Part shown: positions 1 to 64,000 of the stretch, piece by piece
Position numbering within the stretch: the stretch's first letter is position 1
Layout of the letters: every line of letters begins with the position of its first letter
Assembly: GCF_001514235.1 (NCBI RefSeq)
Contig: NZ_KQ948929.1
Coordinates: 361,566 to 425,565, forward strand
Source of the DNA: Streptomyces caeruleatus
Lineage (GTDB): Bacteria > Actinomycetota > Actinomycetes > Streptomycetales > Streptomycetaceae
Direction: 5' to 3'
Length of the DNA stretch: 64,000 nt
The notes under the pieces: model-generated
What the model saw: only the letters and a program-made list of their open reading frames with translations
Told to the model about the DNA's origin: nothing
The model's database searches: none
Made by a program: the position numbers and the translations under genes

Positions 1-775
1 TGGCTCCGTGCTGGAGGAGCGGGCCGACGATGTGGCCGGGGGGTGTGCGGACCGGGGCGAGATGGTTGATCCGCGGGGCGACGGTGGGCAGGCCGAGCAG
101 CGGGCCGAGCAGGGCCATCGGCAGAAAGCAGGAGAGGAGGACGTCGTCGGGTTCCGGCCGCAGGACTGTGGCCAGCGCGGTGAGTTGCCCGGCGATGGTG
201 GCGTGCCGGTACTCGACGCCCTTGGGGCGGCCGGTGGAGCCGGAGGTGAAGGCGATCATCGCCAGGTCCTCGTCGTGCGGTACCGGCGCGGAGGGCGGTG
301 GGCCGCTTCCGTCGGCGACCGGCAGCGGCAGGCTCCGGCCCAGGAACCGGTCCTGGCCGGGGACGCGGCCGCCGGTGACGAGGGCGGTGTGGAGGTGGCC
401 GCGGCCCCAGCCCAGGGTTCTGCGCCCGACGTGGGCCAGGCGTTCCCCGATGAAGACGCCGGGGCCGATCTCGTCCAGGCAGCGGCGTACCTCGGCGCGG
501 GGCTCGATCAGGGCGGGGACGGCACCGAGGAGGGCCAACCCTTGGACGGCGACGAAGAGTTCGTAGGCGTCGCGGGTCATGATCACGGCCTTGTCGCCGC
601 GCCGCACCCCGGCCGCCCGGAGGCTTTCGGCGGTACGGCGGCAGCCGTCCAGGAGTTGGGCGGCCGTGATGGTCTGTGATGCGCGGGCGCCGGCGCAGCG
701 GACGAGCGCGGGGGCCTCGGGGTGTTCGCGCAGCCGGGTCAGACGGGCGTGGATGCTGTCCTGGGCGGTGGTCAT
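1..775 (-). CDS. oleC: OleC-like AMP-dependent ligase (partial, C-terminus beyond left edge)
   Basis: About 258 N-terminal residues of an ANL-superfamily adenylating enzyme are visible. The P-loop reads FTSGSTGRPKGVEYRH. About 40 residues later comes a segment resembling the OleC pattern F-P-x-x-A-L-x-x-P-x-x-G-x-x-T-x-x-P. OleC converts the beta-hydroxy acid made by the Ole pathway into a beta-lactone with ATP. The ATG at 773-775 overlaps the upstream OleB-like stop (ATGA), so the two genes are translationally coupled and follow the OleA-like gene. The order oleA-oleB-oleC on one strand is the main reason to prefer OleC over an ordinary acyl-CoA ligase. The rest of the gene, and any oleD reductase, lie outside the window. 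The product could instead be a beta-lactone maker of the lipstatin type. Confidence 0.72.
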   Translation of the reverse strand, partial: MTTAQDSIHARLTRLREHPEAPALVRCAGARASQTITAAQLLDGCRRTAESLRAAGVRRGDKAVIMTRDAYELFVAVQGLALLGAVPALIEPRAEVRRCLDEIGPGVFIGERLAHVGRRTLGWGRGHLHTALVTGGRVPGQDRFLGRSLPLPVADGSGPPPSAPVPHDEDLAMIAFTSGSTGRPKGVEYRHATIAGQLTALATVLRPEPDDVLLSCFLPMALLGPLLGLPTVAPRINHLAPVRTPPGHIVGPLLQHGA

Positions 776-1716
776 CGCTGTCCTCGCAGGAAGGCGCGGA
801 TGTCGACGCCGAGTTCGTCCCCGGCGTCCTCCATCGCGAGATGGCCGGCGTCCGGGTAGCGGTGGACTACGGCGTGCGGATGGCGTCGGGTCCACTCGGC
901 GAGGACCCGCGGGGTGAAGACCGGGTCGCGCATGCCCCAGCCGATGAACATCGGGATCCGTCCCAGGTCGTCGGAGGCGGCCGACGGTTCGAGCAGCCGC
1001 CATGCCTCGTCCGTGTCGTCGCGGGGGATGGCGCGGACGAACTCCGTGATCGCCGCGCGGTTGGCGCGGCGCCGGTGAGGCAGCAGATAGGCGCGCCGTT
1101 CGGCGGGCGGCAACGGGTGGGTGACACCGACGCGGAGCGTGGCCCGGGCGAAGGCGTTGGTGGCGTGGACGGCGGCGGCGACGGGTCGGTGGTCCCTGAT
1201 CCAGCGCAGGTAGAACGGCAGGCGGTAGCCGTCCGGCCAGGGAAAGGCGATGGTGTTGAGGACCACCAGGCGGGAGACGACGCCCGGGTTGCGCAGCAGC
1301 CAGGCGAAGCCGAGCGGGCCGCCCCAGTCGTGCACGGCGAAGGTCCAGCCCCGCGCCGGGACGCCCTCCCGGTCGACCAAGTGCCGGTAGAGGGCGTCCA
1401 GATGGTCGAGTTGGGCCTGGTAGCGGCCGGCCGGGTCCGGGGGCAGGGCGAGGTGCTGGGACAGGCCGAGGCCCGGCAGATCGGGGGCCAGGCAGCGCGC
1501 GTGCGGGGCGAGCGCGGGGAGCAGTTTGCGCCAGGCGTAGCTCCAGGTGGGGTTGCCGTGCAGGAACAGCAGGGGTTCGCCCGTGCCGACGTCCAGGTAG
1601 TGCTGGCCGGTCGCGGGGACGAGGCGCCAGTGGTCGCGGGCGGGGTAGCCGGGCAGCAGCTGCCCGAGGACGGACGAGTGCGGGGCGCCGGCCGGGCGCC
1701 GGCTCTCGGCGGTCAC
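772..1716 (-). CDS. oleB: OleB-like alpha/beta hydrolase (haloalkane dehalogenase family)
   Basis: This 314-residue alpha/beta hydrolase has the oxyanion motif HGNPTWS (53-59), the nucleophile elbow VHDWGG with Asp130, and a catalytic His292 in DAGHLAMED. An Asp rather than Ser nucleophile, with HGNP-TWS, is typical of the haloalkane dehalogenase/OleB family. OleB decarboxylates cis-beta-lactones to olefins. The GTG start at 1716 overlaps the OleA-like stop by 4 nt (GTGA), and its own stop overlaps the OleC-like start (ATGA). The three genes are therefore one tightly coupled operon. If OleB is active the expected end product is an alkene. If it acts only as an esterase, a beta-lactone or hydroxy acid might accumulate. 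A true dehalogenase is unlikely in this context. Confidence 0.78.
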   Translation of the reverse strand: MTAESRRPAGAPHSSVLGQLLPGYPARDHWRLVPATGQHYLDVGTGEPLLFLHGNPTWSYAWRKLLPALAPHARCLAPDLPGLGLSQHLALPPDPAGRYQAQLDHLDALYRHLVDREGVPARGWTFAVHDWGGPLGFAWLLRNPGVVSRLVVLNTIAFPWPDGYRLPFYLRWIRDHRPVAAAVHATNAFARATLRVGVTHPLPPAERRAYLLPHRRRANRAAITEFVRAIPRDDTDEAWRLLEPSAASDDLGRIPMFIGWGMRDPVFTPRVLAEWTRRHPHAVVHRYPDAGHLAMEDAGDELGVDIRAFLRGQR

Positions 1717-2786
1717 AGGCGGACCAGCGCCAGACCGAAGCTCATGCCGCTGGCCAGGCCGAGCATCGCCACGGTGTCGCCGGGTTCGACGCGGTCGGCC
1801 TCCCGCGCCCTGACGAGTTGCAGGGGCAGGGAGGCCGCGGCGCAGTTGCCGTGCTCGGCGACGGCGGGCATGCACCGGTCCGCGGGCAGGGACAGCTTGT
1901 CGACCATCTCCTGGTACTGGGGCATGCCGATCTGGTGGAAGGCGATGAACTGGCTGGAGCGAAGCGCCTCCAACTCCCTTTCCGCCGCCTGCTGGAGGAA
2001 CGTCAGGCCTTCGACCGCGGTCGTGCGCAGCAGGTTGCCGTTGAGCCGTAGGGTCACGTGCTCGTCGTCGAGCGAACGCGGGTGCATGGATCCGCCGCCG
2101 CTCACGGTGCAGGCGTTCCAGGCGGTCGAGTCCGCCGCGAAGCGAAGGGAGAGCACCCCGGGGTCGCTGTCCCCGGCGGGCCCGGCGGTGAGCAGCAGGG
2201 CGGCGCCGGCGTCGGAGACGGTGTATCCGGGCATGGCCCGCATCAGGGCCTCGTGGTCGGGGACGTGCCAGCGGGTGACCATGGAGCCGACCTCGCCGCA
2301 GGCGATCAGCACGGTCCGGTAGCGGCGCGTCGCGATGAACGCTTCGGCGACCTCCATGGCGTTGAGGACGCTGTTGCAGGCGTTCTTCACGTCGAACACC
2401 GGGCAGGTGGCGCCCAGTTTGGCGGCCACGATGTGCGAGGTCGACGGTTCGATCATGTCCAGACTGGTGGCGGCGAACAGCAGCAGATCGACCTGGTCGA
2501 TGGTCGTGCCGGCGTCGTCGAGCGCCTTGCGGGCGGCCGCGACAGCGAGGTCCGAGGCGCACACGCCCTCTTCGCATGCGTGGACGCCGCGTACGCCGGT
2601 GACGTCCTCCAGCATGCCGGGCGGCGGTACGTAGGGGCTTCCTGCGGCGGCGATGCCGGCCCGGATGTCCTCCATGGTCCGGTAGCGGGGCGGCAGATGG
2701 ACGGCGACGGCTGTCAAGCGGGCACGCGGGGCTTCGAGCACCGCGCCAACGTAACGGCCGGTCACGCACCGTGACCCATAATTCAC
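1713..2786 (-). CDS. oleA: OleA-like beta-ketoacyl synthase III family condensing enzyme
   Basis: This is a 357-residue thiolase-fold enzyme. Catalytic residues are visible: Cys137 in NACNSVL, His284 in FIAFHQIG and Asn314 in HGNCAAAS. Their spacing is close to that of characterised OleA, which joins two acyl-CoA chains head to head to give a 2-alkyl-3-keto acid. The GTG at 2784-2786 is chosen because GGAGG lies a few bases upstream; a longer ATG start at 2843 has weaker support and would run into the PKS1 leader. It is the first gene of the oleABC-like operon and is divergent from PKS1 with about 110 bp between. A KASIII-like starter enzyme serving the PKS is the alternative, but the OleB and OleC neighbours argue for Ole chemistry. 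Confidence 0.78.
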   Translation of the reverse strand: MNYGSRCVTGRYVGAVLEAPRARLTAVAVHLPPRYRTMEDIRAGIAAAGSPYVPPPGMLEDVTGVRGVHACEEGVCASDLAVAAARKALDDAGTTIDQVDLLLFAATSLDMIEPSTSHIVAAKLGATCPVFDVKNACNSVLNAMEVAEAFIATRRYRTVLIACGEVGSMVTRWHVPDHEALMRAMPGYTVSDAGAALLLTAGPAGDSDPGVLSLRFAADSTAWNACTVSGGGSMHPRSLDDEHVTLRLNGNLLRTTAVEGLTFLQQAAERELEALRSSQFIAFHQIGMPQYQEMVDKLSLPADRCMPAVAEHGNCAAASLPLQLVRAREADRVEPGDTVAMLGLASGMSFGLALVRL

Positions 2787-2820
2787 TCGTTTGCCTCCCA
2801 CGACCCCACCAACGGGTGAA
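2782..2820. promoter_or_regulatory. Imperfect inverted repeat between oleA and PKS1
   Basis: TTCACTCGTT (2782-2791) and AACGGGTGAA (2811-2820) are inverted copies matching at 9 of 10 positions, separated by 19 nt. They sit in the only divergent promoter region of the left cluster. A related TCACCCGTT occurs at 31219-31227 upstream of PKS2. The left arm overlaps the proposed OleA start codon, so chance or coding constraint cannot be excluded. Confidence 0.25.
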
Positions 2821-2896
2821 ATCGGCCTTGGCCGGTGAACCATGAGGGCAGTGTCCTCCCGCTCGAACCGGCAAGCGGGGCGACAGGGGGCGGGGC

Positions 2897-5800
2897 ATGG
2901 GCGTGGGACGGGACGACCGGTCGGTGGCGGTGGTGGGCGTCGGCTGCCGGCTGCCGGGCGGCATCACCGACCTGGACGGGCTGTGGGCGGCTCTGCGGGA
3001 CGGGCGTGACCTCGTCGGGGAGATGCCGCAGGACCGGTTTCCCAGGAACCGGTTCGTCGACCCGGGGGCGGTGCGCCCGGGCCGCAGCTACACTGCCGCC
3101 GGCGGCTTCCTCGACGACATCGCGTCCTTCGACGCCGGGTACTTCGGCATCTCGCCCAAGGAGGCCGCGCACATCGATCCGCAGCAGCGGCTGCTGCTGG
3201 AGATGGCGGCCGAGGCGCTCGACGACGCGGCCGTCCCGGCCGAGAGCCTCGCCGGGTCCGACACCTGCGTGTTCGTGGGCGTCTCCGATCCGGCCTACGG
3301 CACCATCCTGTCGATCCTGGAGGACCACACCAGCCCGCACACCATGCCGGGCACCACCCTGTCCATCACGGCGAACCGCATCTCGTACGCCTTCGACCTG
3401 CGCGGCCCCAGCATGGCGGTGGACACGGCGTGTTCCTCGTCGCTGGTGGCCCTGGACCGCGCCTGCCGCACCCTGCGGGAGGGCACGAGCCGGGTGGCGC
3501 TGGCGGGCGGTGTCAACGTGCTCGTGAACCCGTTCTCGTACGCCGGTTTCTCCTACGCGGGGATGCTGTCGCGACGCGGCCGGTGCGCGGCCTTCTCCGC
3601 CGGCGCCGACGGATTCGTGCGGGCCGAGGGCGGTGCGGTGCTGGTGCTGAAGCGGCTGGCGGACGCGGTGGCCGACGGCGACCGGATCCACGCCGTCCTG
3701 GCCGGCACCGGCAGCAACTCCGACGGGCGTACGGCCGGTATGACGCTGCCCAGTTGGGAGGCCCAGGAGGCGCTGCTGCGGGCCGTTTGCGCGGAGTCCG
3801 GGGTCGGCCCGGACGACCTCGTCTACTTCGAGGCGCACGGCACCGGCACGCCGGTCGGTGACCCGGCCGAGGCCCGGGCCATCGGCCAGGCCCTCGGCGC
3901 GCGGCGCGGCGCGGGCCCGCTGCCCGTCGGGTCGGTGAAGTCCAACCTGGGACATCTGGAGCCCGCGGCGGGCATGGCGGGGCTGCTCAAGGCGATCCTG
4001 GTGCTCCGGCACAGGGTCGCGCCCGCCTCCCTGCACGCCCTGCCGCTCAACCCGGCGATCGACTTCGACGCCCTCGGCCTCGCGCCCACCGTCACCTCCG
4101 TGGAGTTGCCCCGGTCGGAACGGGCCGCGGTGGGCGTGAACTCCTTCGGCTTCGGCGGCACCAACGCTCACGCCGTCGTCGTACCGCCGCCTGCCGTGCC
4201 CCGGCCGGAGCACCCGGGAGCGGAGCCGGTCGGCAGGCCGGTGCCGGTGGTGGTGTCCGCGCGGTCGCCCAAGGCGCTGCGGCAGTTGAGCGTGCGGATG
4301 GCGAAGCGGTTGCGGGAGGCGGCGCCGGAGGAGTTCTACAACCTGGCCCGCACCAGCACGCTGCGGCGCAGCGCCCACCCGCACCGTGCCGCCGTGCTGG
4401 CCGCCGACGCGGGGCAGGCGGCCGGCCGGCTGGAGGGTCTGTTCGCCGATTCGCCGTCCCACGGTGCCGTGATCCGCAAGGCCGAGCGGGGCGCGGTGGC
4501 GTTCGTGTACTCCGGCAACGCCTCCCAGTGGCCCGGGATGGCCGCCGACCTGATGGCGGGCGAGGTGGTCTTCCGTGCCGCCGTCGAAGCGGCCGACGCC
4601 GCGCTGTCCCCTTGTCTGGGCTGGTCGGTGGCCAAGGAGCTGGAGCGTCCCGCCGCGGCCCGCTGGGCGCGTACGGAGATCGCGCAGCCGGTGCTGTTCG
4701 CCGTCCAGGTGGGGCTCACCGCCCTGTTGGAGTCCCGGGGCGTACGGCCGTGCGCGGTCGCCGGGCACAGTGTCGGGGAGGTGGCCGCCGCGTACGCGGC
4801 CGGGGCGCTGTCCTTGGAGCAGGCCTCGCTGGTGATCGCCCAGCGGAGCCGCGCGCAGGCCCGCACGGCGGGCCGGGGCCGGATGGCCGCCGTCGGTCTG
4901 CCCGAGGACGCCGCCCGTGCGGAACTTGCCTGTTTCGGCGGCGAGTTGGAGATCGCGGGGATCAACAGCGACCGGGACGTGACGGTGGCCGGCGACCCCG
5001 ACGCCCTGGCCTCCCTCGGCGCCCAACTGACGGCCCGTGGCGTCTTCTTCCGCGAGCTGGATCTGGACTACGCCTTCCACAGCCGCACCATGGATCCCAT
5101 CGAGGAACCGCTGCGCGCCTGCCTCGCCGGTCTGGCACCGGTCGAGGCACGGGTGCCGTTCGTCTCCACCGTCACGGGAACCCCGTTGAGCGGCCGGGAG
5201 TTGGACGCGGCGTACTGGTGGCGCAACGTGCGCGAGCCGGTCCGCTTCGGGCCGGCCATGGAGCGACTCGCGGCCGACGGCGTCGGCATCGTCGTCGAGA
5301 TCGGCCCGCACCCCGTCCTGCGTGCCTACCTGCGCCGCACCGGTCTGACGTACGTGCCGACGCTGCACCGGGACGGGGACGGGCCGCGTGAGGCGACGGC
5401 CGCGGTCGCCGCCCTGCTCGCGGCCGGTGCCGACGTGGACTGGCGGACGCACTTCCCGCACCCCGGCCGGGTCGTCGACCTGCCCGCCTACCCGTGGCAG
5501 CGCGACCGGCACTGGCACGGCACCCCGCGGGATCTCCTCCTGCACACCAGCGGCAGCGGAGCACTGGACCACCCGCTGCTCGGCGAGCGGCTGCCCGCGC
5601 CCCATCCCCTGTGGCACGGCACCGTGGAGCCGCAGCTCGTGCCCTGGCTGGGCGATCACCGGATCGACGGCAGCGTGCTGATGCCGGCCGCCGCGTATGT
5701 GGAGATGGCGGTCACCGCAGGGTCGCGGGCACTGGGCCGGCCGGTGGAGGTGCGGCATCTGGACATCGCCCGCCCGTTCGCGCTCGGGTGGCCGGATCCG

Positions 5801-8800
5801 GCGGGCGCCGCGCTCCAGACCGCCGTCACCCCGGCCGACGGGGCGCTGACCATCAGCACGCGGGACACCCGCGACGACGAGGTCCAGCCGGTCCTGCGCG
5901 CCCGGGTACGCACCCGGCTGGGCGCCGCCCCCGGTCCGCTGGACATCGCCGCGGTCAAGGCCCGTTGCCCCCGCACGCTGACCGGCCCGGACCACTACGC
6001 GCACTGTCATCGCATCGGGCTGGAGTGCGGTCCGGCGTTCCAGCTCCTGCACAGCCTGGACGTCGGCGACGGCGAGCTGCTGGCGTGGTACCGGCTCGAC
6101 CACCCGGTCGACGGCTACACGGTCCACCCCGTGCTGCTGGACGGGCCGTTGCAGGCCACCGTCGCGCTGGCCGAGCGGCCGACCCGGGAGGACGCCGGTT
6201 ATCTGCCGTCGGCCTTCGGGGCGGTACGGGTGTGGCGCACCCCGGCGCCGGAGGGCGTCGTCCATCTGCGGCGGCGCGGTCGCAGCGCCAACGAGGTCTG
6301 CTGGGACATCACGTACGCCGATCTCGACGGCACCGTCACCGCCGAGATCGACAAGTGCCGTACCCGGCGCGCCCGATTCACCGACCACGCCCCGCTGACC
6401 GTCCAGCGCACCGTTCTGCGCGCCGCCCCGCACCCGTCGGTGCCCGCCCCGCCGTCCCCGCTGCCCGCTCCGGCCGAGTCGGCTCGCGGCGCACGCGCGC
6501 GGATCGTCGCCGCCCGCGCCGAGCTGGACGACAGCGGGCACGAGCAGTTCACGGCCGCGGTGGAACGGGCCGGCGCGCACTCCTGGGCGGCGGCCCTGCG
6601 CGGCCTGCTGCCCCGCCCGAGCGGGCTGTTCACCATGCCCGACCTGGTCGACAGCGGTCTCGCGCCCCGGCACCGCAGGCTGGTGCGGCTGATGCTGCCG
6701 CTGCTGGTCGAACAGGGGCTGGCCGAGGCCCACGGGGAGGGGTGGCGGCTGACCGATGTCACGGCAGACCCCGAGGCGTCGCTGCGTTCCCTGATGGAGG
6801 ATCACCCCCGTTTCGGGCCGGTGGCGTTGCTGATCAACAGCCAGCTGCGGCATCTGCCCGACGTGTTGCGTGGCGGCCTCGACCCGCGTGACCTGCTGCC
6901 CGTCGGTGAGAACTTCCTCGAACAGCACCAGGAGACCGCGCCCGCCCACCGCTTCACCCACCGGGTGGTGCAGGCGCTGCTCGACCGGATCGTCCGGGAC
7001 TGGCCCGCCGACCGACCGCTGCGCGTGCTGGAGGTCGGCGCGCACGGCACGGCCCTGACCGCCGCCGCGCTGCCGATGCTGCCGGCCGACCGCACCCACT
7101 ACCTCTGTACGGCCCCCGCCAACTCGTCCTTCGCCCGCGCCCGGCACCGTTTCGCCGCCTGCCGGTTCATCGAGTACCGCACGCTCGACCTGGACGCCGA
7201 TCCGGCCGTGCAGGGCTTTTCGCCGGGAGGCTTCGATCTGGTCCTCGCCGGGGACTCGCTGCATGCCGCGGCCGACCTCACCGCCGCCCTGGGACACGTC
7301 CGTTCGCTCCTCGCCCCCGGCGGCCGACTGCTGGCGACCGAGCGGCATCACGATCGGCTCGACGCGCTGTTGCTGGGCGGTCTGGAGTCCTGGTGGCGGC
7401 GCGGTGACCGGACCCTGCGCCCCGCCACCCGACTGCTCCCCCGTGACGCGTGGGTGCCCCTGCTGGAGCGCTGCGGATTCACCGACCCCTGGCGGACGGG
7501 GCCCGAGGACCACTCGGTCCTGGTGGCCGCCGCGCCCCGAGTCCCGGTGCCCGCACCCGCGCTCCCCGGCACGCCGCCGGGCGCGGCGTGGCTCGTCGCC
7601 ACGGAGAGCGAGGCCGAGACCCCGACCGCCCGGGAACTCGCCGCGCTGCTGGGTCCGGCCACGGTCCTGCCCTCCCCCACCGATGCGGGCGCCTGGACGG
7701 CGGCCCTGCCGACCGACGCCGCGCCGCGCATCGTGCTGCTGCTGGCCGAGCCCGAGCCGCGGCAACTGGTGGCCCAGGCCGGCCGTCGCGCGGCCCTCCT
7801 GCGCGCCCTGGCCGCCGCCTGCCGGAGTCTGCCTGCCGACCGCGCCGCCCAGGTCTGGCTGGTCACCCGCCCCACCGGTCTGTTCCCCGCGCCGGAACGT
7901 CCCGCGCACCCCGAGGACGCGGCCGTCTGGGGCACGGCCCGCACCCTGGCCAACGAACAGCCCGATCTGGACCTGCGACGCGTCTCCCTCGACCGCACGG
8001 CGGACCCGGCCGGCGACGCCCGGCGACTGGCCGTGGAGTTGCTCACGGCATGCCGCACGCCGGACAAGAGCGACAGCGCGGGCGAGGGCGGCGGTGCGGG
8101 CCCGCGCTCGGGCGGCGGCAGCGTCGAGGGCGTGGTCGAGGACGAGGTCGTCCTCACCGGGGCCGGCCGCTTCACGCCCCTGCACGTCGAGCACCCGGCC
8201 GACGAGACTCCCGCCGTCCCCCTCGACGTTCCCTTCCTGCTGGAGGCCCGTGACCCCGGCCCCGCCCGGCGCCTGGTCTGGCGGGAGACGACGGTGCCGC
8301 GGCCCGGCCCGGGGGAAGTCGTCGTCCGGTTGCGTGCCGTGGCCCTGAACTACCGCGACCCGATGCGCGCCAACGGCCTGTTGCCGCCCGAAGCGGTCGA
8401 GGACAGTCCGCTCAGCCGCGGGCTGGGCACCGACGGTGCCGGCATCGTCAGCGCCGTCGGCCCCGGCGTACGCGACCTCGCCGTCGGCGACCGGGTCTGC
8501 GGTGTGATGCCCGCGGCCCTCGCCTCCCACGGCGTCACCTACGACTTCGGCCTGCTCAAGATCCCCGACGGGATGAGCTACGCCGAGGCGGCGACCTTCC
8601 CCGTCGCGTTCCTGACGGTCCACCACGCCCTGGTCGACCAGGCGCGGATGGCGCCCGGCGAGACGGTGCTCGTGCACGGCGGCGCCGGAGCCGTCGGCCT
8701 GGCCGCGCTGCAGTGCGCCCACGCCCGCGGGGCCCACGTCATCGCCACCGCCGGGACCGAGACCAAACGGAACCTGCTGCGCAGCCTCGGGGCCCGGCAC

Positions 8801-10387
8801 GTACTCGACTCCCGCAGCCTGGACTTCGTCCCACGTGTCCTCGAACTCACCGAAGGCCGGGGCGTCGACATCGTCGTCAACTCCCTGAGCGGTGAGGCCA
8901 TCGCCCACGGCCTCGACCTGCTGCGGCCCAACGGGCGGTTCGTCGAACTCGGCAAGCGGGACATCTTCCTCGACAACACACTGCCGCTGCGCCCGTTCGA
9001 CCGCAGCCTGACCTTCATCGGCTTCAACCTCGACCACGTCCTGCTGGACCCCGACCGCTGCACCCGCCTCGTCGCCGACCTCGTGGCGCACATCGACCGC
9101 GGCGAGTACCGGCCGCTGCCGCACACGGTCTATCCGGCCGCCCGGGTGGAGGAGGCCTTCCAGGTCCTGCAGCACTCCCGGCACATCGGCAAGGTGGTCC
9201 TCTCCTTCGACGGCGTCGACCATGCCGACGAGAGCCCGCTGGACGAACCCGTTCTCGTCCAGCCCTCCTCGCCCGGGCCGGCCCTGGACGGCGACGGCAC
9301 CTACCTGGTGACCGGCGGCCTGAGCGGGTTCGGTGCCGCGACCGCGCTCTGGCTGGCCGACCACGGCGCCCGGCACCTGGCGTTGGTCTCCCGTCGCGGC
9401 GGGGCCGCCCCCGAGACGCCGGCTCTCCTGAACGAGCTGGCCCGGCGCGGCGTACAGGCCACCGCGTACGCGGCCGACGTCACCGACGAGTCGGCGCTGC
9501 GCCGCGTCATCGAGGCGGTCGACGCCGGCGGACACCGGCTGCGGGGCGTCGTCCATGCCGCGATGCACCTCGACGACGCGCCGCTGTCCGAGCTCACCGA
9601 CGACCGGTTCGCCGCCGTCCTGGCCCCCAAGGCGCACGGCGCGGCCCAACTGGACCGCCTCACCGCGGGCCACGACCTCGATCTGTTCCTCACGTACTCC
9701 TCGATCGCCGCCGCCGTCGGCAACATCGGCCAGGCCCCGTACGCGGCCGGCAACGTCTACCTGGAGGCCCAGGCCCGCGCCCGGCGCGCTCAGGGGCGTG
9801 CGGCCACCGCCCTCGCCTGGGGGCCGATCGGCGAGACCGGGTACGTCGCCCGGCACCACATCGGCGACGCCATGGCCGAGCGGGGCTTCCAGCCCCTCAC
9901 GGTGGCCGAAGCCCTCACCACCGCCGAGGGCCTGCTCCACGACGGCTCACTCCGTGACGGCCGCCCCGGCCCGGTCACCGATGTCGCGGGCATCGGCCGG
10001 TACCGCTGGACCCGCGCCCGCCGTCTGCTGCCCGCCCTGGGCGCGGCCCGCTTCGGCGACCTGGTGCCGGCCGACGCCACACCCGGCCCCGAGGGCCGTG
10101 CGGACCGCTTGCGCGAACTGGCCGCGCTCACACCCGACGAGGCCCGGACGGCCATCACCCACACCCTGACCCGGCTGCTCGCCGCCGTGCTGCACGGCGA
10201 CCCCGAGGAACTGGACCCCGCGCGGCCGGTGACCGACTTCGGCCTCGACTCGCTGCTGAGCACCGAGTTCCTGGTCCGTGCCGGGGAGCACTTCGACGTC
10301 CGTCTCGCCGCCGCCGAACTGATGACCGGCGAGCGCACCCTGAACCATTTCGCGCGGCTGGTGCACAGCAGGCTGGACCTTGGCTAG
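2897..10387 (+). CDS. Type I PKS, KS-AT-DH-(degenerate MT)-ER-KR-ACP (PKS1)
   Basis: This is a 2496-residue single-module reducing polyketide synthase. KS: Cys179, His314, His353. AT: GHSVGE with Ser625, and YAFH at 725-728, which favours malonyl-CoA. DH: His921 in HxxxGxxxxP and Asp1082 in DGPLQ. A methyltransferase-like region spans about 1300-1545, but its SAM motif reads LEVGAHGTALT, so the glycine-rich loop is lost. A KR structural half precedes the ER (about 1775-2105, HGGAGAVGLAA). KR: TGGLSGFG, LDD at 2225-2227, Ser2268/2269, Tyr2282, Asn2286. ACP: Ser2452. There is no thioesterase. The order matches iterative highly reducing PKSs. It should make a reduced chain, probably unmethylated, released by another enzyme. 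It is divergent from oleABC. Confidence 0.93.
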   Translation: MGVGRDDRSVAVVGVGCRLPGGITDLDGLWAALRDGRDLVGEMPQDRFPRNRFVDPGAVRPGRSYTAAGGFLDDIASFDAGYFGISPKEAAHIDPQQRLLLEMAAEALDDAAVPAESLAGSDTCVFVGVSDPAYGTILSILEDHTSPHTMPGTTLSITANRISYAFDLRGPSMAVDTACSSSLVALDRACRTLREGTSRVALAGGVNVLVNPFSYAGFSYAGMLSRRGRCAAFSAGADGFVRAEGGAVLVLKRLADAVADGDRIHAVLAGTGSNSDGRTAGMTLPSWEAQEALLRAVCAESGVGPDDLVYFEAHGTGTPVGDPAEARAIGQALGARRGAGPLPVGSVKSNLGHLEPAAGMAGLLKAILVLRHRVAPASLHALPLNPAIDFDALGLAPTVTSVELPRSERAAVGVNSFGFGGTNAHAVVVPPPAVPRPEHPGAEPVGRPVPVVVSARSPKALRQLSVRMAKRLREAAPEEFYNLARTSTLRRSAHPHRAAVLAADAGQAAGRLEGLFADSPSHGAVIRKAERGAVAFVYSGNASQWPGMAADLMAGEVVFRAAVEAADAALSPCLGWSVAKELERPAAARWARTEIAQPVLFAVQVGLTALLESRGVRPCAVAGHSVGEVAAAYAAGALSLEQASLVIAQRSRAQARTAGRGRMAAVGLPEDAARAELACFGGELEIAGINSDRDVTVAGDPDALASLGAQLTARGVFFRELDLDYAFHSRTMDPIEEPLRACLAGLAPVEARVPFVSTVTGTPLSGRELDAAYWWRNVREPVRFGPAMERLAADGVGIVVEIGPHPVLRAYLRRTGLTYVPTLHRDGDGPREATAAVAALLAAGADVDWRTHFPHPGRVVDLPAYPWQRDRHWHGTPRDLLLHTSGSGALDHPLLGERLPAPHPLWHGTVEPQLVPWLGDHRIDGSVLMPAAAYVEMAVTAGSRALGRPVEVRHLDIARPFALGWPDPAGAALQTAVTPADGALTISTRDTRDDEVQPVLRARVRTRLGAAPGPLDIAAVKARCPRTLTGPDHYAHCHRIGLECGPAFQLLHSLDVGDGELLAWYRLDHPVDGYTVHPVLLDGPLQATVALAERPTREDAGYLPSAFGAVRVWRTPAPEGVVHLRRRGRSANEVCWDITYADLDGTVTAEIDKCRTRRARFTDHAPLTVQRTVLRAAPHPSVPAPPSPLPAPAESARGARARIVAARAELDDSGHEQFTAAVERAGAHSWAAALRGLLPRPSGLFTMPDLVDSGLAPRHRRLVRLMLPLLVEQGLAEAHGEGWRLTDVTADPEASLRSLMEDHPRFGPVALLINSQLRHLPDVLRGGLDPRDLLPVGENFLEQHQETAPAHRFTHRVVQALLDRIVRDWPADRPLRVLEVGAHGTALTAAALPMLPADRTHYLCTAPANSSFARARHRFAACRFIEYRTLDLDADPAVQGFSPGGFDLVLAGDSLHAAADLTAALGHVRSLLAPGGRLLATERHHDRLDALLLGGLESWWRRGDRTLRPATRLLPRDAWVPLLERCGFTDPWRTGPEDHSVLVAAAPRVPVPAPALPGTPPGAAWLVATESEAETPTARELAALLGPATVLPSPTDAGAWTAALPTDAAPRIVLLLAEPEPRQLVAQAGRRAALLRALAAACRSLPADRAAQVWLVTRPTGLFPAPERPAHPEDAAVWGTARTLANEQPDLDLRRVSLDRTADPAGDARRLAVELLTACRTPDKSDSAGEGGGAGPRSGGGSVEGVVEDEVVLTGAGRFTPLHVEHPADETPAVPLDVPFLLEARDPGPARRLVWRETTVPRPGPGEVVVRLRAVALNYRDPMRANGLLPPEAVEDSPLSRGLGTDGAGIVSAVGPGVRDLAVGDRVCGVMPAALASHGVTYDFGLLKIPDGMSYAEAATFPVAFLTVHHALVDQARMAPGETVLVHGGAGAVGLAALQCAHARGAHVIATAGTETKRNLLRSLGARHVLDSRSLDFVPRVLELTEGRGVDIVVNSLSGEAIAHGLDLLRPNGRFVELGKRDIFLDNTLPLRPFDRSLTFIGFNLDHVLLDPDRCTRLVADLVAHIDRGEYRPLPHTVYPAARVEEAFQVLQHSRHIGKVVLSFDGVDHADESPLDEPVLVQPSSPGPALDGDGTYLVTGGLSGFGAATALWLADHGARHLALVSRRGGAAPETPALLNELARRGVQATAYAADVTDESALRRVIEAVDAGGHRLRGVVHAAMHLDDAPLSELTDDRFAAVLAPKAHGAAQLDRLTAGHDLDLFLTYSSIAAAVGNIGQAPYAAGNVYLEAQARARRAQGRAATALAWGPIGETGYVARHHIGDAMAERGFQPLTVAEALTTAEGLLHDGSLRDGRPGPVTDVAGIGRYRWTRARRLLPALGAARFGDLVPADATPGPEGRADRLRELAALTPDEARTAITHTLTRLLAAVLHGDPEELDPARPVTDFGLDSLLSTEFLVRAGEHFDVRLAAAELMTGERTLNHFARLVHSRLDLG

Positions 10388-10605
10388 GCGCCGGAATCCC
10401 ACACGTCCGGGCCGCCGCCGCGCCATTCGATCAGCCCGGTCAGGCGTACGTAGTCGGGGTCCGCGCCCTCGATCCCGGCCCGGCGCAGGAACTCGGCCAC
10501 GTCCAGCAGGCCGTACGCCATCCCGAGGAACTGGTCGTCGACCCGCACGCGCCGCCCGCCGTCCACGGCGGGCGGGTAGACGACGACGGGCTGCGCACTG
10601 GCCAT
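10384..10605 (-). CDS. Small hypothetical protein (73 aa)
   Basis: This short acidic protein has no signal peptide or membrane segment. Recognisable stretches include VDDQFLGMAYGLLDVAEFLRRAG and a C-terminal IEWRGGGPDVWD; the regular helix-like centre suggests a folded small protein, not a shadow frame. The ATG at 10603-10605 is the only reasonable start; no strong ribosome site is seen. It is convergent with PKS1 and the two stop codons share the palindrome CTAG at 10384-10387. It is divergent from the MFS gene by about 70 bp. Function unknown. Confidence 0.6.
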   Translation of the reverse strand: MASAQPVVVYPPAVDGGRRVRVDDQFLGMAYGLLDVAEFLRRAGIEGADPDYVRLTGLIEWRGGGPDVWDSGA

Positions 10606-10677
10606 GGCACCAGGGTGCGGGGTGGGACGCTCCCCCGCATGTGGGATGCGGCATATGTCCCTTACGGTGGCTTCGGG

Positions 10678-12063
10678 ATGAACGGCCTTCCTGAGTCGGA
10701 CCCGGGGTCCGAGCGCCGCTCCTGGGCACCGCTGCTGGCGGTGTGCGCCGGGTACTTCATGGTGATCCTGGATGTGACGGTCATCAATGTCGCCGTGCCG
10801 GTGATCGGCCGCGAACTGTCGGCGTCGCTGACCGGGATCCAGTGGATCACCGACGGCTACACCCTGGTCTTCGCCGGGTTCCTGCTGACCGGTGGCGCGC
10901 TCGGCGACCGGCTGGGCAACCGTAGGGTCTTCTGCTCGGGCGTGGCCGTCTTCACCGTGGCCTCGGCCGCGTGCGCGCTCGCGCCGAACGCGCCCTTCCT
11001 GGTGGCGGCCCGGCTCGTGGAGGGGCTCGGTGCGGCGCTGATCGTGCCCGGCTCCCTGGCCCTGCTCCAACAGGCGTACCCGGGGGCGGCCGCACGGTCG
11101 CGGGCCTTCGGGCTGTGGGGGTCGATGGCGGGCATCGCGGCCTCCGCCGGGCCGCTGCTGGGCGGGCTCCTCGTCTCCACGGTGGGCTGGCGCTGGGTGT
11201 TCCTCGTCAACCTGCCCGTCGGCGCGGTCTGCCTGGCGCTGACGCTGCGGCACGTGGCCCGCTCGCCCCGGCGCGCCGACCGGGCCCTGGACTGGCCGGC
11301 GCAGTGCGCGGTGGTGGCGGCGGTGGCGCTGCTGACCGGGGCGCTCAACGAGGCCGGACGGCGCGGCTGGTCCGATCCGGTGGTGCTCGCCGGGGCGGGC
11401 CTGGCGGTGCTGGCCGCCGTGGCGTTCGCGGTGCGCGAGCGGCTGGCCCGCTCCCCGGTGCTTCCGCTGGGCCTGCTGCGCTCACGTGCGATGAGCGGCG
11501 GGGCCGTCATCGGCCTGCTGTTCAACTTCGGTTTCTACGGCATGGTGTTCACCGCGAGTCTGACCTTCCAGCACCACCGCGGGTTCAGCGCCCTCGGTAC
11601 CGGGCTCGCGCTGTTCCCGGCGGTGGCGATGACCATGTTCGCCTCCGTGCTGTCCGGGCGGCTGAGCGGCCGCACCGGCGACCGTCCGCTGGTGGTCTGC
11701 GGCATGCTCCTGGCCGCCCTGGGACTGGCCGGCTGGGCCGCCGCGGGGGCCGACTCCGGCTACGCGCTGCTGGTGGCCCCGATGATGGCCGCGGGGTTCG
11801 GAACCTCCTTCGCCCTCACCGGCTCGACCGCCACCGTGATGGGTGCCGCGCCCCCGGCGTACTCGGGGGCCGCCTCGGCCCTGTTCAACACCACCCGCCA
11901 GCTCGGCAGCGCCACCGGCGTGGCACTCGGCGGCAGCCTGCTCGCCTCGGCCACCGACTTCGACACCGGGCTGCGCACCGCCATGGCCATCGGCGCGCTC
12001 GCCTACCTGAGCGCCGCGGTCCTCGCGTGGCGGTGCGTGCCGGGCAGGTCCGAAAGGGCGTAG
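10678..12063 (+). CDS. MFS drug exporter, DHA2 (EmrB/QacA) family
   Basis: This is a 461-residue integral membrane protein with about 14 hydrophobic segments, the usual number for DHA2 proton-driven exporters. The first helix carries the family signature LDVTVINVAVPVIGREL, followed by WITDGYTLVFAGFLLTGG and the loop motif GDRLGNRR. A second loop motif, GSMAGIAASAGPLLGGLL, matches motif C of antiporters. The ATG at 10678 is preferred over upstream in-frame ATGs because it sits just before the charged N-terminus and first helix. It lies immediately beyond PKS1, so it could export the PKS1 product, but such genes are also common in isolation. The substrate cannot be told from the sequence. Confidence 0.88.
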   Translation: MNGLPESDPGSERRSWAPLLAVCAGYFMVILDVTVINVAVPVIGRELSASLTGIQWITDGYTLVFAGFLLTGGALGDRLGNRRVFCSGVAVFTVASAACALAPNAPFLVAARLVEGLGAALIVPGSLALLQQAYPGAAARSRAFGLWGSMAGIAASAGPLLGGLLVSTVGWRWVFLVNLPVGAVCLALTLRHVARSPRRADRALDWPAQCAVVAAVALLTGALNEAGRRGWSDPVVLAGAGLAVLAAVAFAVRERLARSPVLPLGLLRSRAMSGGAVIGLLFNFGFYGMVFTASLTFQHHRGFSALGTGLALFPAVAMTMFASVLSGRLSGRTGDRPLVVCGMLLAALGLAGWAAAGADSGYALLVAPMMAAGFGTSFALTGSTATVMGAAPPAYSGAASALFNTTRQLGSATGVALGGSLLASATDFDTGLRTAMAIGALAYLSAAVLAWRCVPGRSERA

Positions 12064-12120
12064 GGCCGCGACGCGAGGCGTTCCGGCCGCTTCGGCCTGC
12101 TGCGGGTTCCGGCCCGGCCG

Positions 12121-13593
12121 TCAGTCCTCGGCGACGACCCGGATGGTGCTCAGGTACTTGTCCGCCGCGTCGGGCAGGTTCATCCCGGCCCGAACGCCGG
12201 TCGCCAGGTAGCGCAGGACGGGCTCGGTGAGGAGCTCGCCGGGGAGGATGGCGGGGATGCCGGGCGGATACGGCGTGATCATCTCGCCCGCGACCCGGCC
12301 CTCGGCCTTGTCCAGAGGTACGTCCGTGTGGTTGCCGAAGTAGGCGTCGCGGGGCAGCCGGACCTGTTCCATGCGCAGGTCGGCCGGGGCGGGCACGTCG
12401 ACCCGGGGTGCGTCACGCAGTTCGTCGGCGTGGTCGGCCAGGTCCCGCAGGGCGGTGAGCAGACGGTCGGTGGTCCGGTCGTCGTCGGCGTGGGTGTGCT
12501 GGGCGCTGACGCGCCGGTGGTCGAAGAGGTGCATGTCGATGTGGTGGTGCTCGCGCAGCCAGTCGGCGGCCCGGTAGCCGGTGGTGCCCAGGGCGGCGAT
12601 GTCCATCACGACCGGAAGCGGGTCGAACTCGGCGGCCCGTCCGGGACCGCAGAAGTCCGCCGCGTCGTTGACGTGGAACCCGTCGATCTCCTCGATCGCG
12701 GCGCGGGTGCGCGTGGCCAGGGAGAGGGCCCGGTCCATGAGTTCGGAGCCGTGCTGGACCATCTGCCGGCGCCACGCGTCGATGCCGGCGTACAGCAGGA
12801 CGTTGGGGCTGGTGGTGCCGAGCAGGTCGGCGCGCGCGGCGAGTTCGGCGGGGTCCAGGAGGTCGCCCTGGAGGTGGAAGACGGAACCCTGTTCCAGTCC
12901 GCTGCCCATCTTGTGGACGCTGGTGACACAGACATCGGCGCCCGCGTCCATGGCCCACGACGGCAGCGCGTCGTGGAAGGGCAGGTGTGCTCCCCAGGCC
13001 TCGTCGACGATCAGGGGCTTGCCGCGGCGGTGGCAGACCTCGGCGATCGCGCTCAGGTCGGCCGCCGAGCCGTACGGGGTGGGGCTGGTGACGAGGGCGC
13101 CGTCGGCATCGGGATGCTCGGTGAACGCCTTGTCGTAGGCGGCGGCCGACGGAGGATGGGCGAGGTTGCGCTCCGCGTCCCACTCCGGTTCGACCCACGC
13201 CGGCCGTACGCCGGACAGGATGAGTCCGGCGACCACGGACTTGTGGGCGTCCCGCCCGACGAGCAGGCTGTGGCCCGGGCAGGTGACCGTGAGCATGGCC
13301 GCCTTCACGGACAGGGAGCTGCCACAGGTGGAGAAGAACGTGTGTTCGGCGTGCACGGCGTCCGCCATCAGTTCTTCGGCCCGCTCCAGCACCCGGCCCC
13401 GCAACAGGCGGTCGTCCAGACCTCCGTCGGCCAGCACGTCACCGAAATAGACGGCGTCGCCGAGGACGGCCCGAGCCCTGGGGTCCGCGCCGCGCGCCTG
13501 CTTGTGACCGGGCGGGCTGAAGCCCAGCTCGTCGGCGTCGTGGTAGCGGGCGAGGGCGTCCAGTACGGGCGCTTCATCATGGTTGGGACGCAT
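12121..13593 (-). CDS. PLP-dependent Orn/Lys/Arg decarboxylase family protein
   Basis: This 490-residue aminotransferase-fold enzyme is of the prokaryotic Orn/Lys/Arg decarboxylase group. FSPPGHKQ near the N-terminus, the PLP-stacking region TFFSTCGSS, the aspartate in PLIVDEAWGAH and the Schiff-base lysine in TSVHKMGSG are all present. The C-terminal ITPYPPGIPAILPGE is typical of the family. It would decarboxylate a basic amino acid to a polyamine, but the substrate (Lys, Orn or Arg) is not decidable here. It lies 19 nt downstream of the DUF1275 gene on the same strand, probably one operon. It is convergent with the MFS gene. Confidence 0.87.
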   Translation of the reverse strand: MRPNHDEAPVLDALARYHDADELGFSPPGHKQARGADPRARAVLGDAVYFGDVLADGGLDDRLLRGRVLERAEELMADAVHAEHTFFSTCGSSLSVKAAMLTVTCPGHSLLVGRDAHKSVVAGLILSGVRPAWVEPEWDAERNLAHPPSAAAYDKAFTEHPDADGALVTSPTPYGSAADLSAIAEVCHRRGKPLIVDEAWGAHLPFHDALPSWAMDAGADVCVTSVHKMGSGLEQGSVFHLQGDLLDPAELAARADLLGTTSPNVLLYAGIDAWRRQMVQHGSELMDRALSLATRTRAAIEEIDGFHVNDAADFCGPGRAAEFDPLPVVMDIAALGTTGYRAADWLREHHHIDMHLFDHRRVSAQHTHADDDRTTDRLLTALRDLADHADELRDAPRVDVPAPADLRMEQVRLPRDAYFGNHTDVPLDKAEGRVAGEMITPYPPGIPAILPGELLTEPVLRYLATGVRAGMNLPDAADKYLSTIRVVAED

Positions 13594-13612
13594 GCTTGCG
13601 GAGTTCCCAGGG

Positions 13613-14323
13613 TCACCGCGCGCATGCCTCGCTCCGTCGGGACGCCGGATGGGCGACGTACCCCCCGATGCAGGCCAGAACCCCCGCCGCGGCGACCGAC
13701 AGCGCCACGGCCAGGCCCGCCCGCAGCAACAGGGTGCCGACGGCCGCGCCGGCGAAGACCGCGACCAGGGCGGCGACGCGGTAGGGCTGGGAGGTGTCCG
13801 GGGTGCCGCCGCCCAGCGTCGACCTCCTGATCCAGGTGACGAGTGTGCCGGTCACCAGGGTGGTGTTCAGACCCGCCCCGAGCCGCCACATCGTCGCGCT
13901 GCGCACCCCCATGGCAAGCGCCGTCAGCGCGATCACGGCATAGTGCCGCGGCGCCAGGCCGCCCCGTACCGTCTCGAGGCCGATCGCCGTCAGCGCGGCG
14001 GCCGCGAGCAGGGTGGACGCGAGGGTGGCGGAGGCCAGCAGCCACCGGCGCGGGCGGTCGGCCGTGGCGACGCCGAGCCGGCTGCCGGCCACCGCTCCGA
14101 CCGCGAACCCGGCCAGTGCCGTGAGCGAACCCAGCGGCGTCAGCCCCTCACCGCCGGCGACCGCGAAACCGAGGAAGAGGATGTTGCCCGTCATGAAGGC
14201 GGTGAAGACCTGCCCGAGGCCCAGGAAGGCCACCGCGTCCACGATCCCGGTGACCGCGGTCAGGACGATCAGCGCCTTCGGCAGCGGATCGGACCGAGCC
14301 GGCACAGGCACCGGTACGGACAT
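13613..14323 (-). CDS. DUF1275 (YoaK-like) membrane protein
   Basis: This 236-residue protein has six to seven predicted membrane helices. The family signature is clear: GIVDAVAFLGLGQVFTAFMTGN near the N-terminus and GAGLNTTLVTGTLV in the middle. The start ATG at 14321-14323 follows a strong GGAAGGGAGGG ribosome site. The biochemical role of this family is not established. It is the upstream partner of the decarboxylase gene, 19 nt away, and a role in transport of the amine or amino acid is only a guess from context. Confidence 0.85.
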   Translation of the reverse strand: MSVPVPVPARSDPLPKALIVLTAVTGIVDAVAFLGLGQVFTAFMTGNILFLGFAVAGGEGLTPLGSLTALAGFAVGAVAGSRLGVATADRPRRWLLASATLASTLLAAAALTAIGLETVRGGLAPRHYAVIALTALAMGVRSATMWRLGAGLNTTLVTGTLVTWIRRSTLGGGTPDTSQPYRVAALVAVFAGAAVGTLLLRAGLAVALSVAAAGVLACIGGYVAHPASRRSEACAR

Positions 14324-14880
14324 ACGCCCTCCCTTCCTCCGGCGGTCGACGCCGCGTCCACGGTCGCGCAGGACCCGGCCGACGGCCGTCACCCGGCGCC
14401 GGAGTCCCCGACATTCGCTCAGTCGGCCCGCCCGCCGTACCGCGGCGTCGAGGAGTAAGTCGAGTTCGCGGGCCACGGCCGTCAGGGCTCGGACGTCGTT
14501 CGGCGCGGGCGATGAGGATCGCCCTTCCAAGGTGCCGATCATGAACGTGCCCAAGGCTCCGGCCCGATCCTCGGACACGCGCCTGTCCACCGGCGCCCCG
14601 GCCACCGGCCCGGTCCGGTCCGGGCGGCGAACGCGTCGGCCGCGGAGCCGGCCGTGTCGTAGCCGTCGGTCCACTGGCGCACGAACAACCGGCTCATCGC
14701 CGAGGGCGCCTCGCCCCTGGCTCGACGTCCGCCACGCCCGGGACGGCGAGACGTTCGCCCGCGGCCATGGCGGCGAGGACATGGTGGCCGTACTGCACGC
14801 ACTCGAAACCCGAACCGGCACGGCTGCCTCACCGCCGTACCGCCCCGCCCCGGACGGCCCGGCCCGGCAGGTGTAATGGG
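14324..14880. other. Gene-poor stretch (about 560 bp)
   Basis: No reading frame here looks like a conserved protein. Short minus-strand frames (for example around 14540-14700, with MSRLFVRQWTDGYDTAG) have some coding character but no start signal, family motif or good codon pattern over their full length. The stretch holds the promoter of the DUF1275 gene and may contain a decayed gene. Confidence 0.4.
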
Positions 14881-16128
14881 TCAGGCCGGGCCGACCGGGC
14901 CGTTGCCCTGGACCGCCTTCGTGGCCTCCTCCTGGGCGGGCGCCTCCGCCTGGCGCGGTACCGACAGGGTGCGGCGCCGGGTGATCCACGCGGCGGCCGG
15001 CTCGGTGAAGCGGGCGGTGAGGGGGCCGAGGACGACGAGGATCAGGACGTAGGCGGTGGCCAGCGGGCCGAGGGACGGCTCGATGCCGGCGGTGACGGCG
15101 AGGCCGGCGATGACGATGGAGAACTCGCCGCGGGCCACCAGTGTGCCGCCGGCGCGCCAGCGGCCCTTGACGCCCACTCCGGCGCGCTTGGCGGCCCAGT
15201 AGCCGGTGGCGATCTTCGTGGCGGCCGTGACGACGGCCAGCGCGAGGGCGGGCAGGAGCACGGGCGGGATGCTCGCGGGGTCGGTGTGCAGGCCGAAGAA
15301 GACGAAGAACACCGCGGCGAACAGGTCCCGAAGCGGGGCGAGAAGGTTGTGGGCTCCCTCGGCGACCTCGCCGGACAGGGCGATACCGACCAGGAACGCG
15401 CCCACCGCGGCCGACACCTGGAGCTGCTGGGCGATCCCGGCGACCAGCAGGGTCAGGCCGAGGACCACGAGCAGCAGCTTCTCGGGGTCGTCGCTGGAGA
15501 CGAAGCGGGAGATGTGGCGTCCGTAGCGCACGGCCAGCAGCAGGACGAGGCCCGCCACGCCCAGGGCGATGGCCAGGGTGAGGCTGCCCGCCGCGAGCCC
15601 GGCGCCGGCGAGCAGGGCGGTGAGGATCGGCAGGTAGACGGCCATGGAGAGGTCTTCGAGGACCAGGATGCTGAGGATGACCGGGGTTTCGCGGTTGCCG
15701 AGCCGGCCGAGATCGCCGAGGACCTTGGCGATGACGCCGGAGGAGGAGATCCAGGTGACGCCGGCCAGGACGACGGCGGCGACCGGGCCCCAGCCCAGCA
15801 GCAGGGCCATCGCGGCGCCGGGCAGGGCGTTGAGCGCGGCGTCGACGAGACCGGCCGGGTACTGCGTCTTGAGGTTGGAGACGAGGTCGCTGGCCGTGTA
15901 CTCCAGGCCGAGCATGAGGAGCAGCAGGATGACGCCGATCTCGGCGCCGATCGCGACGAACTCCTCGCTGGTGCCGAGCGGGAGCAGGCCGCCCTCGCCG
16001 AAGGCGAGCCCGGCCAGCAGGTAGAGGGGTATGGGGGAGAACTTCAGTCGGCCGGCCAGTCGGCCGAGGAGGCCCAGACCGAGGATGATCGCGCCGAACT
16101 CGATCAGGAAGATCGCGGAGGAGTGCAT
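14881..16128 (-). CDS. CPA2-family cation/proton antiporter (KhtU-like), copy 1
   Basis: This 415-residue protein has about 12 membrane helices of the Na+/H+ exchanger (CPA2) fold. Characteristic segments are GVILLLLMLGLEY, WISSSGVIAKVL, the ion-site region ILVLEDLSMAVYLPIL and LVARGEFSIVIAGLA. It follows a soluble TrkA-C protein by 3 nt on the same strand. This is the arrangement of the Bacillus KhtT-KhtU potassium/proton antiporter, in which the TrkA-C protein gates the channel. A second, diverged copy of both genes lies at 19.8-21.5 kb. Potassium as substrate is inferred from the partner. Confidence 0.87.
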   Translation of the reverse strand: MHSSAIFLIEFGAIILGLGLLGRLAGRLKFSPIPLYLLAGLAFGEGGLLPLGTSEEFVAIGAEIGVILLLLMLGLEYTASDLVSNLKTQYPAGLVDAALNALPGAAMALLLGWGPVAAVVLAGVTWISSSGVIAKVLGDLGRLGNRETPVILSILVLEDLSMAVYLPILTALLAGAGLAAGSLTLAIALGVAGLVLLLAVRYGRHISRFVSSDDPEKLLLVVLGLTLLVAGIAQQLQVSAAVGAFLVGIALSGEVAEGAHNLLAPLRDLFAAVFFVFFGLHTDPASIPPVLLPALALAVVTAATKIATGYWAAKRAGVGVKGRWRAGGTLVARGEFSIVIAGLAVTAGIEPSLGPLATAYVLILVVLGPLTARFTEPAAAWITRRRTLSVPRQAEAPAQEEATKAVQGNGPVGPA

Positions 16129-16131
16129 CGC

Positions 16132-16617
16132 TCAGTCCCGCCCGAGTATCTCGGCGGCCGCCTCCACACCCTCGCGGGTGCCGATCACGATCAGGATGTC
16201 ACCGCCGGCCAGCCGGAAGTCCGGCGTCGGCGAGGGGATCGCCTGGGCCCGCCGGAGCACCGCGACGAGCGAGGCGCCGGTCTCGGTGCGCATCCGGGTG
16301 TCGCCCAGGACCCGTCCGTTCCAGTAGGAGGCCGCGGCCAGCTCTATGCGCTCCGCCACCAGTCCCAGGTCGGTCGTGGACAGCAGGTTCGGGCTGTGGT
16401 GGGAGGGGGTCAGCGCGTCGATCAGGGAGGCGGCCTCCGGCTCCGTGAGCCGCAGCGACTGGGCGCACGCGTCCGGGTCGTCGGGCCGGTACACGTTCAC
16501 CGTCCGGGTTCCGTCCCGGTGCGCGATCACCGACAGATGGCGGTGTTCCCGCGTGGTGAGGTCGTACTGGACACCGATACCCGGCAAGGGTGTGGCGCTC
16601 ATCCGCGGAGCAGGCAC
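16132..16617 (-). CDS. TrkA-C (RCK C-terminal) domain regulator of antiporter (KhtT-like), copy 1
   Basis: This 161-residue cytoplasmic protein has an N-terminal part beginning TPLPGIGVQYDL and a C-terminal TrkA-C fold with FRLAGGDILIVIGTREGVEAAAEIL. The GTG at 16615-16617 is chosen for the GGAGGGAGGGG just upstream, and because the paralogue at 19827 starts with GTG at exactly the same alignment position and gives an identical length. It lies 3 nt upstream of the antiporter and is probably translated with it. In the KhtT family the domain senses cytoplasmic conditions such as pH or nucleotides; the ligand here is unknown. Confidence 0.85.
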   Translation of the reverse strand: MPAPRMSATPLPGIGVQYDLTTREHRHLSVIAHRDGTRTVNVYRPDDPDACAQSLRLTEPEAASLIDALTPSHHSPNLLSTTDLGLVAERIELAAASYWNGRVLGDTRMRTETGASLVAVLRRAQAIPSPTPDFRLAGGDILIVIGTREGVEAAAEILGRD

Positions 16618-16883
16618 AACCCCTCCCTCCTTGTTCATCTCGTTGCGACGGTCGTGCGGTCGCACACGGCGGAACGGACCTGTCGGACCACCGCGGCGAA
16701 GGTCATCGTGCCAGGTGCGAACGGGCCCGGAACATGGGTGTCAGCACGGATGGACGGGCCGCGCCCCGAGCGGTCAGAGTGGTGCGGGGCAGTGGGCCCC
16801 GTCCCAGGTCGGGACCCGGTGCGGGCCGGTCGGCGACGGCAGGAGACAGTGGAGGTGAGGGTCACCGGGAAGGGAACGCGATC

Positions 16884-17855
16884 ATGACGTTGTACTGGCG
16901 GATCTTCCTTCTCAACGCGGCGGTGTTCGTCGCCGCGGTCCTGCTGCTCCTCGGTCCCGTCACCGTCTCCACCCCGGTTCTCCTCGGCGAGGCGCTGGTC
17001 CTGCTCGCCGGGCTGGTGGTGATGCTGATCGCGAACGCCCTGCTGCTGAGGATCGGCCTCGCGCCGCTGGCCCGGCTGACCCGGGCCATGGCGACCGCCG
17101 ATCTGCTCAGACCTGGCAGTCGTACGACCGTCACCGGCCCCGGCGAGATCGCCGGGCTCACCACGGCCTTCAACGCCATGCTGGTGGCCCGTTCCGCCTC
17201 CAGCCGGGCGAGTTCCGGCAGGGCCCTGTCCGCGCAGGAGGCCGAGCGTCAACGTCTCGCCCAGGAACTCCACGACGAGGTGGGTCAGACCCTCACCGCC
17301 GTACTGCTCCAGCTGAAGCACACGGCCGACCACGCCCCGGACGCGGTGCGCGCCGACCTCCGTCAGGCGCAGGAGACGACCCGGGCCGGCTTGGAGGAGA
17401 TCCGGCGTATCGGCCGCCGTCTGCGCCCGGGTGTCCTGGAGGAGCTCGGTCTGCACAGCGCCCTGCGCGCGCTGACGACCGAGTTCACGAACTCCCGGCT
17501 CAGTGCGACGGCCCATATCGCGCCCGGCCTGCCACCGCTCGACCCGGCCACCGAACTCGTCCTCTACCGCATCGCCCAGGAAGGGCTCACCAACACCGCG
17601 CGCCACGCCGGCGCCACACGCGTAGAGGTCCGTCTGCGCCCGCTGCCGGACTCCCGGGTGGTCCTGCTGGTCCGCGACGACGGCCAGGGCATCGGTGGCG
17701 CACCCGAGGGGGCCGGCATCAGCGGTATGCGGGAGCGGGCTCTCCTCGTCGGAGCCGACCTCACCATCGGTCAGCTCCCGCGGGGCGGCACCGAGATACG
17801 GCTGGACGTGACCGGCGGTACGGCCGGCCACCGACCCCTGGAGATCGTGCGATGA
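16884..17855 (+). CDS. NarL-type sensor histidine kinase (HisKA_3)
   Basis: This 323-residue kinase has two N-terminal membrane helices (about 6-26 and 31-56), a HAMP-like segment (about 57-105) and almost no extracellular sensor. The HisKA_3 box has phospho-acceptor His130 in AQELHDEVGQT. The ATPase domain shows the N box EGLTNTARHAGA and the G1 box DDGQGIGG. The ATG at 16884 follows GGAAGGGAACG. The stop overlaps the response regulator start (ATGA), giving a coupled two-component pair. With so short an exterior loop it probably senses membrane state or an intracellular cue. It is divergent from the KhtT-like gene, which may be a target. Confidence 0.9.
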   Translation: MTLYWRIFLLNAAVFVAAVLLLLGPVTVSTPVLLGEALVLLAGLVVMLIANALLLRIGLAPLARLTRAMATADLLRPGSRTTVTGPGEIAGLTTAFNAMLVARSASSRASSGRALSAQEAERQRLAQELHDEVGQTLTAVLLQLKHTADHAPDAVRADLRQAQETTRAGLEEIRRIGRRLRPGVLEELGLHSALRALTTEFTNSRLSATAHIAPGLPPLDPATELVLYRIAQEGLTNTARHAGATRVEVRLRPLPDSRVVLLVRDDGQGIGGAPEGAGISGMRERALLVGADLTIGQLPRGGTEIRLDVTGGTAGHRPLEIVR

Positions 17856-18505
17856 CCGCACCGGCCCGCATCCTGCTCGCCGACGATCACGCGCTCGTCC
17901 GCCGCGGCGTCCGCCTCATCCTCGACGCCGAACCGGACCTGACCGTGGTGGCCGAGGCGGCCGACGGCGCGGAGGCGCTTGCCAAGGTCCGGGACAGCGA
18001 CGTCGACCTGGCCATCCTCGACATCGCCATGCCCCGCCTGACCGGTTTGCAGGCCGCCCGTGAGCTCGCCCGGGTCCGTCCCGGGCTGCGCACGCTGATG
18101 CTGACGATGTACGACAACGAGCAGTTCTTCTTCGAGGCGCTCAAGTCCGGCGCCTCCGGCTACGTCCCGAAGTCCGTCGCCGACCGTGACCTGGTCGAGG
18201 CCTGCCGGGCCGCCCTGCGGGACGAGCCGTTCATCTACCCCGGCGCCGAGTCCGCCCTGATCCGTACCTACCTCGACCGCGCCCGCACCGGCGCCCGGCT
18301 GCCCGCGCGCCCCATCACCGAACGTGAGGAGGAGATCCTCAAACTCGTCGCCGAGGGCCACTCCTCCAAGGAGATCGCCCGTCTCCTGGTGATCAGCGTC
18401 AAGACGGTCGAACGGCACCGCGCCAACCTGCTCCAGAAACTGGGCCTGCGCGACCGTCTGGAACTCACCCGGTACGCCATCCGCGTCGGTCTCATCGAGC
18501 CCTAG
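17852..18505 (+). CDS. NarL/LuxR-family response regulator
   Basis: This 217-residue protein has a receiver domain with the acidic pair ADDH and phospho-acceptor Asp57 in LAILDIAMP, and the switch lysine in YVPKS. The C-terminal LuxR helix-turn-helix reads ITEREEEILKLVAEGHSSKEIA, then KTVERHRANLLQKLGL. It is translationally coupled to the kinase (4-nt overlap). Targets are unknown; the adjacent antiporter and membrane genes are the obvious candidates. Confidence 0.93.
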   Translation: MTAPARILLADDHALVRRGVRLILDAEPDLTVVAEAADGAEALAKVRDSDVDLAILDIAMPRLTGLQAARELARVRPGLRTLMLTMYDNEQFFFEALKSGASGYVPKSVADRDLVEACRAALRDEPFIYPGAESALIRTYLDRARTGARLPARPITEREEEILKLVAEGHSSKEIARLLVISVKTVERHRANLLQKLGLRDRLELTRYAIRVGLIEP

Positions 18506-18594
18506 GGCATGGCCCCAGGCGGGACACTCCGGGCGGACCTGCCCGGCGCGTGCGACCGTGGCAGTACCGCCACTGCCGTCCAGGAGGCCGCGAC

Positions 18595-19245
18595 ATGGGC
18601 GAGACGATCAACGCTGACGGTGTCGAAGTCTGGGTCGAGCGCCGGGGCAAGGGGCCCGACGTCCTGCTCATCGCGGGGCTCGGCGACCCGGCCGAGGCCT
18701 GGCAGGCGCAACTCGACGGTCTGTCGGACCGCTACCGGCTGACCGCCTTCGACAACCGCGGCGCCGGGCGTACGCGTTCACCCAAGGAGTCCGTCACCGT
18801 GGCGCGGATGGCCGACGACGCCGCCGCGCTGCTGCGTGCGCTCGACGTCCCGGCCGCCCACGTCGCCGGATTCTCGGGCGGCAGCTTCATCGCCCAGGAA
18901 CTGGCGCTCCGTCACCCCGACCTCGTCCGCAGCCTCGTATTGATGAGCACGGTGGCCCGCTCGGACGCCTACTTCCGTTCCATGACGGGCTTCTGGCGCT
19001 GGATGGTCGAGAGCGCGCCGAGCGAACGCGCCCTGCTCGAGGCGTTCCTTCCTCTGCGCCCTTCGCCACCCGGGCGGCCGTGCGGTGACACCCGAGGAAC
19101 CGGAAGAGACACCGACACCGGCGAGCCGCCCCGACCAGCGGGCAGGTACGTGACGCCGGATCGTCGGCCGCCAGCAACGCCGTCGGTCAGGTGTCGTACG
19201 GCGCGTCGCCGGGCGCCGGTGCGGCGGAGCCCGTGGCGGCGGTGA
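18595..19245 (+). pseudogene. Alpha/beta hydrolase, truncated after about 155 residues
   Basis: The gene begins well: AGGAGG ribosome site, ATG at 18595, then an alpha/beta hydrolase N-terminal half with DNRGAGRT and the nucleophile elbow GFSGGS. Homology stops near 19060, after SERALLEAFLPL. The rest of the open frame is proline/arginine-rich and reads like the reverse of coding DNA; its end overlaps the neighbouring minus-strand gene. The catalytic acid and histidine expected in the second half are missing. A deletion replaced the 3' half, so the product is probably inactive. Confidence 0.65.
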
Positions 19246-19630
19246 GGCGGCGGTAGGCCGCGCGGGCGTGGAGCAGGCGGGCCAGGGCGGTGCCCACGAG
19301 GGCGGCGACGAGCAGGCAGGTCAGCCAGAAGGTGTCGCGGTGCGCCACCCAGGTGAGGATGCCGGCGGGCGGGATGGCGAAGCCGTTGAGGAAGAGCCAG
19401 CACAGCAGGGCGGTGCCGGGGGCCGCGGTGAAGCGGGCGCACAGGCCCAGCAGGGCGGCGAGCAGGGACAGCACGGCCAGGGCGAGGCCGGGACGGTCGG
19501 TGCCGACGACGGAGTTGAGCAGCGCGACCAGCACCAGCGCCCCGCCGCATGCCGCGGCCCACACCAGCGGGGTGGCCACGGGCCGTGGGACAGGTCTGGC
19601 ACCGCTGCTGACGGACACCCACTCGATCAT
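19187..19630 (-). CDS. Small membrane protein, about four helices
   Basis: This 147-residue protein has four clear hydrophobic segments and a polar C-terminus. The layout resembles the four-helix DUF4118 sensor module, but no histidine or aspartate site can be assigned. The ATG at 19628-19630 is preferred because of GGGAGGGAACG just upstream. Its 3' end overlaps the degenerate tail of the hydrolase pseudogene. It is divergent from the second KhtT-like gene. Function unknown. Confidence 0.6.
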   Translation of the reverse strand: MIEWVSVSSGARPVPRPVATPLVWAAACGGALVLVALLNSVVGTDRPGLALAVLSLLAALLGLCARFTAAPGTALLCWLFLNGFAIPPAGILTWVAHRDTFWLTCLLVAALVGTALARLLHARAAYRRLTAATGSAAPAPGDAPYDT

Positions 19631-19826
19631 GCTGACGTTCCCTCCCCATCTCCCCGATGCGGACGGAGACGGGACTCCGGTCCCCCGGCATCGGTGCCGT
19701 GGATCCTGGCCCGCCCATTGTCCCAGGCTTCCCGCGACCGTCTTCCCCGCGGTCAACTCCGGGCGCTCGTTAGGGTGTCACCGAACGTCGACCGAGGAAA
19801 CACCCGAACCAGTCAGGGGGACAGCC

Positions 19827-20312
19827 GTGGGGGTCACGCGTCTGAGCCGTACGCCGTTGCCGGGCATCGGGGTCCGTTACGACCTCACGACCCGCGAGCA
19901 GCGCCGCCTGTCGGTGGTCGCCCACCGGGACGGGGCGCGGACGCTGAACGCCTACCGGCAGGACGATCCGGACGCGTGCGCGCTGTCGGTGCGGATGACC
20001 GCGGGCGAGGCCGAGGCCCTCATCGACGCCCTGATGCCGGCGCACCACAGTCCGAACCTGCTGTCCACCACCGAACTGGGCCTGGTGGCCGAGCGGATCG
20101 AGCTGTCGTCGCTGTCGCACTGGAACGGGCGGGTCCTGGGCGACACCCGGATGCGGACCGAGACCGGCGTGTCCGTGGTGGCCGCACTACGGCGCGCCGA
20201 GGCGATCCCCTCCCCCGGGCCGGACTTCCGGCTGGCCGGCGGCGACATCCTGATCGTGATCGGCACCCGCGAGGGCGTGGACGCGGCCGCCGGCATCCTC
20301 GGCCGGGAGTGA
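19827..20312 (+). CDS. TrkA-C domain regulator (KhtT-like), copy 2
   Basis: This 161-residue protein is a close paralogue of the gene at 16132-16617, with the same length, the same TPLPGIG start region and the same GGDILIVIGTREGV segment. The GTG at 19827 follows AGGGGGACAGCC. Unlike copy 1 it is not upstream of its antiporter. It is on the opposite strand and convergent, and its last 126 bp overlap the 3' end of the antiporter frame. The two partners can therefore not share an operon. Confidence 0.85.
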   Translation: MGVTRLSRTPLPGIGVRYDLTTREQRRLSVVAHRDGARTLNAYRQDDPDACALSVRMTAGEAEALIDALMPAHHSPNLLSTTELGLVAERIELSSLSHWNGRVLGDTRMRTETGVSVVAALRRAEAIPSPGPDFRLAGGDILIVIGTREGVDAAAGILGRE

Positions 20313-21497
20313 CGGGCCGCCGCGGAGCGCCGGTTGCCGTCGGCGCGTGGAACGGGTGAGGCGGCGGGCCAGGGGCTCGGTCCAGCGGGCGGCGAGCGGG
20401 CCGAGGACGACCAGGATCAGGACGTAGGCCGTGGCCAGCGGACCGATGCGGGGTTCGACGCCGACGGCGAGTCCGGCGATGACGATGGAGAACTCGCCCC
20501 GCGCCACCAGGGTGCCACCGGCCCGCCAGCGTCCCTTCGCGGAGATCCCGGCGCGGCGGGCGGCCCAGTAGCCGGTGGCGATCTTCGTGAGGGTGGTGAC
20601 GGTCGCCAGGGCGAGGGCGGGCAGTAGCACGGGCGGGATGGCCGCGGGGTCGGTGTGCAGGCCGAAGAAGACGAAGAACACCGCGGCGAACAGGTCCCGC
20701 AGTGGCGTGAGGAGGTTGCCGGCCCCTTCGGCGACCTCGCCGGACAGGGCGATGCCAACCAGGAACGCCCCCACCGCCGCCGACACTTGGAGCTGCTGGG
20801 CGATGCCGGCGACGAGCAGAGTGAGGCCGAAGACGACCAGCAGCAGCATCTCGGCGCTGTCCGAGGAGACGGCACGGCTGATCAGGCGCCCGTGCCGCAG
20901 CGCCACGTACAGCACGGCGCCGACCGTGCCGAGGGCGATCAGCAGGGTCACCGCGCCGCCCGCGAGGCTCACCCCGGCCAGCAGGGCGGTGAGGATCGGC
21001 AGGTAGACGGCCATGGAGAGGTCCTCCAGGACCAGCACGCCGAGCACGACAGGCGTCTCCCGGTTGCCGAGCCGGCGCAGATCGCCGAGCACCTTGGCGA
21101 TGACGCCGGACGACGAGATCCAGGTGACACCGGCGAGAGCCACGGCGGCGACCGGCCCCCAGCCCAGCAACAGGGCCATGGCGGCGCCGGGGGCGGCGTT
21201 GAGGACGAAGTCGACCGCGCCGGAGGGGTATTGGGTCTTGAGGGTGTCGACCAGTTCGGAGGCGCTGTACTCCAGGCCGAGCAGGAGCAGCAGCAGGATG
21301 ACGCCGATCTCGGCTCCGGTGGCGACGAACTCCTCGCTGGCCTGGAGAGGGAGGATGCCGCCGTGGCCGAAGGCGAGTCCGGCGAGCAGGTACAGGGGTA
21401 TGGGCGAGAAGCCCACCCGGCCGGCGAGGCGGCCCAGCAGCCCCAGGACGAGGATGATCGCCCCGAGTTCGATGAGCATGGCAGCGGTGTTGTGCAC
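20187..21497 (-). CDS. CPA2-family cation/proton antiporter (KhtU-like), copy 2
   Basis: This 436-residue protein is closely similar to the copy at 14881-16128 over almost all its length, with the same helices and motifs (WISSSGVIAKVL, LEDLSMAVYLPIL, LVARGEFSIVIAGLA). GTG at 21495-21497 aligns with the ATG of copy 1 and has GGAGG upstream. The native C-terminus appears lost: after about residue 390 the frame reads through the antisense of the convergent KhtT-like gene, adding about 40 low-complexity residues. The membrane domain is intact, so it may still be functional. Confidence 0.83.
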   Translation of the reverse strand: MHNTAAMLIELGAIILVLGLLGRLAGRVGFSPIPLYLLAGLAFGHGGILPLQASEEFVATGAEIGVILLLLLLGLEYSASELVDTLKTQYPSGAVDFVLNAAPGAAMALLLGWGPVAAVALAGVTWISSSGVIAKVLGDLRRLGNRETPVVLGVLVLEDLSMAVYLPILTALLAGVSLAGGAVTLLIALGTVGAVLYVALRHGRLISRAVSSDSAEMLLLVVFGLTLLVAGIAQQLQVSAAVGAFLVGIALSGEVAEGAGNLLTPLRDLFAAVFFVFFGLHTDPAAIPPVLLPALALATVTTLTKIATGYWAARRAGISAKGRWRAGGTLVARGEFSIVIAGLAVGVEPRIGPLATAYVLILVVLGPLAARWTEPLARRLTRSTRRRQPALRGGPSLPAEDAGGRVHALAGADHDQDVAAGQPEVRPGGGDRLGAP

Positions 21498-22020
21498 GGG
21501 CGTCGGACCTCCGTGATCGGGTTCGGCGGCGTCTGTGCCTGGTGCGGGTGCAGGCGGCCGGGCTGGAGCTCCGGACGGGCCGTTGGGTGCTGGTGCCGGT
21601 ACGCGCGCCGTCCCCGGAACCGGTCGGATTCGTGGCGCCGCCCGGCGGGACGGGTGTCGAGGTTCGTGGCCCGGAACCGAGCGCGAGGACTCGGCGGCGG
21701 CGCGATGAGGTGGCGCCCCGGCGGCAGGGCGGGGCGGGGCGCTCGTCAGCGCGCGGAGCGCCTGGCCGGGTCGGTGGCGCTGTCGGTATCAGGGACGCCG
21801 TCGCGGGCGGCGTTCTCGACGCGGACCGGGACGTCGACGTGCACAGAGACGACTCTGCTCATCCCACGCCCCCCATCACGTCGGCCGGAATTCGGCGACG
21901 GCCACCCCAACGACTGGGCGAGCCCTCGCTCAACGGAGCGTAAGGGCTTGGTAAAAGATTCTAGCGCACCCCAACAGCCGATAATCGTACGGACGTTGAT
22001 TCACCGGCCGGTCGAGGGCG
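21498..22020. other. Gene-poor stretch (about 520 bp)
   Basis: The stretch holds the promoter of antiporter copy 2 and, at about 21930-22000, a locally AT-richer segment that contrasts with the surroundings. The only frame with a plausible start is the 38-codon frame at 21746-21862. Nothing else is recognisable. Confidence 0.4.
21746..21862 (-). CDS. Possible 38-residue small protein
   Basis: An ATG preceded by GGGGGGCG opens a 38-codon frame starting MSRVVSVHVDVPVRVE and ending TDPARRSAR. The alternating hydrophobic start could form a beta hairpin. The codon pattern is GC-rich at third positions, as in the neighbours. No family is recognised, and chance is a real possibility. Confidence 0.25.
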   Translation of the reverse strand: MSRVVSVHVDVPVRVENAARDGVPDTDSATDPARRSAR

Positions 22021-22308
22021 TCAGAGGTACGGCGGAAGACGCCGCTCCGGCCGCGCGCGATGCGGGTCGAGCAACTGCACGGCGATACCGGCGAGGACCA
22101 GGCCGGTGGCGATGAGCAGGCCGTCGGGCAGCACGACTCCGGTGATCAGTACGGCCATGGCGGTCAGGAGCATCCACCACGCCCCGGTACGGCGGTACTC
22201 ACGGGGCTGCGCCGGGCGCCCGGCGCGCAGGGCCTCGGCGAACCGGGGGTCGTCACGTGCGAGCCGTGCTTCGAGAGCGACCAGACGCTCGTCGTCGGGG
22301 TGGGACAT
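22021..22308 (-). CDS. DUF3040 small membrane protein
   Basis: This 95-residue protein starts with the acidic/basic helix DDERLVALEARLARDDPRFAEAL and continues with two adjacent membrane helices (about 45-60 and 63-78). This is the standard layout of actinobacterial DUF3040 proteins. GGAGGAGCC lies just before the ATG at 22306-22308. It stands alone. Role unknown. Confidence 0.8.
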   Translation of the reverse strand: MSHPDDERLVALEARLARDDPRFAEALRAGRPAQPREYRRTGAWWMLLTAMAVLITGVVLPDGLLIATGLVLAGIAVQLLDPHRARPERRLPPYL

Positions 22309-22495
22309 GGCTCCTCCTTCCCGGAGACCGTCACCGTCCAGGGGCGGTTGAGAGACGGTGGGCTGCTGGGGCCATGGGTGGCTTCTCCGACGCCGGGCGT
22401 CGTGCACAAGGTCGGGCAGGCTGTCGGCTTACCACGCGTCTGCCGGTCGGGGGCGCCTCGCCGCTCCCGCCCACTCCCGCCACTGCGCCCACAAG

Positions 22496-23629
22496 TCATC
22501 CTTCCTGGCGGCGCACCCGCACAAACGCTCGACGAAGGACCTGCACGAACCCTGCCGACGGCACCCGTGGCTCCGTCACCCAGCCGAAGACGCGCTGAAC
22601 GGCGGGCGCGCACAGTACGGTCATGACGGCCACGGCGAGCAGCGTGACGGTGATCTCGCCGACGGGCTGCCGGATCCAGGCGGGCTCGTACCAGTCCCCG
22701 TACTTGGCGGCCTGGGCGACGAAACCGTGCAGCAGGAAGCCGGACAGCGTGCCGGCGCCCAGCACGGTGAACCATGTCCGGCGCCCGGGCACCCAGGCGA
22801 GGAAGCAGGCGACCAGGGTGACGGAGCAGCCGAAGGCGGCCAGGGTCATCACGGGGCCGTACCAGGCCGGCGCGGCCAGTTCCTCGGCGCTCTCGCTGTG
22901 GAAGAACCAGGCGTAGTTCATCCACGAGACCGCCCAGTACGCGACGGCGAGGGCGCAGACGACGACCGGTACGGCCAGGACGCGCGCCGCGCGGCGGCGG
23001 ACCAGCCGGAAGTGCTCCGGCCGCAGCAGCAGCCCCAGCACGAAGTACGGCAGGAACTGCAGGACCCGTTGCAGACCGAGGTCGTCGCCGATGGAGGGCG
23101 AGAGCGTGGCGAGCATGGCGACGGCGAGCGCGAGCGGCAGCGGCCACCTCACGAGCCGCCAGACCGGCGACGTCAGCCGCCAGATGAACAGGGCCGCCAG
23201 GAACCAGGTCAGGTACAGCGGGTCCAGCAGGCTGATCGGCCGGTCGGGGTCCTCGCTGGTCCACCGCGTGAAGAGGGTGTACGCCACCTCGAAGACCACA
23301 TAGGGAACCGCCACCCGCTTCAGCAGGCGTCCGAGCCCCCGGCGGTGCGCCTCGAAGCCGCGCGAGAAGTAGCCCGAGATCACCGCGAACAACGGCATGT
23401 GGAAGGCGTACACGAGCATGTACAGCGCGGTGACGGTCCGGCTGCCGTCCCGCAGCGGCTCCCAGGCGTGGCCCGCCGCCACCAGCAGGATCGCCAGGTA
23501 CTTGGCGTTGTCGAGAAACGGGTCCCGCTGCTCGGCCCGTCTCTCACCCGCCCCCGCGGACGACAGCGGCTGCTGCTGTCGTTCCGGTGCGCGTGTGACA
23601 GTGGTTACGGGTGTGGCGTCAGCGGACAT
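22496..23629 (-). CDS. Acyltransferase family 3 membrane protein
   Basis: This 377-residue protein has about ten membrane helices. The region DPFLDNAKYLAILLVAAGHAWEPL matches the first helix of the OafA/YrhL acyltransferase-3 family and contains its conserved histidine; MPLFAVISGYFSRG follows. Such enzymes transfer acetyl or other acyl groups to extracytoplasmic sugars or lipids. The ATG at 23627-23629 is preferred over an upstream start that would run through the terminator region. It stands alone, so no substrate can be inferred. Confidence 0.82.
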   Translation of the reverse strand: MSADATPVTTVTRAPERQQQPLSSAGAGERRAEQRDPFLDNAKYLAILLVAAGHAWEPLRDGSRTVTALYMLVYAFHMPLFAVISGYFSRGFEAHRRGLGRLLKRVAVPYVVFEVAYTLFTRWTSEDPDRPISLLDPLYLTWFLAALFIWRLTSPVWRLVRWPLPLALAVAMLATLSPSIGDDLGLQRVLQFLPYFVLGLLLRPEHFRLVRRRAARVLAVPVVVCALAVAYWAVSWMNYAWFFHSESAEELAAPAWYGPVMTLAAFGCSVTLVACFLAWVPGRRTWFTVLGAGTLSGFLLHGFVAQAAKYGDWYEPAWIRQPVGEITVTLLAVAVMTVLCAPAVQRVFGWVTEPRVPSAGFVQVLRRAFVRVRRQEG

Positions 23630-23695
23630 CGCCAGCACCCTAAGCACATGTCCCGGTGCCGGTTCAACCGTGCCGATGACCAACGCACACGTATG

Positions 23696-23728
23696 AGCCA
23701 CTCCGTGCGGGGCGCGCACGGAGTGGCT
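23696..23728 (-). terminator. Hairpin terminator after the CNNM operon
   Basis: Two 13-bp perfect inverted arms, AGCCACTCCGTGC (23696-23708) and GCACGGAGTGGCT (23716-23728), are separated by 7 nt. They lie 6 bp beyond the stop of the minus-strand CNNM gene. No U-tract is present, as is usual in Streptomyces. Confidence 0.75.
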
Positions 23729-23734
23729 CGCCGG

Positions 23735-24760
23735 TCACGCGGTGGCCGGAGCGGGGCCGCCGACCAGTTCCGAGAGCACGTCCTCCATCGTCACGAACCC
23801 GATCACCTTGCCGCCCTCGCCCAGCACGCCCGCGAGATGGCTGCCCTCGGCGCGCAGGGCGGTGAGGGTGTCGTCGAGCGGGGTGTCGATACGGACCCGG
23901 GTCACCGGTCGCAGGGCGCCCGCCGGGAACGGCCGATCGCGGTCGGCGACGCCGAGGGTGTCCTTGATGTGCAGATAGCCGAGCAGGGCGCCCTCCTCAC
24001 CGGTGACCGGGAAACGGGAGTAGCCCGCTTCGGCGGCCACGCGCTCCAGACCGGCCGGGGTGACGGTGTGGTCGACGGTGCGCATGCGCCGCGCCGGGAC
24101 GAGGATCTCGCCCACCGGCCGGGTGCCGAGCTCCAGGGCGTCCCGCAGGCGCTCGCCGTCGGCCGGGGTCAGCAGCCCGGCCTCGCCGGACTCGACGACC
24201 ATGCGCGCCAGCTGGTCGTCGGTGAAGACGGCCTCCACCTCGTCCTTCGGCTCGACGCGCAACAGCTTCAGCAGGGCGTTGGCGAAGGCGTTGATGCCGA
24301 ACACGAAGGGCCGCAGGGCCCGGGTGAGCGCCACCAGGGGCGGGCCGAGCAGCAGGGCGCTGGTGACCGGGGCGGCGAGGGCGATGTTCTTCGGCACCAT
24401 CTCGCCGATCAGCATGTGCAGATACGTCGCGACGGCCAGCGCGATCACGAACGCGACCGGGTGCACCAGGGCGTGCGGCAGGTTGACGGCCTCGAAGCCG
24501 GGCTCCAGCAGACGCGCGATGGCCGGTTCGGCGACCGCGCCGAGGACCAGCGAGGAGACGGTGATACCGAGTTGGGCGGTGGCCATCATCGCGGACAGGT
24601 GCTCCAGGGCCCACAGGGTCATCCTCGCCCGCTTGTCGCCCTCGCGGGCGCGGGGTTCGATCTGGCTGCGGCGCACGGAGACCAGGGCGAACTCGGCGCC
24701 GACGAAGAAGGCGTTGGTCAGCAGGGTCAGGGCGCCGATGGCGAGTTGCAGGGCGGTCAT
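23735..24760 (-). CDS. CNNM/CorC-type membrane protein with CBS pair
   Basis: This 341-residue protein has an N-terminal DUF21 (CNNM) domain with three to four membrane helices, the motif GAEFALVSVRRSQIEPRA and IGEMVPKNIALA. A CBS-domain pair follows (about 200-330), with SRFPVTGE and GFVTMEDVLSELVG. The family includes Mg2+/Co2+ transport proteins, but many members have unknown roles. It lacks the C-terminal CorC_HlyC domain found in its upstream neighbour. The start overlaps that gene's stop (ATGA), so the two are one operon and may form a hetero-oligomer. Confidence 0.86.
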   Translation of the reverse strand: MTALQLAIGALTLLTNAFFVGAEFALVSVRRSQIEPRAREGDKRARMTLWALEHLSAMMATAQLGITVSSLVLGAVAEPAIARLLEPGFEAVNLPHALVHPVAFVIALAVATYLHMLIGEMVPKNIALAAPVTSALLLGPPLVALTRALRPFVFGINAFANALLKLLRVEPKDEVEAVFTDDQLARMVVESGEAGLLTPADGERLRDALELGTRPVGEILVPARRMRTVDHTVTPAGLERVAAEAGYSRFPVTGEEGALLGYLHIKDTLGVADRDRPFPAGALRPVTRVRIDTPLDDTLTALRAEGSHLAGVLGEGGKVIGFVTMEDVLSELVGGPAPATA

Positions 24761-26094
24761 CGGGCGTCCTCCGCGGGTTCGGCGGACCGTGCGGGGGCCG
24801 GTTCGGTGATGCGGACGCGGTCGGCGCGGTGGTGGTCGACGTCGAGGACGTCGAGCTGCCAGCCGTCCAGGTCGAGCAGGTCGCCCTTGGCGGGGATGCG
24901 GGCCAGGCGGGTGGCGATCAGTCCGGCGACCGTCTCGTACGGGCCGTCCGGCGCGGCCAGTCCTATCGCGGCGAGTTCGTCGAGGCGTACGCCGCCGTCC
25001 GCCTCCCACACCGCGCGTCCGTCGTGGGTCGCCGGCGCGGGTTGCAGGTCGGGGGCCTCGACGGGGTCGTGCTCGTCGCGGACCTCGCCGACCACCTCCT
25101 CCACGATGTCCTCCATCGTGGCCACGCCCGCCGTGCCGCCGTACTCGTCGATGACGACGGCCATGGTGCGGGTGGCCCGCAGGCGCTCCAGCAGCCGGTC
25201 GGCGGTGAGGCTGTCCGGGACGAGGAGGGGTTCGGTGGCCAGGTCGGTGACCGGTGTGAGGAGCCGCCGCTCGGGGTCCAGGGCGAGGACGTCGCGGATG
25301 TGGACGGTGCCGATGACCTCGTCGAGGCTGTCGCGGTAGACGGGGAAGCGGGACAGGCCGGTGGCGTGGGTGAGGTTGGCCGCGTCGGCGGCCGTCGCGT
25401 GCGCTTCGAGCGCCTTGACGTCGACCCGGGGGGTCATCACGTTCTGTGCGGTCAGCTCGCTCAGGTGCAGGGCGCGGACGAACAGCTCGGCGGAGTCGGG
25501 CTCCAGGGCGCCTTGGGCCGCCGAGTGACGGGCGAGCGCGACGAGTTCCTCGGGGCTGCGGGCGGAGTCCAGTTCCTCGGCGGGCTCCAGGCCGAAGCGG
25601 CGTACGACACGGTTCGCGGTGTTGTTCAGATGGTGGATGAACGGGCCGAAGGCGGCCGTGAAGCCGCGCTGCGGGCCCGCCACGACCTTCGCGACCGCGA
25701 GCGGCCGGGAGATCGCCCAGTTCTTCGGCACCAGCTCTCCGATCACCATCAGCACGACGGTGGAGACGACCACGCCCAGCACGGTCGCCACGGACGAGGC
25801 GGCCCCGCCCAGGCCGAGCGCCCGGAGCGGGCCGCCGAGCAGGGCCGCGAGCGACGGTTCGGCGAGCATGCCGATCACCAGGGAGGTGACGGTGATGCCG
25901 AGCTGGGCTCCGGAGAGCTGGAAGGTCAGCCGGCGCACGGCCTTCAGCGCGCCCTCGGCGCCGCGCTCGCCGGCCTCTGCGGCACGCTCCAGCTCACCAC
26001 GTTCGACGGTGGTCAGCGAGAACTCGGCCGCGACGAACACGGCGCAGGCCACAGTGAGCAGGAGGGCCAGCAGGAGCAGCAGGACCTCGGTCAC
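24757..26094 (-). CDS. CNNM/CorC-type membrane protein with CBS and CorC_HlyC domains
   Basis: This 445-residue protein shows the full HlyC/CorC architecture: a DUF21 membrane domain (about 1-180, FVAAEFSLTTVERGELERAA and IGELVPKNWAIS), a CBS pair (about 200-330, GLSRFPVYRDSLDEVIG, IDEYGGTAGVATMEDIVEEVVG) and a C-terminal CorC_HlyC domain (about 350-430). It is the first gene of a two-gene operon with a shorter paralogue. Divalent cation homeostasis is the likely role. It is divergent from the Spo0M-like gene. Confidence 0.87.
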   Translation of the reverse strand: MTEVLLLLLALLLTVACAVFVAAEFSLTTVERGELERAAEAGERGAEGALKAVRRLTFQLSGAQLGITVTSLVIGMLAEPSLAALLGGPLRALGLGGAASSVATVLGVVVSTVVLMVIGELVPKNWAISRPLAVAKVVAGPQRGFTAAFGPFIHHLNNTANRVVRRFGLEPAEELDSARSPEELVALARHSAAQGALEPDSAELFVRALHLSELTAQNVMTPRVDVKALEAHATAADAANLTHATGLSRFPVYRDSLDEVIGTVHIRDVLALDPERRLLTPVTDLATEPLLVPDSLTADRLLERLRATRTMAVVIDEYGGTAGVATMEDIVEEVVGEVRDEHDPVEAPDLQPAPATHDGRAVWEADGGVRLDELAAIGLAAPDGPYETVAGLIATRLARIPAKGDLLDLDGWQLDVLDVDHHRADRVRITEPAPARSAEPAEDAR

Positions 26095-26277
26095 CGTGCC
26101 ACCCCCGTTCCCTCGTGCGCGTACGGCGGGCGGGGTGTGGCACGGCTGGTACTGGGAGGCTCACCCATCGCGGGCTCGTGTCTCCTTCTCGGTCGGACGG
26201 ACATCTCGGTTCGGCAGGGCCTCTCGGTTCTGGACCGCGCAGGGCGCCGGCCCTCCGGCAGGCCCGACCACCCTATG

Positions 26278-26297
26278 CTTCTACTCGCTTGTAGAGA
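26278..26297. promoter_or_regulatory. BlaI-type operator, weaker copy, upstream of spo0M-like gene
   Basis: TCTACTCGCTTGTAGA (26280-26295) keeps the outer arms of the perfect palindromes at 27351 and 30870, including the preceding CT, but its centre differs. It lies about 67 bp before the Spo0M-like start. A locally encoded BlaI repressor is the natural ligand. Confidence 0.5.
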
Positions 26298-26363
26298 ACG
26301 ATCCGGCGCTCCCGGTTGTTCCCACGAATACACACGTACGCACGTGAAGGAGTGAACGCCACG

Positions 26364-27335
26364 ATGGTGTTCAAACGACTGCTCGGCTCGCTCGGTGTGG
26401 GCGGCCCCACGGTGGACACGGTCCTCGACCCGGGCCCCGTCCGCCCCGGCGGTTCGCTCACCGGTCAGGTCCGACTCAGGGGCGGCGACGCCGACTTCGA
26501 CATCGAGCAGATCACCCTGGAACTGGTGGCGCGGGTCGAGGCCGAGCACGAGGAGGGCGAGAGCGAGGGCGCCGTCACCTTCGAACGGTTCACGGTCGGC
26601 GGCGCTTTACGGCTCGCCGAGGGCGAGGAGCGCTCCGTCGCGTTCAGCGTGCCGCTGCCCTGGGAGACCCCGATCACTGAGCTGTACGGCCAGCCCTTGG
26701 GAGTCGTCCTCGGTGTGCGCACCGAGCTGTCCGTGGCCGGCGCGAAGGACAAGGGTGACCTCGACCCGCTGACCGTCGGTCCCCTGCCCGTCCAGGAGGC
26801 GGTCCTGGAGGCGCTCGGGCAGCTGGACTTCGGGTTCAGGTCCGCCGACCTGGAGTACGGCCGCATCGCGGGCACCGGGCAGCAGCTGCCCTTCTACCAG
26901 GAGATCGAGATCACCCCGTCACCCCGGTACGCGCACCAGGTGAACGAGATCGAGGTGACCTTCCTCGCGAACCCGGCCGGCGTGGAGGTGGTTCTGGAGG
27001 CCGACAAGCGCGGCGGCCTCCTCTCCCCCGGCCACGACACCCTCACCCGCTTCACCGTCGGCCACCACGACTCCCGCGACTGGAACGCGGAAGTCGACGG
27101 CTGGATCAGGCAGTTGACGGAGCAGCGGGCGGCCTACGGCTCTCAGGACGCGTACGGACACGCCCATGACGACCACCACCACGAGGGGCACGGCTCCGGC
27201 CCCGGCATGGGCGGCGCCGTCGCCGCGGGCGCGGCCGGGCTCGCGGTCGGTGTCGTCGGCGGCATGGTGGCGGCCGAGGTCGTGGACGAGGTCGGGGACT
27301 TCTTCGAGGGCGAGGAGGAGGACGAGGAGGGCTGA
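26364..27335 (+). CDS. Spo0M-like sporulation-control protein (arrestin fold)
   Basis: This 323-residue protein matches the Spo0M family: start MVFKRLLGSLGVGGPTVDTVL, an arrestin-like beta-sandwich (about 15-240), then a His/Gly-rich linker, an Ala/Gly segment and a strongly acidic end. In Bacillus Spo0M influences entry into sporulation; the mechanism is unclear. GAAGGAG lies before the ATG at 26364. Codon 82 is the rare leucine codon TTA (26607-26609), which in Streptomyces needs the developmentally timed bldA tRNA. A BlaI-type operator lies upstream. The acidic/histidine tail may bind metal. Confidence 0.85.
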   Translation: MVFKRLLGSLGVGGPTVDTVLDPGPVRPGGSLTGQVRLRGGDADFDIEQITLELVARVEAEHEEGESEGAVTFERFTVGGALRLAEGEERSVAFSVPLPWETPITELYGQPLGVVLGVRTELSVAGAKDKGDLDPLTVGPLPVQEAVLEALGQLDFGFRSADLEYGRIAGTGQQLPFYQEIEITPSPRYAHQVNEIEVTFLANPAGVEVVLEADKRGGLLSPGHDTLTRFTVGHHDSRDWNAEVDGWIRQLTEQRAAYGSQDAYGHAHDDHHHEGHGSGPGMGGAVAAGAAGLAVGVVGGMVAAEVVDEVGDFFEGEEEDEEG

Positions 27336-27350
27336 GCCGACACCTGGTAA

Positions 27351-27370
27351 CTTCTACAGTGCTGTAGAAG
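27351..27370. promoter_or_regulatory. BlaI-type operator (perfect 9-bp arms) upstream of terB-like gene
   Basis: CTTCTACAGTGCTGTAGAAG has 9-bp perfect arms around TG. It lies 21 bp before the TerB-like start, where it would cover the promoter or transcription start. The core TCTACAGTGCTGTAGA is identical to that at 30871-30886, next to the blaI gene, and follows the TACA/TGTA logic of known BlaI/MecI operators. Confidence 0.75.
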
Positions 27371-27391
27371 TCAACGACGTATGGAGCCCTC

Positions 27392-27847
27392 ATGGCCCTG
27401 TGGGACCGCATCAAGGAGTCCGCATCGACGATGCAGACCCAGCTGGTGGCGAAGAAGAACGACCTCAAGAGCGGCGCCTTCCGCGACGCGAGCATGGCGA
27501 TGTGCGCGCTGGTCGCCGCGGCCGACGGCACCGTCGACCCCTCCGAGCGGCAGCGCGTGGCCCAACTGATCGCCACCAACGAGGTGTTGCAGAACTTCTC
27601 CGCCGACGATCTGCGCCGCCGGTTCGAGGAGAACCTGAACCGGCTCACCACCGACTTCGACTTCGGCAAGGTGAGCGTGCTGCAGGAGATCGCCAAGGCG
27701 AAGAAGAAGCCCGCCGAGGCGCGTGCCGTGATCCAGATCGGCATCGTCATCGGCGGCGCGGACGGCGACTTCGACAAGGACGAGCAGGCGGTGGTCCGCG
27801 AGGCGTGCTACGCGCTGGACCTGCCGCCGCACGAGTTCGACCTCTGA
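27392..27847 (+). CDS. TerB-family protein
   Basis: This 151-residue soluble helical protein has the TerB acidic metal-site pattern in two repeats: CALVAAADGTVDPSE (about 36-50) and GGADGDFDKDEQAVV (about 124-138). TerB is linked to tellurite resistance and membrane stress, though in Streptomyces lone TerB proteins have no fixed role. GGAG precedes the ATG at 27392. The operator 21 bp upstream suggests control by the local BlaI repressor. Confidence 0.87.
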   Translation: MALWDRIKESASTMQTQLVAKKNDLKSGAFRDASMAMCALVAAADGTVDPSERQRVAQLIATNEVLQNFSADDLRRRFEENLNRLTTDFDFGKVSVLQEIAKAKKKPAEARAVIQIGIVIGGADGDFDKDEQAVVREACYALDLPPHEFDL

Positions 27848-27881
27848 TCGGCCGCCCTCCATACTCGGCCGAGCCTGTGCC

Positions 27882-27906
27882 GGGCGGACGCGACTCGCGT
27901 CCGCCC
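27882..27906. terminator. Bidirectional hairpin terminator
   Basis: GGGCGGACGCGA (27882-27893) and its exact inverted copy TCGCGTCCGCCC (27895-27906) sit between the convergent TerB-like gene and the LCP gene. It can serve both. Confidence 0.75.
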
Positions 27907-27917
27907 TGCGCGGTGGG

Positions 27918-29306
27918 TCAGCGGACGTCGTCGGGGTCGAGGTCTTTGCCGAGGACCAGGGTGACCACGCCCGCCGCGGCGTCCGACGCCGGCGTGGCCC
28001 GCACGCCGGGCAACCGGGCGGCCAGCGCCTCGGCCTGCTTCTCCAGGCCTGCCGGGTACGTCACCGTCGTCCTGTCGGTGTCCTGCGGGGCGTTGCCCGT
28101 GCCGGCGACGGTGACGCCTGCCCTGCCCAGCTTCTCGGCGACCGTGGCGGCCCGGCCCGAGACCCCTGTGCCGTTGAGGACCCGGACGCGCACGGAGGAG
28201 GCGTACACAGGGCTCTCCGCGTCGGCCTCCAGCCGCTTCTTGTCGATCTCCTTGTCCTTGGCCAGGGCGGTGAACAGGTCGGTGGCCTGCGGGTACTGCC
28301 AGACGACGTTGGCCCTGTCGGTGGGCACGTCGGCCTCGCGCGGGTAGTTGGGCACGGTGAGGAAGCTCAGCCGGTCGCTCGGAATGCCCTTGAGCTCGGA
28401 GGCGAGTGCGTACAGCGGTTTGATGCCGGCCAGGTCCGGGTCCGTGGTCAGGGACTTGGTGGCGGACCCCAGGAAGCCGTACAGCGCCTTGGGGTTGGTC
28501 AGTTTGTCCTGCGCCTTCTCGGCCAGGGCGTTCATGAACTCCTGCTGGCGTCCGATGCGTCCGATGTCGGAGTTGTCGCCGACGCCGTAGCGGACCCGTA
28601 CGTAGCCGAGGGCCTTCTCGCCCTCGACGGTCTGGCAGCCGGCCTCCATGTCGAGGCGGGCCTTCTTGGAGCGGATGGCCTGCTCGGGGCAGACCTCGAT
28701 GCCGTCCAGGGCGTCGACCATGCCCTTGAAGCCCTGGAAGTCGACGGACATGAAGTGGTCTATGCGCAGGCCCGTGTTGGCCTCGACCGTCTTGATGGAG
28801 CAGGCGGCGGCCCCGGCGACCTCACCGCTGCTGCCGCCGAGCGCGAACGCCTCGTTGATCTTGGCGTGGTGCAGTGTGGAGTCGCTCCCGTCGCCCTTGT
28901 CGCAGGCCGGTATCTCCACCCACGAGTCACGCGGGAACGACACGACCGCGGCCCACTTCCGGTTCGCGGGGACGTGCAGCACCATCAGCGTGTCCGACTG
29001 CATGGTGTCCAGGTCCTTGCCGTACTCGGCGTTGGCGCCGTCGCGGCTGTCCGAGCCGACGACCAGGATGTTCTTCGAGCCCGGACTGAGGTTCTCGGGG
29101 CGGTCGCCGCCGATCTTGTCGTCGACGTCGGCGGACCTGATGTTGTTGTCGAGGTCGTTGTAGACCCAGGCGCCCACCCCGGCGACACCGAGGACGACCA
29201 CCGAGGTCACGCCTCCACCCCAGGCCAGGATCCGCCCCCGCCGCGTCAGCCTGGTCCGCCCCGCGCCACCACTCGACGTACGTCGCCGCCGCCCTGTTCC
29301 ACTCAT
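27918..29306 (-). CDS. LytR-CpsA-Psr family protein with LytR_C domain
   Basis: This 462-residue protein has a basic cytoplasmic N-terminus, one membrane helix (about 27-50) and an extracellular LCP domain (about 80-290) with NILVVGSDSRDG, MQSDTLMVLHV, VSFPRDSWVEIP and RYGVGDNSDIGRIGRQQEF. These are the polyprenyl-phosphate-binding arginines and acidic residues of the family. A C-terminal LytR_C domain (about 370-455, VRVLNGTGVSGRA) follows. LCP enzymes attach glycopolymers to peptidoglycan. AGAGGGGGCG precedes the ATG at 29304-29306. Half-sites of the BlaI-type operator lie directly upstream. Confidence 0.9.
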   Translation of the reverse strand: MSGTGRRRRTSSGGAGRTRLTRRGRILAWGGGVTSVVVLGVAGVGAWVYNDLDNNIRSADVDDKIGGDRPENLSPGSKNILVVGSDSRDGANAEYGKDLDTMQSDTLMVLHVPANRKWAAVVSFPRDSWVEIPACDKGDGSDSTLHHAKINEAFALGGSSGEVAGAAACSIKTVEANTGLRIDHFMSVDFQGFKGMVDALDGIEVCPEQAIRSKKARLDMEAGCQTVEGEKALGYVRVRYGVGDNSDIGRIGRQQEFMNALAEKAQDKLTNPKALYGFLGSATKSLTTDPDLAGIKPLYALASELKGIPSDRLSFLTVPNYPREADVPTDRANVVWQYPQATDLFTALAKDKEIDKKRLEADAESPVYASSVRVRVLNGTGVSGRAATVAEKLGRAGVTVAGTGNAPQDTDRTTVTYPAGLEKQAEALAARLPGVRATPASDAAAGVVTLVLGKDLDPDDVR

Positions 29307-29317
29307 CCGCGCCCCCT

Positions 29318-29337
29318 CTGTAGATGTACGTCGTAGA
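29318..29337. promoter_or_regulatory. Possible degenerate BlaI half-sites upstream of LCP gene
   Basis: CTGTAGAT at 29318-29325 equals one arm of the operator at 30870-30887, and a second GTAGA follows at 29333-29337 in direct rather than inverted orientation. They are 12-31 bp before the LCP start. Weak evidence on its own. Confidence 0.25.
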
Positions 29338-29468
29338 CATGCGTCCGTCGTTGTACGGCCGAAAGGCCCCGGCCCCCTCACCATCAACAGACGACGATCT
29401 TCGCAACATCCGTTGCCCGAACCGCAGGAATTTCTCGCGCCCGCGGTCCGCGCACCCCGCGCAGCGGC

Positions 29469-30401
29469 TCAGAGGGGCGTCGCCGCCCGCAGGATCAGGA
29501 CCATCGTCACCGCCGAGTTCGCCGACGACATCGCCGAGACCGCCGTCCCCGCCGCCGCGCACCACGCCGCCAGACCCACCGAGGTGAACAGCGACGGCCA
29601 GCGCCGTGCCGACGGAGCGGGGCCGAGCAGGGCGGCCACGCGGCGGGGTACCGGCCCGGGCGCGGCGAAACCCGCGAGCGTCGCGACCGGAGTACCCCGC
29701 GACACCAGCGCCGCCTTGCCGATCGCGCACGCCACCGCCCTTCGGCTGCCGACGGCCCGGGCGGCCTCTTCGTCGGCCCATCGCTCGGTGGTGTACGACA
29801 CGGCCGTGCGCAGCGGGCGCAGGAACGGGTTGGCCCGCGCGGCCAGTTGGACGGTGAGCAGGAAGCGGTGGTGCCGCGCGGTCAGATGGGCGCGCTCGTG
29901 CGCGAACAGCGCTCGGCGTTCGGCGGGTTCGAGGCCCTCCAGCAGGGCTGTGGTCACGACCACGCGGTCCCGGCGGCCACCTGGCAGCGCGTACGCGTAC
30001 GGCACCTCGTCGGGGAGCACGGCGACGCCGGTCGCCGGCAGGCCGGCCAGCGCCCGGTGGGCCCGTCGGCGCACCCGGCCGTGCCGCCACAGGGTCCGCC
30101 CGCAGGCCGCGACCACCGCGCACAGCGCCGGAATCGCCGCCTTGCCGACGACCTCGTCGAACGGCACCGCGGCCCGCACCTCGGGGTCGGACCAGCCGTC
30201 GGGCAGCGGGTTCCCGGGCAGTTGGGCGGTGCCCACCACCATCACCAGCCCCAGGCACACCGTGCTGCACAGCGCCATCACCGCGGCCACCGCGGTGAGC
30301 AGCCGCGTCGCGGTGCGGGGATGCAGGTGCTGTTCGGCAAGGCGTGCGATCGGCCATGCCGTCAACGGCAGGACGAGCGGCAGAAAGACGAAGACCCCCA
30401 T
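29469..30401 (-). CDS. M56-family membrane zinc peptidase (BlaR1-like, no sensor domain)
   Basis: This 310-residue protein has N-terminal membrane helices, a zinc-peptidase core with HERAH in ALFAHERAHLTARHH and a third ligand region SYTTERWADEEAAR, and a C-terminal helix. It matches the protease half of BlaR1/MecR1 and lacks the extracellular penicillin-binding sensor. In the family the protease triggers cleavage of the BlaI repressor. It is encoded 6 nt after blaI on the same strand, so signal receiver and repressor are one operon. The signal is probably not simply a beta-lactam. Confidence 0.88.
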   Translation of the reverse strand: MGVFVFLPLVLPLTAWPIARLAEQHLHPRTATRLLTAVAAVMALCSTVCLGLVMVVGTAQLPGNPLPDGWSDPEVRAAVPFDEVVGKAAIPALCAVVAACGRTLWRHGRVRRRAHRALAGLPATGVAVLPDEVPYAYALPGGRRDRVVVTTALLEGLEPAERRALFAHERAHLTARHHRFLLTVQLAARANPFLRPLRTAVSYTTERWADEEAARAVGSRRAVACAIGKAALVSRGTPVATLAGFAAPGPVPRRVAALLGPAPSARRWPSLFTSVGLAAWCAAAGTAVSAMSSANSAVTMVLILRAATPL

Positions 30402-30407
30402 GTGGTG

Positions 30408-30797
30408 TCAGGCTTCCCCTTCGCTCCCGGACCCATCCAGCAGCTCACGCAGCAGCCGCTCGTCGTCCGGTCCGAGGCCGGTGACAAAGCTGGCCAGGAC
30501 GGCCTCCCGGTCGCTCTCGCCGTCCAGCACCTTGCGCATCCTGTGCGCCGCGAGGCCCGCCTGGTCCGAGGCGGACGTCCACGCGAAGGACCGGCCCGCG
30601 CGCTCCCGGGTCACCGCGCCCTTGGCCAGCAGACGGGTCAGGATCGTGATCACCGTCGTATAGGCGAGGTCGCCGCCGAGGCGCTCCTGCACCCAGCCGG
30701 CCGTCGCCGGGCCGTCCGCCTCCCGCAGCGCCGACAGGACCAGCCCCTCCAGCTCGCCCTGTCCCCGGCGTCCGGAACGCTGCCGGTGATCCGTCAT
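30408..30797 (-). CDS. blaI: BlaI/MecI/CopY-family transcriptional repressor
   Basis: This 129-residue winged-helix protein has the family pattern GELEGLVLSALREADGPATAGWVQERL, then AYTTVITILTRLLAKGAVTRER (recognition helix and wing), and a C-terminal dimerisation helix. The ATG at 30795-30797 has GGGAGACAGG upstream. The operator palindrome at 30870-30887 lies in the intergenic region shared with tatA, so it probably represses itself and tatA. Identical cores at 27351 and a variant at 26280 suggest it also controls terB and the Spo0M-like gene. Confidence 0.9.
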   Translation of the reverse strand: MTDHRQRSGRRGQGELEGLVLSALREADGPATAGWVQERLGGDLAYTTVITILTRLLAKGAVTRERAGRSFAWTSASDQAGLAAHRMRKVLDGESDREAVLASFVTGLGPDDERLLRELLDGSGSEGEA

Positions 30798-30869
30798 GCC
30801 CTGTCTCCCTCCGCTGACCTGTGTGTCATGTGCGATAAATCGAGCGGTACAGAGGCTATACGCCATTCT

Positions 30870-30887
30870 ATCTACAGTGCTGTAGAT
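30870..30887. promoter_or_regulatory. BlaI-type operator between blaI and tatA-like gene
   Basis: ATCTACAGTGCTGTAGAT has 8-bp perfect arms around TG. It is 35 bp before the TatA-like start and 73 bp before the blaI start, and so can govern both divergent genes. The 16-bp core is identical to that upstream of the TerB-like gene. Confidence 0.8.
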
Positions 30888-30922
30888 TTCAGGGTGCCAC
30901 TCACCAGAAGGACAGGACCCAC

Positions 30923-31153
30923 ATGTTCGGACTGAGCGAACTCGCGATCATCCTCCTCGTCGTCATAGCCGTCCTCTGCGCGAAGAAGCTGCCCGAACTG
31001 ACGCGCTCGGCGGGCAAGTCGGCGCGCATCCTCAAGGCCGAGGCCCGGGCAATGAAGGACGAGGACGATCCGGCGGAGCCCCGGGTAATTCAGGGGGAGA
31101 CCGTCAACCCGGACGACCCGAAGCCCCAGGGCACTCAGCAGCACCCACAGTGA
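30923..31153 (+). CDS. tatA: TatA/E-family twin-arginine translocase protein
   Basis: This 76-residue protein has the TatA layout: a short N-terminal membrane helix (about 5-20), the hinge and amphipathic helix KKLPELTRSAGKSARILKAE, and a polar proline-rich tail. The usual FG before the amphipathic helix is replaced by AK. AGAAGGACAGG precedes the ATG at 30923. No tatB or tatC is nearby, so this is a supernumerary TatA. The upstream BlaI-type operator suggests stress-controlled expression, unusual for a Tat component. Confidence 0.83.
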   Translation: MFGLSELAIILLVVIAVLCAKKLPELTRSAGKSARILKAEARAMKDEDDPAEPRVIQGETVNPDDPKPQGTQQHPQ

Positions 31154-31451
31154 CCGGCGGAGCCCGCACCCCGGACTCTCCCACCCCGCATCCACGCCGT
31201 CCGGATTCGTCTCTTTGATCACCCGTTCCGTCGTTGAGGTGAAAAAGCAGGCGGAATGGGCGAGTTCACGGCCCCAGCCCTACCGTGATCATTGTGCCTT
31301 CCGAAGTGCGTGACCAGTCGCTGACCACCGGTTTCCCACTCCCGCCACGTTCCGCACCAGGGCTGACTTCCGCGATACCCGGCAGCGGTCACCGTTCGAT
31401 GTGACCACCTGTTCGCTCGCTCACGCAGGGTTACGGAATTGGGGTGTGGGG
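31154..31451. other. Intergenic region upstream of PKS2 operon
   Basis: This holds the putative promoter of the PKS2 operon. TCACCCGTT at 31219-31227 resembles the inverted-repeat arm before PKS1, and a GGTGAAAAAG segment follows at about 31238-31247. No gene or clear terminator is seen. Confidence 0.4.
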
Positions 31452-34400
31452 ATGGTGGGGGACTCGTCCGCCGCGGACGCGTTCGCGATCGTGGGACTGG
31501 GGTGCCGGCTGCCCGGCGGGATCGTGGATCTGGCCGGGTTGTGGGAGGCGCTGGAGGCCGGGCGCGATCTGGTCGGTGAGGTCCCTGCGGACCGGTTCGA
31601 GGCCGCGCGGTTCGTCGACACGGAGATGGCGAGGCCGGGGAAGTCGTACACCGCCCGAGGCGGGTTCCTGACGGACCTCGCGGAGTTCGACGCGGACTAC
31701 TTCGGGATCTCGCCGCGGGAGGCGGCGCAGATGGACCCGCAGCACCGGCTGCTGCTGGAGACCGCCGTCGAGGCGCTGGACGACGCGGGGATCGAACCCG
31801 CGACACTGGCGGGCTCCGACACCTGCGTGTTCATCGGCATCTCGGACTTCTCCTACGCCGGGCTCCAGATGTCCAAGCCCCGGCGGATGAACGCCTACTC
31901 CATGGCGGGCGGCGCCCATTCGATCGCCGCGAACCGGCTGTCGCACTTCTTCGACCTGCGCGGGCCGAGCATGGTGATCGACACCGCCTGCTCGTCGTCG
32001 CTGGTGGCCGTGGAACGCGCCTGCCGGGAACTGGCGTCGGGCGGCAGCCGGGTGGCGCTCGCGGGCGGGGTCAACGTGCTGCTCAACCCGAACGGCTTCG
32101 TCGGGTTCAGCCAGGCGTCGATGCTGTCGAAGCGGGGCCGCTGCGCGGCGTTCTCGGCGGACGCGGACGGGTTCGTCAGGGCCGAGGGCGCGGGTGTGGT
32201 CGTACTGAAGCCGCTGCCCGACGCCGTGGCCGACGGGGACCGGATCCAGGGTGTGATCGCCGCGTCCGGCAGCAACTGCGACGGGCGCACGGCCGGGCTG
32301 TCCCTGCCGAGCGCGCGGGCGCAGGAGGAACTGCTGCGGCGGGTGTACGAGCGGGCGGGGATCGCGCCCGACGAGGTGGTGTACGTGGAGGCGCACGGCA
32401 CCGGCACCCAGGCGGGCGATCCGGCCGAGTGCGCCGCGCTGGGCCGGGCGCTCGGCGTGGCGCGGACGGTGGGGCCGCTGCCGATCGGCTCGGTGAAGTC
32501 CAACGTGGGTCATCTGGAGCCGGCGTCGGGCATGGCGGGGCTGTTCAAGGCCCTCGCGGTGCTGCGGTACGGCACGATCCCCGCCTCCCTGCACCTGGAG
32601 CTGCTCAACCCCGGCATCGACTTCGCCGGGCTGGGGCTGGAGCCGGTCGAGCGGGCGCGTCCGCTTGCGGCCGCGGTGGGACGGCGGTTCGTGGGCGTCA
32701 ACTCCTTCGGGTTCGGCGGGGCCAACGCCCATGTCGTCGTCGGCCCGGCGCCTGCCTCCGGGCCCCGGGCCCGGGTCGAGGCGGCGGCCGAATTGCCGGT
32801 GATCGCCTCCGGTCGCACCCCGCGGGCGGCCGAGGAGGCGGCCCGGCGGCTGGCCGTCCGGCTGACGACCGCCACGTCCGAGGATCCGTCGGAGTTCTAC
32901 GACATCGCGGCCACCGCCGGCCTGCGCCGGGCCAGGCACCGTCACCGCAAGGTGGCGCTGGCCTCGACGGCACGCGAAGCCGCGCGGATCCTTTCCGGCG
33001 AACAGGTGACGGGCGAGGCCACGACAGGTGAGGCGGTCGAGCGCGGCCGGGTCGCGCTGGTCTTCGCGGGCAACGGCTCGCAGTGGGCCGGGATGGCCGC
33101 CGACCTGCTGGACGATCCGGTGTTCCGGGCCGAAGTGGACGCGGTCGACGCCGCGTGGGCGCCCCGGCTCGGCTGGTCGGTCGCCGCGGCGCTGCGACGG
33201 GCCGCGGACGAGTGGGGGCTGGAGGCCACCGAGGTGGCGCAGCCGCTGCTGTTCGCGGTGCAGGCCGGGATCACGGCGGTGCTGCGGGAGCGGGGCGTGC
33301 GGTGGGCGGTCGCGCTCGGGCACAGCGTCGGGGAGGTCGCGGCCGCGTACGCCGTCGGCGCGCTGACGCTTCAGGAGGCGGCCCGGGTGGTCGTGGAGCG
33401 CGGCCGGGCCCAGGCCGTGACGGCCGGTCAGGGCCGGATGGCCGCGGTCGGGATGTCGTCGGCCGAGGCGGAGAAGGTCCTGTCGGCGTACCCGCGCCTG
33501 GTCGTGGCCGCCGTGAACAGCGGCAGGGACGTGACGCTCGCCGGTCCGGTGGACCAACTCAAGGCGCTGGGCGACGAGTTGGCGGCCCGGGAGGTGTTCT
33601 TCCGGCTGATGGACCTCGACTACGCCTTCCACAGCCCGGTCATGGAACGGGTCCGGGCCCCACTGGCCGCCGGTCTCGACGGGTTGGAGCCGCGCGGCGA
33701 CACCGACGCCCTGATCTCCACGGTCACCGGTGGCCCGGTACCCGACTCCGGCCTGGACGGCGACTACTGGTGGCGCAACGTCCGCGAGCCGGTCCGGTTC
33801 GCCGCCGCCGTCCGGCACGCCCTGGACACGGGCGTCGACGTGCTGCTGGAGGTCGGCCCGCATCCCGTGCTGCGGACGTATCTGCGCCGGATCGCCACCG
33901 GACCCGACCGGATCGCCGTCCTCGCCACCCTGCGCCGCGACATGACGGGGCCGGTCGCGCTGCGCCGGTCAATCGAGGCCCTGATCGCCGCCGGGGCGGA
34001 GACGGACTGGACACGCTGGTTCCCCCGTCCCGCCCGGGTGGCGGAGCTCCCCGCGTACCCGTGGCAGCGGGAACGGCACTGGAGCGGCACCCCGCAGCAG
34101 TGGGTCATCAGCAGCGGGACGGGACGGCTGGACCACCCCCTGCTGGGCGAGCGGCTGCCGACGGCCGAGCCCGCCTGGGAGGGGCCCGTCGAACCGGCGC
34201 TGGTGCCCTGGCTGGTCGACCACAAGGTGGCCGGATCCGTGCTGTTCCCCGCGACCGGGTACGTCGAGATGGCCCTGGCCGCCGGGCGACGGGTGCTGGA
34301 CGGGCCGGTGGAGCTGACCTGGCTGGAGGTGAGCCGCCCGCTGGTGGTGCCGTGGAGCAGGGCCGGGGACGTCCGCATGCAGCTCGCGTTCTCGTCCGAC

Positions 34401-37400
34401 GACGGCAGGGTCTCCGTCACCAGCACCGAGGCCGTGGACGGCGCCGAAGCCGACGGCACCCAGCCCCGGCCGCACGCCCGGTGCCGGGTCCGTGAGCTGA
34501 TCGGCCGCGCGCCCGTGCGGGTCGACGCGGCCGGGGTGCGCGCCCGCTGCACGCGCCGGGTCGACATCGAGGCCCTGTACCGCGAACTGGCCGCGAGCGG
34601 CCTGGACTACGGTCCCGCGTTCCGGCAGCTCGTGCGGCTGCACCTCGGGAAGGCGGAGGTGCTGGCCGCCTACCGCCACACCACGGACACGTCCGGCACC
34701 GCCCCGTACGTGGCGCATCCGGCGCTGCTCGACGGTGCCCTCCAGGCGTGCGTGCCGCTCGCAGCCGCCCGCGCGGACGCCGGGGAGGCCTGGCTGCCGG
34801 CCTCGATCGGAGCCGTACGCGTGTGGCGGAGCCCGTCCCCGACCGGGCTGATCCATGTCCGTGACCGCACGCGCGGCGCCGTCGAACTCCGCTTCGACAT
34901 CTGCGTCACCGACCCGGACGGCAGCGTCACCGTCGAACTGGACGGGGTGCGGATGCGGCGCCTGCCCGGCCCTGCCGACCGGGCGCCGAAGCGGTACGAG
35001 ACCGTGTTGCGTGCCGCGCCGCGTCTCCGTCGGCCGGCCGCGCCCTCACCACTGCCCGGCAACCAGGACCTCGCCGACGCCGTCGCGGGCAGCGTCGACG
35101 CGGCGCGGGCCGACGCGCGTTCCGTACGGTCCGGCGACTTCCTGGTCCGGCTCAAGGAGGTCACCGCCCATGTGGCCGCGGCGGCCTTCGCGGACCTGCT
35201 GCCCGCAGGAGTGGCCGAGTTCACGCCCGCCGACCTGGTGCGAGAGGGCATGCTCCCCGGACACGACCGGTCGGCGCGGGCCCTGCTCCGGCTGATGACC
35301 CGGCACGGCCTGGCCGCCCTCGGCCAGGTTGGCAACTGGCGGTTGACCGGTACGGCCAGCCCGGCGCCCCTGCTGTGCCGGCTGCCGCTGGACTTCCCGG
35401 CCGCCAGTGCCGAAGTGCAGTTGGCGGTCCGCCAGTTGACGCATCTGCCGGACGTGCTGCGCGGCGCCCAGGACGCCCTGCATCTGCTCACCGACCAGGG
35501 CTCACGCGAGGCGCTGGAGCAGTTCTACGACCTCTCGCCGACCTGCCGGGGCCGTAACGGGATCCTCGCCGCGCTCATGGCGGAGGTCGTGCGGGCCTGG
35601 CCCGAGGACCGGCCGCTGCGGATCCTGGAGATCGGCGCGGGCACGGGCGGCACCACCGCCGCCCTGCTCCCGCTGCTGCCGCCGGAACGCGCCGTCTACC
35701 ACTTCACCGACGTCTCAGCGGGCTTCTTCGCCCGCGCCCGGCACCGCTTCGGCGACCACCCCTTCGTCGACTACCGCCCGCTCGACCTGAACACCGACCC
35801 CGGCGAGCAGGGCTTCCCCGACGGCGCCTACGACCTGGTCGTCGCGGCCAACTCGCTGCACACCGCGGCCGATCTGCGCGCGGCCCTGCGCCGGGTGCGA
35901 GGGCTGTTGGCGCCCGGCGGCCGGCTGTTCGCCTTCGAGACGCACGACACGGACTATCTGCTGCCGTTCTTCGGCCTGCTGGACAGCTTCTTCAGTCAGG
36001 ACGACGAGGAGCGGCCGGACTCACCCTTGCTGCTCCCGGAGCAGTGGTCCGAGGTGCTGAACGCGGGCGGCCTCACGGACGTCGTCTGCCTCGGTGCCGC
36101 CATCGAGTCGGCCGACGAGACCGCCTCGGTGCTGCTCGCCTCGGCACCCGTGTACCGGACCGCCCGGCCCGTGGTGGCCGGACCCGAGGACGGCACCCGG
36201 TGGATCGTGGCCACCGAGAGCGGACCGGAGACGGAGCCGGCCGAGCACCTCGCGGCACTGCTGACCGGCGGCGGAACGCGGTCCGTGCCGGTACTGCCCG
36301 CGCGGGTCGACGCGGCGGCCTGGACCTCGGTGCTCGCCGGGGACGGTGACCCGACGGTCGTGCTCATCCTCGGTGAGTCGCCCACCGACCCCGAGCCCGT
36401 GCTCGACCAGGCCGTGCGCCGTGCGGCCGTCCTGCGCTCGCTGGCCGCCGCCTGCCGGGACCTCCCCGAGGGCAGCCGACCCGCGCTGTGGCTGGTGACC
36501 CGGCCCAGCGGCGCGCTGCCCGCCCCCGAACGGGCCGCCCAACCGCAGGACGCCGCCGTCTGGGGCATGGCCCGCACCCTGGCCAACGAAAACCCGGGCC
36601 TGCGGGTGACCCGGCTGTCGCTGGAGCGCCTCGGCGACCCCGCGGCCGACGCGCACCGGCTGGCCCTCGAACTGCTGGAATCCGTCGCCCCGTCCGCCGA
36701 CGACACCGGCGCGGCGGGACGTGAGGACGAGATCGTGCTCACCTCGGGCGGCCGATTCGTCCCCCGGGAACGAGAACTCCCCTGCGGTGAGCACACCGTG
36801 CCGAGCGGGGACGAGCCCTTCGCCCTGGAGATCGGCGCTCCCGGGCTGTCGTACGAGCCGGTCTGGACGCGGACCGGGCCCCTCGCCCCCGGGGTGGGCG
36901 AAGTGGTGATCGCGGTGCGCGCCGCCGCCCTCAACTACCGGGACATCATGCAGGCGACCGGGCTGCTGCCGCCGGAGGCCACCGAAGCCGGGCCCAGCGA
37001 GAAGGGTCCCGGGTTCGAATGCGCCGGGGTCGTCACGGCCGTGGGGGAAGGCGTGCACGGTCTGGCCGTCGGCGACCGGGTGTGCGCGGTCGTGCCGGGC
37101 TGTCTGGCCTCGCACACGGTGGCGCCCGCGTCAGCCGTGGTGCGGGTGCCCGACGGTCTCGGTCTCGCGGCGGCCGCGACGCTGCCGGTGGCCTTCCTGA
37201 CGGTCCACTACGCGCTGCGCGACCTGGCCCGGCTGGCGGCCGGGGAGACGGTACTGGTGCACGGCGCCGCCGGCGGGGTCGGGCTGGCGGCGATCCAGTA
37301 CGCCCGCCTGGTGGGTGCCACGGTGATCGCCACCGCGGGCACCCCGGCCAAGCGCGACCTCCTGCGGGCCCTGGGCGTCGCGCACGTACTGGACTCCCGC

Positions 37401-38948
37401 ACCCTGGACTTCGCCGGTCAGGCGCTGCGGATCACCGGCGGGCGCGGGGTCGACGTGGTCGTCAACTCGCTGGCCGGGCAGGCCATCGACCGGGGCCTGG
37501 AGATCCTGCGGCCCGGCGGCCGGTTCGTGGAGCTCGGCAAGCGGGACATCTACGCCGACAAGCCGCTGCTCATGCGGCCGTTCAGCCGTAACATCGCGTT
37601 CTTCGGCGTCGACGTCACCGCTTTGCTGAACCACGAGGCCGGACTCGTGGCCGGACGGCGGCTGCTCGCCGAGATCGCCGTGCGGGTGGCGGACGGCCGC
37701 TACCGGCCGCTGCCGCACACGGTGTTCCCGGCGGCCCGGGTCAAGGAGGCGTTCGCGCTCCTTCAGCACTCGCGGCACGTCGGGAAGGTCGTCGTCAGCC
37801 TAGACCCGAAGGACGGCCCGGTTCCCGTCCGCACCCGGCCCGAGCCGCCCGCACTCGACCCCGACGGCAGCTACCTGGTCACGGGCGGGCTCAGCGGGTT
37901 CGGCGCCGCCACCGCCCGCCGGCTCGCCGAGCGCGGGGCCCGCCGTCTCGCCCTGGTCTCCCGGCGCGGTGCCGACGGTCCCGAAGCGGCCGCCGTGCTG
38001 GCCGACCTGGCCGAACAGGGTGTGACGGCCACGCCGTACGCCGCCGATGTCACCGACGCCGACGCGATGGCCGAGGTGATCGGCCGTGTCGACGCCACCG
38101 GGCATCCGCTCGCGGGAGTCGTCCACGCGGCGATGACTCTGGACGACGCGCCGCTCACCGAACTGACCGACGAACGGATCCGGGCGGTCCTGGCCCCCAA
38201 GGTGGCCGGCGCGGTGGTCCTCGACGCGCTGACCCGGGAGCGCGACCTGGGCCTGTTCTGGCTGTACTCCTCGTTCTCCGCGTCCGTCGGGAACATCAAG
38301 CAGTCCGCCTACGTGGGCGCAAACCTGTTCGCCGAAGCGCTGGCCCGACGACGGCACGGTGCCGGGCGGCCGACGCTCGCCGTCGCGTGGGGCGCCCTCG
38401 GGGACCACGGCCACATCGTCCGCGAGGGCCTGGCGCCGGCCATGGAGGCCCTCGGGACCGCGCCGGTCGGCTCCCGCGAGGCGCTGGACGCCCTGGAGAC
38501 GCTGGCGTCGTGCGATGCCCCCGTCGCCGGTGTCGGCCGCTACGACTGGTCCCGGCTGCGCACCCTGCTGCCCACCCTGGCGGCACCCCGCTTCGCGGCC
38601 CTGCTGCCCGCCGACGGTGAACTCGGCCGACACTCCCGGCAGGACCTCGTGGCCGCCCTGGCCGGACTCGCCGCGGACGAGGCGCTCCACGCCGTAAGCG
38701 CCACACTCGCCGAACTGCTGGCCCGGATCCTCCAGACCGACGTCACCCGCCTGGATCCACGACAGCCGCTGCAGGACCACGGCGTCGACTCCCTGATGGC
38801 CGCCGAACTGCTCACCAGGCTGCGGCAACGCCTCGACGTCGAGATCCCGCCCATGGAACTCCTCCAGGGCGGCATCACCCTCACCGACCTCGCCCGCCAT
38901 GTGCTGCTGCGCCTCGGCGTCCGCACCACCGACACCGCCAACGGCTGA
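31452..38948 (+). CDS. Type I PKS, KS-AT-DH-cMT-ER-KR-ACP (PKS2)
   Basis: This is a 2498-residue reducing PKS, paralogue of PKS1. KS: Cys180, His315, His354. AT: Ser625 in GHSVGE, YAFH 724-727 (malonyl-CoA favoured). DH: His924, Asp1094. C-methyltransferase (about 1320-1565): intact motif ILEIGAGTGGTT at 1391-1402, then HFTDVS. ER (about 1790-2120): HGAAGGVGLAA. KR: TGGLSGFG, LDD 2230-2232, Ser2273/2274, Tyr2287, Asn2291. ACP: Ser2447. No docking or thioesterase domain. The layout matches iterative highly reducing PKSs with alpha-C-methylation by SAM. The ATG at 31452 is chosen as closest to the KS; a GTG at 31446 is also possible. It heads a four-gene operon. Confidence 0.93.
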   Translation: MVGDSSAADAFAIVGLGCRLPGGIVDLAGLWEALEAGRDLVGEVPADRFEAARFVDTEMARPGKSYTARGGFLTDLAEFDADYFGISPREAAQMDPQHRLLLETAVEALDDAGIEPATLAGSDTCVFIGISDFSYAGLQMSKPRRMNAYSMAGGAHSIAANRLSHFFDLRGPSMVIDTACSSSLVAVERACRELASGGSRVALAGGVNVLLNPNGFVGFSQASMLSKRGRCAAFSADADGFVRAEGAGVVVLKPLPDAVADGDRIQGVIAASGSNCDGRTAGLSLPSARAQEELLRRVYERAGIAPDEVVYVEAHGTGTQAGDPAECAALGRALGVARTVGPLPIGSVKSNVGHLEPASGMAGLFKALAVLRYGTIPASLHLELLNPGIDFAGLGLEPVERARPLAAAVGRRFVGVNSFGFGGANAHVVVGPAPASGPRARVEAAAELPVIASGRTPRAAEEAARRLAVRLTTATSEDPSEFYDIAATAGLRRARHRHRKVALASTAREAARILSGEQVTGEATTGEAVERGRVALVFAGNGSQWAGMAADLLDDPVFRAEVDAVDAAWAPRLGWSVAAALRRAADEWGLEATEVAQPLLFAVQAGITAVLRERGVRWAVALGHSVGEVAAAYAVGALTLQEAARVVVERGRAQAVTAGQGRMAAVGMSSAEAEKVLSAYPRLVVAAVNSGRDVTLAGPVDQLKALGDELAAREVFFRLMDLDYAFHSPVMERVRAPLAAGLDGLEPRGDTDALISTVTGGPVPDSGLDGDYWWRNVREPVRFAAAVRHALDTGVDVLLEVGPHPVLRTYLRRIATGPDRIAVLATLRRDMTGPVALRRSIEALIAAGAETDWTRWFPRPARVAELPAYPWQRERHWSGTPQQWVISSGTGRLDHPLLGERLPTAEPAWEGPVEPALVPWLVDHKVAGSVLFPATGYVEMALAAGRRVLDGPVELTWLEVSRPLVVPWSRAGDVRMQLAFSSDDGRVSVTSTEAVDGAEADGTQPRPHARCRVRELIGRAPVRVDAAGVRARCTRRVDIEALYRELAASGLDYGPAFRQLVRLHLGKAEVLAAYRHTTDTSGTAPYVAHPALLDGALQACVPLAAARADAGEAWLPASIGAVRVWRSPSPTGLIHVRDRTRGAVELRFDICVTDPDGSVTVELDGVRMRRLPGPADRAPKRYETVLRAAPRLRRPAAPSPLPGNQDLADAVAGSVDAARADARSVRSGDFLVRLKEVTAHVAAAAFADLLPAGVAEFTPADLVREGMLPGHDRSARALLRLMTRHGLAALGQVGNWRLTGTASPAPLLCRLPLDFPAASAEVQLAVRQLTHLPDVLRGAQDALHLLTDQGSREALEQFYDLSPTCRGRNGILAALMAEVVRAWPEDRPLRILEIGAGTGGTTAALLPLLPPERAVYHFTDVSAGFFARARHRFGDHPFVDYRPLDLNTDPGEQGFPDGAYDLVVAANSLHTAADLRAALRRVRGLLAPGGRLFAFETHDTDYLLPFFGLLDSFFSQDDEERPDSPLLLPEQWSEVLNAGGLTDVVCLGAAIESADETASVLLASAPVYRTARPVVAGPEDGTRWIVATESGPETEPAEHLAALLTGGGTRSVPVLPARVDAAAWTSVLAGDGDPTVVLILGESPTDPEPVLDQAVRRAAVLRSLAAACRDLPEGSRPALWLVTRPSGALPAPERAAQPQDAAVWGMARTLANENPGLRVTRLSLERLGDPAADAHRLALELLESVAPSADDTGAAGREDEIVLTSGGRFVPRERELPCGEHTVPSGDEPFALEIGAPGLSYEPVWTRTGPLAPGVGEVVIAVRAAALNYRDIMQATGLLPPEATEAGPSEKGPGFECAGVVTAVGEGVHGLAVGDRVCAVVPGCLASHTVAPASAVVRVPDGLGLAAAATLPVAFLTVHYALRDLARLAAGETVLVHGAAGGVGLAAIQYARLVGATVIATAGTPAKRDLLRALGVAHVLDSRTLDFAGQALRITGGRGVDVVVNSLAGQAIDRGLEILRPGGRFVELGKRDIYADKPLLMRPFSRNIAFFGVDVTALLNHEAGLVAGRRLLAEIAVRVADGRYRPLPHTVFPAARVKEAFALLQHSRHVGKVVVSLDPKDGPVPVRTRPEPPALDPDGSYLVTGGLSGFGAATARRLAERGARRLALVSRRGADGPEAAAVLADLAEQGVTATPYAADVTDADAMAEVIGRVDATGHPLAGVVHAAMTLDDAPLTELTDERIRAVLAPKVAGAVVLDALTRERDLGLFWLYSSFSASVGNIKQSAYVGANLFAEALARRRHGAGRPTLAVAWGALGDHGHIVREGLAPAMEALGTAPVGSREALDALETLASCDAPVAGVGRYDWSRLRTLLPTLAAPRFAALLPADGELGRHSRQDLVAALAGLAADEALHAVSATLAELLARILQTDVTRLDPRQPLQDHGVDSLMAAELLTRLRQRLDVEIPPMELLQGGITLTDLARHVLLRLGVRTTDTANG

Positions 38949-38962
38949 AAGAGAGGCCTGCC

Positions 38963-41884
38963 ATGGTGACCTGTCAGAAGACCGACGGCCCGGCGACGGA
39001 CCGCGCCGACGGCATGCTCAGCTTCGGCCCGCTCGTCGGCGGCGCCACCGTCCCCGACCCCACCGACTGGGTCTACGCGATCCGCGCGAGCGCGCTCATC
39101 GACGATCCCGTCGGCGCCACCTGCTACCGCAACGCGCTCAACAGCGGGCGTATGACCCCTGACGCCCACCCCGAGACGATCCTGGGGCGCTGCGCCCTCG
39201 CCGGACCCGACCACCTCGACGCGGCGCTGCGCGCCGCACGGGACGCGGCCCGCGAGTGGGGCGGCAGCCCGCAGGACCGGCGCGCGACACTCGCCGAGGC
39301 GTTCCGCGCCAGGCTGCGGGAACACGCGGACACCCTGACGGGGCTGCTGGTGGACGAAGGGCATCCGGTGCGGCTGGCCCGCACGGAGGTCGCCGACCTC
39401 CTCACCTTCTTCGGCCCGGAGACCACCCAGTGGTGTCTGCGGCAGATGGAGAGCCGGCACACGGCCGAGGGCCGGTCGGTGGTGCTGCGCCGGGTGCCGG
39501 ACGGTGTGGTGTGCGTGCAGCCGCCGCAGAACACCCCGGCGCTGGGTGTCGGTGCGGCGTTCCAGTCGGTGCTGGCCGGCAACGCGCTGGTGGTGCGGCT
39601 GTCCCGGCACGCGCCGATCGCCGCCATGTACCTGCTGGAACGGATCGCCGTGCCCGCGCTCGCCGAGGTCGGCGCACCGCCGGGCGTGCTGTCGGCGCTG
39701 TGCACCGACCCCTCCCAGGCGTTGGACGCGTGGCTGGCCAGCCCCCTGGTGGACGACGTGCTGTACTTCGGCGACTCGATCCGCGGCGAGCAGTTGGAGC
39801 GGGCGTGTCTCGCCGCGGGCAAGAAGCCGGTCCTGGAACTCGGCGGCAACGACATGGTCGTGGTCTGGCGGGACGCGCCGCTCGACCGGGCCGTGGCGGC
39901 GCTGATGGAGTCGTACCACGGCAGCGGCCAGATCTGCTGCGCGCCCAACGTCGCGCTGGTCCACCCGGAGATCGCCGACGAGCTCACCGACCGGCTGACC
40001 GAGCGGGTCAGGGCACTGCGACCCGGCTTCCCGGACGACCCCGGGGTGGTGCTGGCCGCCACACCCAACACCGCGGGGTACGACGCCACCCTCGCCGACG
40101 CCCGGCGGGCGGGCGCCCGGGTGCTGGCCGGCGGACGCCATCTGGACGTCCACGGCCACGACAGCGACGTCGCCGTCTTCGCGGAGCCGGCGCTGGTCCG
40201 GGTCGACGGGCTCGGCCGGGCGCGGGAGTTGCGCTCGGTGCGGTACGAGACGTTCTTCCCGCTGCTGACGCTGGCCGTACCCCACCCCGTCGGCGACGAC
40301 GCCGAACTCCTCACCGAGATGGTGTCGTTCGTCGCCACCGGTACCTACGGACTGCGCAACTCCCTGTGGACGCGTTCCGAGGAGGTCATCGACCGGTTCG
40401 TCCGGGACGTCCGCTCCTGCGGGCAGCTGCGGGTGAACGACTCGCACCTCGCGGGCGTCCCGTTCCTGTCCAACCACGGCGGGCCGGGCCTGAGCGGCGA
40501 CCGGTTCGGCGAGCTCAACTACCCGATGCTGCGCACCAGCCGCCTCCAGGGTGTGTCCGTCGCCCGGTCCGCGCCGCCTGCCGAGGCGGCCGTCCCGTAC
40601 GTCCCGGCGCTGCCGCGGCCGAGGGTGGAGGCCGTCCGGGAGTACCCGCCGGGCTGGCCGCCCAAGGAGTTGCCCGGTGGGCTGCCGGCGCCGTTCACCG
40701 AGGCGTTCCACCACGACCCGTACCCGACGCTGCGCTGGCTGCGTGAGCACCGTCCGGTGAGCCGGGTGATCAGCCCGGACGGTCCGGGCTGGCTGCTGAC
40801 CCGCTACGACGACGTGCGCGCCGCGCACACCGATCCGCGGGTGACGTGTGACAGCAAGCGTGTCCCGGCCGGTCTGATGTGGCTGCGGCACTGGCCGTCC
40901 GAGCTGCGGGAGCGGCTGTTCGTGCATCTGCTGGAGAGCGACGACCCGCGCCACGGCGAACTGCGGGCGGTCATGCGGCCGTTCTTCACGCCCGCCCGGC
41001 AGGAACAGTGGCGCACCCGGGTGCAGCGCATCGTCGACGCCCGGATCGACCGGATCGCGGACCGGGGCCGCGGTGACCTCATGGCCGCGGTGGCCTATCC
41101 GCTGGGCGGCAACGTCCTGTTCTCCGTCCTCGGCGCCACACCGCCCCAGATGAACCATCTGCGGGCGATGATCTGGCGTACCGCCGAGTGGAACAACGAC
41201 GTCCCGTATGTCGCCGCGCTCGCCCACGAGGTCGACGGTTTCGTCCGGGCGGCCGTCGCCGAGAAGCGCCGCTCCCCCGGCGACGACCTGATCTCGCTGC
41301 TGGTCCGGGCCCGTGACCAGGACGGTCTGATCAGTGAGGACGAACTGCACGGCCAGGTCATGATGATGCTCGTGGCGGGCCAGGACCCCAGCATCAACAG
41401 CGTCGGCAACAGCCTGCACGCGCTGCTCGCCCACCCCGACCAGCTCGCCGCGCTCCGTGACGACCCCACCCTCATCGGGACGGGCATGAACGAACTGCTC
41501 CGCTACGAGAGCCCGTTGCCGTTCACGAGCTGGCGGGGCACGCTCGAACCCGTCGAGTTCGGCGAGGTGACCGTCCCCGCGGACGACTCCCTGTTCCTGT
41601 GCCTCGGCGCCGCCAACCGGGACCCCGCGCGCTTCCCCGACCCCGACCGCCTCGACCTGTACCGCACCGCGCCGGGCCACCTCGCGTTCGGCCACGGTGC
41701 CCACTACTGCCTGGGCGCCCATATCGGTCGTATGACGGCCGAGGCCGCCGTCACCACCGTGCTGCGCCGACTGCCCGGCCTGCGAGCGGACGGCACGCCG
41801 CGCTGGCGGCCCAGCATGTTCGAACGCGGGCTGAGCGTCCTGCCCGTCGCCTGGGACGTACCGCGCAAGGGAGCCGTCCGGTGA
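38963..41884 (+). CDS. Aldehyde dehydrogenase-cytochrome P450 fusion protein
   Basis: This 973-residue protein joins two enzymes. Residues about 60-530 are an ALDH-superfamily domain with ELGGN (Glu292) and nucleophile Cys325 in SGQICCAPN; the cofactor-site KPS is VRLS. Residues about 575-960 are a P450: ExxR at 844-847 (ELLRYESP), heme ligand Cys916 in FGHGAHYCLG. The I-helix reads AGQDPSIN at 805-812, so the usual threonine of AGxxTT is Pro809. The domains are joined by a proline-rich linker, with no stop or frameshift. It lies 14 bp after PKS2, has AGAGAGG upstream, and overlaps the ACP gene (GTGA). Roles could be release of the PKS chain as aldehyde, or oxidation of a terminal carbon to an acid. 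Confidence 0.9.
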   Translation: MVTCQKTDGPATDRADGMLSFGPLVGGATVPDPTDWVYAIRASALIDDPVGATCYRNALNSGRMTPDAHPETILGRCALAGPDHLDAALRAARDAAREWGGSPQDRRATLAEAFRARLREHADTLTGLLVDEGHPVRLARTEVADLLTFFGPETTQWCLRQMESRHTAEGRSVVLRRVPDGVVCVQPPQNTPALGVGAAFQSVLAGNALVVRLSRHAPIAAMYLLERIAVPALAEVGAPPGVLSALCTDPSQALDAWLASPLVDDVLYFGDSIRGEQLERACLAAGKKPVLELGGNDMVVVWRDAPLDRAVAALMESYHGSGQICCAPNVALVHPEIADELTDRLTERVRALRPGFPDDPGVVLAATPNTAGYDATLADARRAGARVLAGGRHLDVHGHDSDVAVFAEPALVRVDGLGRARELRSVRYETFFPLLTLAVPHPVGDDAELLTEMVSFVATGTYGLRNSLWTRSEEVIDRFVRDVRSCGQLRVNDSHLAGVPFLSNHGGPGLSGDRFGELNYPMLRTSRLQGVSVARSAPPAEAAVPYVPALPRPRVEAVREYPPGWPPKELPGGLPAPFTEAFHHDPYPTLRWLREHRPVSRVISPDGPGWLLTRYDDVRAAHTDPRVTCDSKRVPAGLMWLRHWPSELRERLFVHLLESDDPRHGELRAVMRPFFTPARQEQWRTRVQRIVDARIDRIADRGRGDLMAAVAYPLGGNVLFSVLGATPPQMNHLRAMIWRTAEWNNDVPYVAALAHEVDGFVRAAVAEKRRSPGDDLISLLVRARDQDGLISEDELHGQVMMMLVAGQDPSINSVGNSLHALLAHPDQLAALRDDPTLIGTGMNELLRYESPLPFTSWRGTLEPVEFGEVTVPADDSLFLCLGAANRDPARFPDPDRLDLYRTAPGHLAFGHGAHYCLGAHIGRMTAEAAVTTVLRRLPGLRADGTPRWRPSMFERGLSVLPVAWDVPRKGAVR

Positions 41885-42147
41885 AGCGCTCCGAGATCCT
41901 GGACGAACTGAAGGGGATGCTCGCCGAGTTCGGGGACGTCGACCCCGAACTGGTCGACGAGCAGACCGCGTTCGTCGCGGACCTGGGCCTCGACTCGCTC
42001 GTCCTGGTGCGGCTGACCGTCGTCGCCGAGGAGAGGTTCGGGGTGCGTGTCCCCGACGAGGTCGCCTGGGAGCTGCACACGGTCGGCTCGGTGGTCTCGT
42101 ACGTCGAGGAGGCCCTGTCCGGGCGGCTCGGGGCCGGCGGTGAGTGA
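41881..42147 (+). CDS. Discrete acyl carrier protein
   Basis: This is an 88-residue carrier protein of four-helix type. The phosphopantetheine site is Ser39 in DLGLDSLVLVRLT, with a typical acidic second helix (VVAEERFGVRVPDE). The GTG at 41881 overlaps the fusion gene stop by 4 nt, and its stop lies inside the ligase gene start (8-nt overlap). The tight coupling to a fatty acyl-AMP ligase indicates it receives the activated acyl group and hands it to the PKS. Confidence 0.92.
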   Translation: MKRSEILDELKGMLAEFGDVDPELVDEQTAFVADLGLDSLVLVRLTVVAEERFGVRVPDEVAWELHTVGSVVSYVEEALSGRLGAGGE

Positions 42148-43912
42148 ACTCGTCCGGTTCCTGCGCGAGAAGGCCTGGATCCTCGGCGACACCCGCTGGT
42201 ACGCGCGGGTGGACAGCGTGCGCGGCGAGCTCGTCGAGGTGGAACGCCTCGGCTACGCCCAGCTCGACGCCCGTGCCCGGGCGGTGGGAGCGTGGCTGGC
42301 CGACCGTACGCCGCCGGGAGCGCGCGTCATGCTGATGTACCCGGCGGGCCTGGAGTTCCTCGCGGTCTTCCTCGGCTGTCTGTATTCCGGGCGGGTGGCG
42401 GTCCCGGCTCCCCTCCCGGACACCGACCGTCGGGCCCTGGCGCGCGCCGCGGGCATCATCCGCGACGCGGAGGTCGGCCTGGTCCTGAGCGACGCCGCCC
42501 ACCAGCCCGCCCTCGCCGCCTGGCTCGCCGGTCTCGACCCGGCGCCGCCGGCCGGGTGCCTGGCCACGGACGGCGCCGGGCTGCCGGACCCGGGCACCTG
42601 GTCGCCGGCCGCGCTGGAGCTGTCGGCGACCGCCTACGTCCAGTACACCTCCGGGTCGACCAGTGAGCCGCGCGGTGTGGTCATCACCCACGGGAACCTG
42701 TTGCACAACCTGCTGTCGATCAGGGAGCTGCTCACCCCCGCACCCGTCCTGGACGAACTCCGCCTCGATCCGTCGCCGACCGGTGCCGGATGGCTGCCGC
42801 ACTACCACGACATGGGTCTGGTCGGCATGCTGCTCAGCCCGCTCGCGAGCTACGGCAATCTCGTGTTCTGCTCGCCGGTGTCCTTCGTCGCCCACCCGGA
42901 TCTGTGGCTGCGGATGATCAGCGGGTACCGGGCCTTCTACACGTTCGCCCCGAATTTCGGGTACGACTGGCTGCTGAGGAGCCTCAAGAACACCCGGCTC
43001 ACCGACCTCGACCCGGACCTGGACCTCGACTGCCTGCGGTTCGCGCTGAACGGCGCCGAGCCGGTCCGCGCGGAGGTCCTGAACGCGGTCGCACGCCGGC
43101 TCGCCCCGGTCGGCTTCGGCCCGGACATCTGGGCGCCCTGCTACGGCCTGGCCGAGGCGACGCTGATGGTGACCGGCACGCCGTGCGGCGCGGGGCCGAC
43201 CGTGGGCCGTTTCGACCGGGGCGCGCTGGAGGCCGGTCAGGCCGTGCCCGCACCGGACGGCGTGGACCTCGTCGGCTGCGGTCGGCCTGTCGGCGCCGAC
43301 GTCCGGATCGTCGACCCCGACACCGCGTATCCCCTCAAGGAGGGGCACATCGGTGAGATCTGGGTGTCCGGGGACAGCGTGGCCGACGGCTACCTCGGGG
43401 ATCCGCAGGCGACCACCGGGCAGTTCGCGGCGATGACGGCCGACGGCGAGGGTCCCTTTCTGCGCACCGGGGACCTCGGCTTCTTCCAGGACGGCGAACT
43501 CTTCGTCACCGGCCGCGCCAAGGACCTGATCATCGCCAACGGCCGCAACATCCACCCCCAGGACATCGAGCGCGTCGGCGAGTCGGCCGACCCCGCCACC
43601 GGCCCCTGCGCCGCCTTCACCCTCCCCGACGCGTCGGGGCACGAGCACATCGTCCTGGTCCAGGAAGTCCGCCCGCTCCACCTCGACGGCCGCACGCCCG
43701 CCGCCCTCGCCGACCTCATCAGGCGGCGTCTGGCCCAGGAACTGCGCCTTGCCGTCCAGGTCGTGGTCGTCGGTCCGATGAGCGTGCCCCGGACCACGAG
43801 CGGCAAGATCCAGCGCTCCCGGACCCGGGACGAGCTGCGCGCGAGCCGCCTCGGCGCCCTGCACTGCGATCTGCCGCCCGGCCTGGTCACAGGGTCGCGC
43901 GCAGGTGGCTGA
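42140..43912 (+). CDS. Fatty acyl-AMP ligase (FAAL)
   Basis: This 590-residue adenylating enzyme has features of FAALs rather than acyl-CoA ligases: P-loop YTSGSTSEPRGVVITH (169-184), HYHDMGLVG, the segment LDCLRFALNGAEPV, APCYGLAEATLMVTG and GRAKDLIIANGRNIHPQDIE. FAALs make acyl-adenylate and pass the acyl chain to an ACP or PKS. The GTG at 42140 (8-nt overlap with the ACP gene) is chosen because homology begins right after it. A catalytic lysine is present in TTSGKIQRS. Its 3' end overlaps the convergent deacetylase gene by 26 bp. Confidence 0.92.
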   Translation: MSELVRFLREKAWILGDTRWYARVDSVRGELVEVERLGYAQLDARARAVGAWLADRTPPGARVMLMYPAGLEFLAVFLGCLYSGRVAVPAPLPDTDRRALARAAGIIRDAEVGLVLSDAAHQPALAAWLAGLDPAPPAGCLATDGAGLPDPGTWSPAALELSATAYVQYTSGSTSEPRGVVITHGNLLHNLLSIRELLTPAPVLDELRLDPSPTGAGWLPHYHDMGLVGMLLSPLASYGNLVFCSPVSFVAHPDLWLRMISGYRAFYTFAPNFGYDWLLRSLKNTRLTDLDPDLDLDCLRFALNGAEPVRAEVLNAVARRLAPVGFGPDIWAPCYGLAEATLMVTGTPCGAGPTVGRFDRGALEAGQAVPAPDGVDLVGCGRPVGADVRIVDPDTAYPLKEGHIGEIWVSGDSVADGYLGDPQATTGQFAAMTADGEGPFLRTGDLGFFQDGELFVTGRAKDLIIANGRNIHPQDIERVGESADPATGPCAAFTLPDASGHEHIVLVQEVRPLHLDGRTPAALADLIRRRLAQELRLAVQVVVVGPMSVPRTTSGKIQRSRTRDELRASRLGALHCDLPPGLVTGSRAGG

Positions 43913-45338
43913 CGGTGACGAAGTGGTAGCCGCGGGCGGTCAGCGTGCGCAGGATCCGCGGGATCGCGGCGACCGAGGTGGGGTGGATGTCGTGCATCAG
44001 GACGACGTCGTTGCGCCGGGCCTTGTCGATGACGGTCCGGGCGACCTTGTCGGCGTCGCGGTACTTCCAGTCCTCGGTGTCCACGTCCCACAGCACCGGT
44101 GAGAGGCGGGTGGCGCCCCGGACGGTGGCGTTGATGGCGCCGTAGGGCGGGCGGAAGAGGGTCGGGGTCCGGCCGGTGGTGGCGGCCTCGATGGCGGCGC
44201 TGGTGCGGTTGAGCTGGGAGGCGACCTGCTCGGGGGTGAGCTTGGTGAGGTCGGGGTGGCTGTAGGAGTGGTTGCCTATCTCCATGCCCGCACGCGATGC
44301 GGCGCGGACCAGGTCGGGGTGGGCGGCGACGTTCTGGCCGACGGTGAAGAAGGTGGCGCGTGCCTTGTACCGCGCCAGGTAGGTCAGCAGGGTCGAGGTC
44401 TCCGGCATCGCCGGCCCGTCGTCGAAGGTGAGCGCGATGCACTTGGCCTTCTTGCAGTCGGTGTCGTCGTCGCCGGAGGCGGTGTGGGTGGGCACCGACG
44501 GTTCGGGGACGTGCGAGGCGCCCAGGTCCAGTGAGCTGTCGGGCCGTACGGTCTGCCGCTGGGCGCGTTGCCCGAAACCGGACAGCCAGGGGGTGACCGT
44601 GGCGCGGGGAAGGGTCACCACGTAGGCCCCGGCGGCCGGGGCACCCACCTCGCCGCGGTCGAAGGCCACGCGCAGTGCGCCTTCGGTGGTGAAGGACATG
44701 TCGTGCAGGGCCGCGGCGCGGGCGGCCGGATCGGAGAACAGGCCGTCGAGGGAGGCGGCGTCCACGCCCTCGCGTCCGTCGAGCCGGTCCTTCAGCGCGT
44801 CGACGAAGGCGTCCCGGGAGCCCTCGGCGACGAGGTCGAGGGGCGTGGCGTAGGCACCCGTCTTGCCGTCGTACCAGTACGTCCTGGTCGACAGCCCGGA
44901 CGCGGCGGCGCTGTGGTCCTGCGTGGTGAGCCGTACGCCGAGGACGTCGCCGGAGGCGACCAGGAACTGGTGGCTGATGTTGAGCTCACGGCTCTCCGCG
45001 CTGCCCGCGTCGCCCTCGCACGTCCCCGCGCGGAAGTCCGCCAGGCGCCGCTCCACCTCCTTCTTCATCACGGCGGTCATGGCCTCGGCACCCGGCACGC
45101 CCGGGTAGCTCGTCGCGAAGGGGCAGGAGCTCTGCTCGCTGCTGTCGTTGACGATCTCCAGGCCCTTGATCTTCGACGGGTCGACGCTGCCGCCGGGCGA
45201 GGGCGTGGCCGATCCGGGCCGCGCGTCACCGGACGCGGTGGCCGCGCCCGAGGGGCCGGACGCTCCCGGCGAGCAGGCCGCCGTGACGGAGAGGGCGGCG
45301 AGCAGGACGAGCGAGGGGAACAGGGGGTGAGTACGCAT
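43887..45338 (-). CDS. Polysaccharide deacetylase lipoprotein (NodB domain)
   Basis: This 483-residue protein has a signal peptide with lipobox LSVTAAC (Cys22), a long N-terminal region (about 55-280) of the DUF3298/PdaC-like kind, and a C-terminal NodB carbohydrate esterase-4 domain (about 295-480). Catalytic motifs: TFDDGPA, the HxxxH metal pair in GNHSYSHPDL, RPPYGA, DVDTEDW and MHDIH. It probably deacetylates peptidoglycan or another cell-wall sugar. It is convergent with the FAAL gene and not part of the PKS operon. Confidence 0.9.
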   Translation of the reverse strand: MRTHPLFPSLVLLAALSVTAACSPGASGPSGAATASGDARPGSATPSPGGSVDPSKIKGLEIVNDSSEQSSCPFATSYPGVPGAEAMTAVMKKEVERRLADFRAGTCEGDAGSAESRELNISHQFLVASGDVLGVRLTTQDHSAAASGLSTRTYWYDGKTGAYATPLDLVAEGSRDAFVDALKDRLDGREGVDAASLDGLFSDPAARAAALHDMSFTTEGALRVAFDRGEVGAPAAGAYVVTLPRATVTPWLSGFGQRAQRQTVRPDSSLDLGASHVPEPSVPTHTASGDDDTDCKKAKCIALTFDDGPAMPETSTLLTYLARYKARATFFTVGQNVAAHPDLVRAASRAGMEIGNHSYSHPDLTKLTPEQVASQLNRTSAAIEAATTGRTPTLFRPPYGAINATVRGATRLSPVLWDVDTEDWKYRDADKVARTVIDKARRNDVVLMHDIHPTSVAAIPRILRTLTARGYHFVTVSHLRATL

Positions 45339-45497
45339 GGGACCAGAACCTGACTGAAGGGATGTCCGGGCGCCGCCGACGGGGCTCCACGGTCGTTCTG
45401 GTCATGGATCGTGCAGGTCAGAGCCATTTTTCAGCGACCCGCCAGGCCACCCTGAACAATCCGGCCCATGCCCGATCCGCCCCTGTTCGCGGCGGTT

Positions 45498-48417
45498 TCA
45501 GTCGTTTTGGCCGCACAGGTTCTCGTGGGGCGCGTCAGGTACGTACGTCCGCCACTGCGCCTCGGTCAGTCCGCCACGGGTGCGGGCGCAGATCGTGCGC
45601 ACGGCCTGGTCCGGGTCGGGGGAAAGAGGCTGGAGCGGTACATGCGGGCCGGCGGCGTAGACCGTGCCGCCGGTTTGAGCGAAGGCGAGGGAGCGGATCG
45701 CGTCGCCGGACGTGGGCAGGTCCCCGCCGAGCAGCTGCTGCCCCGCGGTGTCCCACAGCCGCAGCGTTCCGTCGGCGCCGCCCACGGCCAGCGTGCCGCC
45801 GTCGGCGGAGAAGGCGAGCGCGCCCACCGCCTCGGGCGGCCCCTGGGAGACCGTGCCGGAGGTGCCGGTCAGCGCACCCGTGCGGTGCCGGAGGTCGCCG
45901 TCCCACAGGGTGACGTGGCCGGTGGCGTCGCCGACGGCGAGCCGGCTGCCGTCCCGGTTGAAGGCCAGCGCGGTGACCTCGCGGCCGTCGGCGAGCGCAC
46001 GCCCGGTGACCTTGCCCGACCTCGGATCGGCGTACTGGTCGTCGGAGGCCACGAGCAGGCCGCCGTCCGGCCGCACGGCCGCCGTCCCGCCGGAGAGGCC
46101 GCGCAAGGTGGCCGTCCGTCGGTGGGCGCGGGTGTCCCAGAGCTCCGTCGCGTAGCCGTCGGCGGTGGCGCGGACGGCGGCCAGGGTACGGCCGCCGGGC
46201 CCCAGCGCGAGGGCGCTGACCGGGCGGTCGGCCGCTCTGGAGATGTCGAGGACCCTACGCACCTTGTGCGTCCGTACGTCCCACACGGTGACGCGCAGCC
46301 GCCGCGAGCCGTGCGCGGACGTGGTGTCGGCGACGGCCAGCGCGCGGCCGTCCGGGCTGAAGGCCGCCAGCGGAGTGTCCGCGTCGGACATGCCCGGCAG
46401 CGGGCCGAGGGAGGCGCGGGCGAGTACCGGGCCCATGCCGGTATCGCTGCTGACGCCCGCCGTCACGCCCGTGCCCGTGCCCGTGCCCGTGCGCGTTCTC
46501 GTGGAGCGCAGCTCGAAGCGGTAGGCGCTGCCGGACCGGGTGATGGTGGCCAGGGCGGAGCCGTCGGGACCAAGGACGCTCGTGTCGGACTCGGTGGTCT
46601 GCCAGCGCGGGGTGAGGCGGTCGGTCAGGTCGAGGGTGTGGACCGTGGCGCCGTCGAGGTACCGCAGGAGGCGCCGGTCGCCTCGGTCCCAGGTGAGTCC
46701 GTCGGTGTCGGCCGCGGTCAGCTGCCGGTGGAAGACACGGGTGCCGCCGGTGGCCAGCCGCCACACGGCGAGTTCGTGGCCGTCCGCCGTGGCCAGGAAC
46801 TCCCCGTCCGGGGAGAGGGCGGCGTCGGTGAAGCCCGTGTCGGCGCCGCTGGTGAACTCGCCGAGGTCGCGTCCGTCCCGTACCTCCCAGACCTGGGCCG
46901 TCGTGTCGTGGACGGCGGCCAGCCGTGTGCCGTCCGCGCTGAACCTCAGCATGCGTGTGCCGCTGTCCGCGCCGGAGCCGGTGCCGCACACGGTCTTGTC
47001 CGCCTTGTCCCACTCCCCCGGCAGTCGCCTGCCGTCGACGGTGTCCCACAGTTGGGGCGGGCCGTCGGCGGGGCAGAGGGCGAGCAGGCGCCCTTCGGGG
47101 CCGACGGCCACGGTGGTGAGCGCGCGGTCGACGTGGGTGGTGAAGAGGACCTTGCCGTCGGCCGTCCGGTGCAGCCGGACCGCGCCGGGGCCGTTCACCG
47201 GGCCGGTGAGGTAGGCGCTCGCGTCGGGCGCGCTGCCCTGGAGCGACGCGTCGCCCAGCTCGGCGGCCGGTCGGCCGCGAGGTAGGTTCCAGAGTGTCTC
47301 GGCGCCGTCCGGTCCGATGACGTCGAGGAAACGGGAGCCGGGACCCGCGGAGATCGCCTCGGTGCCGCTCGGCAGGTGGTACGTGGCGGTGACCTTGTGG
47401 TCGGCGACGTTCCGGACGGTCACCTCGGTGCCGTCGACGCTGAGCAGGGTCCGGCCGCCGTCGGTGAGGAAGCGGCGGATGTCACGTCCGGCGTCGGGGT
47501 CGGTGAAGGCGTCGCGTTCCGGCTGGACCAGGGCGGCGAGCAGGGCCGAGCGGGACTCGGTGAGCGGGGCGGTGCGCCAGGCGGCCACGCCGAGCAGTGC
47601 GGCGGTGCGGGGGTCGGTGGAGCGCAGGCTGTCGGACACGGCTGCCAGCCGGCGGGCGGCGGCCTTGGCCGCCTCCTCCTGGCCGGCCCGGTCCCGCTGC
47701 CAGGCGACGAGGCCGGCGGTCAGGGCCAGGACGAGGAGCACGGTCAGGCCTACGGTCCGGGACCGCATCCGCCGTGCGGTGCGGGCCTCGGCCTCGCGCT
47801 CGGCGTCCCGGGCCGTCAGGGACGCGGTGAGGAAGGCCCGCTCCAGCCCGGTGAGATCGTCGTCCCGCTGCCGGGCGAGCAGTTCCTCGGCCCGGGCCAG
47901 GGACGTGCCCCGGTACAGCGCGCCGGGGTCGCGCTCCAGTTCCTCCCAGACGAGTGCCGCCTCGCCGAGCCGGCGCTGTGCGCGCAGCCGGTCCCGGCCC
48001 TCCTCGCCCGAACACCGCCGCGAACCGGTGCTCGCGCACCAGCTCCAGCAGTTCGCCGACCAGTGCCTCCCGGCCGAAGAACAGATGGCTGTCGTCCGGT
48101 TCGAAACGGGCCAGGCCCCGGTACGGCGGCGTCTCGTCCGGTGCGGGCGCCCGGACCTCGGCATCGGCCTCCCGCCAGCGCCGCTCCCATGCGTCGGGGT
48201 CGGCGTCCAGTGCCTCGGCGTACGCCCGCACCACTGCCCGGGTCGGCAGCTGTTCCCCGGCTGCCGCCTGGGACAGCGCGGTCGTCGAGTAGCCCGCTCG
48301 CTCGGCCATCTCCCGGTACGGGGGCGTCCCCGCCTTCTGCCGCAGGACCCGAAGATCGTGCGCGAGCCGCTGCACGGGACCGGCGTCCGGGTCCACCGGC
48401 TTCTCACGTCGTCCCAC
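45498..48417 (-). pseudogene. HTH-NTPase-WD40 protein with NTPase core deleted
   Basis: The first about 140 codons (from GTG 48417) encode an XRE-type helix-turn-helix (EMAERAGYSTTALSQAAAGEQLP) and the start of an nSTAND-like NTPase, YRGLARFEPDDSHLFFGRE...FAAVFG. At about 48000, where the Walker A loop should follow, the sequence jumps to the distal end of the NTPase (RDRLRAQRRLGEAALVWEEL) in another frame. From there an open frame continues with a membrane helix and a long WD40 beta-propeller region to the stop at 45498. Several hundred codons are missing and the frames do not match, so the gene is broken. A short GTGCCC repeat run lies near 46465-46490. Confidence 0.7.
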
Positions 48418-48539
48418 CGGAAGAACCTTTCAACCGCTTCAGGTCACGGACCAGGCGTTCAAGCTACGTTTTCGTCTCATGCCCGCGCAATCCTGCCCCT
48501 TTCGCCCGGCTGTGAGATGACGCACGGGCACTGCCGTGG

Positions 48540-48900
48540 ACAGCTGTGCGGACGTACTGGCGGGGCAGCCGGCCTTGAGTTCGTTCTGGACGACGGCCGC
48601 GTCGTCCTCGGTGAGGCCCATGTCGAGGCCCATCACGTACTCGCGGGGCACCTTGTTGGACAGGGCGCGGGCGAAGGCGCGCAGGATCGCCTCCTTGTCG
48701 GGGGAGGCCGGGTCGGCGACGATGCCGGCCTTCGCGCCGCCGTAGAAGAGGTCGACGCCCGCCCGCTTCCAGGTCATGACGCGGGCCAGCCGGGCGATCT
48801 CGCCGACGGAGACGGTCGGGCTCATCCGGGTGCCGCCCTTGCCGACGCCCCGGGCGGTGTTGGGGAGGGTGCGCCGGAAGATCCCCCGGGGTCCTCTGCC
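48540..48900 (-). pseudogene. Glu/Leu/Phe/Val dehydrogenase fragment
   Basis: About 115 codons match the N-terminal catalytic region of glutamate dehydrogenases: NTARGVGKGGTRMSP, then RVMTWKRAGVDLFYGGAKAGIV (catalytic lysine region) and GLDMGLTEDDA. Both ends are missing: upstream is low-complexity, and after NEL the frame turns into unrelated sequence. No NAD(P)-binding domain remains. It lies beside the broken WD40 gene, suggesting a region that has suffered deletions. Confidence 0.7.
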
Positions 48901-49110
48901 CAGCAGTGGCGGCAGCCCGGACTTGGGGGTGTGGTTGGGGGACGTCGCTCGCTCCAGGGCGGGGGGTGCGGCGGCGCCGAGGGCCGCCGGCGTGGTGGGG
49001 GTCACCACTTGGCCTGAAACCATCCCGGGCGGCATGCGGCGGCCGGAAGACTCAGCAGCACGACGACTTCCGCCTCTGAGGCCAAGGGGGTCTGGCCCCC
49101 CGGGCGCCGC

Positions 49111-50031
49111 TCACCCCTCGCGCGCACCCGGGGGCGTCCGGTCCGCGCAGGCTCGCAGGACGTCGACCAGGGCGGCCACCGTCGGCCGGTCCTCGGCGAA
49201 GGAGCGGAACACGACCACGATGTGACGTTCCATCGTCTCCTGGAGCTCCAGGACGTCGAGGCGGGACGGGCGCAGCCGCAGCATCAGGTCCGTCACGACG
49301 CTGACACCGACGCCGGACTCGACCAGGGCGAGGGTGGCGGCCGTGTCGGTCACCTCGTGGAGGACCTGTGGTTCGAAGCCGGCTCGGCGGCAGGCGGTGA
49401 GCACGGCACGGCCGTAGTAGCTGCCGACGGACGGGAGGATCCAGCCCTGTTCGCCGGCGTCGGCGAGGGAGACGCGCCGCCGCCCCGGCATCGCCCCCGC
49501 GGGCACCGCGAGCGAGAAGCGCTCCCGGAACAGTTCCCGGACACGCAGCGACGGATCGCGCGGGATGGGCACGTCCGGGTAGTCGAGGCCGAGCGCCAGG
49601 TCGACGCCGCCGCCGACTACCGCGTCGTACACCTCGTCCACGTCCATGTCCCTGCTGCGCACGGTCACGCCCGGGTGCAGCTCGCGGATCCGCCGCAGGG
49701 CCGGCGGCAGGATCTCGGCGGCGGCGGTCGCGAAGAGCCCGATCCGCAGCGTCCCGGAGATCTCGTTGCGGGTGCGCTCCAGCGCCTCGACGGCCTCGGC
49801 CTCCGTGGTGAGGATGCGCTCGGCGTGCAGGGCCAGCGTCGTCCCGGCGTCGGTGAGTTCCACCCGGCGTCCGACCCTGCGCAGCAGCTGCATGCCGGTG
49901 GCCTTCTCCAGCGCCGCGATCTGCTGGGAGACCCCGCCGGGGGTGTATCCGAGGGCCTCCGCGACGGCGGTGATCGTGCCGCGCCGGGTCAGTTCCACCA
50001 GGGCACGCAGCTGCGCGCTCGTCCAGTCCAT
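49111..50031 (-). CDS. LysR-family transcriptional regulator
   Basis: This 306-residue protein has an N-terminal LysR winged helix-turn-helix (about 3-62: LRALVELTRRGTITAVAEALGYTPGGVSQQIAALEK) and a periplasmic-binding-like effector domain (about 90-295). It is divergent from the pipecolate/lysine catabolic operon with about 130 bp between the starts, the classic place for a LysR activator of the neighbouring operon. The effector is probably an operon substrate such as pipecolate or aminoadipate (inference). Confidence 0.9.
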   Translation of the reverse strand: MDWTSAQLRALVELTRRGTITAVAEALGYTPGGVSQQIAALEKATGMQLLRRVGRRVELTDAGTTLALHAERILTTEAEAVEALERTRNEISGTLRIGLFATAAAEILPPALRRIRELHPGVTVRSRDMDVDEVYDAVVGGGVDLALGLDYPDVPIPRDPSLRVRELFRERFSLAVPAGAMPGRRRVSLADAGEQGWILPSVGSYYGRAVLTACRRAGFEPQVLHEVTDTAATLALVESGVGVSVVTDLMLRLRPSRLDVLELQETMERHIVVVFRSFAEDRPTVAALVDVLRACADRTPPGAREG

Positions 50032-50164
50032 ATAGGGACTCTAAAAGGTCTCCCGCAGTAACTGTTGATGGACGTCAATGTTTGGGTTGCTGCACGATGA
50101 CGCACAGATAGCTGATCGGCATCCCTGTGTACCTCTGTCCTCACAGCTGCGAGGGAGTGGCCCG

Positions 50165-51337
50165 TTGTCGTCCTCCGCCCACCGTGCCGTCCCGTCCTCC
50201 GCCCATGTCGTGATCATCGGTGGTGGCGTGATGGGTACGAGCATCGCGTTCCACCTCGCCGAGGCGGGGGTGCGCGACATCGTCCTCGTCGAGCGCGGTG
50301 ACCTCGGCTGCGGCAGTTCCGGCAAGCCGATCGGGGGCGTGCGCGCCCAGTTCTCGGACCCGCTCAACATCGAGTTGGGCAGCCGCAGCCTCCGTGCCTA
50401 CGGGGACTTCCCGCACCGGCCGGGCGCCGACATCAGGCTCGACACCGTCGGCTATCTCTTCCTGCTCGACGACGAGGAGCAGGCGACGGCCTTCGAGGCC
50501 GGCGTGGCCCTCCAGAACGGCCTGGGCGTGCCGAGCCGCATGATCGGCGCCGACGAGGCCCACCGCCTGTGTCCCTACGTCAGCACCGACGGCCTGGTGG
50601 CCGCCGTCCACTCCCCCACCGACGGACACGCCCGCCCCGGCCTGGTCGTCCAGGGATACGCCCGGGCGGCCGCACGGGCCGGCGTCGTCCTCGCCACCCA
50701 CACCACCGTCACCGGCCTCGACACGGCCGGGGAACGCGTCACCGGCGTGCACACCAGCCACGGACGCATCGCCTGCACCGCCGTGATCTGTGCGGCGGGT
50801 GCCTGGTCGGCGCGGATCGGCGCCATGGCCGGCGTCGACCTCCCCGTGCGGCCCGTGCGACGGCAACTGGCTTTCACCGAACCGCTCGCACCGCCCGTGC
50901 CGCGCATCCCGTTCACCATCGACTTCTCCTCCAGCGCCTACTTCCACAACAGTGACGACGGGCTGCTGTTCGGGCTGGCCGACCCCGGTCAGGAGGACGG
51001 CTTCGACACCACCTGGACCCCTCAGTGGCTGGAGCTGTTCCGCGCCGCCGCCCGCCGCCGCGCCCCGGCGCTGGCCGACATGCGGACGGTCGGCGGCTGG
51101 GCGGGCCTGTACGAGGTCACTCCGGACCACAACGCCCTGATCGGCCGCTCGGGCGCACTGCCCGACTTCCTTTACGCCACCGGGTTCTCCGGCCACGGCT
51201 TCCTCCAGGCGCCCGCGGTCGGCGAAGTCGTACGCGATCTCTACCTGGACCGCGAGCCGTTCACCGACATCTCCCCGCTCAGCGCCGACCGGTTCCACCA
51301 CGGCGCCGAGGCCCGCCCCGAAGCCCACGTGGTGTGA
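50165..51337 (+). CDS. FAD-dependent amine oxidoreductase, probable L-pipecolate oxidase (AmaA-like)
   Basis: This 390-residue DAO-family flavoenzyme has the dinucleotide motif VVIIGGGVMGTSIAFHLAEAG near the start and the C-terminal FAD segment FLYATGFSGHGFLQAP. The TTG at 50165 is chosen because GAGGGAG lies upstream; the ATG at 50078 would add an unlikely leader. Sarcosine/dimethylglycine oxidases share this fold, but the two downstream genes fit the lysine/pipecolate route, where AmaA oxidises L-pipecolate to piperideine-6-carboxylate. It is first of a three-gene operon divergent from LysR. Confidence 0.75.
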   Translation: MSSSAHRAVPSSAHVVIIGGGVMGTSIAFHLAEAGVRDIVLVERGDLGCGSSGKPIGGVRAQFSDPLNIELGSRSLRAYGDFPHRPGADIRLDTVGYLFLLDDEEQATAFEAGVALQNGLGVPSRMIGADEAHRLCPYVSTDGLVAAVHSPTDGHARPGLVVQGYARAAARAGVVLATHTTVTGLDTAGERVTGVHTSHGRIACTAVICAAGAWSARIGAMAGVDLPVRPVRRQLAFTEPLAPPVPRIPFTIDFSSSAYFHNSDDGLLFGLADPGQEDGFDTTWTPQWLELFRAAARRRAPALADMRTVGGWAGLYEVTPDHNALIGRSGALPDFLYATGFSGHGFLQAPAVGEVVRDLYLDREPFTDISPLSADRFHHGAEARPEAHVV

Positions 51338-51358
51338 CCCCCGTAGAAAGGCCGACGC

Positions 51359-52756
51359 ATGTCAACGATCAGTCAGTGGCAGCTGCGGGCCGCGTTCGCA
51401 GCGCGGCTGTCGCGGATGTACGGGCAGGAGGTGCCCGCCTACACCACGCTGGTGGACGTCTCGCGCGAGGTCAACGAGGACGTCCTGCGCGAGCGGGGCG
51501 CCGACGCCGAACGCCTGGGCTCCATCGGCCGGGTGACGGCCGAGCGGCACGGGGCCATCCGCGTCGGCACCCCGCGCGAGCTCCAGCAGGTCGCCCGTGT
51601 CTTCGGCGCCCTCGGCATGCGTCCGGTCGGCTTCTACGACCTGCGGGAGGCCGCCGCGAGCGCGGTGCCCGTCGTCTCCACCGCCTTCCGCCCGGTCGAC
51701 GGCGAGGAGCTGGCCCGCAACCCCTTCCGGGTGTTCACCTCCATGCTCACCCCGGCCGACCCCCGCTTCTTCGACGCCGACCTGCGCGCACGCCTGGAGG
51801 CCTTCCTCGCCGCCCGCGAGCTGTTCCCGCCGGAGCTGCTGGCCCTGGCCGACCGGGCCGAGGCCGAGCGGGAACTGCCCGAGGACGACGCCGAGCGGTT
51901 CCTCCAACTGGCCGTCGGCGCCTTCGAGTTGTCGAGCGAACCGGTCGACCGGGCGTGGTACGGGACCCTGGAGCGGATCTCCGCCGTCGCCGCGGACATC
52001 GGCGGTGTCCGCAGCACCCACATCAACCACCTCACCCCGCGCGTCCTGGACATCGACGAGCTGTACCGCCGTATGACGCGGCGGGGCATCGAGATGATCG
52101 ACACCATCCAGGGCCCGCCTGCCTGGAAGGGGCCCGACGTGCTGCTGCGGCAGACCTCCTTCCGGGCGCTGGCCGAGCCGCGCGCGATGCGTCTCGCGGA
52201 CGGCAGCGTCGCCAGCGGCGCGCTGCGGGTGCGCTTCGGCGAGGTCGAGGCCCGCGGCATCGCCCTCACCCGCCAGGGCCGCGCCCTCTACGACCAGCTT
52301 CTGGGCCGTGTCGACGAGCAGGCGTCCCAGGGCCCCGCCGAGGCCCGCGGGGACATCGCGCGCGCCGTGTGGGAGCGGCGCATGCCGGGCAGCGAGGAGG
52401 AACTCGCCGCGCGGGGACTGGCGTACTTCACCTACCGGCTCGTGGCCGACCGGCCCCGTGACGGGAGCGGGCCGCCCGCCACGCTCGGCGAACTGGTGGC
52501 GCAGGGCTGGGTGCGGGCCGAGCCCGTCGTCTACGAGGACTTCCTGCCCCGCTCGGCCGCCGGGATCTTCCAGTCCAACCTCAGCGGCGAGGGCACCCGC
52601 GACAACGGCCGGGAAGGCACCGCCTACGACGCGGCCTGGCTGTCCGGCGCCGTCGGACGCGAGGTGCTGGACCCGTTCGCGCTCTACGCGAAGCAGCGCG
52701 ACGCGTCCCTCACGGCCGTGAGCGATCGGCTCGGCCTCGCCCCCCTCACCCCCTGA
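51359..52756 (+). CDS. hglS: 2-oxoadipate dioxygenase/decarboxylase (HglS/YdcJ, DUF1338 family)
   Basis: This 465-residue protein belongs to the DUF1338 family, whose member HglS converts 2-oxoadipate to D-2-hydroxyglutarate with Fe(II) and O2 in lysine breakdown. Candidate metal ligands are His64 (AERHGAIR), His224 (STHINHLTPR) and Glu295 (RFGEVEARG), spaced similarly to those of HglS. The ATG at 51359 follows AGAAAGG. It sits between the pipecolate oxidase-like gene and the semialdehyde dehydrogenase, so three steps of one pathway lie together. Confidence 0.87.
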   Translation: MSTISQWQLRAAFAARLSRMYGQEVPAYTTLVDVSREVNEDVLRERGADAERLGSIGRVTAERHGAIRVGTPRELQQVARVFGALGMRPVGFYDLREAAASAVPVVSTAFRPVDGEELARNPFRVFTSMLTPADPRFFDADLRARLEAFLAARELFPPELLALADRAEAERELPEDDAERFLQLAVGAFELSSEPVDRAWYGTLERISAVAADIGGVRSTHINHLTPRVLDIDELYRRMTRRGIEMIDTIQGPPAWKGPDVLLRQTSFRALAEPRAMRLADGSVASGALRVRFGEVEARGIALTRQGRALYDQLLGRVDEQASQGPAEARGDIARAVWERRMPGSEEELAARGLAYFTYRLVADRPRDGSGPPATLGELVAQGWVRAEPVVYEDFLPRSAAGIFQSNLSGEGTRDNGREGTAYDAAWLSGAVGREVLDPFALYAKQRDASLTAVSDRLGLAPLTP

Positions 52757-52772
52757 CCTGACAAGGAGCATC

Positions 52773-54302
<1,530 letters not shown>

Positions 54303-54353
54303 GCGGGCAGCCGCGCCGGCCATCGGCACGCCGCCGCACCGCACCCGCCCGGC

Positions 54354-56042
54354 TCATATCCAGGTGTCGAACCACATCCGGGCGTACCAGTCGGCGTACG
54401 GGATCGTCTGCCCGGTGTAGACCGGGAAGAGGTAGATGAAGTTCCAGGCGATCAGCAGCACCAGCGCGCCCGCCGGCACCGCGCCCCACATGCGGCGTTT
54501 CTCGCTCGCCCCGCGCGGCCCCAGCAGCGCGCCGAGCATCATGGCCACGGCGAGGCAGAGGTACGGCACGAAGACGACCGCGTAGAAGGAGAAGATCGTG
54601 CGGTCCTGGTACAGGAACCAGGGCAGATAGCCGGCGCCGACCGCGCACAGGACGGCGCCGGCCCGCCAGTCGCGGCGCAGGGCCCAGCGGTAGAGGAGAT
54701 ACAGCAGCGCGCCGCACGCCGACCACCACAGAAGCGGTGTGCCCAGCGCGAGGATGGCCTGTGAGCAGTCGGCGGTCGCGCCGCAGCCGTCCCGCCCGGC
54801 CGGCACCGACTCGTAGTCGAACAGCACGGGGCGGCCGAGGACCAGCCAACTCCAGGGGTTGGACTCGTACTTGTGGAAGGAGTGCAGCCCGACGTTGAAC
54901 TGGTAGACCCCGTACTCGTAGTGCCACAGGCTGCGCAGCGGCGCCGGGATCCACGACCAGGTGCCGCCGCGGCCGTCCGCCCAGTGGCGCGCGTAGCCGT
55001 TGTCGGACAGGAACCAGCCGGTCCACGTCATCAGATAGGTGACCGCGGCGACCGGCAGGACCGACAGCACCGACCGGCCGAGGTCCTTGCGCAGTACGGC
55101 GAGATACGGGCGCCGCGCCCCCGCCACGCGACGGGCGCCTACGTCCCACAGCAGGGTCAGGACCATGAAGAAGGCGAGGAAGTACAGGCCGTTCCACTTG
55201 GTGGCGGCCGCGAGGCCGAGGAAGAGGCCGGCGGCGAGCCGCCACGGGCGCAGTCCCGTCCCGGCCCGGTCGCCGGTGAGCGCGTCCGGGCGTGCGCGGC
55301 CGTCCTCGCCGACGGGCAGGGCCGCCGCGAGCCGCGCGCGTGCGTGGTCGCGGTCGATCAGCAGGGAGCCGAACGCCGCCAGCACGAAGAACATCACCAC
55401 GAGGTCGAGCAGAGCGGTACGGCTCATCACATGGTGCAGACCGTCCACCGCCATCAGCGCGCCGGCCAGGCAGCCCAGCGCCGTCGAGCGGAACAGTCGG
55501 CGGCCTGTTCGGCACAGCATCAGCACGGACAGTGTGCCGAGGACGGCCGTCATGAAGCGCCAGCCGAACGGGGTGAGGCCGAACCCCCACTCGCCGAGCG
55601 CCATCACCCACTTCCCCATCGGCGGATGCGCGACGAAGGCCCCGGTGTCGGACAGCGGGATCACCTGCGGGTCCGCGAGTATCTGCGGGTCGGCGATCTT
55701 ACGGTCCGGCCAGGTGCCCTCGTAGCCCAACCGCAGCAGGGACCAGGCGTCCTTGGCGTAGTAGGTCTCGTCGAAGACCAGGTTGCGGGGGCTTCCGAGG
55801 TGCCAGAAGCGCAGCGCTCCGGCGAAGAGGGCGACGAGTACGGGTCCCAGCCAACTCATCGCCTGTGCGGCCCGATGCGACCGCGTCGGCTCGGGAAAGG
55901 GCGCAGCGAGACGTTCGCGGGTGTCGGTGCGGGGGCCTCCGGCGTACCCGAACAGGCGTAGACGATCCCGCCAGTTGTCGGATGCCGTGGTCGGAGGGGT
56001 GCCGTCGAGGACGTGGGCACGCGACACGCTGCTACTCGTCAT
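54354..56042 (-). CDS. Protein O-mannosyltransferase (PMT family, GT39)
   Basis: This 562-residue membrane glycosyltransferase has about 11 membrane helices and the catalytic Asp-Glu pair in NLVFDETYYAKDAWSLL in the first external loop. HPPMGKWVMALGE, LDGLHHVMSRTALLDL-type and ATKWNGLYFLAFF segments match bacterial Pmt. It transfers mannose from polyprenyl-phosphate mannose to secreted proteins, as Pmt does in Streptomyces. A 61-residue cytoplasmic N-terminus precedes the first helix. It is convergent with amaB and stands alone. Confidence 0.9.
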   Translation of the reverse strand: MTSSSVSRAHVLDGTPPTTASDNWRDRLRLFGYAGGPRTDTRERLAAPFPEPTRSHRAAQAMSWLGPVLVALFAGALRFWHLGSPRNLVFDETYYAKDAWSLLRLGYEGTWPDRKIADPQILADPQVIPLSDTGAFVAHPPMGKWVMALGEWGFGLTPFGWRFMTAVLGTLSVLMLCRTGRRLFRSTALGCLAGALMAVDGLHHVMSRTALLDLVVMFFVLAAFGSLLIDRDHARARLAAALPVGEDGRARPDALTGDRAGTGLRPWRLAAGLFLGLAAATKWNGLYFLAFFMVLTLLWDVGARRVAGARRPYLAVLRKDLGRSVLSVLPVAAVTYLMTWTGWFLSDNGYARHWADGRGGTWSWIPAPLRSLWHYEYGVYQFNVGLHSFHKYESNPWSWLVLGRPVLFDYESVPAGRDGCGATADCSQAILALGTPLLWWSACGALLYLLYRWALRRDWRAGAVLCAVGAGYLPWFLYQDRTIFSFYAVVFVPYLCLAVAMMLGALLGPRGASEKRRMWGAVPAGALVLLIAWNFIYLFPVYTGQTIPYADWYARMWFDTWI

Positions 56043-56295
56043 CGGACGACCTTAGTCGGACGGCCTCGAACGGACTGAGCCGAGGCAGGTGAGGCCCAGG
56101 AAACATCCCGTTCACACCAGTCGGCCCCCATGGAAACAACCGCTTTCTAACGTGGCGGCCCTGGGAGCTGAGTCGTATACAGGCCCCTCTGACGGCTCAT
56201 GACGATCCGTCGACTCCTCCGTGCTGCCGACGACGCCAAGCGGGCTCCCACCCATCCCCCCACCACCCGAACCGAGCGCCACCGGGAGGCGTGAC

Positions 56296-57951
56296 ATGAG
56301 CACCACAGAGTCACGGTCGGCTGCGGCAGACCCGACACCATCCGCCGACCAGGCGGTCAAGGAGACTCTGGAGGACTACACCCTCCGTTTCGCGCCGCGC
56401 AGTTACCGCCGCTGGACCCCGATGGTGGTGGCGACGACCGCGCTCGGCGGCATCGCCTACATGGCCGACTTCTCCATCGGCGCCGGCATCGGCCTGGCCC
56501 ACGGCACCGGCAACGCACTGCTCGCCATCGCCGTCGCCGCCGTCGTCATCTTCGTGACCGGCTTCCCGCTGGCGTACTACGGGGCCCGCTACAACATCGA
56601 CCTGGACCTCATCACCCGCGGTTCCGGCTTCGGTTACTTCGGTTCGGTCCTCACCAGTGTCATCTTCGCCAGCTTCACCTTCATCTTCTTCGCCCTCGAA
56701 GGCTCGATCATGGCCCAGGGCCTGAAACTGGGGCTCGGACTGCCGCTGTGGCTCGGCTATCTGGTCTCCACGCTCATGGTGATCCCGCTGGTGATCTACG
56801 GCATGAAGGCGCTGAGCAAGCTCCAGGTGTGGACGACGCCGATCTGGCTGCTGCTGATGGTCGGCCCGCTGGTCTACCTGGTCGCCACCGACCCCGGCAC
56901 CGTCGACCGCTTCCTCGCCTACGCCGGCACCGACGGCGAGGGCGGCGTCAACACCGCCGCCGTGCTGCTCGGCGCGGGCGTGTGTCTCTCCCTGATCGCG
57001 CAGATCGGCGAGCAGATCGACTACCTGCGCTTCATGCCGCCCAAGACCGAGGCGAACAAGCGCGCCTGGTGGACGGCCGTGGTGATGGCCGGGCCCGGCT
57101 GGGTGGTGCTGGGCGCGCTGAAGCAGGCCATCGGCGTGTTCCTCGCGGTCTACATCCTCGCCGAGGTCGGCCCCACCGCCGCACCGGAGCCGATCCAGCA
57201 GTTCAAGCACGCCTTCGACGCGATGATGCCGTCCTGGATCGTCCTCCCGCTGGCCGTGGCCCTGGTCGTGATCAGCCAGATCAAGATCAACGTGACGAAC
57301 GCCTACTCCGGTTCCCTCGCCTGGACGAACTCCTTCACCCGGGTCACCGGACGCTATCCGGGCCGCATGGTCTTCGTCCTGGTCAACCTGGCCTTCGCGC
57401 TGGTGCTCATGGAGGCCGACATGTTCAGTTTCCTCAACAGCATCCTGGGCTTCTACTCGAACTGCGCCATCGCCTGGGTCGTCACCGTCGCCACCGACAT
57501 CGGCGTCAACAAGTACCTGCTGAAGCTCTCCCCGCTCCAGCCCGAGTTCCGCCGGGGCATGCTCTACGCCGTCAACCCCGTGGGCGTGGTCGCCTTCGTC
57601 GCCGCCTCCGGCCTCTCCATCGCCATGTACTTCCACGCACTCGGCGACACCCTCCAGCCGTACTCCCCGGTCGCCGCCGCCCTCATCGCCTTCGTCCTCA
57701 CCCCGCTGATGGCGGTCGTCACCAAGGGCAAGTACTACCTGCGCCGCACCGACGACGGCATCGACGAGCCGCTCCTGGACGAGGACGGCAACCCCAGTGC
57801 CGTCACCTACGACTGCCACGTGTGCCGGCAGCAGTTCGAGCGCCCCGACGTGGCCGCCTGCCCGACGCACGACGCCGTCGTCTGCTCCCTGTGCCTGAGC
57901 ACGGACAAGGTCGGCGACCACGTGCTGCCGGCCGCGTCCACCGTCGCCTGA
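56296..57951 (+). CDS. NCS1 purine/cytosine permease with C-terminal Cys-rich tail
   Basis: This 551-residue transporter has 12 membrane helices. ALGGIAYMADFSIGAGIGLAHG and GSGFGYFGSVLTSVIFASF mark the NCS1 family (cytosine, purines, allantoin, thiamine precursors). GGGAGG precedes the ATG at 56296. After the last helix (about residue 475) a tail of about 75 residues carries a zinc-finger-like pattern: C507-x2-C510, C522-x2-H525, C530-x2-C533. Such tails are not part of standard NCS1 permeases and may sense metal or redox state. A strong terminator follows. Confidence 0.87.
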   Translation: MSTTESRSAAADPTPSADQAVKETLEDYTLRFAPRSYRRWTPMVVATTALGGIAYMADFSIGAGIGLAHGTGNALLAIAVAAVVIFVTGFPLAYYGARYNIDLDLITRGSGFGYFGSVLTSVIFASFTFIFFALEGSIMAQGLKLGLGLPLWLGYLVSTLMVIPLVIYGMKALSKLQVWTTPIWLLLMVGPLVYLVATDPGTVDRFLAYAGTDGEGGVNTAAVLLGAGVCLSLIAQIGEQIDYLRFMPPKTEANKRAWWTAVVMAGPGWVVLGALKQAIGVFLAVYILAEVGPTAAPEPIQQFKHAFDAMMPSWIVLPLAVALVVISQIKINVTNAYSGSLAWTNSFTRVTGRYPGRMVFVLVNLAFALVLMEADMFSFLNSILGFYSNCAIAWVVTVATDIGVNKYLLKLSPLQPEFRRGMLYAVNPVGVVAFVAASGLSIAMYFHALGDTLQPYSPVAAALIAFVLTPLMAVVTKGKYYLRRTDDGIDEPLLDEDGNPSAVTYDCHVCRQQFERPDVAACPTHDAVVCSLCLSTDKVGDHVLPAASTVA

Positions 57952-57975
57952 CGGCGCTTCAACCCCGAGAGCACG

Positions 57976-58017
57976 GCGAAGGGCTCCCGCGAGCAGGTGC
58001 TTGCGGGAGCCCTTCGC
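57976..58017. terminator. Strong bidirectional terminator
   Basis: GCGAAGGGCTCCCGC (57976-57990) and its exact inverted copy (58003-58017) form a 15-bp stem around a 12-nt loop. It lies between the convergent permease and cobN genes and can end both transcripts. Confidence 0.85.
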
Positions 58018-58041
58018 AGTGTCACGTGCGGCGGCCGTGCC

Positions 58042-61626
<3,585 letters not shown>

Positions 61627-61639
61627 GCGGCGTCGGCCT

Positions 61640-61805
61640 TCCTCGGGGTGTCCGCGCCCCGGGTGGTGTCTGACGGCGGGAGTTCCTGACTCACCCGACC
61701 CTGGCGGGGTGGGCTCACAGTGGCGGGACCGCGCCGGATTCGCACCGGCTTCCTCCCCTGTCGCCGTCGTGGCGGTGGCGGACCGGATGATCCACCGAGA
61801 AGCAT
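61640..61805 (-). ncRNA. Cobalamin (B12) riboswitch upstream of cobN
   Basis: Read on the minus strand, the leader contains GAAGCCGGTGCGAATCCGGC, then CGGTCCCGCCACTGTGA, which holds the B12 box GCCACTG (61718-61724). These are the conserved core elements of the AdoCbl riboswitch. It precedes cobN by roughly 15 nt at its 3' end. Limits are approximate. B12 binding is expected to lower cobN translation or transcription. Confidence 0.92.
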
Positions 61806-61884
61806 AGTAAGGGGCACGGGAACAGCCGTCGGCATGCGGAGGCGGCGGCATACGGTCGCCGGGGCGGTCGGTATGCTCGCCGCC

Positions 61885-63150
61885 ATGTCCACGCCCTCCA
61901 TCCGACCGTCGTCCCAGGCCACAGGGGTCACACGGGACCGCGACGACGCATGCCCGGGCGCATTGAGGCTGCACACGGCGGACGACGGCGCACTCGCCCG
62001 GATCCGGATTCCCGGGGGCGTGCTTCAGGTCGCTCAGGCACGGGAACTCGGCCTGGCGGCGCTCGAACTGGGCGACGGGGAGCTGCATCTGACGTCGCGG
62101 GGCAACGTCCAGCTGCGCGGTCTGCCGACCGGCTGCGGCGGGGAGTTGGCGGGCCGGCTGGAGGCGGCCGGGCTGCTGCCGTCGTGGCGTCACGAGCGGG
62201 TGCGCAACGTGGTGGCCTCGCCCCTGTCGGGGCTGGACGGGCACGGATTCGCCGACGTACGGCCGTGGCTGCGGGCGTTGGACGAGCTGCTGTGCGCGAG
62301 CGAGGCGGCGGCCCGGCTGTCCGGGCGGTTCCTGTTCGCGCTCGACGACGGGCGCGGGGACGTGGCCGGGCTCGGTGCGGACGTGACGTTGCGGGCGGCG
62401 CCGGACGGGGCCGTGTGGCTGCGGATCGGAGCCGCCGGTTGCGTCGTGGTCCTCGCCGCCGAGGACGCGCCCCGGGCCGCGCTGCTGGCCGCCGAGGTGT
62501 TCCTGGAGGCGAGTGGCGGCCAGGTCTGGCGGGTGGCCGAACTCCCGGTGCCCGCCGATGAGTTGGCGCACGAGGTCGTACGACGGCTGGGAGCCGGAGA
62601 CGCCTCGCCGGCCTGGCCGCCGGCGAGTGAGCCGTCCCCCTCCCCCGGCGTCGTCACCGGCCCCGACGGCACCACGAGCCTCTCCGTCCTCGCCCCGCTG
62701 GGCCGCCTCACCGCAGCGCAGTGGACCGGACTGACGACGGCCGCGTCCGGGGAGCTGCGGCTGACACCTTGGCGTGGAGTGATCCTTCCCACAGTGCGCT
62801 CCGACCGGCTTGTCGGCCTAGACTCCGTCGGTCTGATCACGGACCCGGCCTCTCCCTGGCTCGGCGTCGGTGCCTGCATCGGACGGCCCGGTTGCGCCAA
62901 GTCGCTGGCGGACATCCGTACGGACGCGGCCGCGTCGCTCACCGCGGGCGGCGGGCTGCCGGCGTACTGGTCCGGCTGCGAGCGCCGTTGCGGTCGTCCG
63001 CGCGGCGATCACGTGGACGTCGTCGCGGCCCCGGACGGCGGCTACCTGATCTCCGTCGTGGAAGGCGGCCGGGTTCGCGCCACGACGACGACCGACCATC
63101 CATCGAAGCTCGCCGCCGACCTGGCGGCGGCCCGCACGCATGACCTGTAG
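61885..63150 (+). CDS. cobG: Precorrin-3B synthase CobG
   Basis: This is a 421-residue member of the nitrite/sulfite reductase family. Two ferredoxin-like half repeats are seen, and ligands of an Fe4S4 centre in [17 protein letters not shown] and [12 protein letters not shown]. CobG makes precorrin-3B with O2 during ring contraction, so this is the aerobic pathway. Several starts are possible; ATG 61885 (or 61873) is chosen just before [10 protein letters not shown], and no strong ribosome site is seen. It is first of the plus-strand cob genes and divergent from cobN across the riboswitch. Confidence 0.92.
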
Positions 63151-63157
63151 GAGCACG

Positions 63158-63784
63158 GTGTTCGAGTACGAGAAGGACGGTGCGGCGATCTACCGCCAGT
63201 CCTTTGCCACCATCCGCGCGGAGGCGGACCTCGCGGGCCTGCCCGCCGACGTCAGTCAGGTCGCGGTGCGGATGATCCACGCCTGCGGGATGGTCGACCT
63301 CGTGCGCGACCTCGTGTACTCGCCCGGGGTGGTGGCCCGTGCGCGGGAGGCCCTGCGGGCCGGTGCGCCCATTTTCACAGACGTGCAGATGGTGGCCAGC
63401 GGAGTGACCCGCAAGCGGCTGCCCGCCGACAACGAGGTGCTGTGCACCCTGTCCGACCCGGCCGTCCCCGAGCTGGCCGCGAAGATGGGCACCACGCGCA
63501 GCGCCGCCGCCATGGAGCTGTGGCGGGACCGGCTGGAGGGTTCGGTGGTCGCCGTCGGGAACGCGCCGACCTCGCTGTTCCGGCTCCTGGAGATGATCGA
63601 GGAGGGCGCCCCCCGCCCGGCCGCCGTCATAGGGGTGCCGGTGGGGTTCGTGGGGGCCGCCGAGTCGAAGGAGGCGCTCGCGGAGCATCCGTCGGGGCTT
63701 GAACACCTGATCGTCCGTGGCCGACGCGGGGGCAGCGCCATCGCCGCCGCCGCGCTCAACGCGATCGCTAGTGAGGAAGAGTGA
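63158..63784 (+). CDS. cobH: Precorrin-8X methylmutase CobH
   Basis: This 208-residue enzyme has the catalytic histidine His41 in VRMIHACGM, and also [15 protein letters not shown] and [13 protein letters not shown], all typical of CobH/CbiC. It moves a methyl group from C11 to C12 to form hydrogenobyrinic acid. GTG at 63158 has TAGGAG five to six bases upstream; an ATG at 63140 inside cobG is less likely. It overlaps the next gene by 4 nt. Confidence 0.95.
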
Positions 63785-64000
63785 GCGGGAAGCTGTACGG
63801 CGTCGGGCTGGGCCCCGGCGACCCGTCGTTGATGACCGTGCGCGCGGTGGAGGTCATCGCCGAGGCGGACGTGATCGCGTACCACAGCGCGCGGCACGGG
63901 CGGTCCATCGCCCGTTCGATCGCGGCGAGGCACATCCAGGAACGGCACATCGAGGAGCGGCTGGTCTACCCGGTCACCACCGAGACGACCGACCACCCCG
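63781..64000 (+). CDS. cobI: Precorrin-2 C20-methyltransferase CobI (partial, right edge)
   Basis: The GTG at 63781 overlaps the cobH stop (GTGA). The visible 73 residues start [22 protein letters not shown], the glycine-rich loop of the cobalamin SAM methyltransferases, with [11 protein letters not shown] after it as in CobI/CbiL. In Streptomyces this gene is often fused to cobJ; whether it is here lies beyond the window. Confidence 0.88.

Follow-up and report, generated by a model that had tools for sequence, protein, structure and literature searches.

A single gene of Streptomyces caeruleatus encodes a fusion of an aldehyde dehydrogenase (ALDH) and a cytochrome P450, and this fusion is genuine and not a sequencing artefact. 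It is found in the second place of a conserved four-gene unit, together with a reducing polyketide synthase (PKS), a stand-alone acyl carrier protein (ACP) and a fatty acyl-AMP ligase (FAAL). Judged from its sequence relatives and its neighbours, the protein probably releases a completed chain from its carrier and then oxidises this chain. The ALDH-P450 architecture looks undescribed; fusions of a release reductase with the enzyme of the following step are already known. In the open-licence literature, searched by title and abstract opening, no described ALDH-P450 fusion and no described Streptomyces PKS/FAAL unit of such kind was found, which does not prove absence. The features are listed in Table 1. 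The window means here the whole stretch of 64,000 nucleotides that was analysed.

Table 1. Features of the four-gene unit, in positions of the window
Feature	Position	Strand	Description
Single-module reducing PKS	31401..38948	+	KS-AT-DH-MT-ER-KR-ACP, no thioesterase (Pfam domains)
ALDH-P450 fusion gene	38963..41884	+	973 aa, ATG at 38963, stop at 41884, no internal stop
ALDH half	39158..40561	+	Residues ~66-533; Asn190 (oxyanion), Glu292, Cys325; Arg212 and Arg215 at the Lys192/Glu195 positions
Linker	40562..40693	+	Residues ~534-577; predicted disordered; near-constant length
P450 half	40694..41857	+	Residues ~578-965; Asp808-Pro809 (I helix), ExxR 844-847, heme Cys916
Stand-alone ACP	41881..42147	+	88 aa, DSL serine motif; PP-binding; GTG start overlaps the fusion stop
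FAAL	42140..43912	+	590 aa; AMP-binding; start overlaps the ACP gene

The fusion gene is a real gene

The fusion gene starts 14 bases after the end of the PKS gene and is preceded by GAGAGG, a ribosome-binding-like sequence. Long open frames are cheap at the GC content of the window (~73%), and the opposite strand also holds one, of 1774 aa; frame length alone therefore proves nothing. The coding call thus rested on codon-position GC, profiles and conservation. The three codon positions have a GC of 0.75/0.51/0.93, a pattern that real genes in such GC-rich DNA usually show. Pfam finds PF00171 (Aldedh) at residues 70-512 with 193 bits (cut-off 23) and PF00067 (p450) at residues 771-936 with 74.5 bits, and NCBIfam P450 models span residues 588-963. 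Altogether 49 NCBIfam families match the fusion, and the 25 of the 49 listed all stay below their own cut-offs. No transaminase domain is found in the protein by Pfam, so it is not a reductase-transaminase fusion of the TamH/PigE type. A chance frame in GC-rich DNA is ruled out by the profiles, the codon-position GC and the dN/dS values given below. A missed stop or an assembly error between the domains is ruled out by 11 distinct intact copies, since orthologous fusions exist in ten other genomes.

An earlier note on this DNA had described an uninterrupted 973-residue frame with both domains inside a PKS operon. The frame is confirmed by the two Pfam matches, and the residues it had named (Glu292, Cys325, ExxR 844-847 and Cys916) were all placed correctly. 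The PKS indeed lies directly upstream, in an order that is kept in other loci, and the remark that neither PKS of the window has a thioesterase is borne out by Pfam. The ACP and the FAAL that complete the conserved unit, and the substitution at Pro809, go beyond that note.

A conserved four-gene unit in Streptomyces

The four genes nearly touch or overlap each other. The stand-alone ACP is matched by NCBIfam ACP models below cut-off, and the matches of the FAAL include several fatty-acid-AMP ligases, all below their cut-offs. No ferredoxin or reductase gene lies within the unit. The best solved match of the PKS is the mycobacterial mycocerosic acid synthase, a single iterative module that has no thioesterase and works with a FAAL partner. 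In contrast to it, the PKS of the fusion unit has a C-methyltransferase domain and is followed by a dedicated ALDH-P450.

The genomes of 84,980 species were scanned with patterns derived from the query, a procedure which distant fusions may escape. Confirmed loci numbered 282, of which the best 80 were kept, and among these eight full-length fusion copies are observed, with 83-94% identity and all in Streptomyces. Searches of 199 and 293 genomes found intact copies in the own genome (G000), G097, G104 and G363, and a decayed copy in G067. A sample of 296 genomes from across the phylum, searched at E 1e-70, yielded no fusion outside Streptomyces; only G000 and G067 came up. The candidates scored per genome were the best four in the 199-genome search, two in each of the 293- and 296-genome searches and six in the FAAL search of 198 genomes. 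With the G097 copy and that of S. regalis (L013) counted once, the distinct intact fusions number 11: the window, L009-L016, L121 (G104) and L188 (G363). Ten further Streptomyces genomes thus share the fusion at 83-94% identity.

The order PKS, fusion, ACP and FAAL is found in 11/11 copies, with just the final half of the PKS lying inside the L016 locus, and the PKS ahead of the fusion is 74-90% identical in the other loci. Eleven flanking genes used as queries gave matches in L009 and L010 only, which marks the four genes as the conserved unit. With the FAAL as query at E 1e-130, 4 of 198 genomes in a genus sample were hit, the same four that carry the fusion (three intact, one decayed), and no cluster with this FAAL but without the fusion was seen among the 198. 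No plasmid record covers 80% of positions 37000-44000, where the unit lies. When the window is compared with eight orthologues, the P450 half has a dN/dS of 0.10-0.22, below that of the ALDH half (0.15-0.29) in 8/8 comparisons, and the linker has 0.15-0.35. By these ratios the fusion is under purifying selection.

The ALDH half and its relatives

The ALDH half belongs to PF00171, with a score above the cut-off and with the catalytic Cys, the Glu and the oxyanion Asn present; Cys325 is the first Cys of GQICC. Within its own genome it ranks 31st of 38 PF00171 matches (fragments included), with 195.8 bits against up to 584. We built a tree of 59 rows with 10 fusion ALDHs, 17 unfused ALDHs of azoxy-type loci, 6 other unfused relatives and 26 own-genome ALDHs. 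The fusion ALDHs form one clade, which joins the 17 azoxy-type ALDHs with an SH-aLRT of 98, and the 33-row family of the fusions, the azoxy-type ALDHs and the six others stands apart from the 26 own-genome ALDHs with 100. In a slower tree built before, the join of fusion and azoxy-type ALDHs had a support of 82/67, and ten own-genome rows were apparently read on the wrong strand. On the tree, the place of the ALDH half in the 33-row family is firm and its sister relation to the azoxy-type ALDHs moderately supported; by the same comparison it is not an ordinary catabolic ALDH. The unfused relatives listed are 40-48% identical to the fusion.

The Glu motif E[L/M][A/G/S]GND, the Cys motif GSGQ[I/L]C and the Asn are kept in 33/33 family members. 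The position of Glu292 is that of the general base in hydrolytic ALDHs, and its conservation in the whole family means that the acid-forming direction is also permitted by sequence. Arg212 and Arg215 lie at what we take to be the Lys192 and Glu195 positions of ALDH2 numbering, two residues that bind the adenosine ribose in ALDH2. Both columns hold Arg in 10/10 fusions and in 17/17 azoxy-type relatives, with other letters in the remaining six. This Arg pair may point to the use of NADP(H).

The context of the unfused relatives was examined in 18 of the 32 genomes where one search found such a relative, mainly the best scoring. Azoxy-type loci were recognised by tblastn with the proteins of a linear-plasmid cluster, the label being assigned from marker matches. 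The query cluster is annotated with a VlmB-like protein, a DUF2156 protein, a ketosynthase III, an ACP and an aminotransferase. An aminotransferase is observed in 17/17 azoxy-type loci (that of L090 is annotated as class III-fold, and the L116 copy lies at the border of the retrieved sequence), as are an acyl-CoA dehydrogenase-like gene and at least one VlmA-, VlmB- or VlmO-like match. ACP matches occur in nine of the 17 and multi-domain PKS matches in six (L090, where it is ~11 kb away, L107, L109, L113, L115 and L116); a seventh locus, L105, has a ketosynthase match only. Of the azoxy-type PKSs, that of L107 was scanned; it consists of one module and has no thioesterase. The same queries found neither VlmA-, VlmB- or VlmO-like genes nor an aminotransferase in the window or in the fusion loci L009-L016 and L121, which by these markers are not azoxy biosynthesis clusters.

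Six of the 23 unfused relatives lie outside azoxy-type loci. One of them (L112) adjoins a protein that combines formyltransferase, adenylation and carrier domains and is the only one of the six for which a carrier domain was observed nearby. In the other five (L118, L119, L120, L123 and L124) tblastn matched none of the other reference proteins and no carrier, and Pfam found no carrier protein in the part of the neighbours scanned for L118, L119 and L123.

For azodyrecin, the available text of PMC9379638 proposes that Ady2, 'a putative dehydrogenase', gives the aldehyde which the transaminase Ady4 turns into an amine. The examined azoxy-type ALDHs would correspond to Ady2, judged from gene context rather than from sequence comparison. 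The azoxy-cluster ALDHs thus share the ALDH family and the signature motifs with the fusion, but they are unfused and have an aminotransferase as the next enzyme, whereas the next enzyme of the fusion is a P450 in loci without azoxy genes.

The P450 half and its I helix

The P450 half belongs to PF00067, with the heme Cys loop, the ExxR motif and the fold, and the heme Cys and the Glu and Arg of ExxR are present in 10/10 aligned fusions. Its best solved relative is PikC (CYP107L1), with 271 bits and about 39-40% identity. We call it CYP107-like from this similarity, which is not a formal CYP assignment. A sub-threshold match to the model of a P450-derived glycosyltransferase activator is also observed, at 126 bits, where the cut-off is 343.

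The I helix reads AGHETT in PikC but AGQDPS in 11/11 fusions, with Pro809 at the usual Thr position. This column was compared among 126 P450 relatives of <75% identity, a non-random sample gathered by similarity to the query: it holds Thr in 95, Ala in 11, Asn in 9 and Pro in 3. In eight of the nine relatives with the best scores the motif is AGYENT, with Asn in this column; the loss of Thr is thus not confined to the fusion and may predate it. Among 26 alignable stretches of own-genome P450s (loci were retrieved for 30 of the 45 PF00067 matches), Thr is found in 21 and Pro in one (AGHEPT, L215). Ser810, directly after Pro809, could take over the role of the alcohol. There is no sign that the P450 half came from an azoxy-cluster P450: it is 38% identical to that of L089, below the 40-44% to the best-scoring others. 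The one locus scanned with an AGYENT-type P450 (L128) has DUF899, amidohydrolase, ABC and FUSC neighbours, which are functionally uninformative.

In the CYP152 peroxygenases an Arg-Pro pair replaces the acid-alcohol pair, according to the available text of PMC5377825. As in the fusion, proline stands at the Thr252 position in this family, to which OleT belongs. However, Arg precedes this proline in CYP152, while the fusion keeps Asp808; with Pro present and Arg absent, it is not a member of CYP152.

Predicted structure

The AlphaFold model of the fusion (mean pLDDT 76.8, pTM 0.52) has two folded domains and a linker, whose residues 536-577 have pLDDT <50. By Foldseek the P450 half aligns with PikC at a TM score of 0.89 and the ALDH half with solved ALDHs at ~0.75, both by target length. 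Most named matches of the ALDH half, among solved structures and in NCBIfam, are oxidising ALDHs; the structure matches also include CoA-acylating methylmalonate-semialdehyde dehydrogenases. With this pTM the relative placement of the two domains is unsure; the linker is predicted to be disordered, and the model gives no support to a channel between the domains. The earlier note had taken the fusion to imply channelled chemistry, an idea which the model does not bear out. The linker length differs by only one residue across ten aligned fusions; together with the fusion itself, this suggests that proximity brings some gain, of whatever kind.

Proposed chain release by the fusion protein

From the observed gene order, domain content, catalytic residues, conservation of the unit and family of the ALDH half we infer a path through the four genes, including its substrate, the direction of the ALDH reaction, the order of the steps and the product. 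The FAAL would activate a carboxylic acid and load it onto the stand-alone ACP, and the PKS would iteratively elongate, C-methylate and reduce the chain. The ALDH half would take the acyl group from the carrier protein onto Cys325 and reduce it to the aldehyde with NAD(P)H, and the tethered P450 half would oxidise this product. In this way a methyl-branched, reduced chain would be freed without a thioesterase. We give this path about an even chance.

Several observations argue for it: the grouping of the ALDH half with azoxy-type ALDHs, the PKS without thioesterase, the co-occurrence of FAAL and fusion, the retained Asn190, Glu292 and Cys325, and the invariant AGQDPS. The aminotransferases beside the ALDH relatives in azoxy-type clusters, and the role proposed for Ady2 in the available text of PMC9379638, favour reductive release, and with it the release role that the earlier note had found attractive. 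Its view that an ALDH is unusual in such a role needs qualification, for unfused ALDHs of the same family lie in azoxy-type clusters, with a PKS in 6/17 loci. A tested precedent is given by TamA/TamH in tambjamine biosynthesis, where, in the available text of PMC9594044, purified proteins place an acid on an ACP, reduce the thioester to the aldehyde and pass it to the fused domain. PigE of prodigiosin biosynthesis acts similarly; its activity was seen in cell lysate and not with the purified enzyme (PMC8341465, available text). In these systems both reductases are related to the cyanobacterial acyl-ACP reductase and have a transaminase partner, unlike the ALDH-superfamily half and P450 of the fusion; the likeness is therefore one of working and not of membership.

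Other observations count against this path. Glu292 is kept in 33/33; the Ady2 reduction is a proposal in the available text of PMC9379638; six of 23 unfused relatives lie outside azoxy-type loci; and the fusion loci have no aminotransferase match. The loss of Thr is shared by relatives, Ser810 could substitute for it, the unit has no ferredoxin gene and the model gives no evidence of a channel.

The main alternative, for which the conserved general base speaks, is an oxidative relay. Here the P450 would hydroxylate a terminal carbon to give the alcohol and then the aldehyde, which the ALDH half would oxidise further to the carboxylic acid, the chain being released by hydrolysis elsewhere. This direction, also named in the earlier note, is modelled on catabolic P450/ALDH gene pairs. 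Separate adjacent genes of this kind are found on plasmids of Rhodococcus ruber, with a ferredoxin and an FAD-dependent oxidoreductase, and of Rhizobium, and the prevalence of oxidising ALDHs among the named matches, though CoA-acylating enzymes are included, agrees with it. However, these pairs are only 25-26% identical to the fusion, the ALDH half falls outside the 26 own-genome ALDHs, its closest relatives sit with aminotransferases that need an aldehyde rather than an acid, and the four-gene unit has no ferredoxin or reductase gene. We consider the relay possible, if rather doubtful.

The ALDH half could also release the chain reductively while the P450 acts independently at another position, the fusion merely co-localising two enzymes. 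The long, predicted-disordered linker, the unsure domain placement and the resemblance of the P450 half to CYP107 macrolide hydroxylases such as PikC are consistent with this, but the gain from proximity suggested by the fusion and its near-constant linker in ten copies makes it unlikely. A non-catalytic or redox-dead P450 half, which the lost Thr and the glycosyltransferase-activator match might suggest, is very improbable in view of the invariant heme Cys and ExxR residues and of a dN/dS below that of the ALDH half in 8/8 comparisons.

Within the path of reductive release, a possible P450 step would be a peroxo-type attack on the aldehyde, a deformylation in which the chain loses one carbon as formate. 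The idea comes from a P450 that is short of the proton-delivering alcohol and is fused to a likely aldehyde maker. The proline in place of the I-helix alcohol makes it a specific possibility, with ordinary hydroxylation equally open. A 1996 study reportedly described switching by a Thr302-to-Ala change. P450 2B4 deformylates aldehydes via a ferric peroxide to olefins and formate, and the roles of individual residues in this reaction are called a matter of speculation in the available text of PMC10877606. That one protein would turn a carrier-bound chain into the aldehyde and, by ferric-peroxo deformylation, into formate and a hydrocarbon such as a methyl-branched terminal alkene is a speculative and quite improbable extension. 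Under the deformylation reading only, the ALDH-P450 fusion would be a bacterial counterpart of the acyl-ACP reductase/aldehyde-deformylating oxygenase pair.

The natural Thr-to-Pro change makes the peroxo-deformylation idea testable, with the partner half supplying the aldehyde, and the four-gene unit is small enough for whole transfer to a laboratory host. If the reductive path is true, a tethered P450 acting on a fresh aldehyde would be a new polyketide ending. Among the NCBIfam matches listed, no named model reaches its cut-off with the ALDH branch of the fusion. Should the ALDH half prove to be a thioester reductase, this branch would serve chain release in the fatty and polyketide pathways of Streptomyces, those of azoxy compounds included.

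Single-module PKSs and flanking genes of the unit

A second single-module PKS is present in the window, with the domains KS-AT-DH-MT-ER-KR-ACP arranged in the same order as in the first PKS of the unit, to which it is 51% identical. An MFS transporter gene also adjoins this second PKS, and no ALDH, P450 or FAAL was found beside it. In S. longispororuber (L016), a further PKS is located shortly behind the unit, and its match is in two pieces (48% and 43%). Downstream of the unit in the window, one gene for a polysaccharide deacetylase and another for a WD40-repeat protein separate it from an operon of LysR/FAD oxidase/HglS/piperideine-6-carboxylate dehydrogenase; in S. muensis (L009) this operon follows the unit immediately.

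Coordinates of the features in the window and in related loci
Feature	Location	Strand	Remark
Ketosynthase III	window 1713-2843	-	adjoins second PKS
Second PKS	window 2897-10387		
Deacetylase and WD40 genes	window 43887-48407		
Further PKS	L016 10597-17118	opposite to unit	
Decayed unit copy	L122 7857-11410		
Cluster with family ALDH	L112 1319-12545		

Decayed copy and unfused ALDH relatives

A copy of the unit in a decayed state is found in genome G067 (locus L122). Most of the ALDH half is missing from its fusion gene, the reading frames of the P450 half and of the FAAL are apparently both broken, and no PKS match was found in the 7.8 kb upstream.

In L112, which carries an unfused relative of the ALDH half, this family ALDH has as neighbours a short-chain dehydrogenase, a PLP enzyme and a protein in which formyltransferase, adenylation and carrier domains are joined. 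Two further loci with such relatives, the azoxy-type clusters L089 and L090, are carried by Streptomyces plasmids that are linear and measure about 150 kb. Among ten matches listed, the ALDH is also plasmid-borne in three further NBC strains, with similar plasmid sizes.
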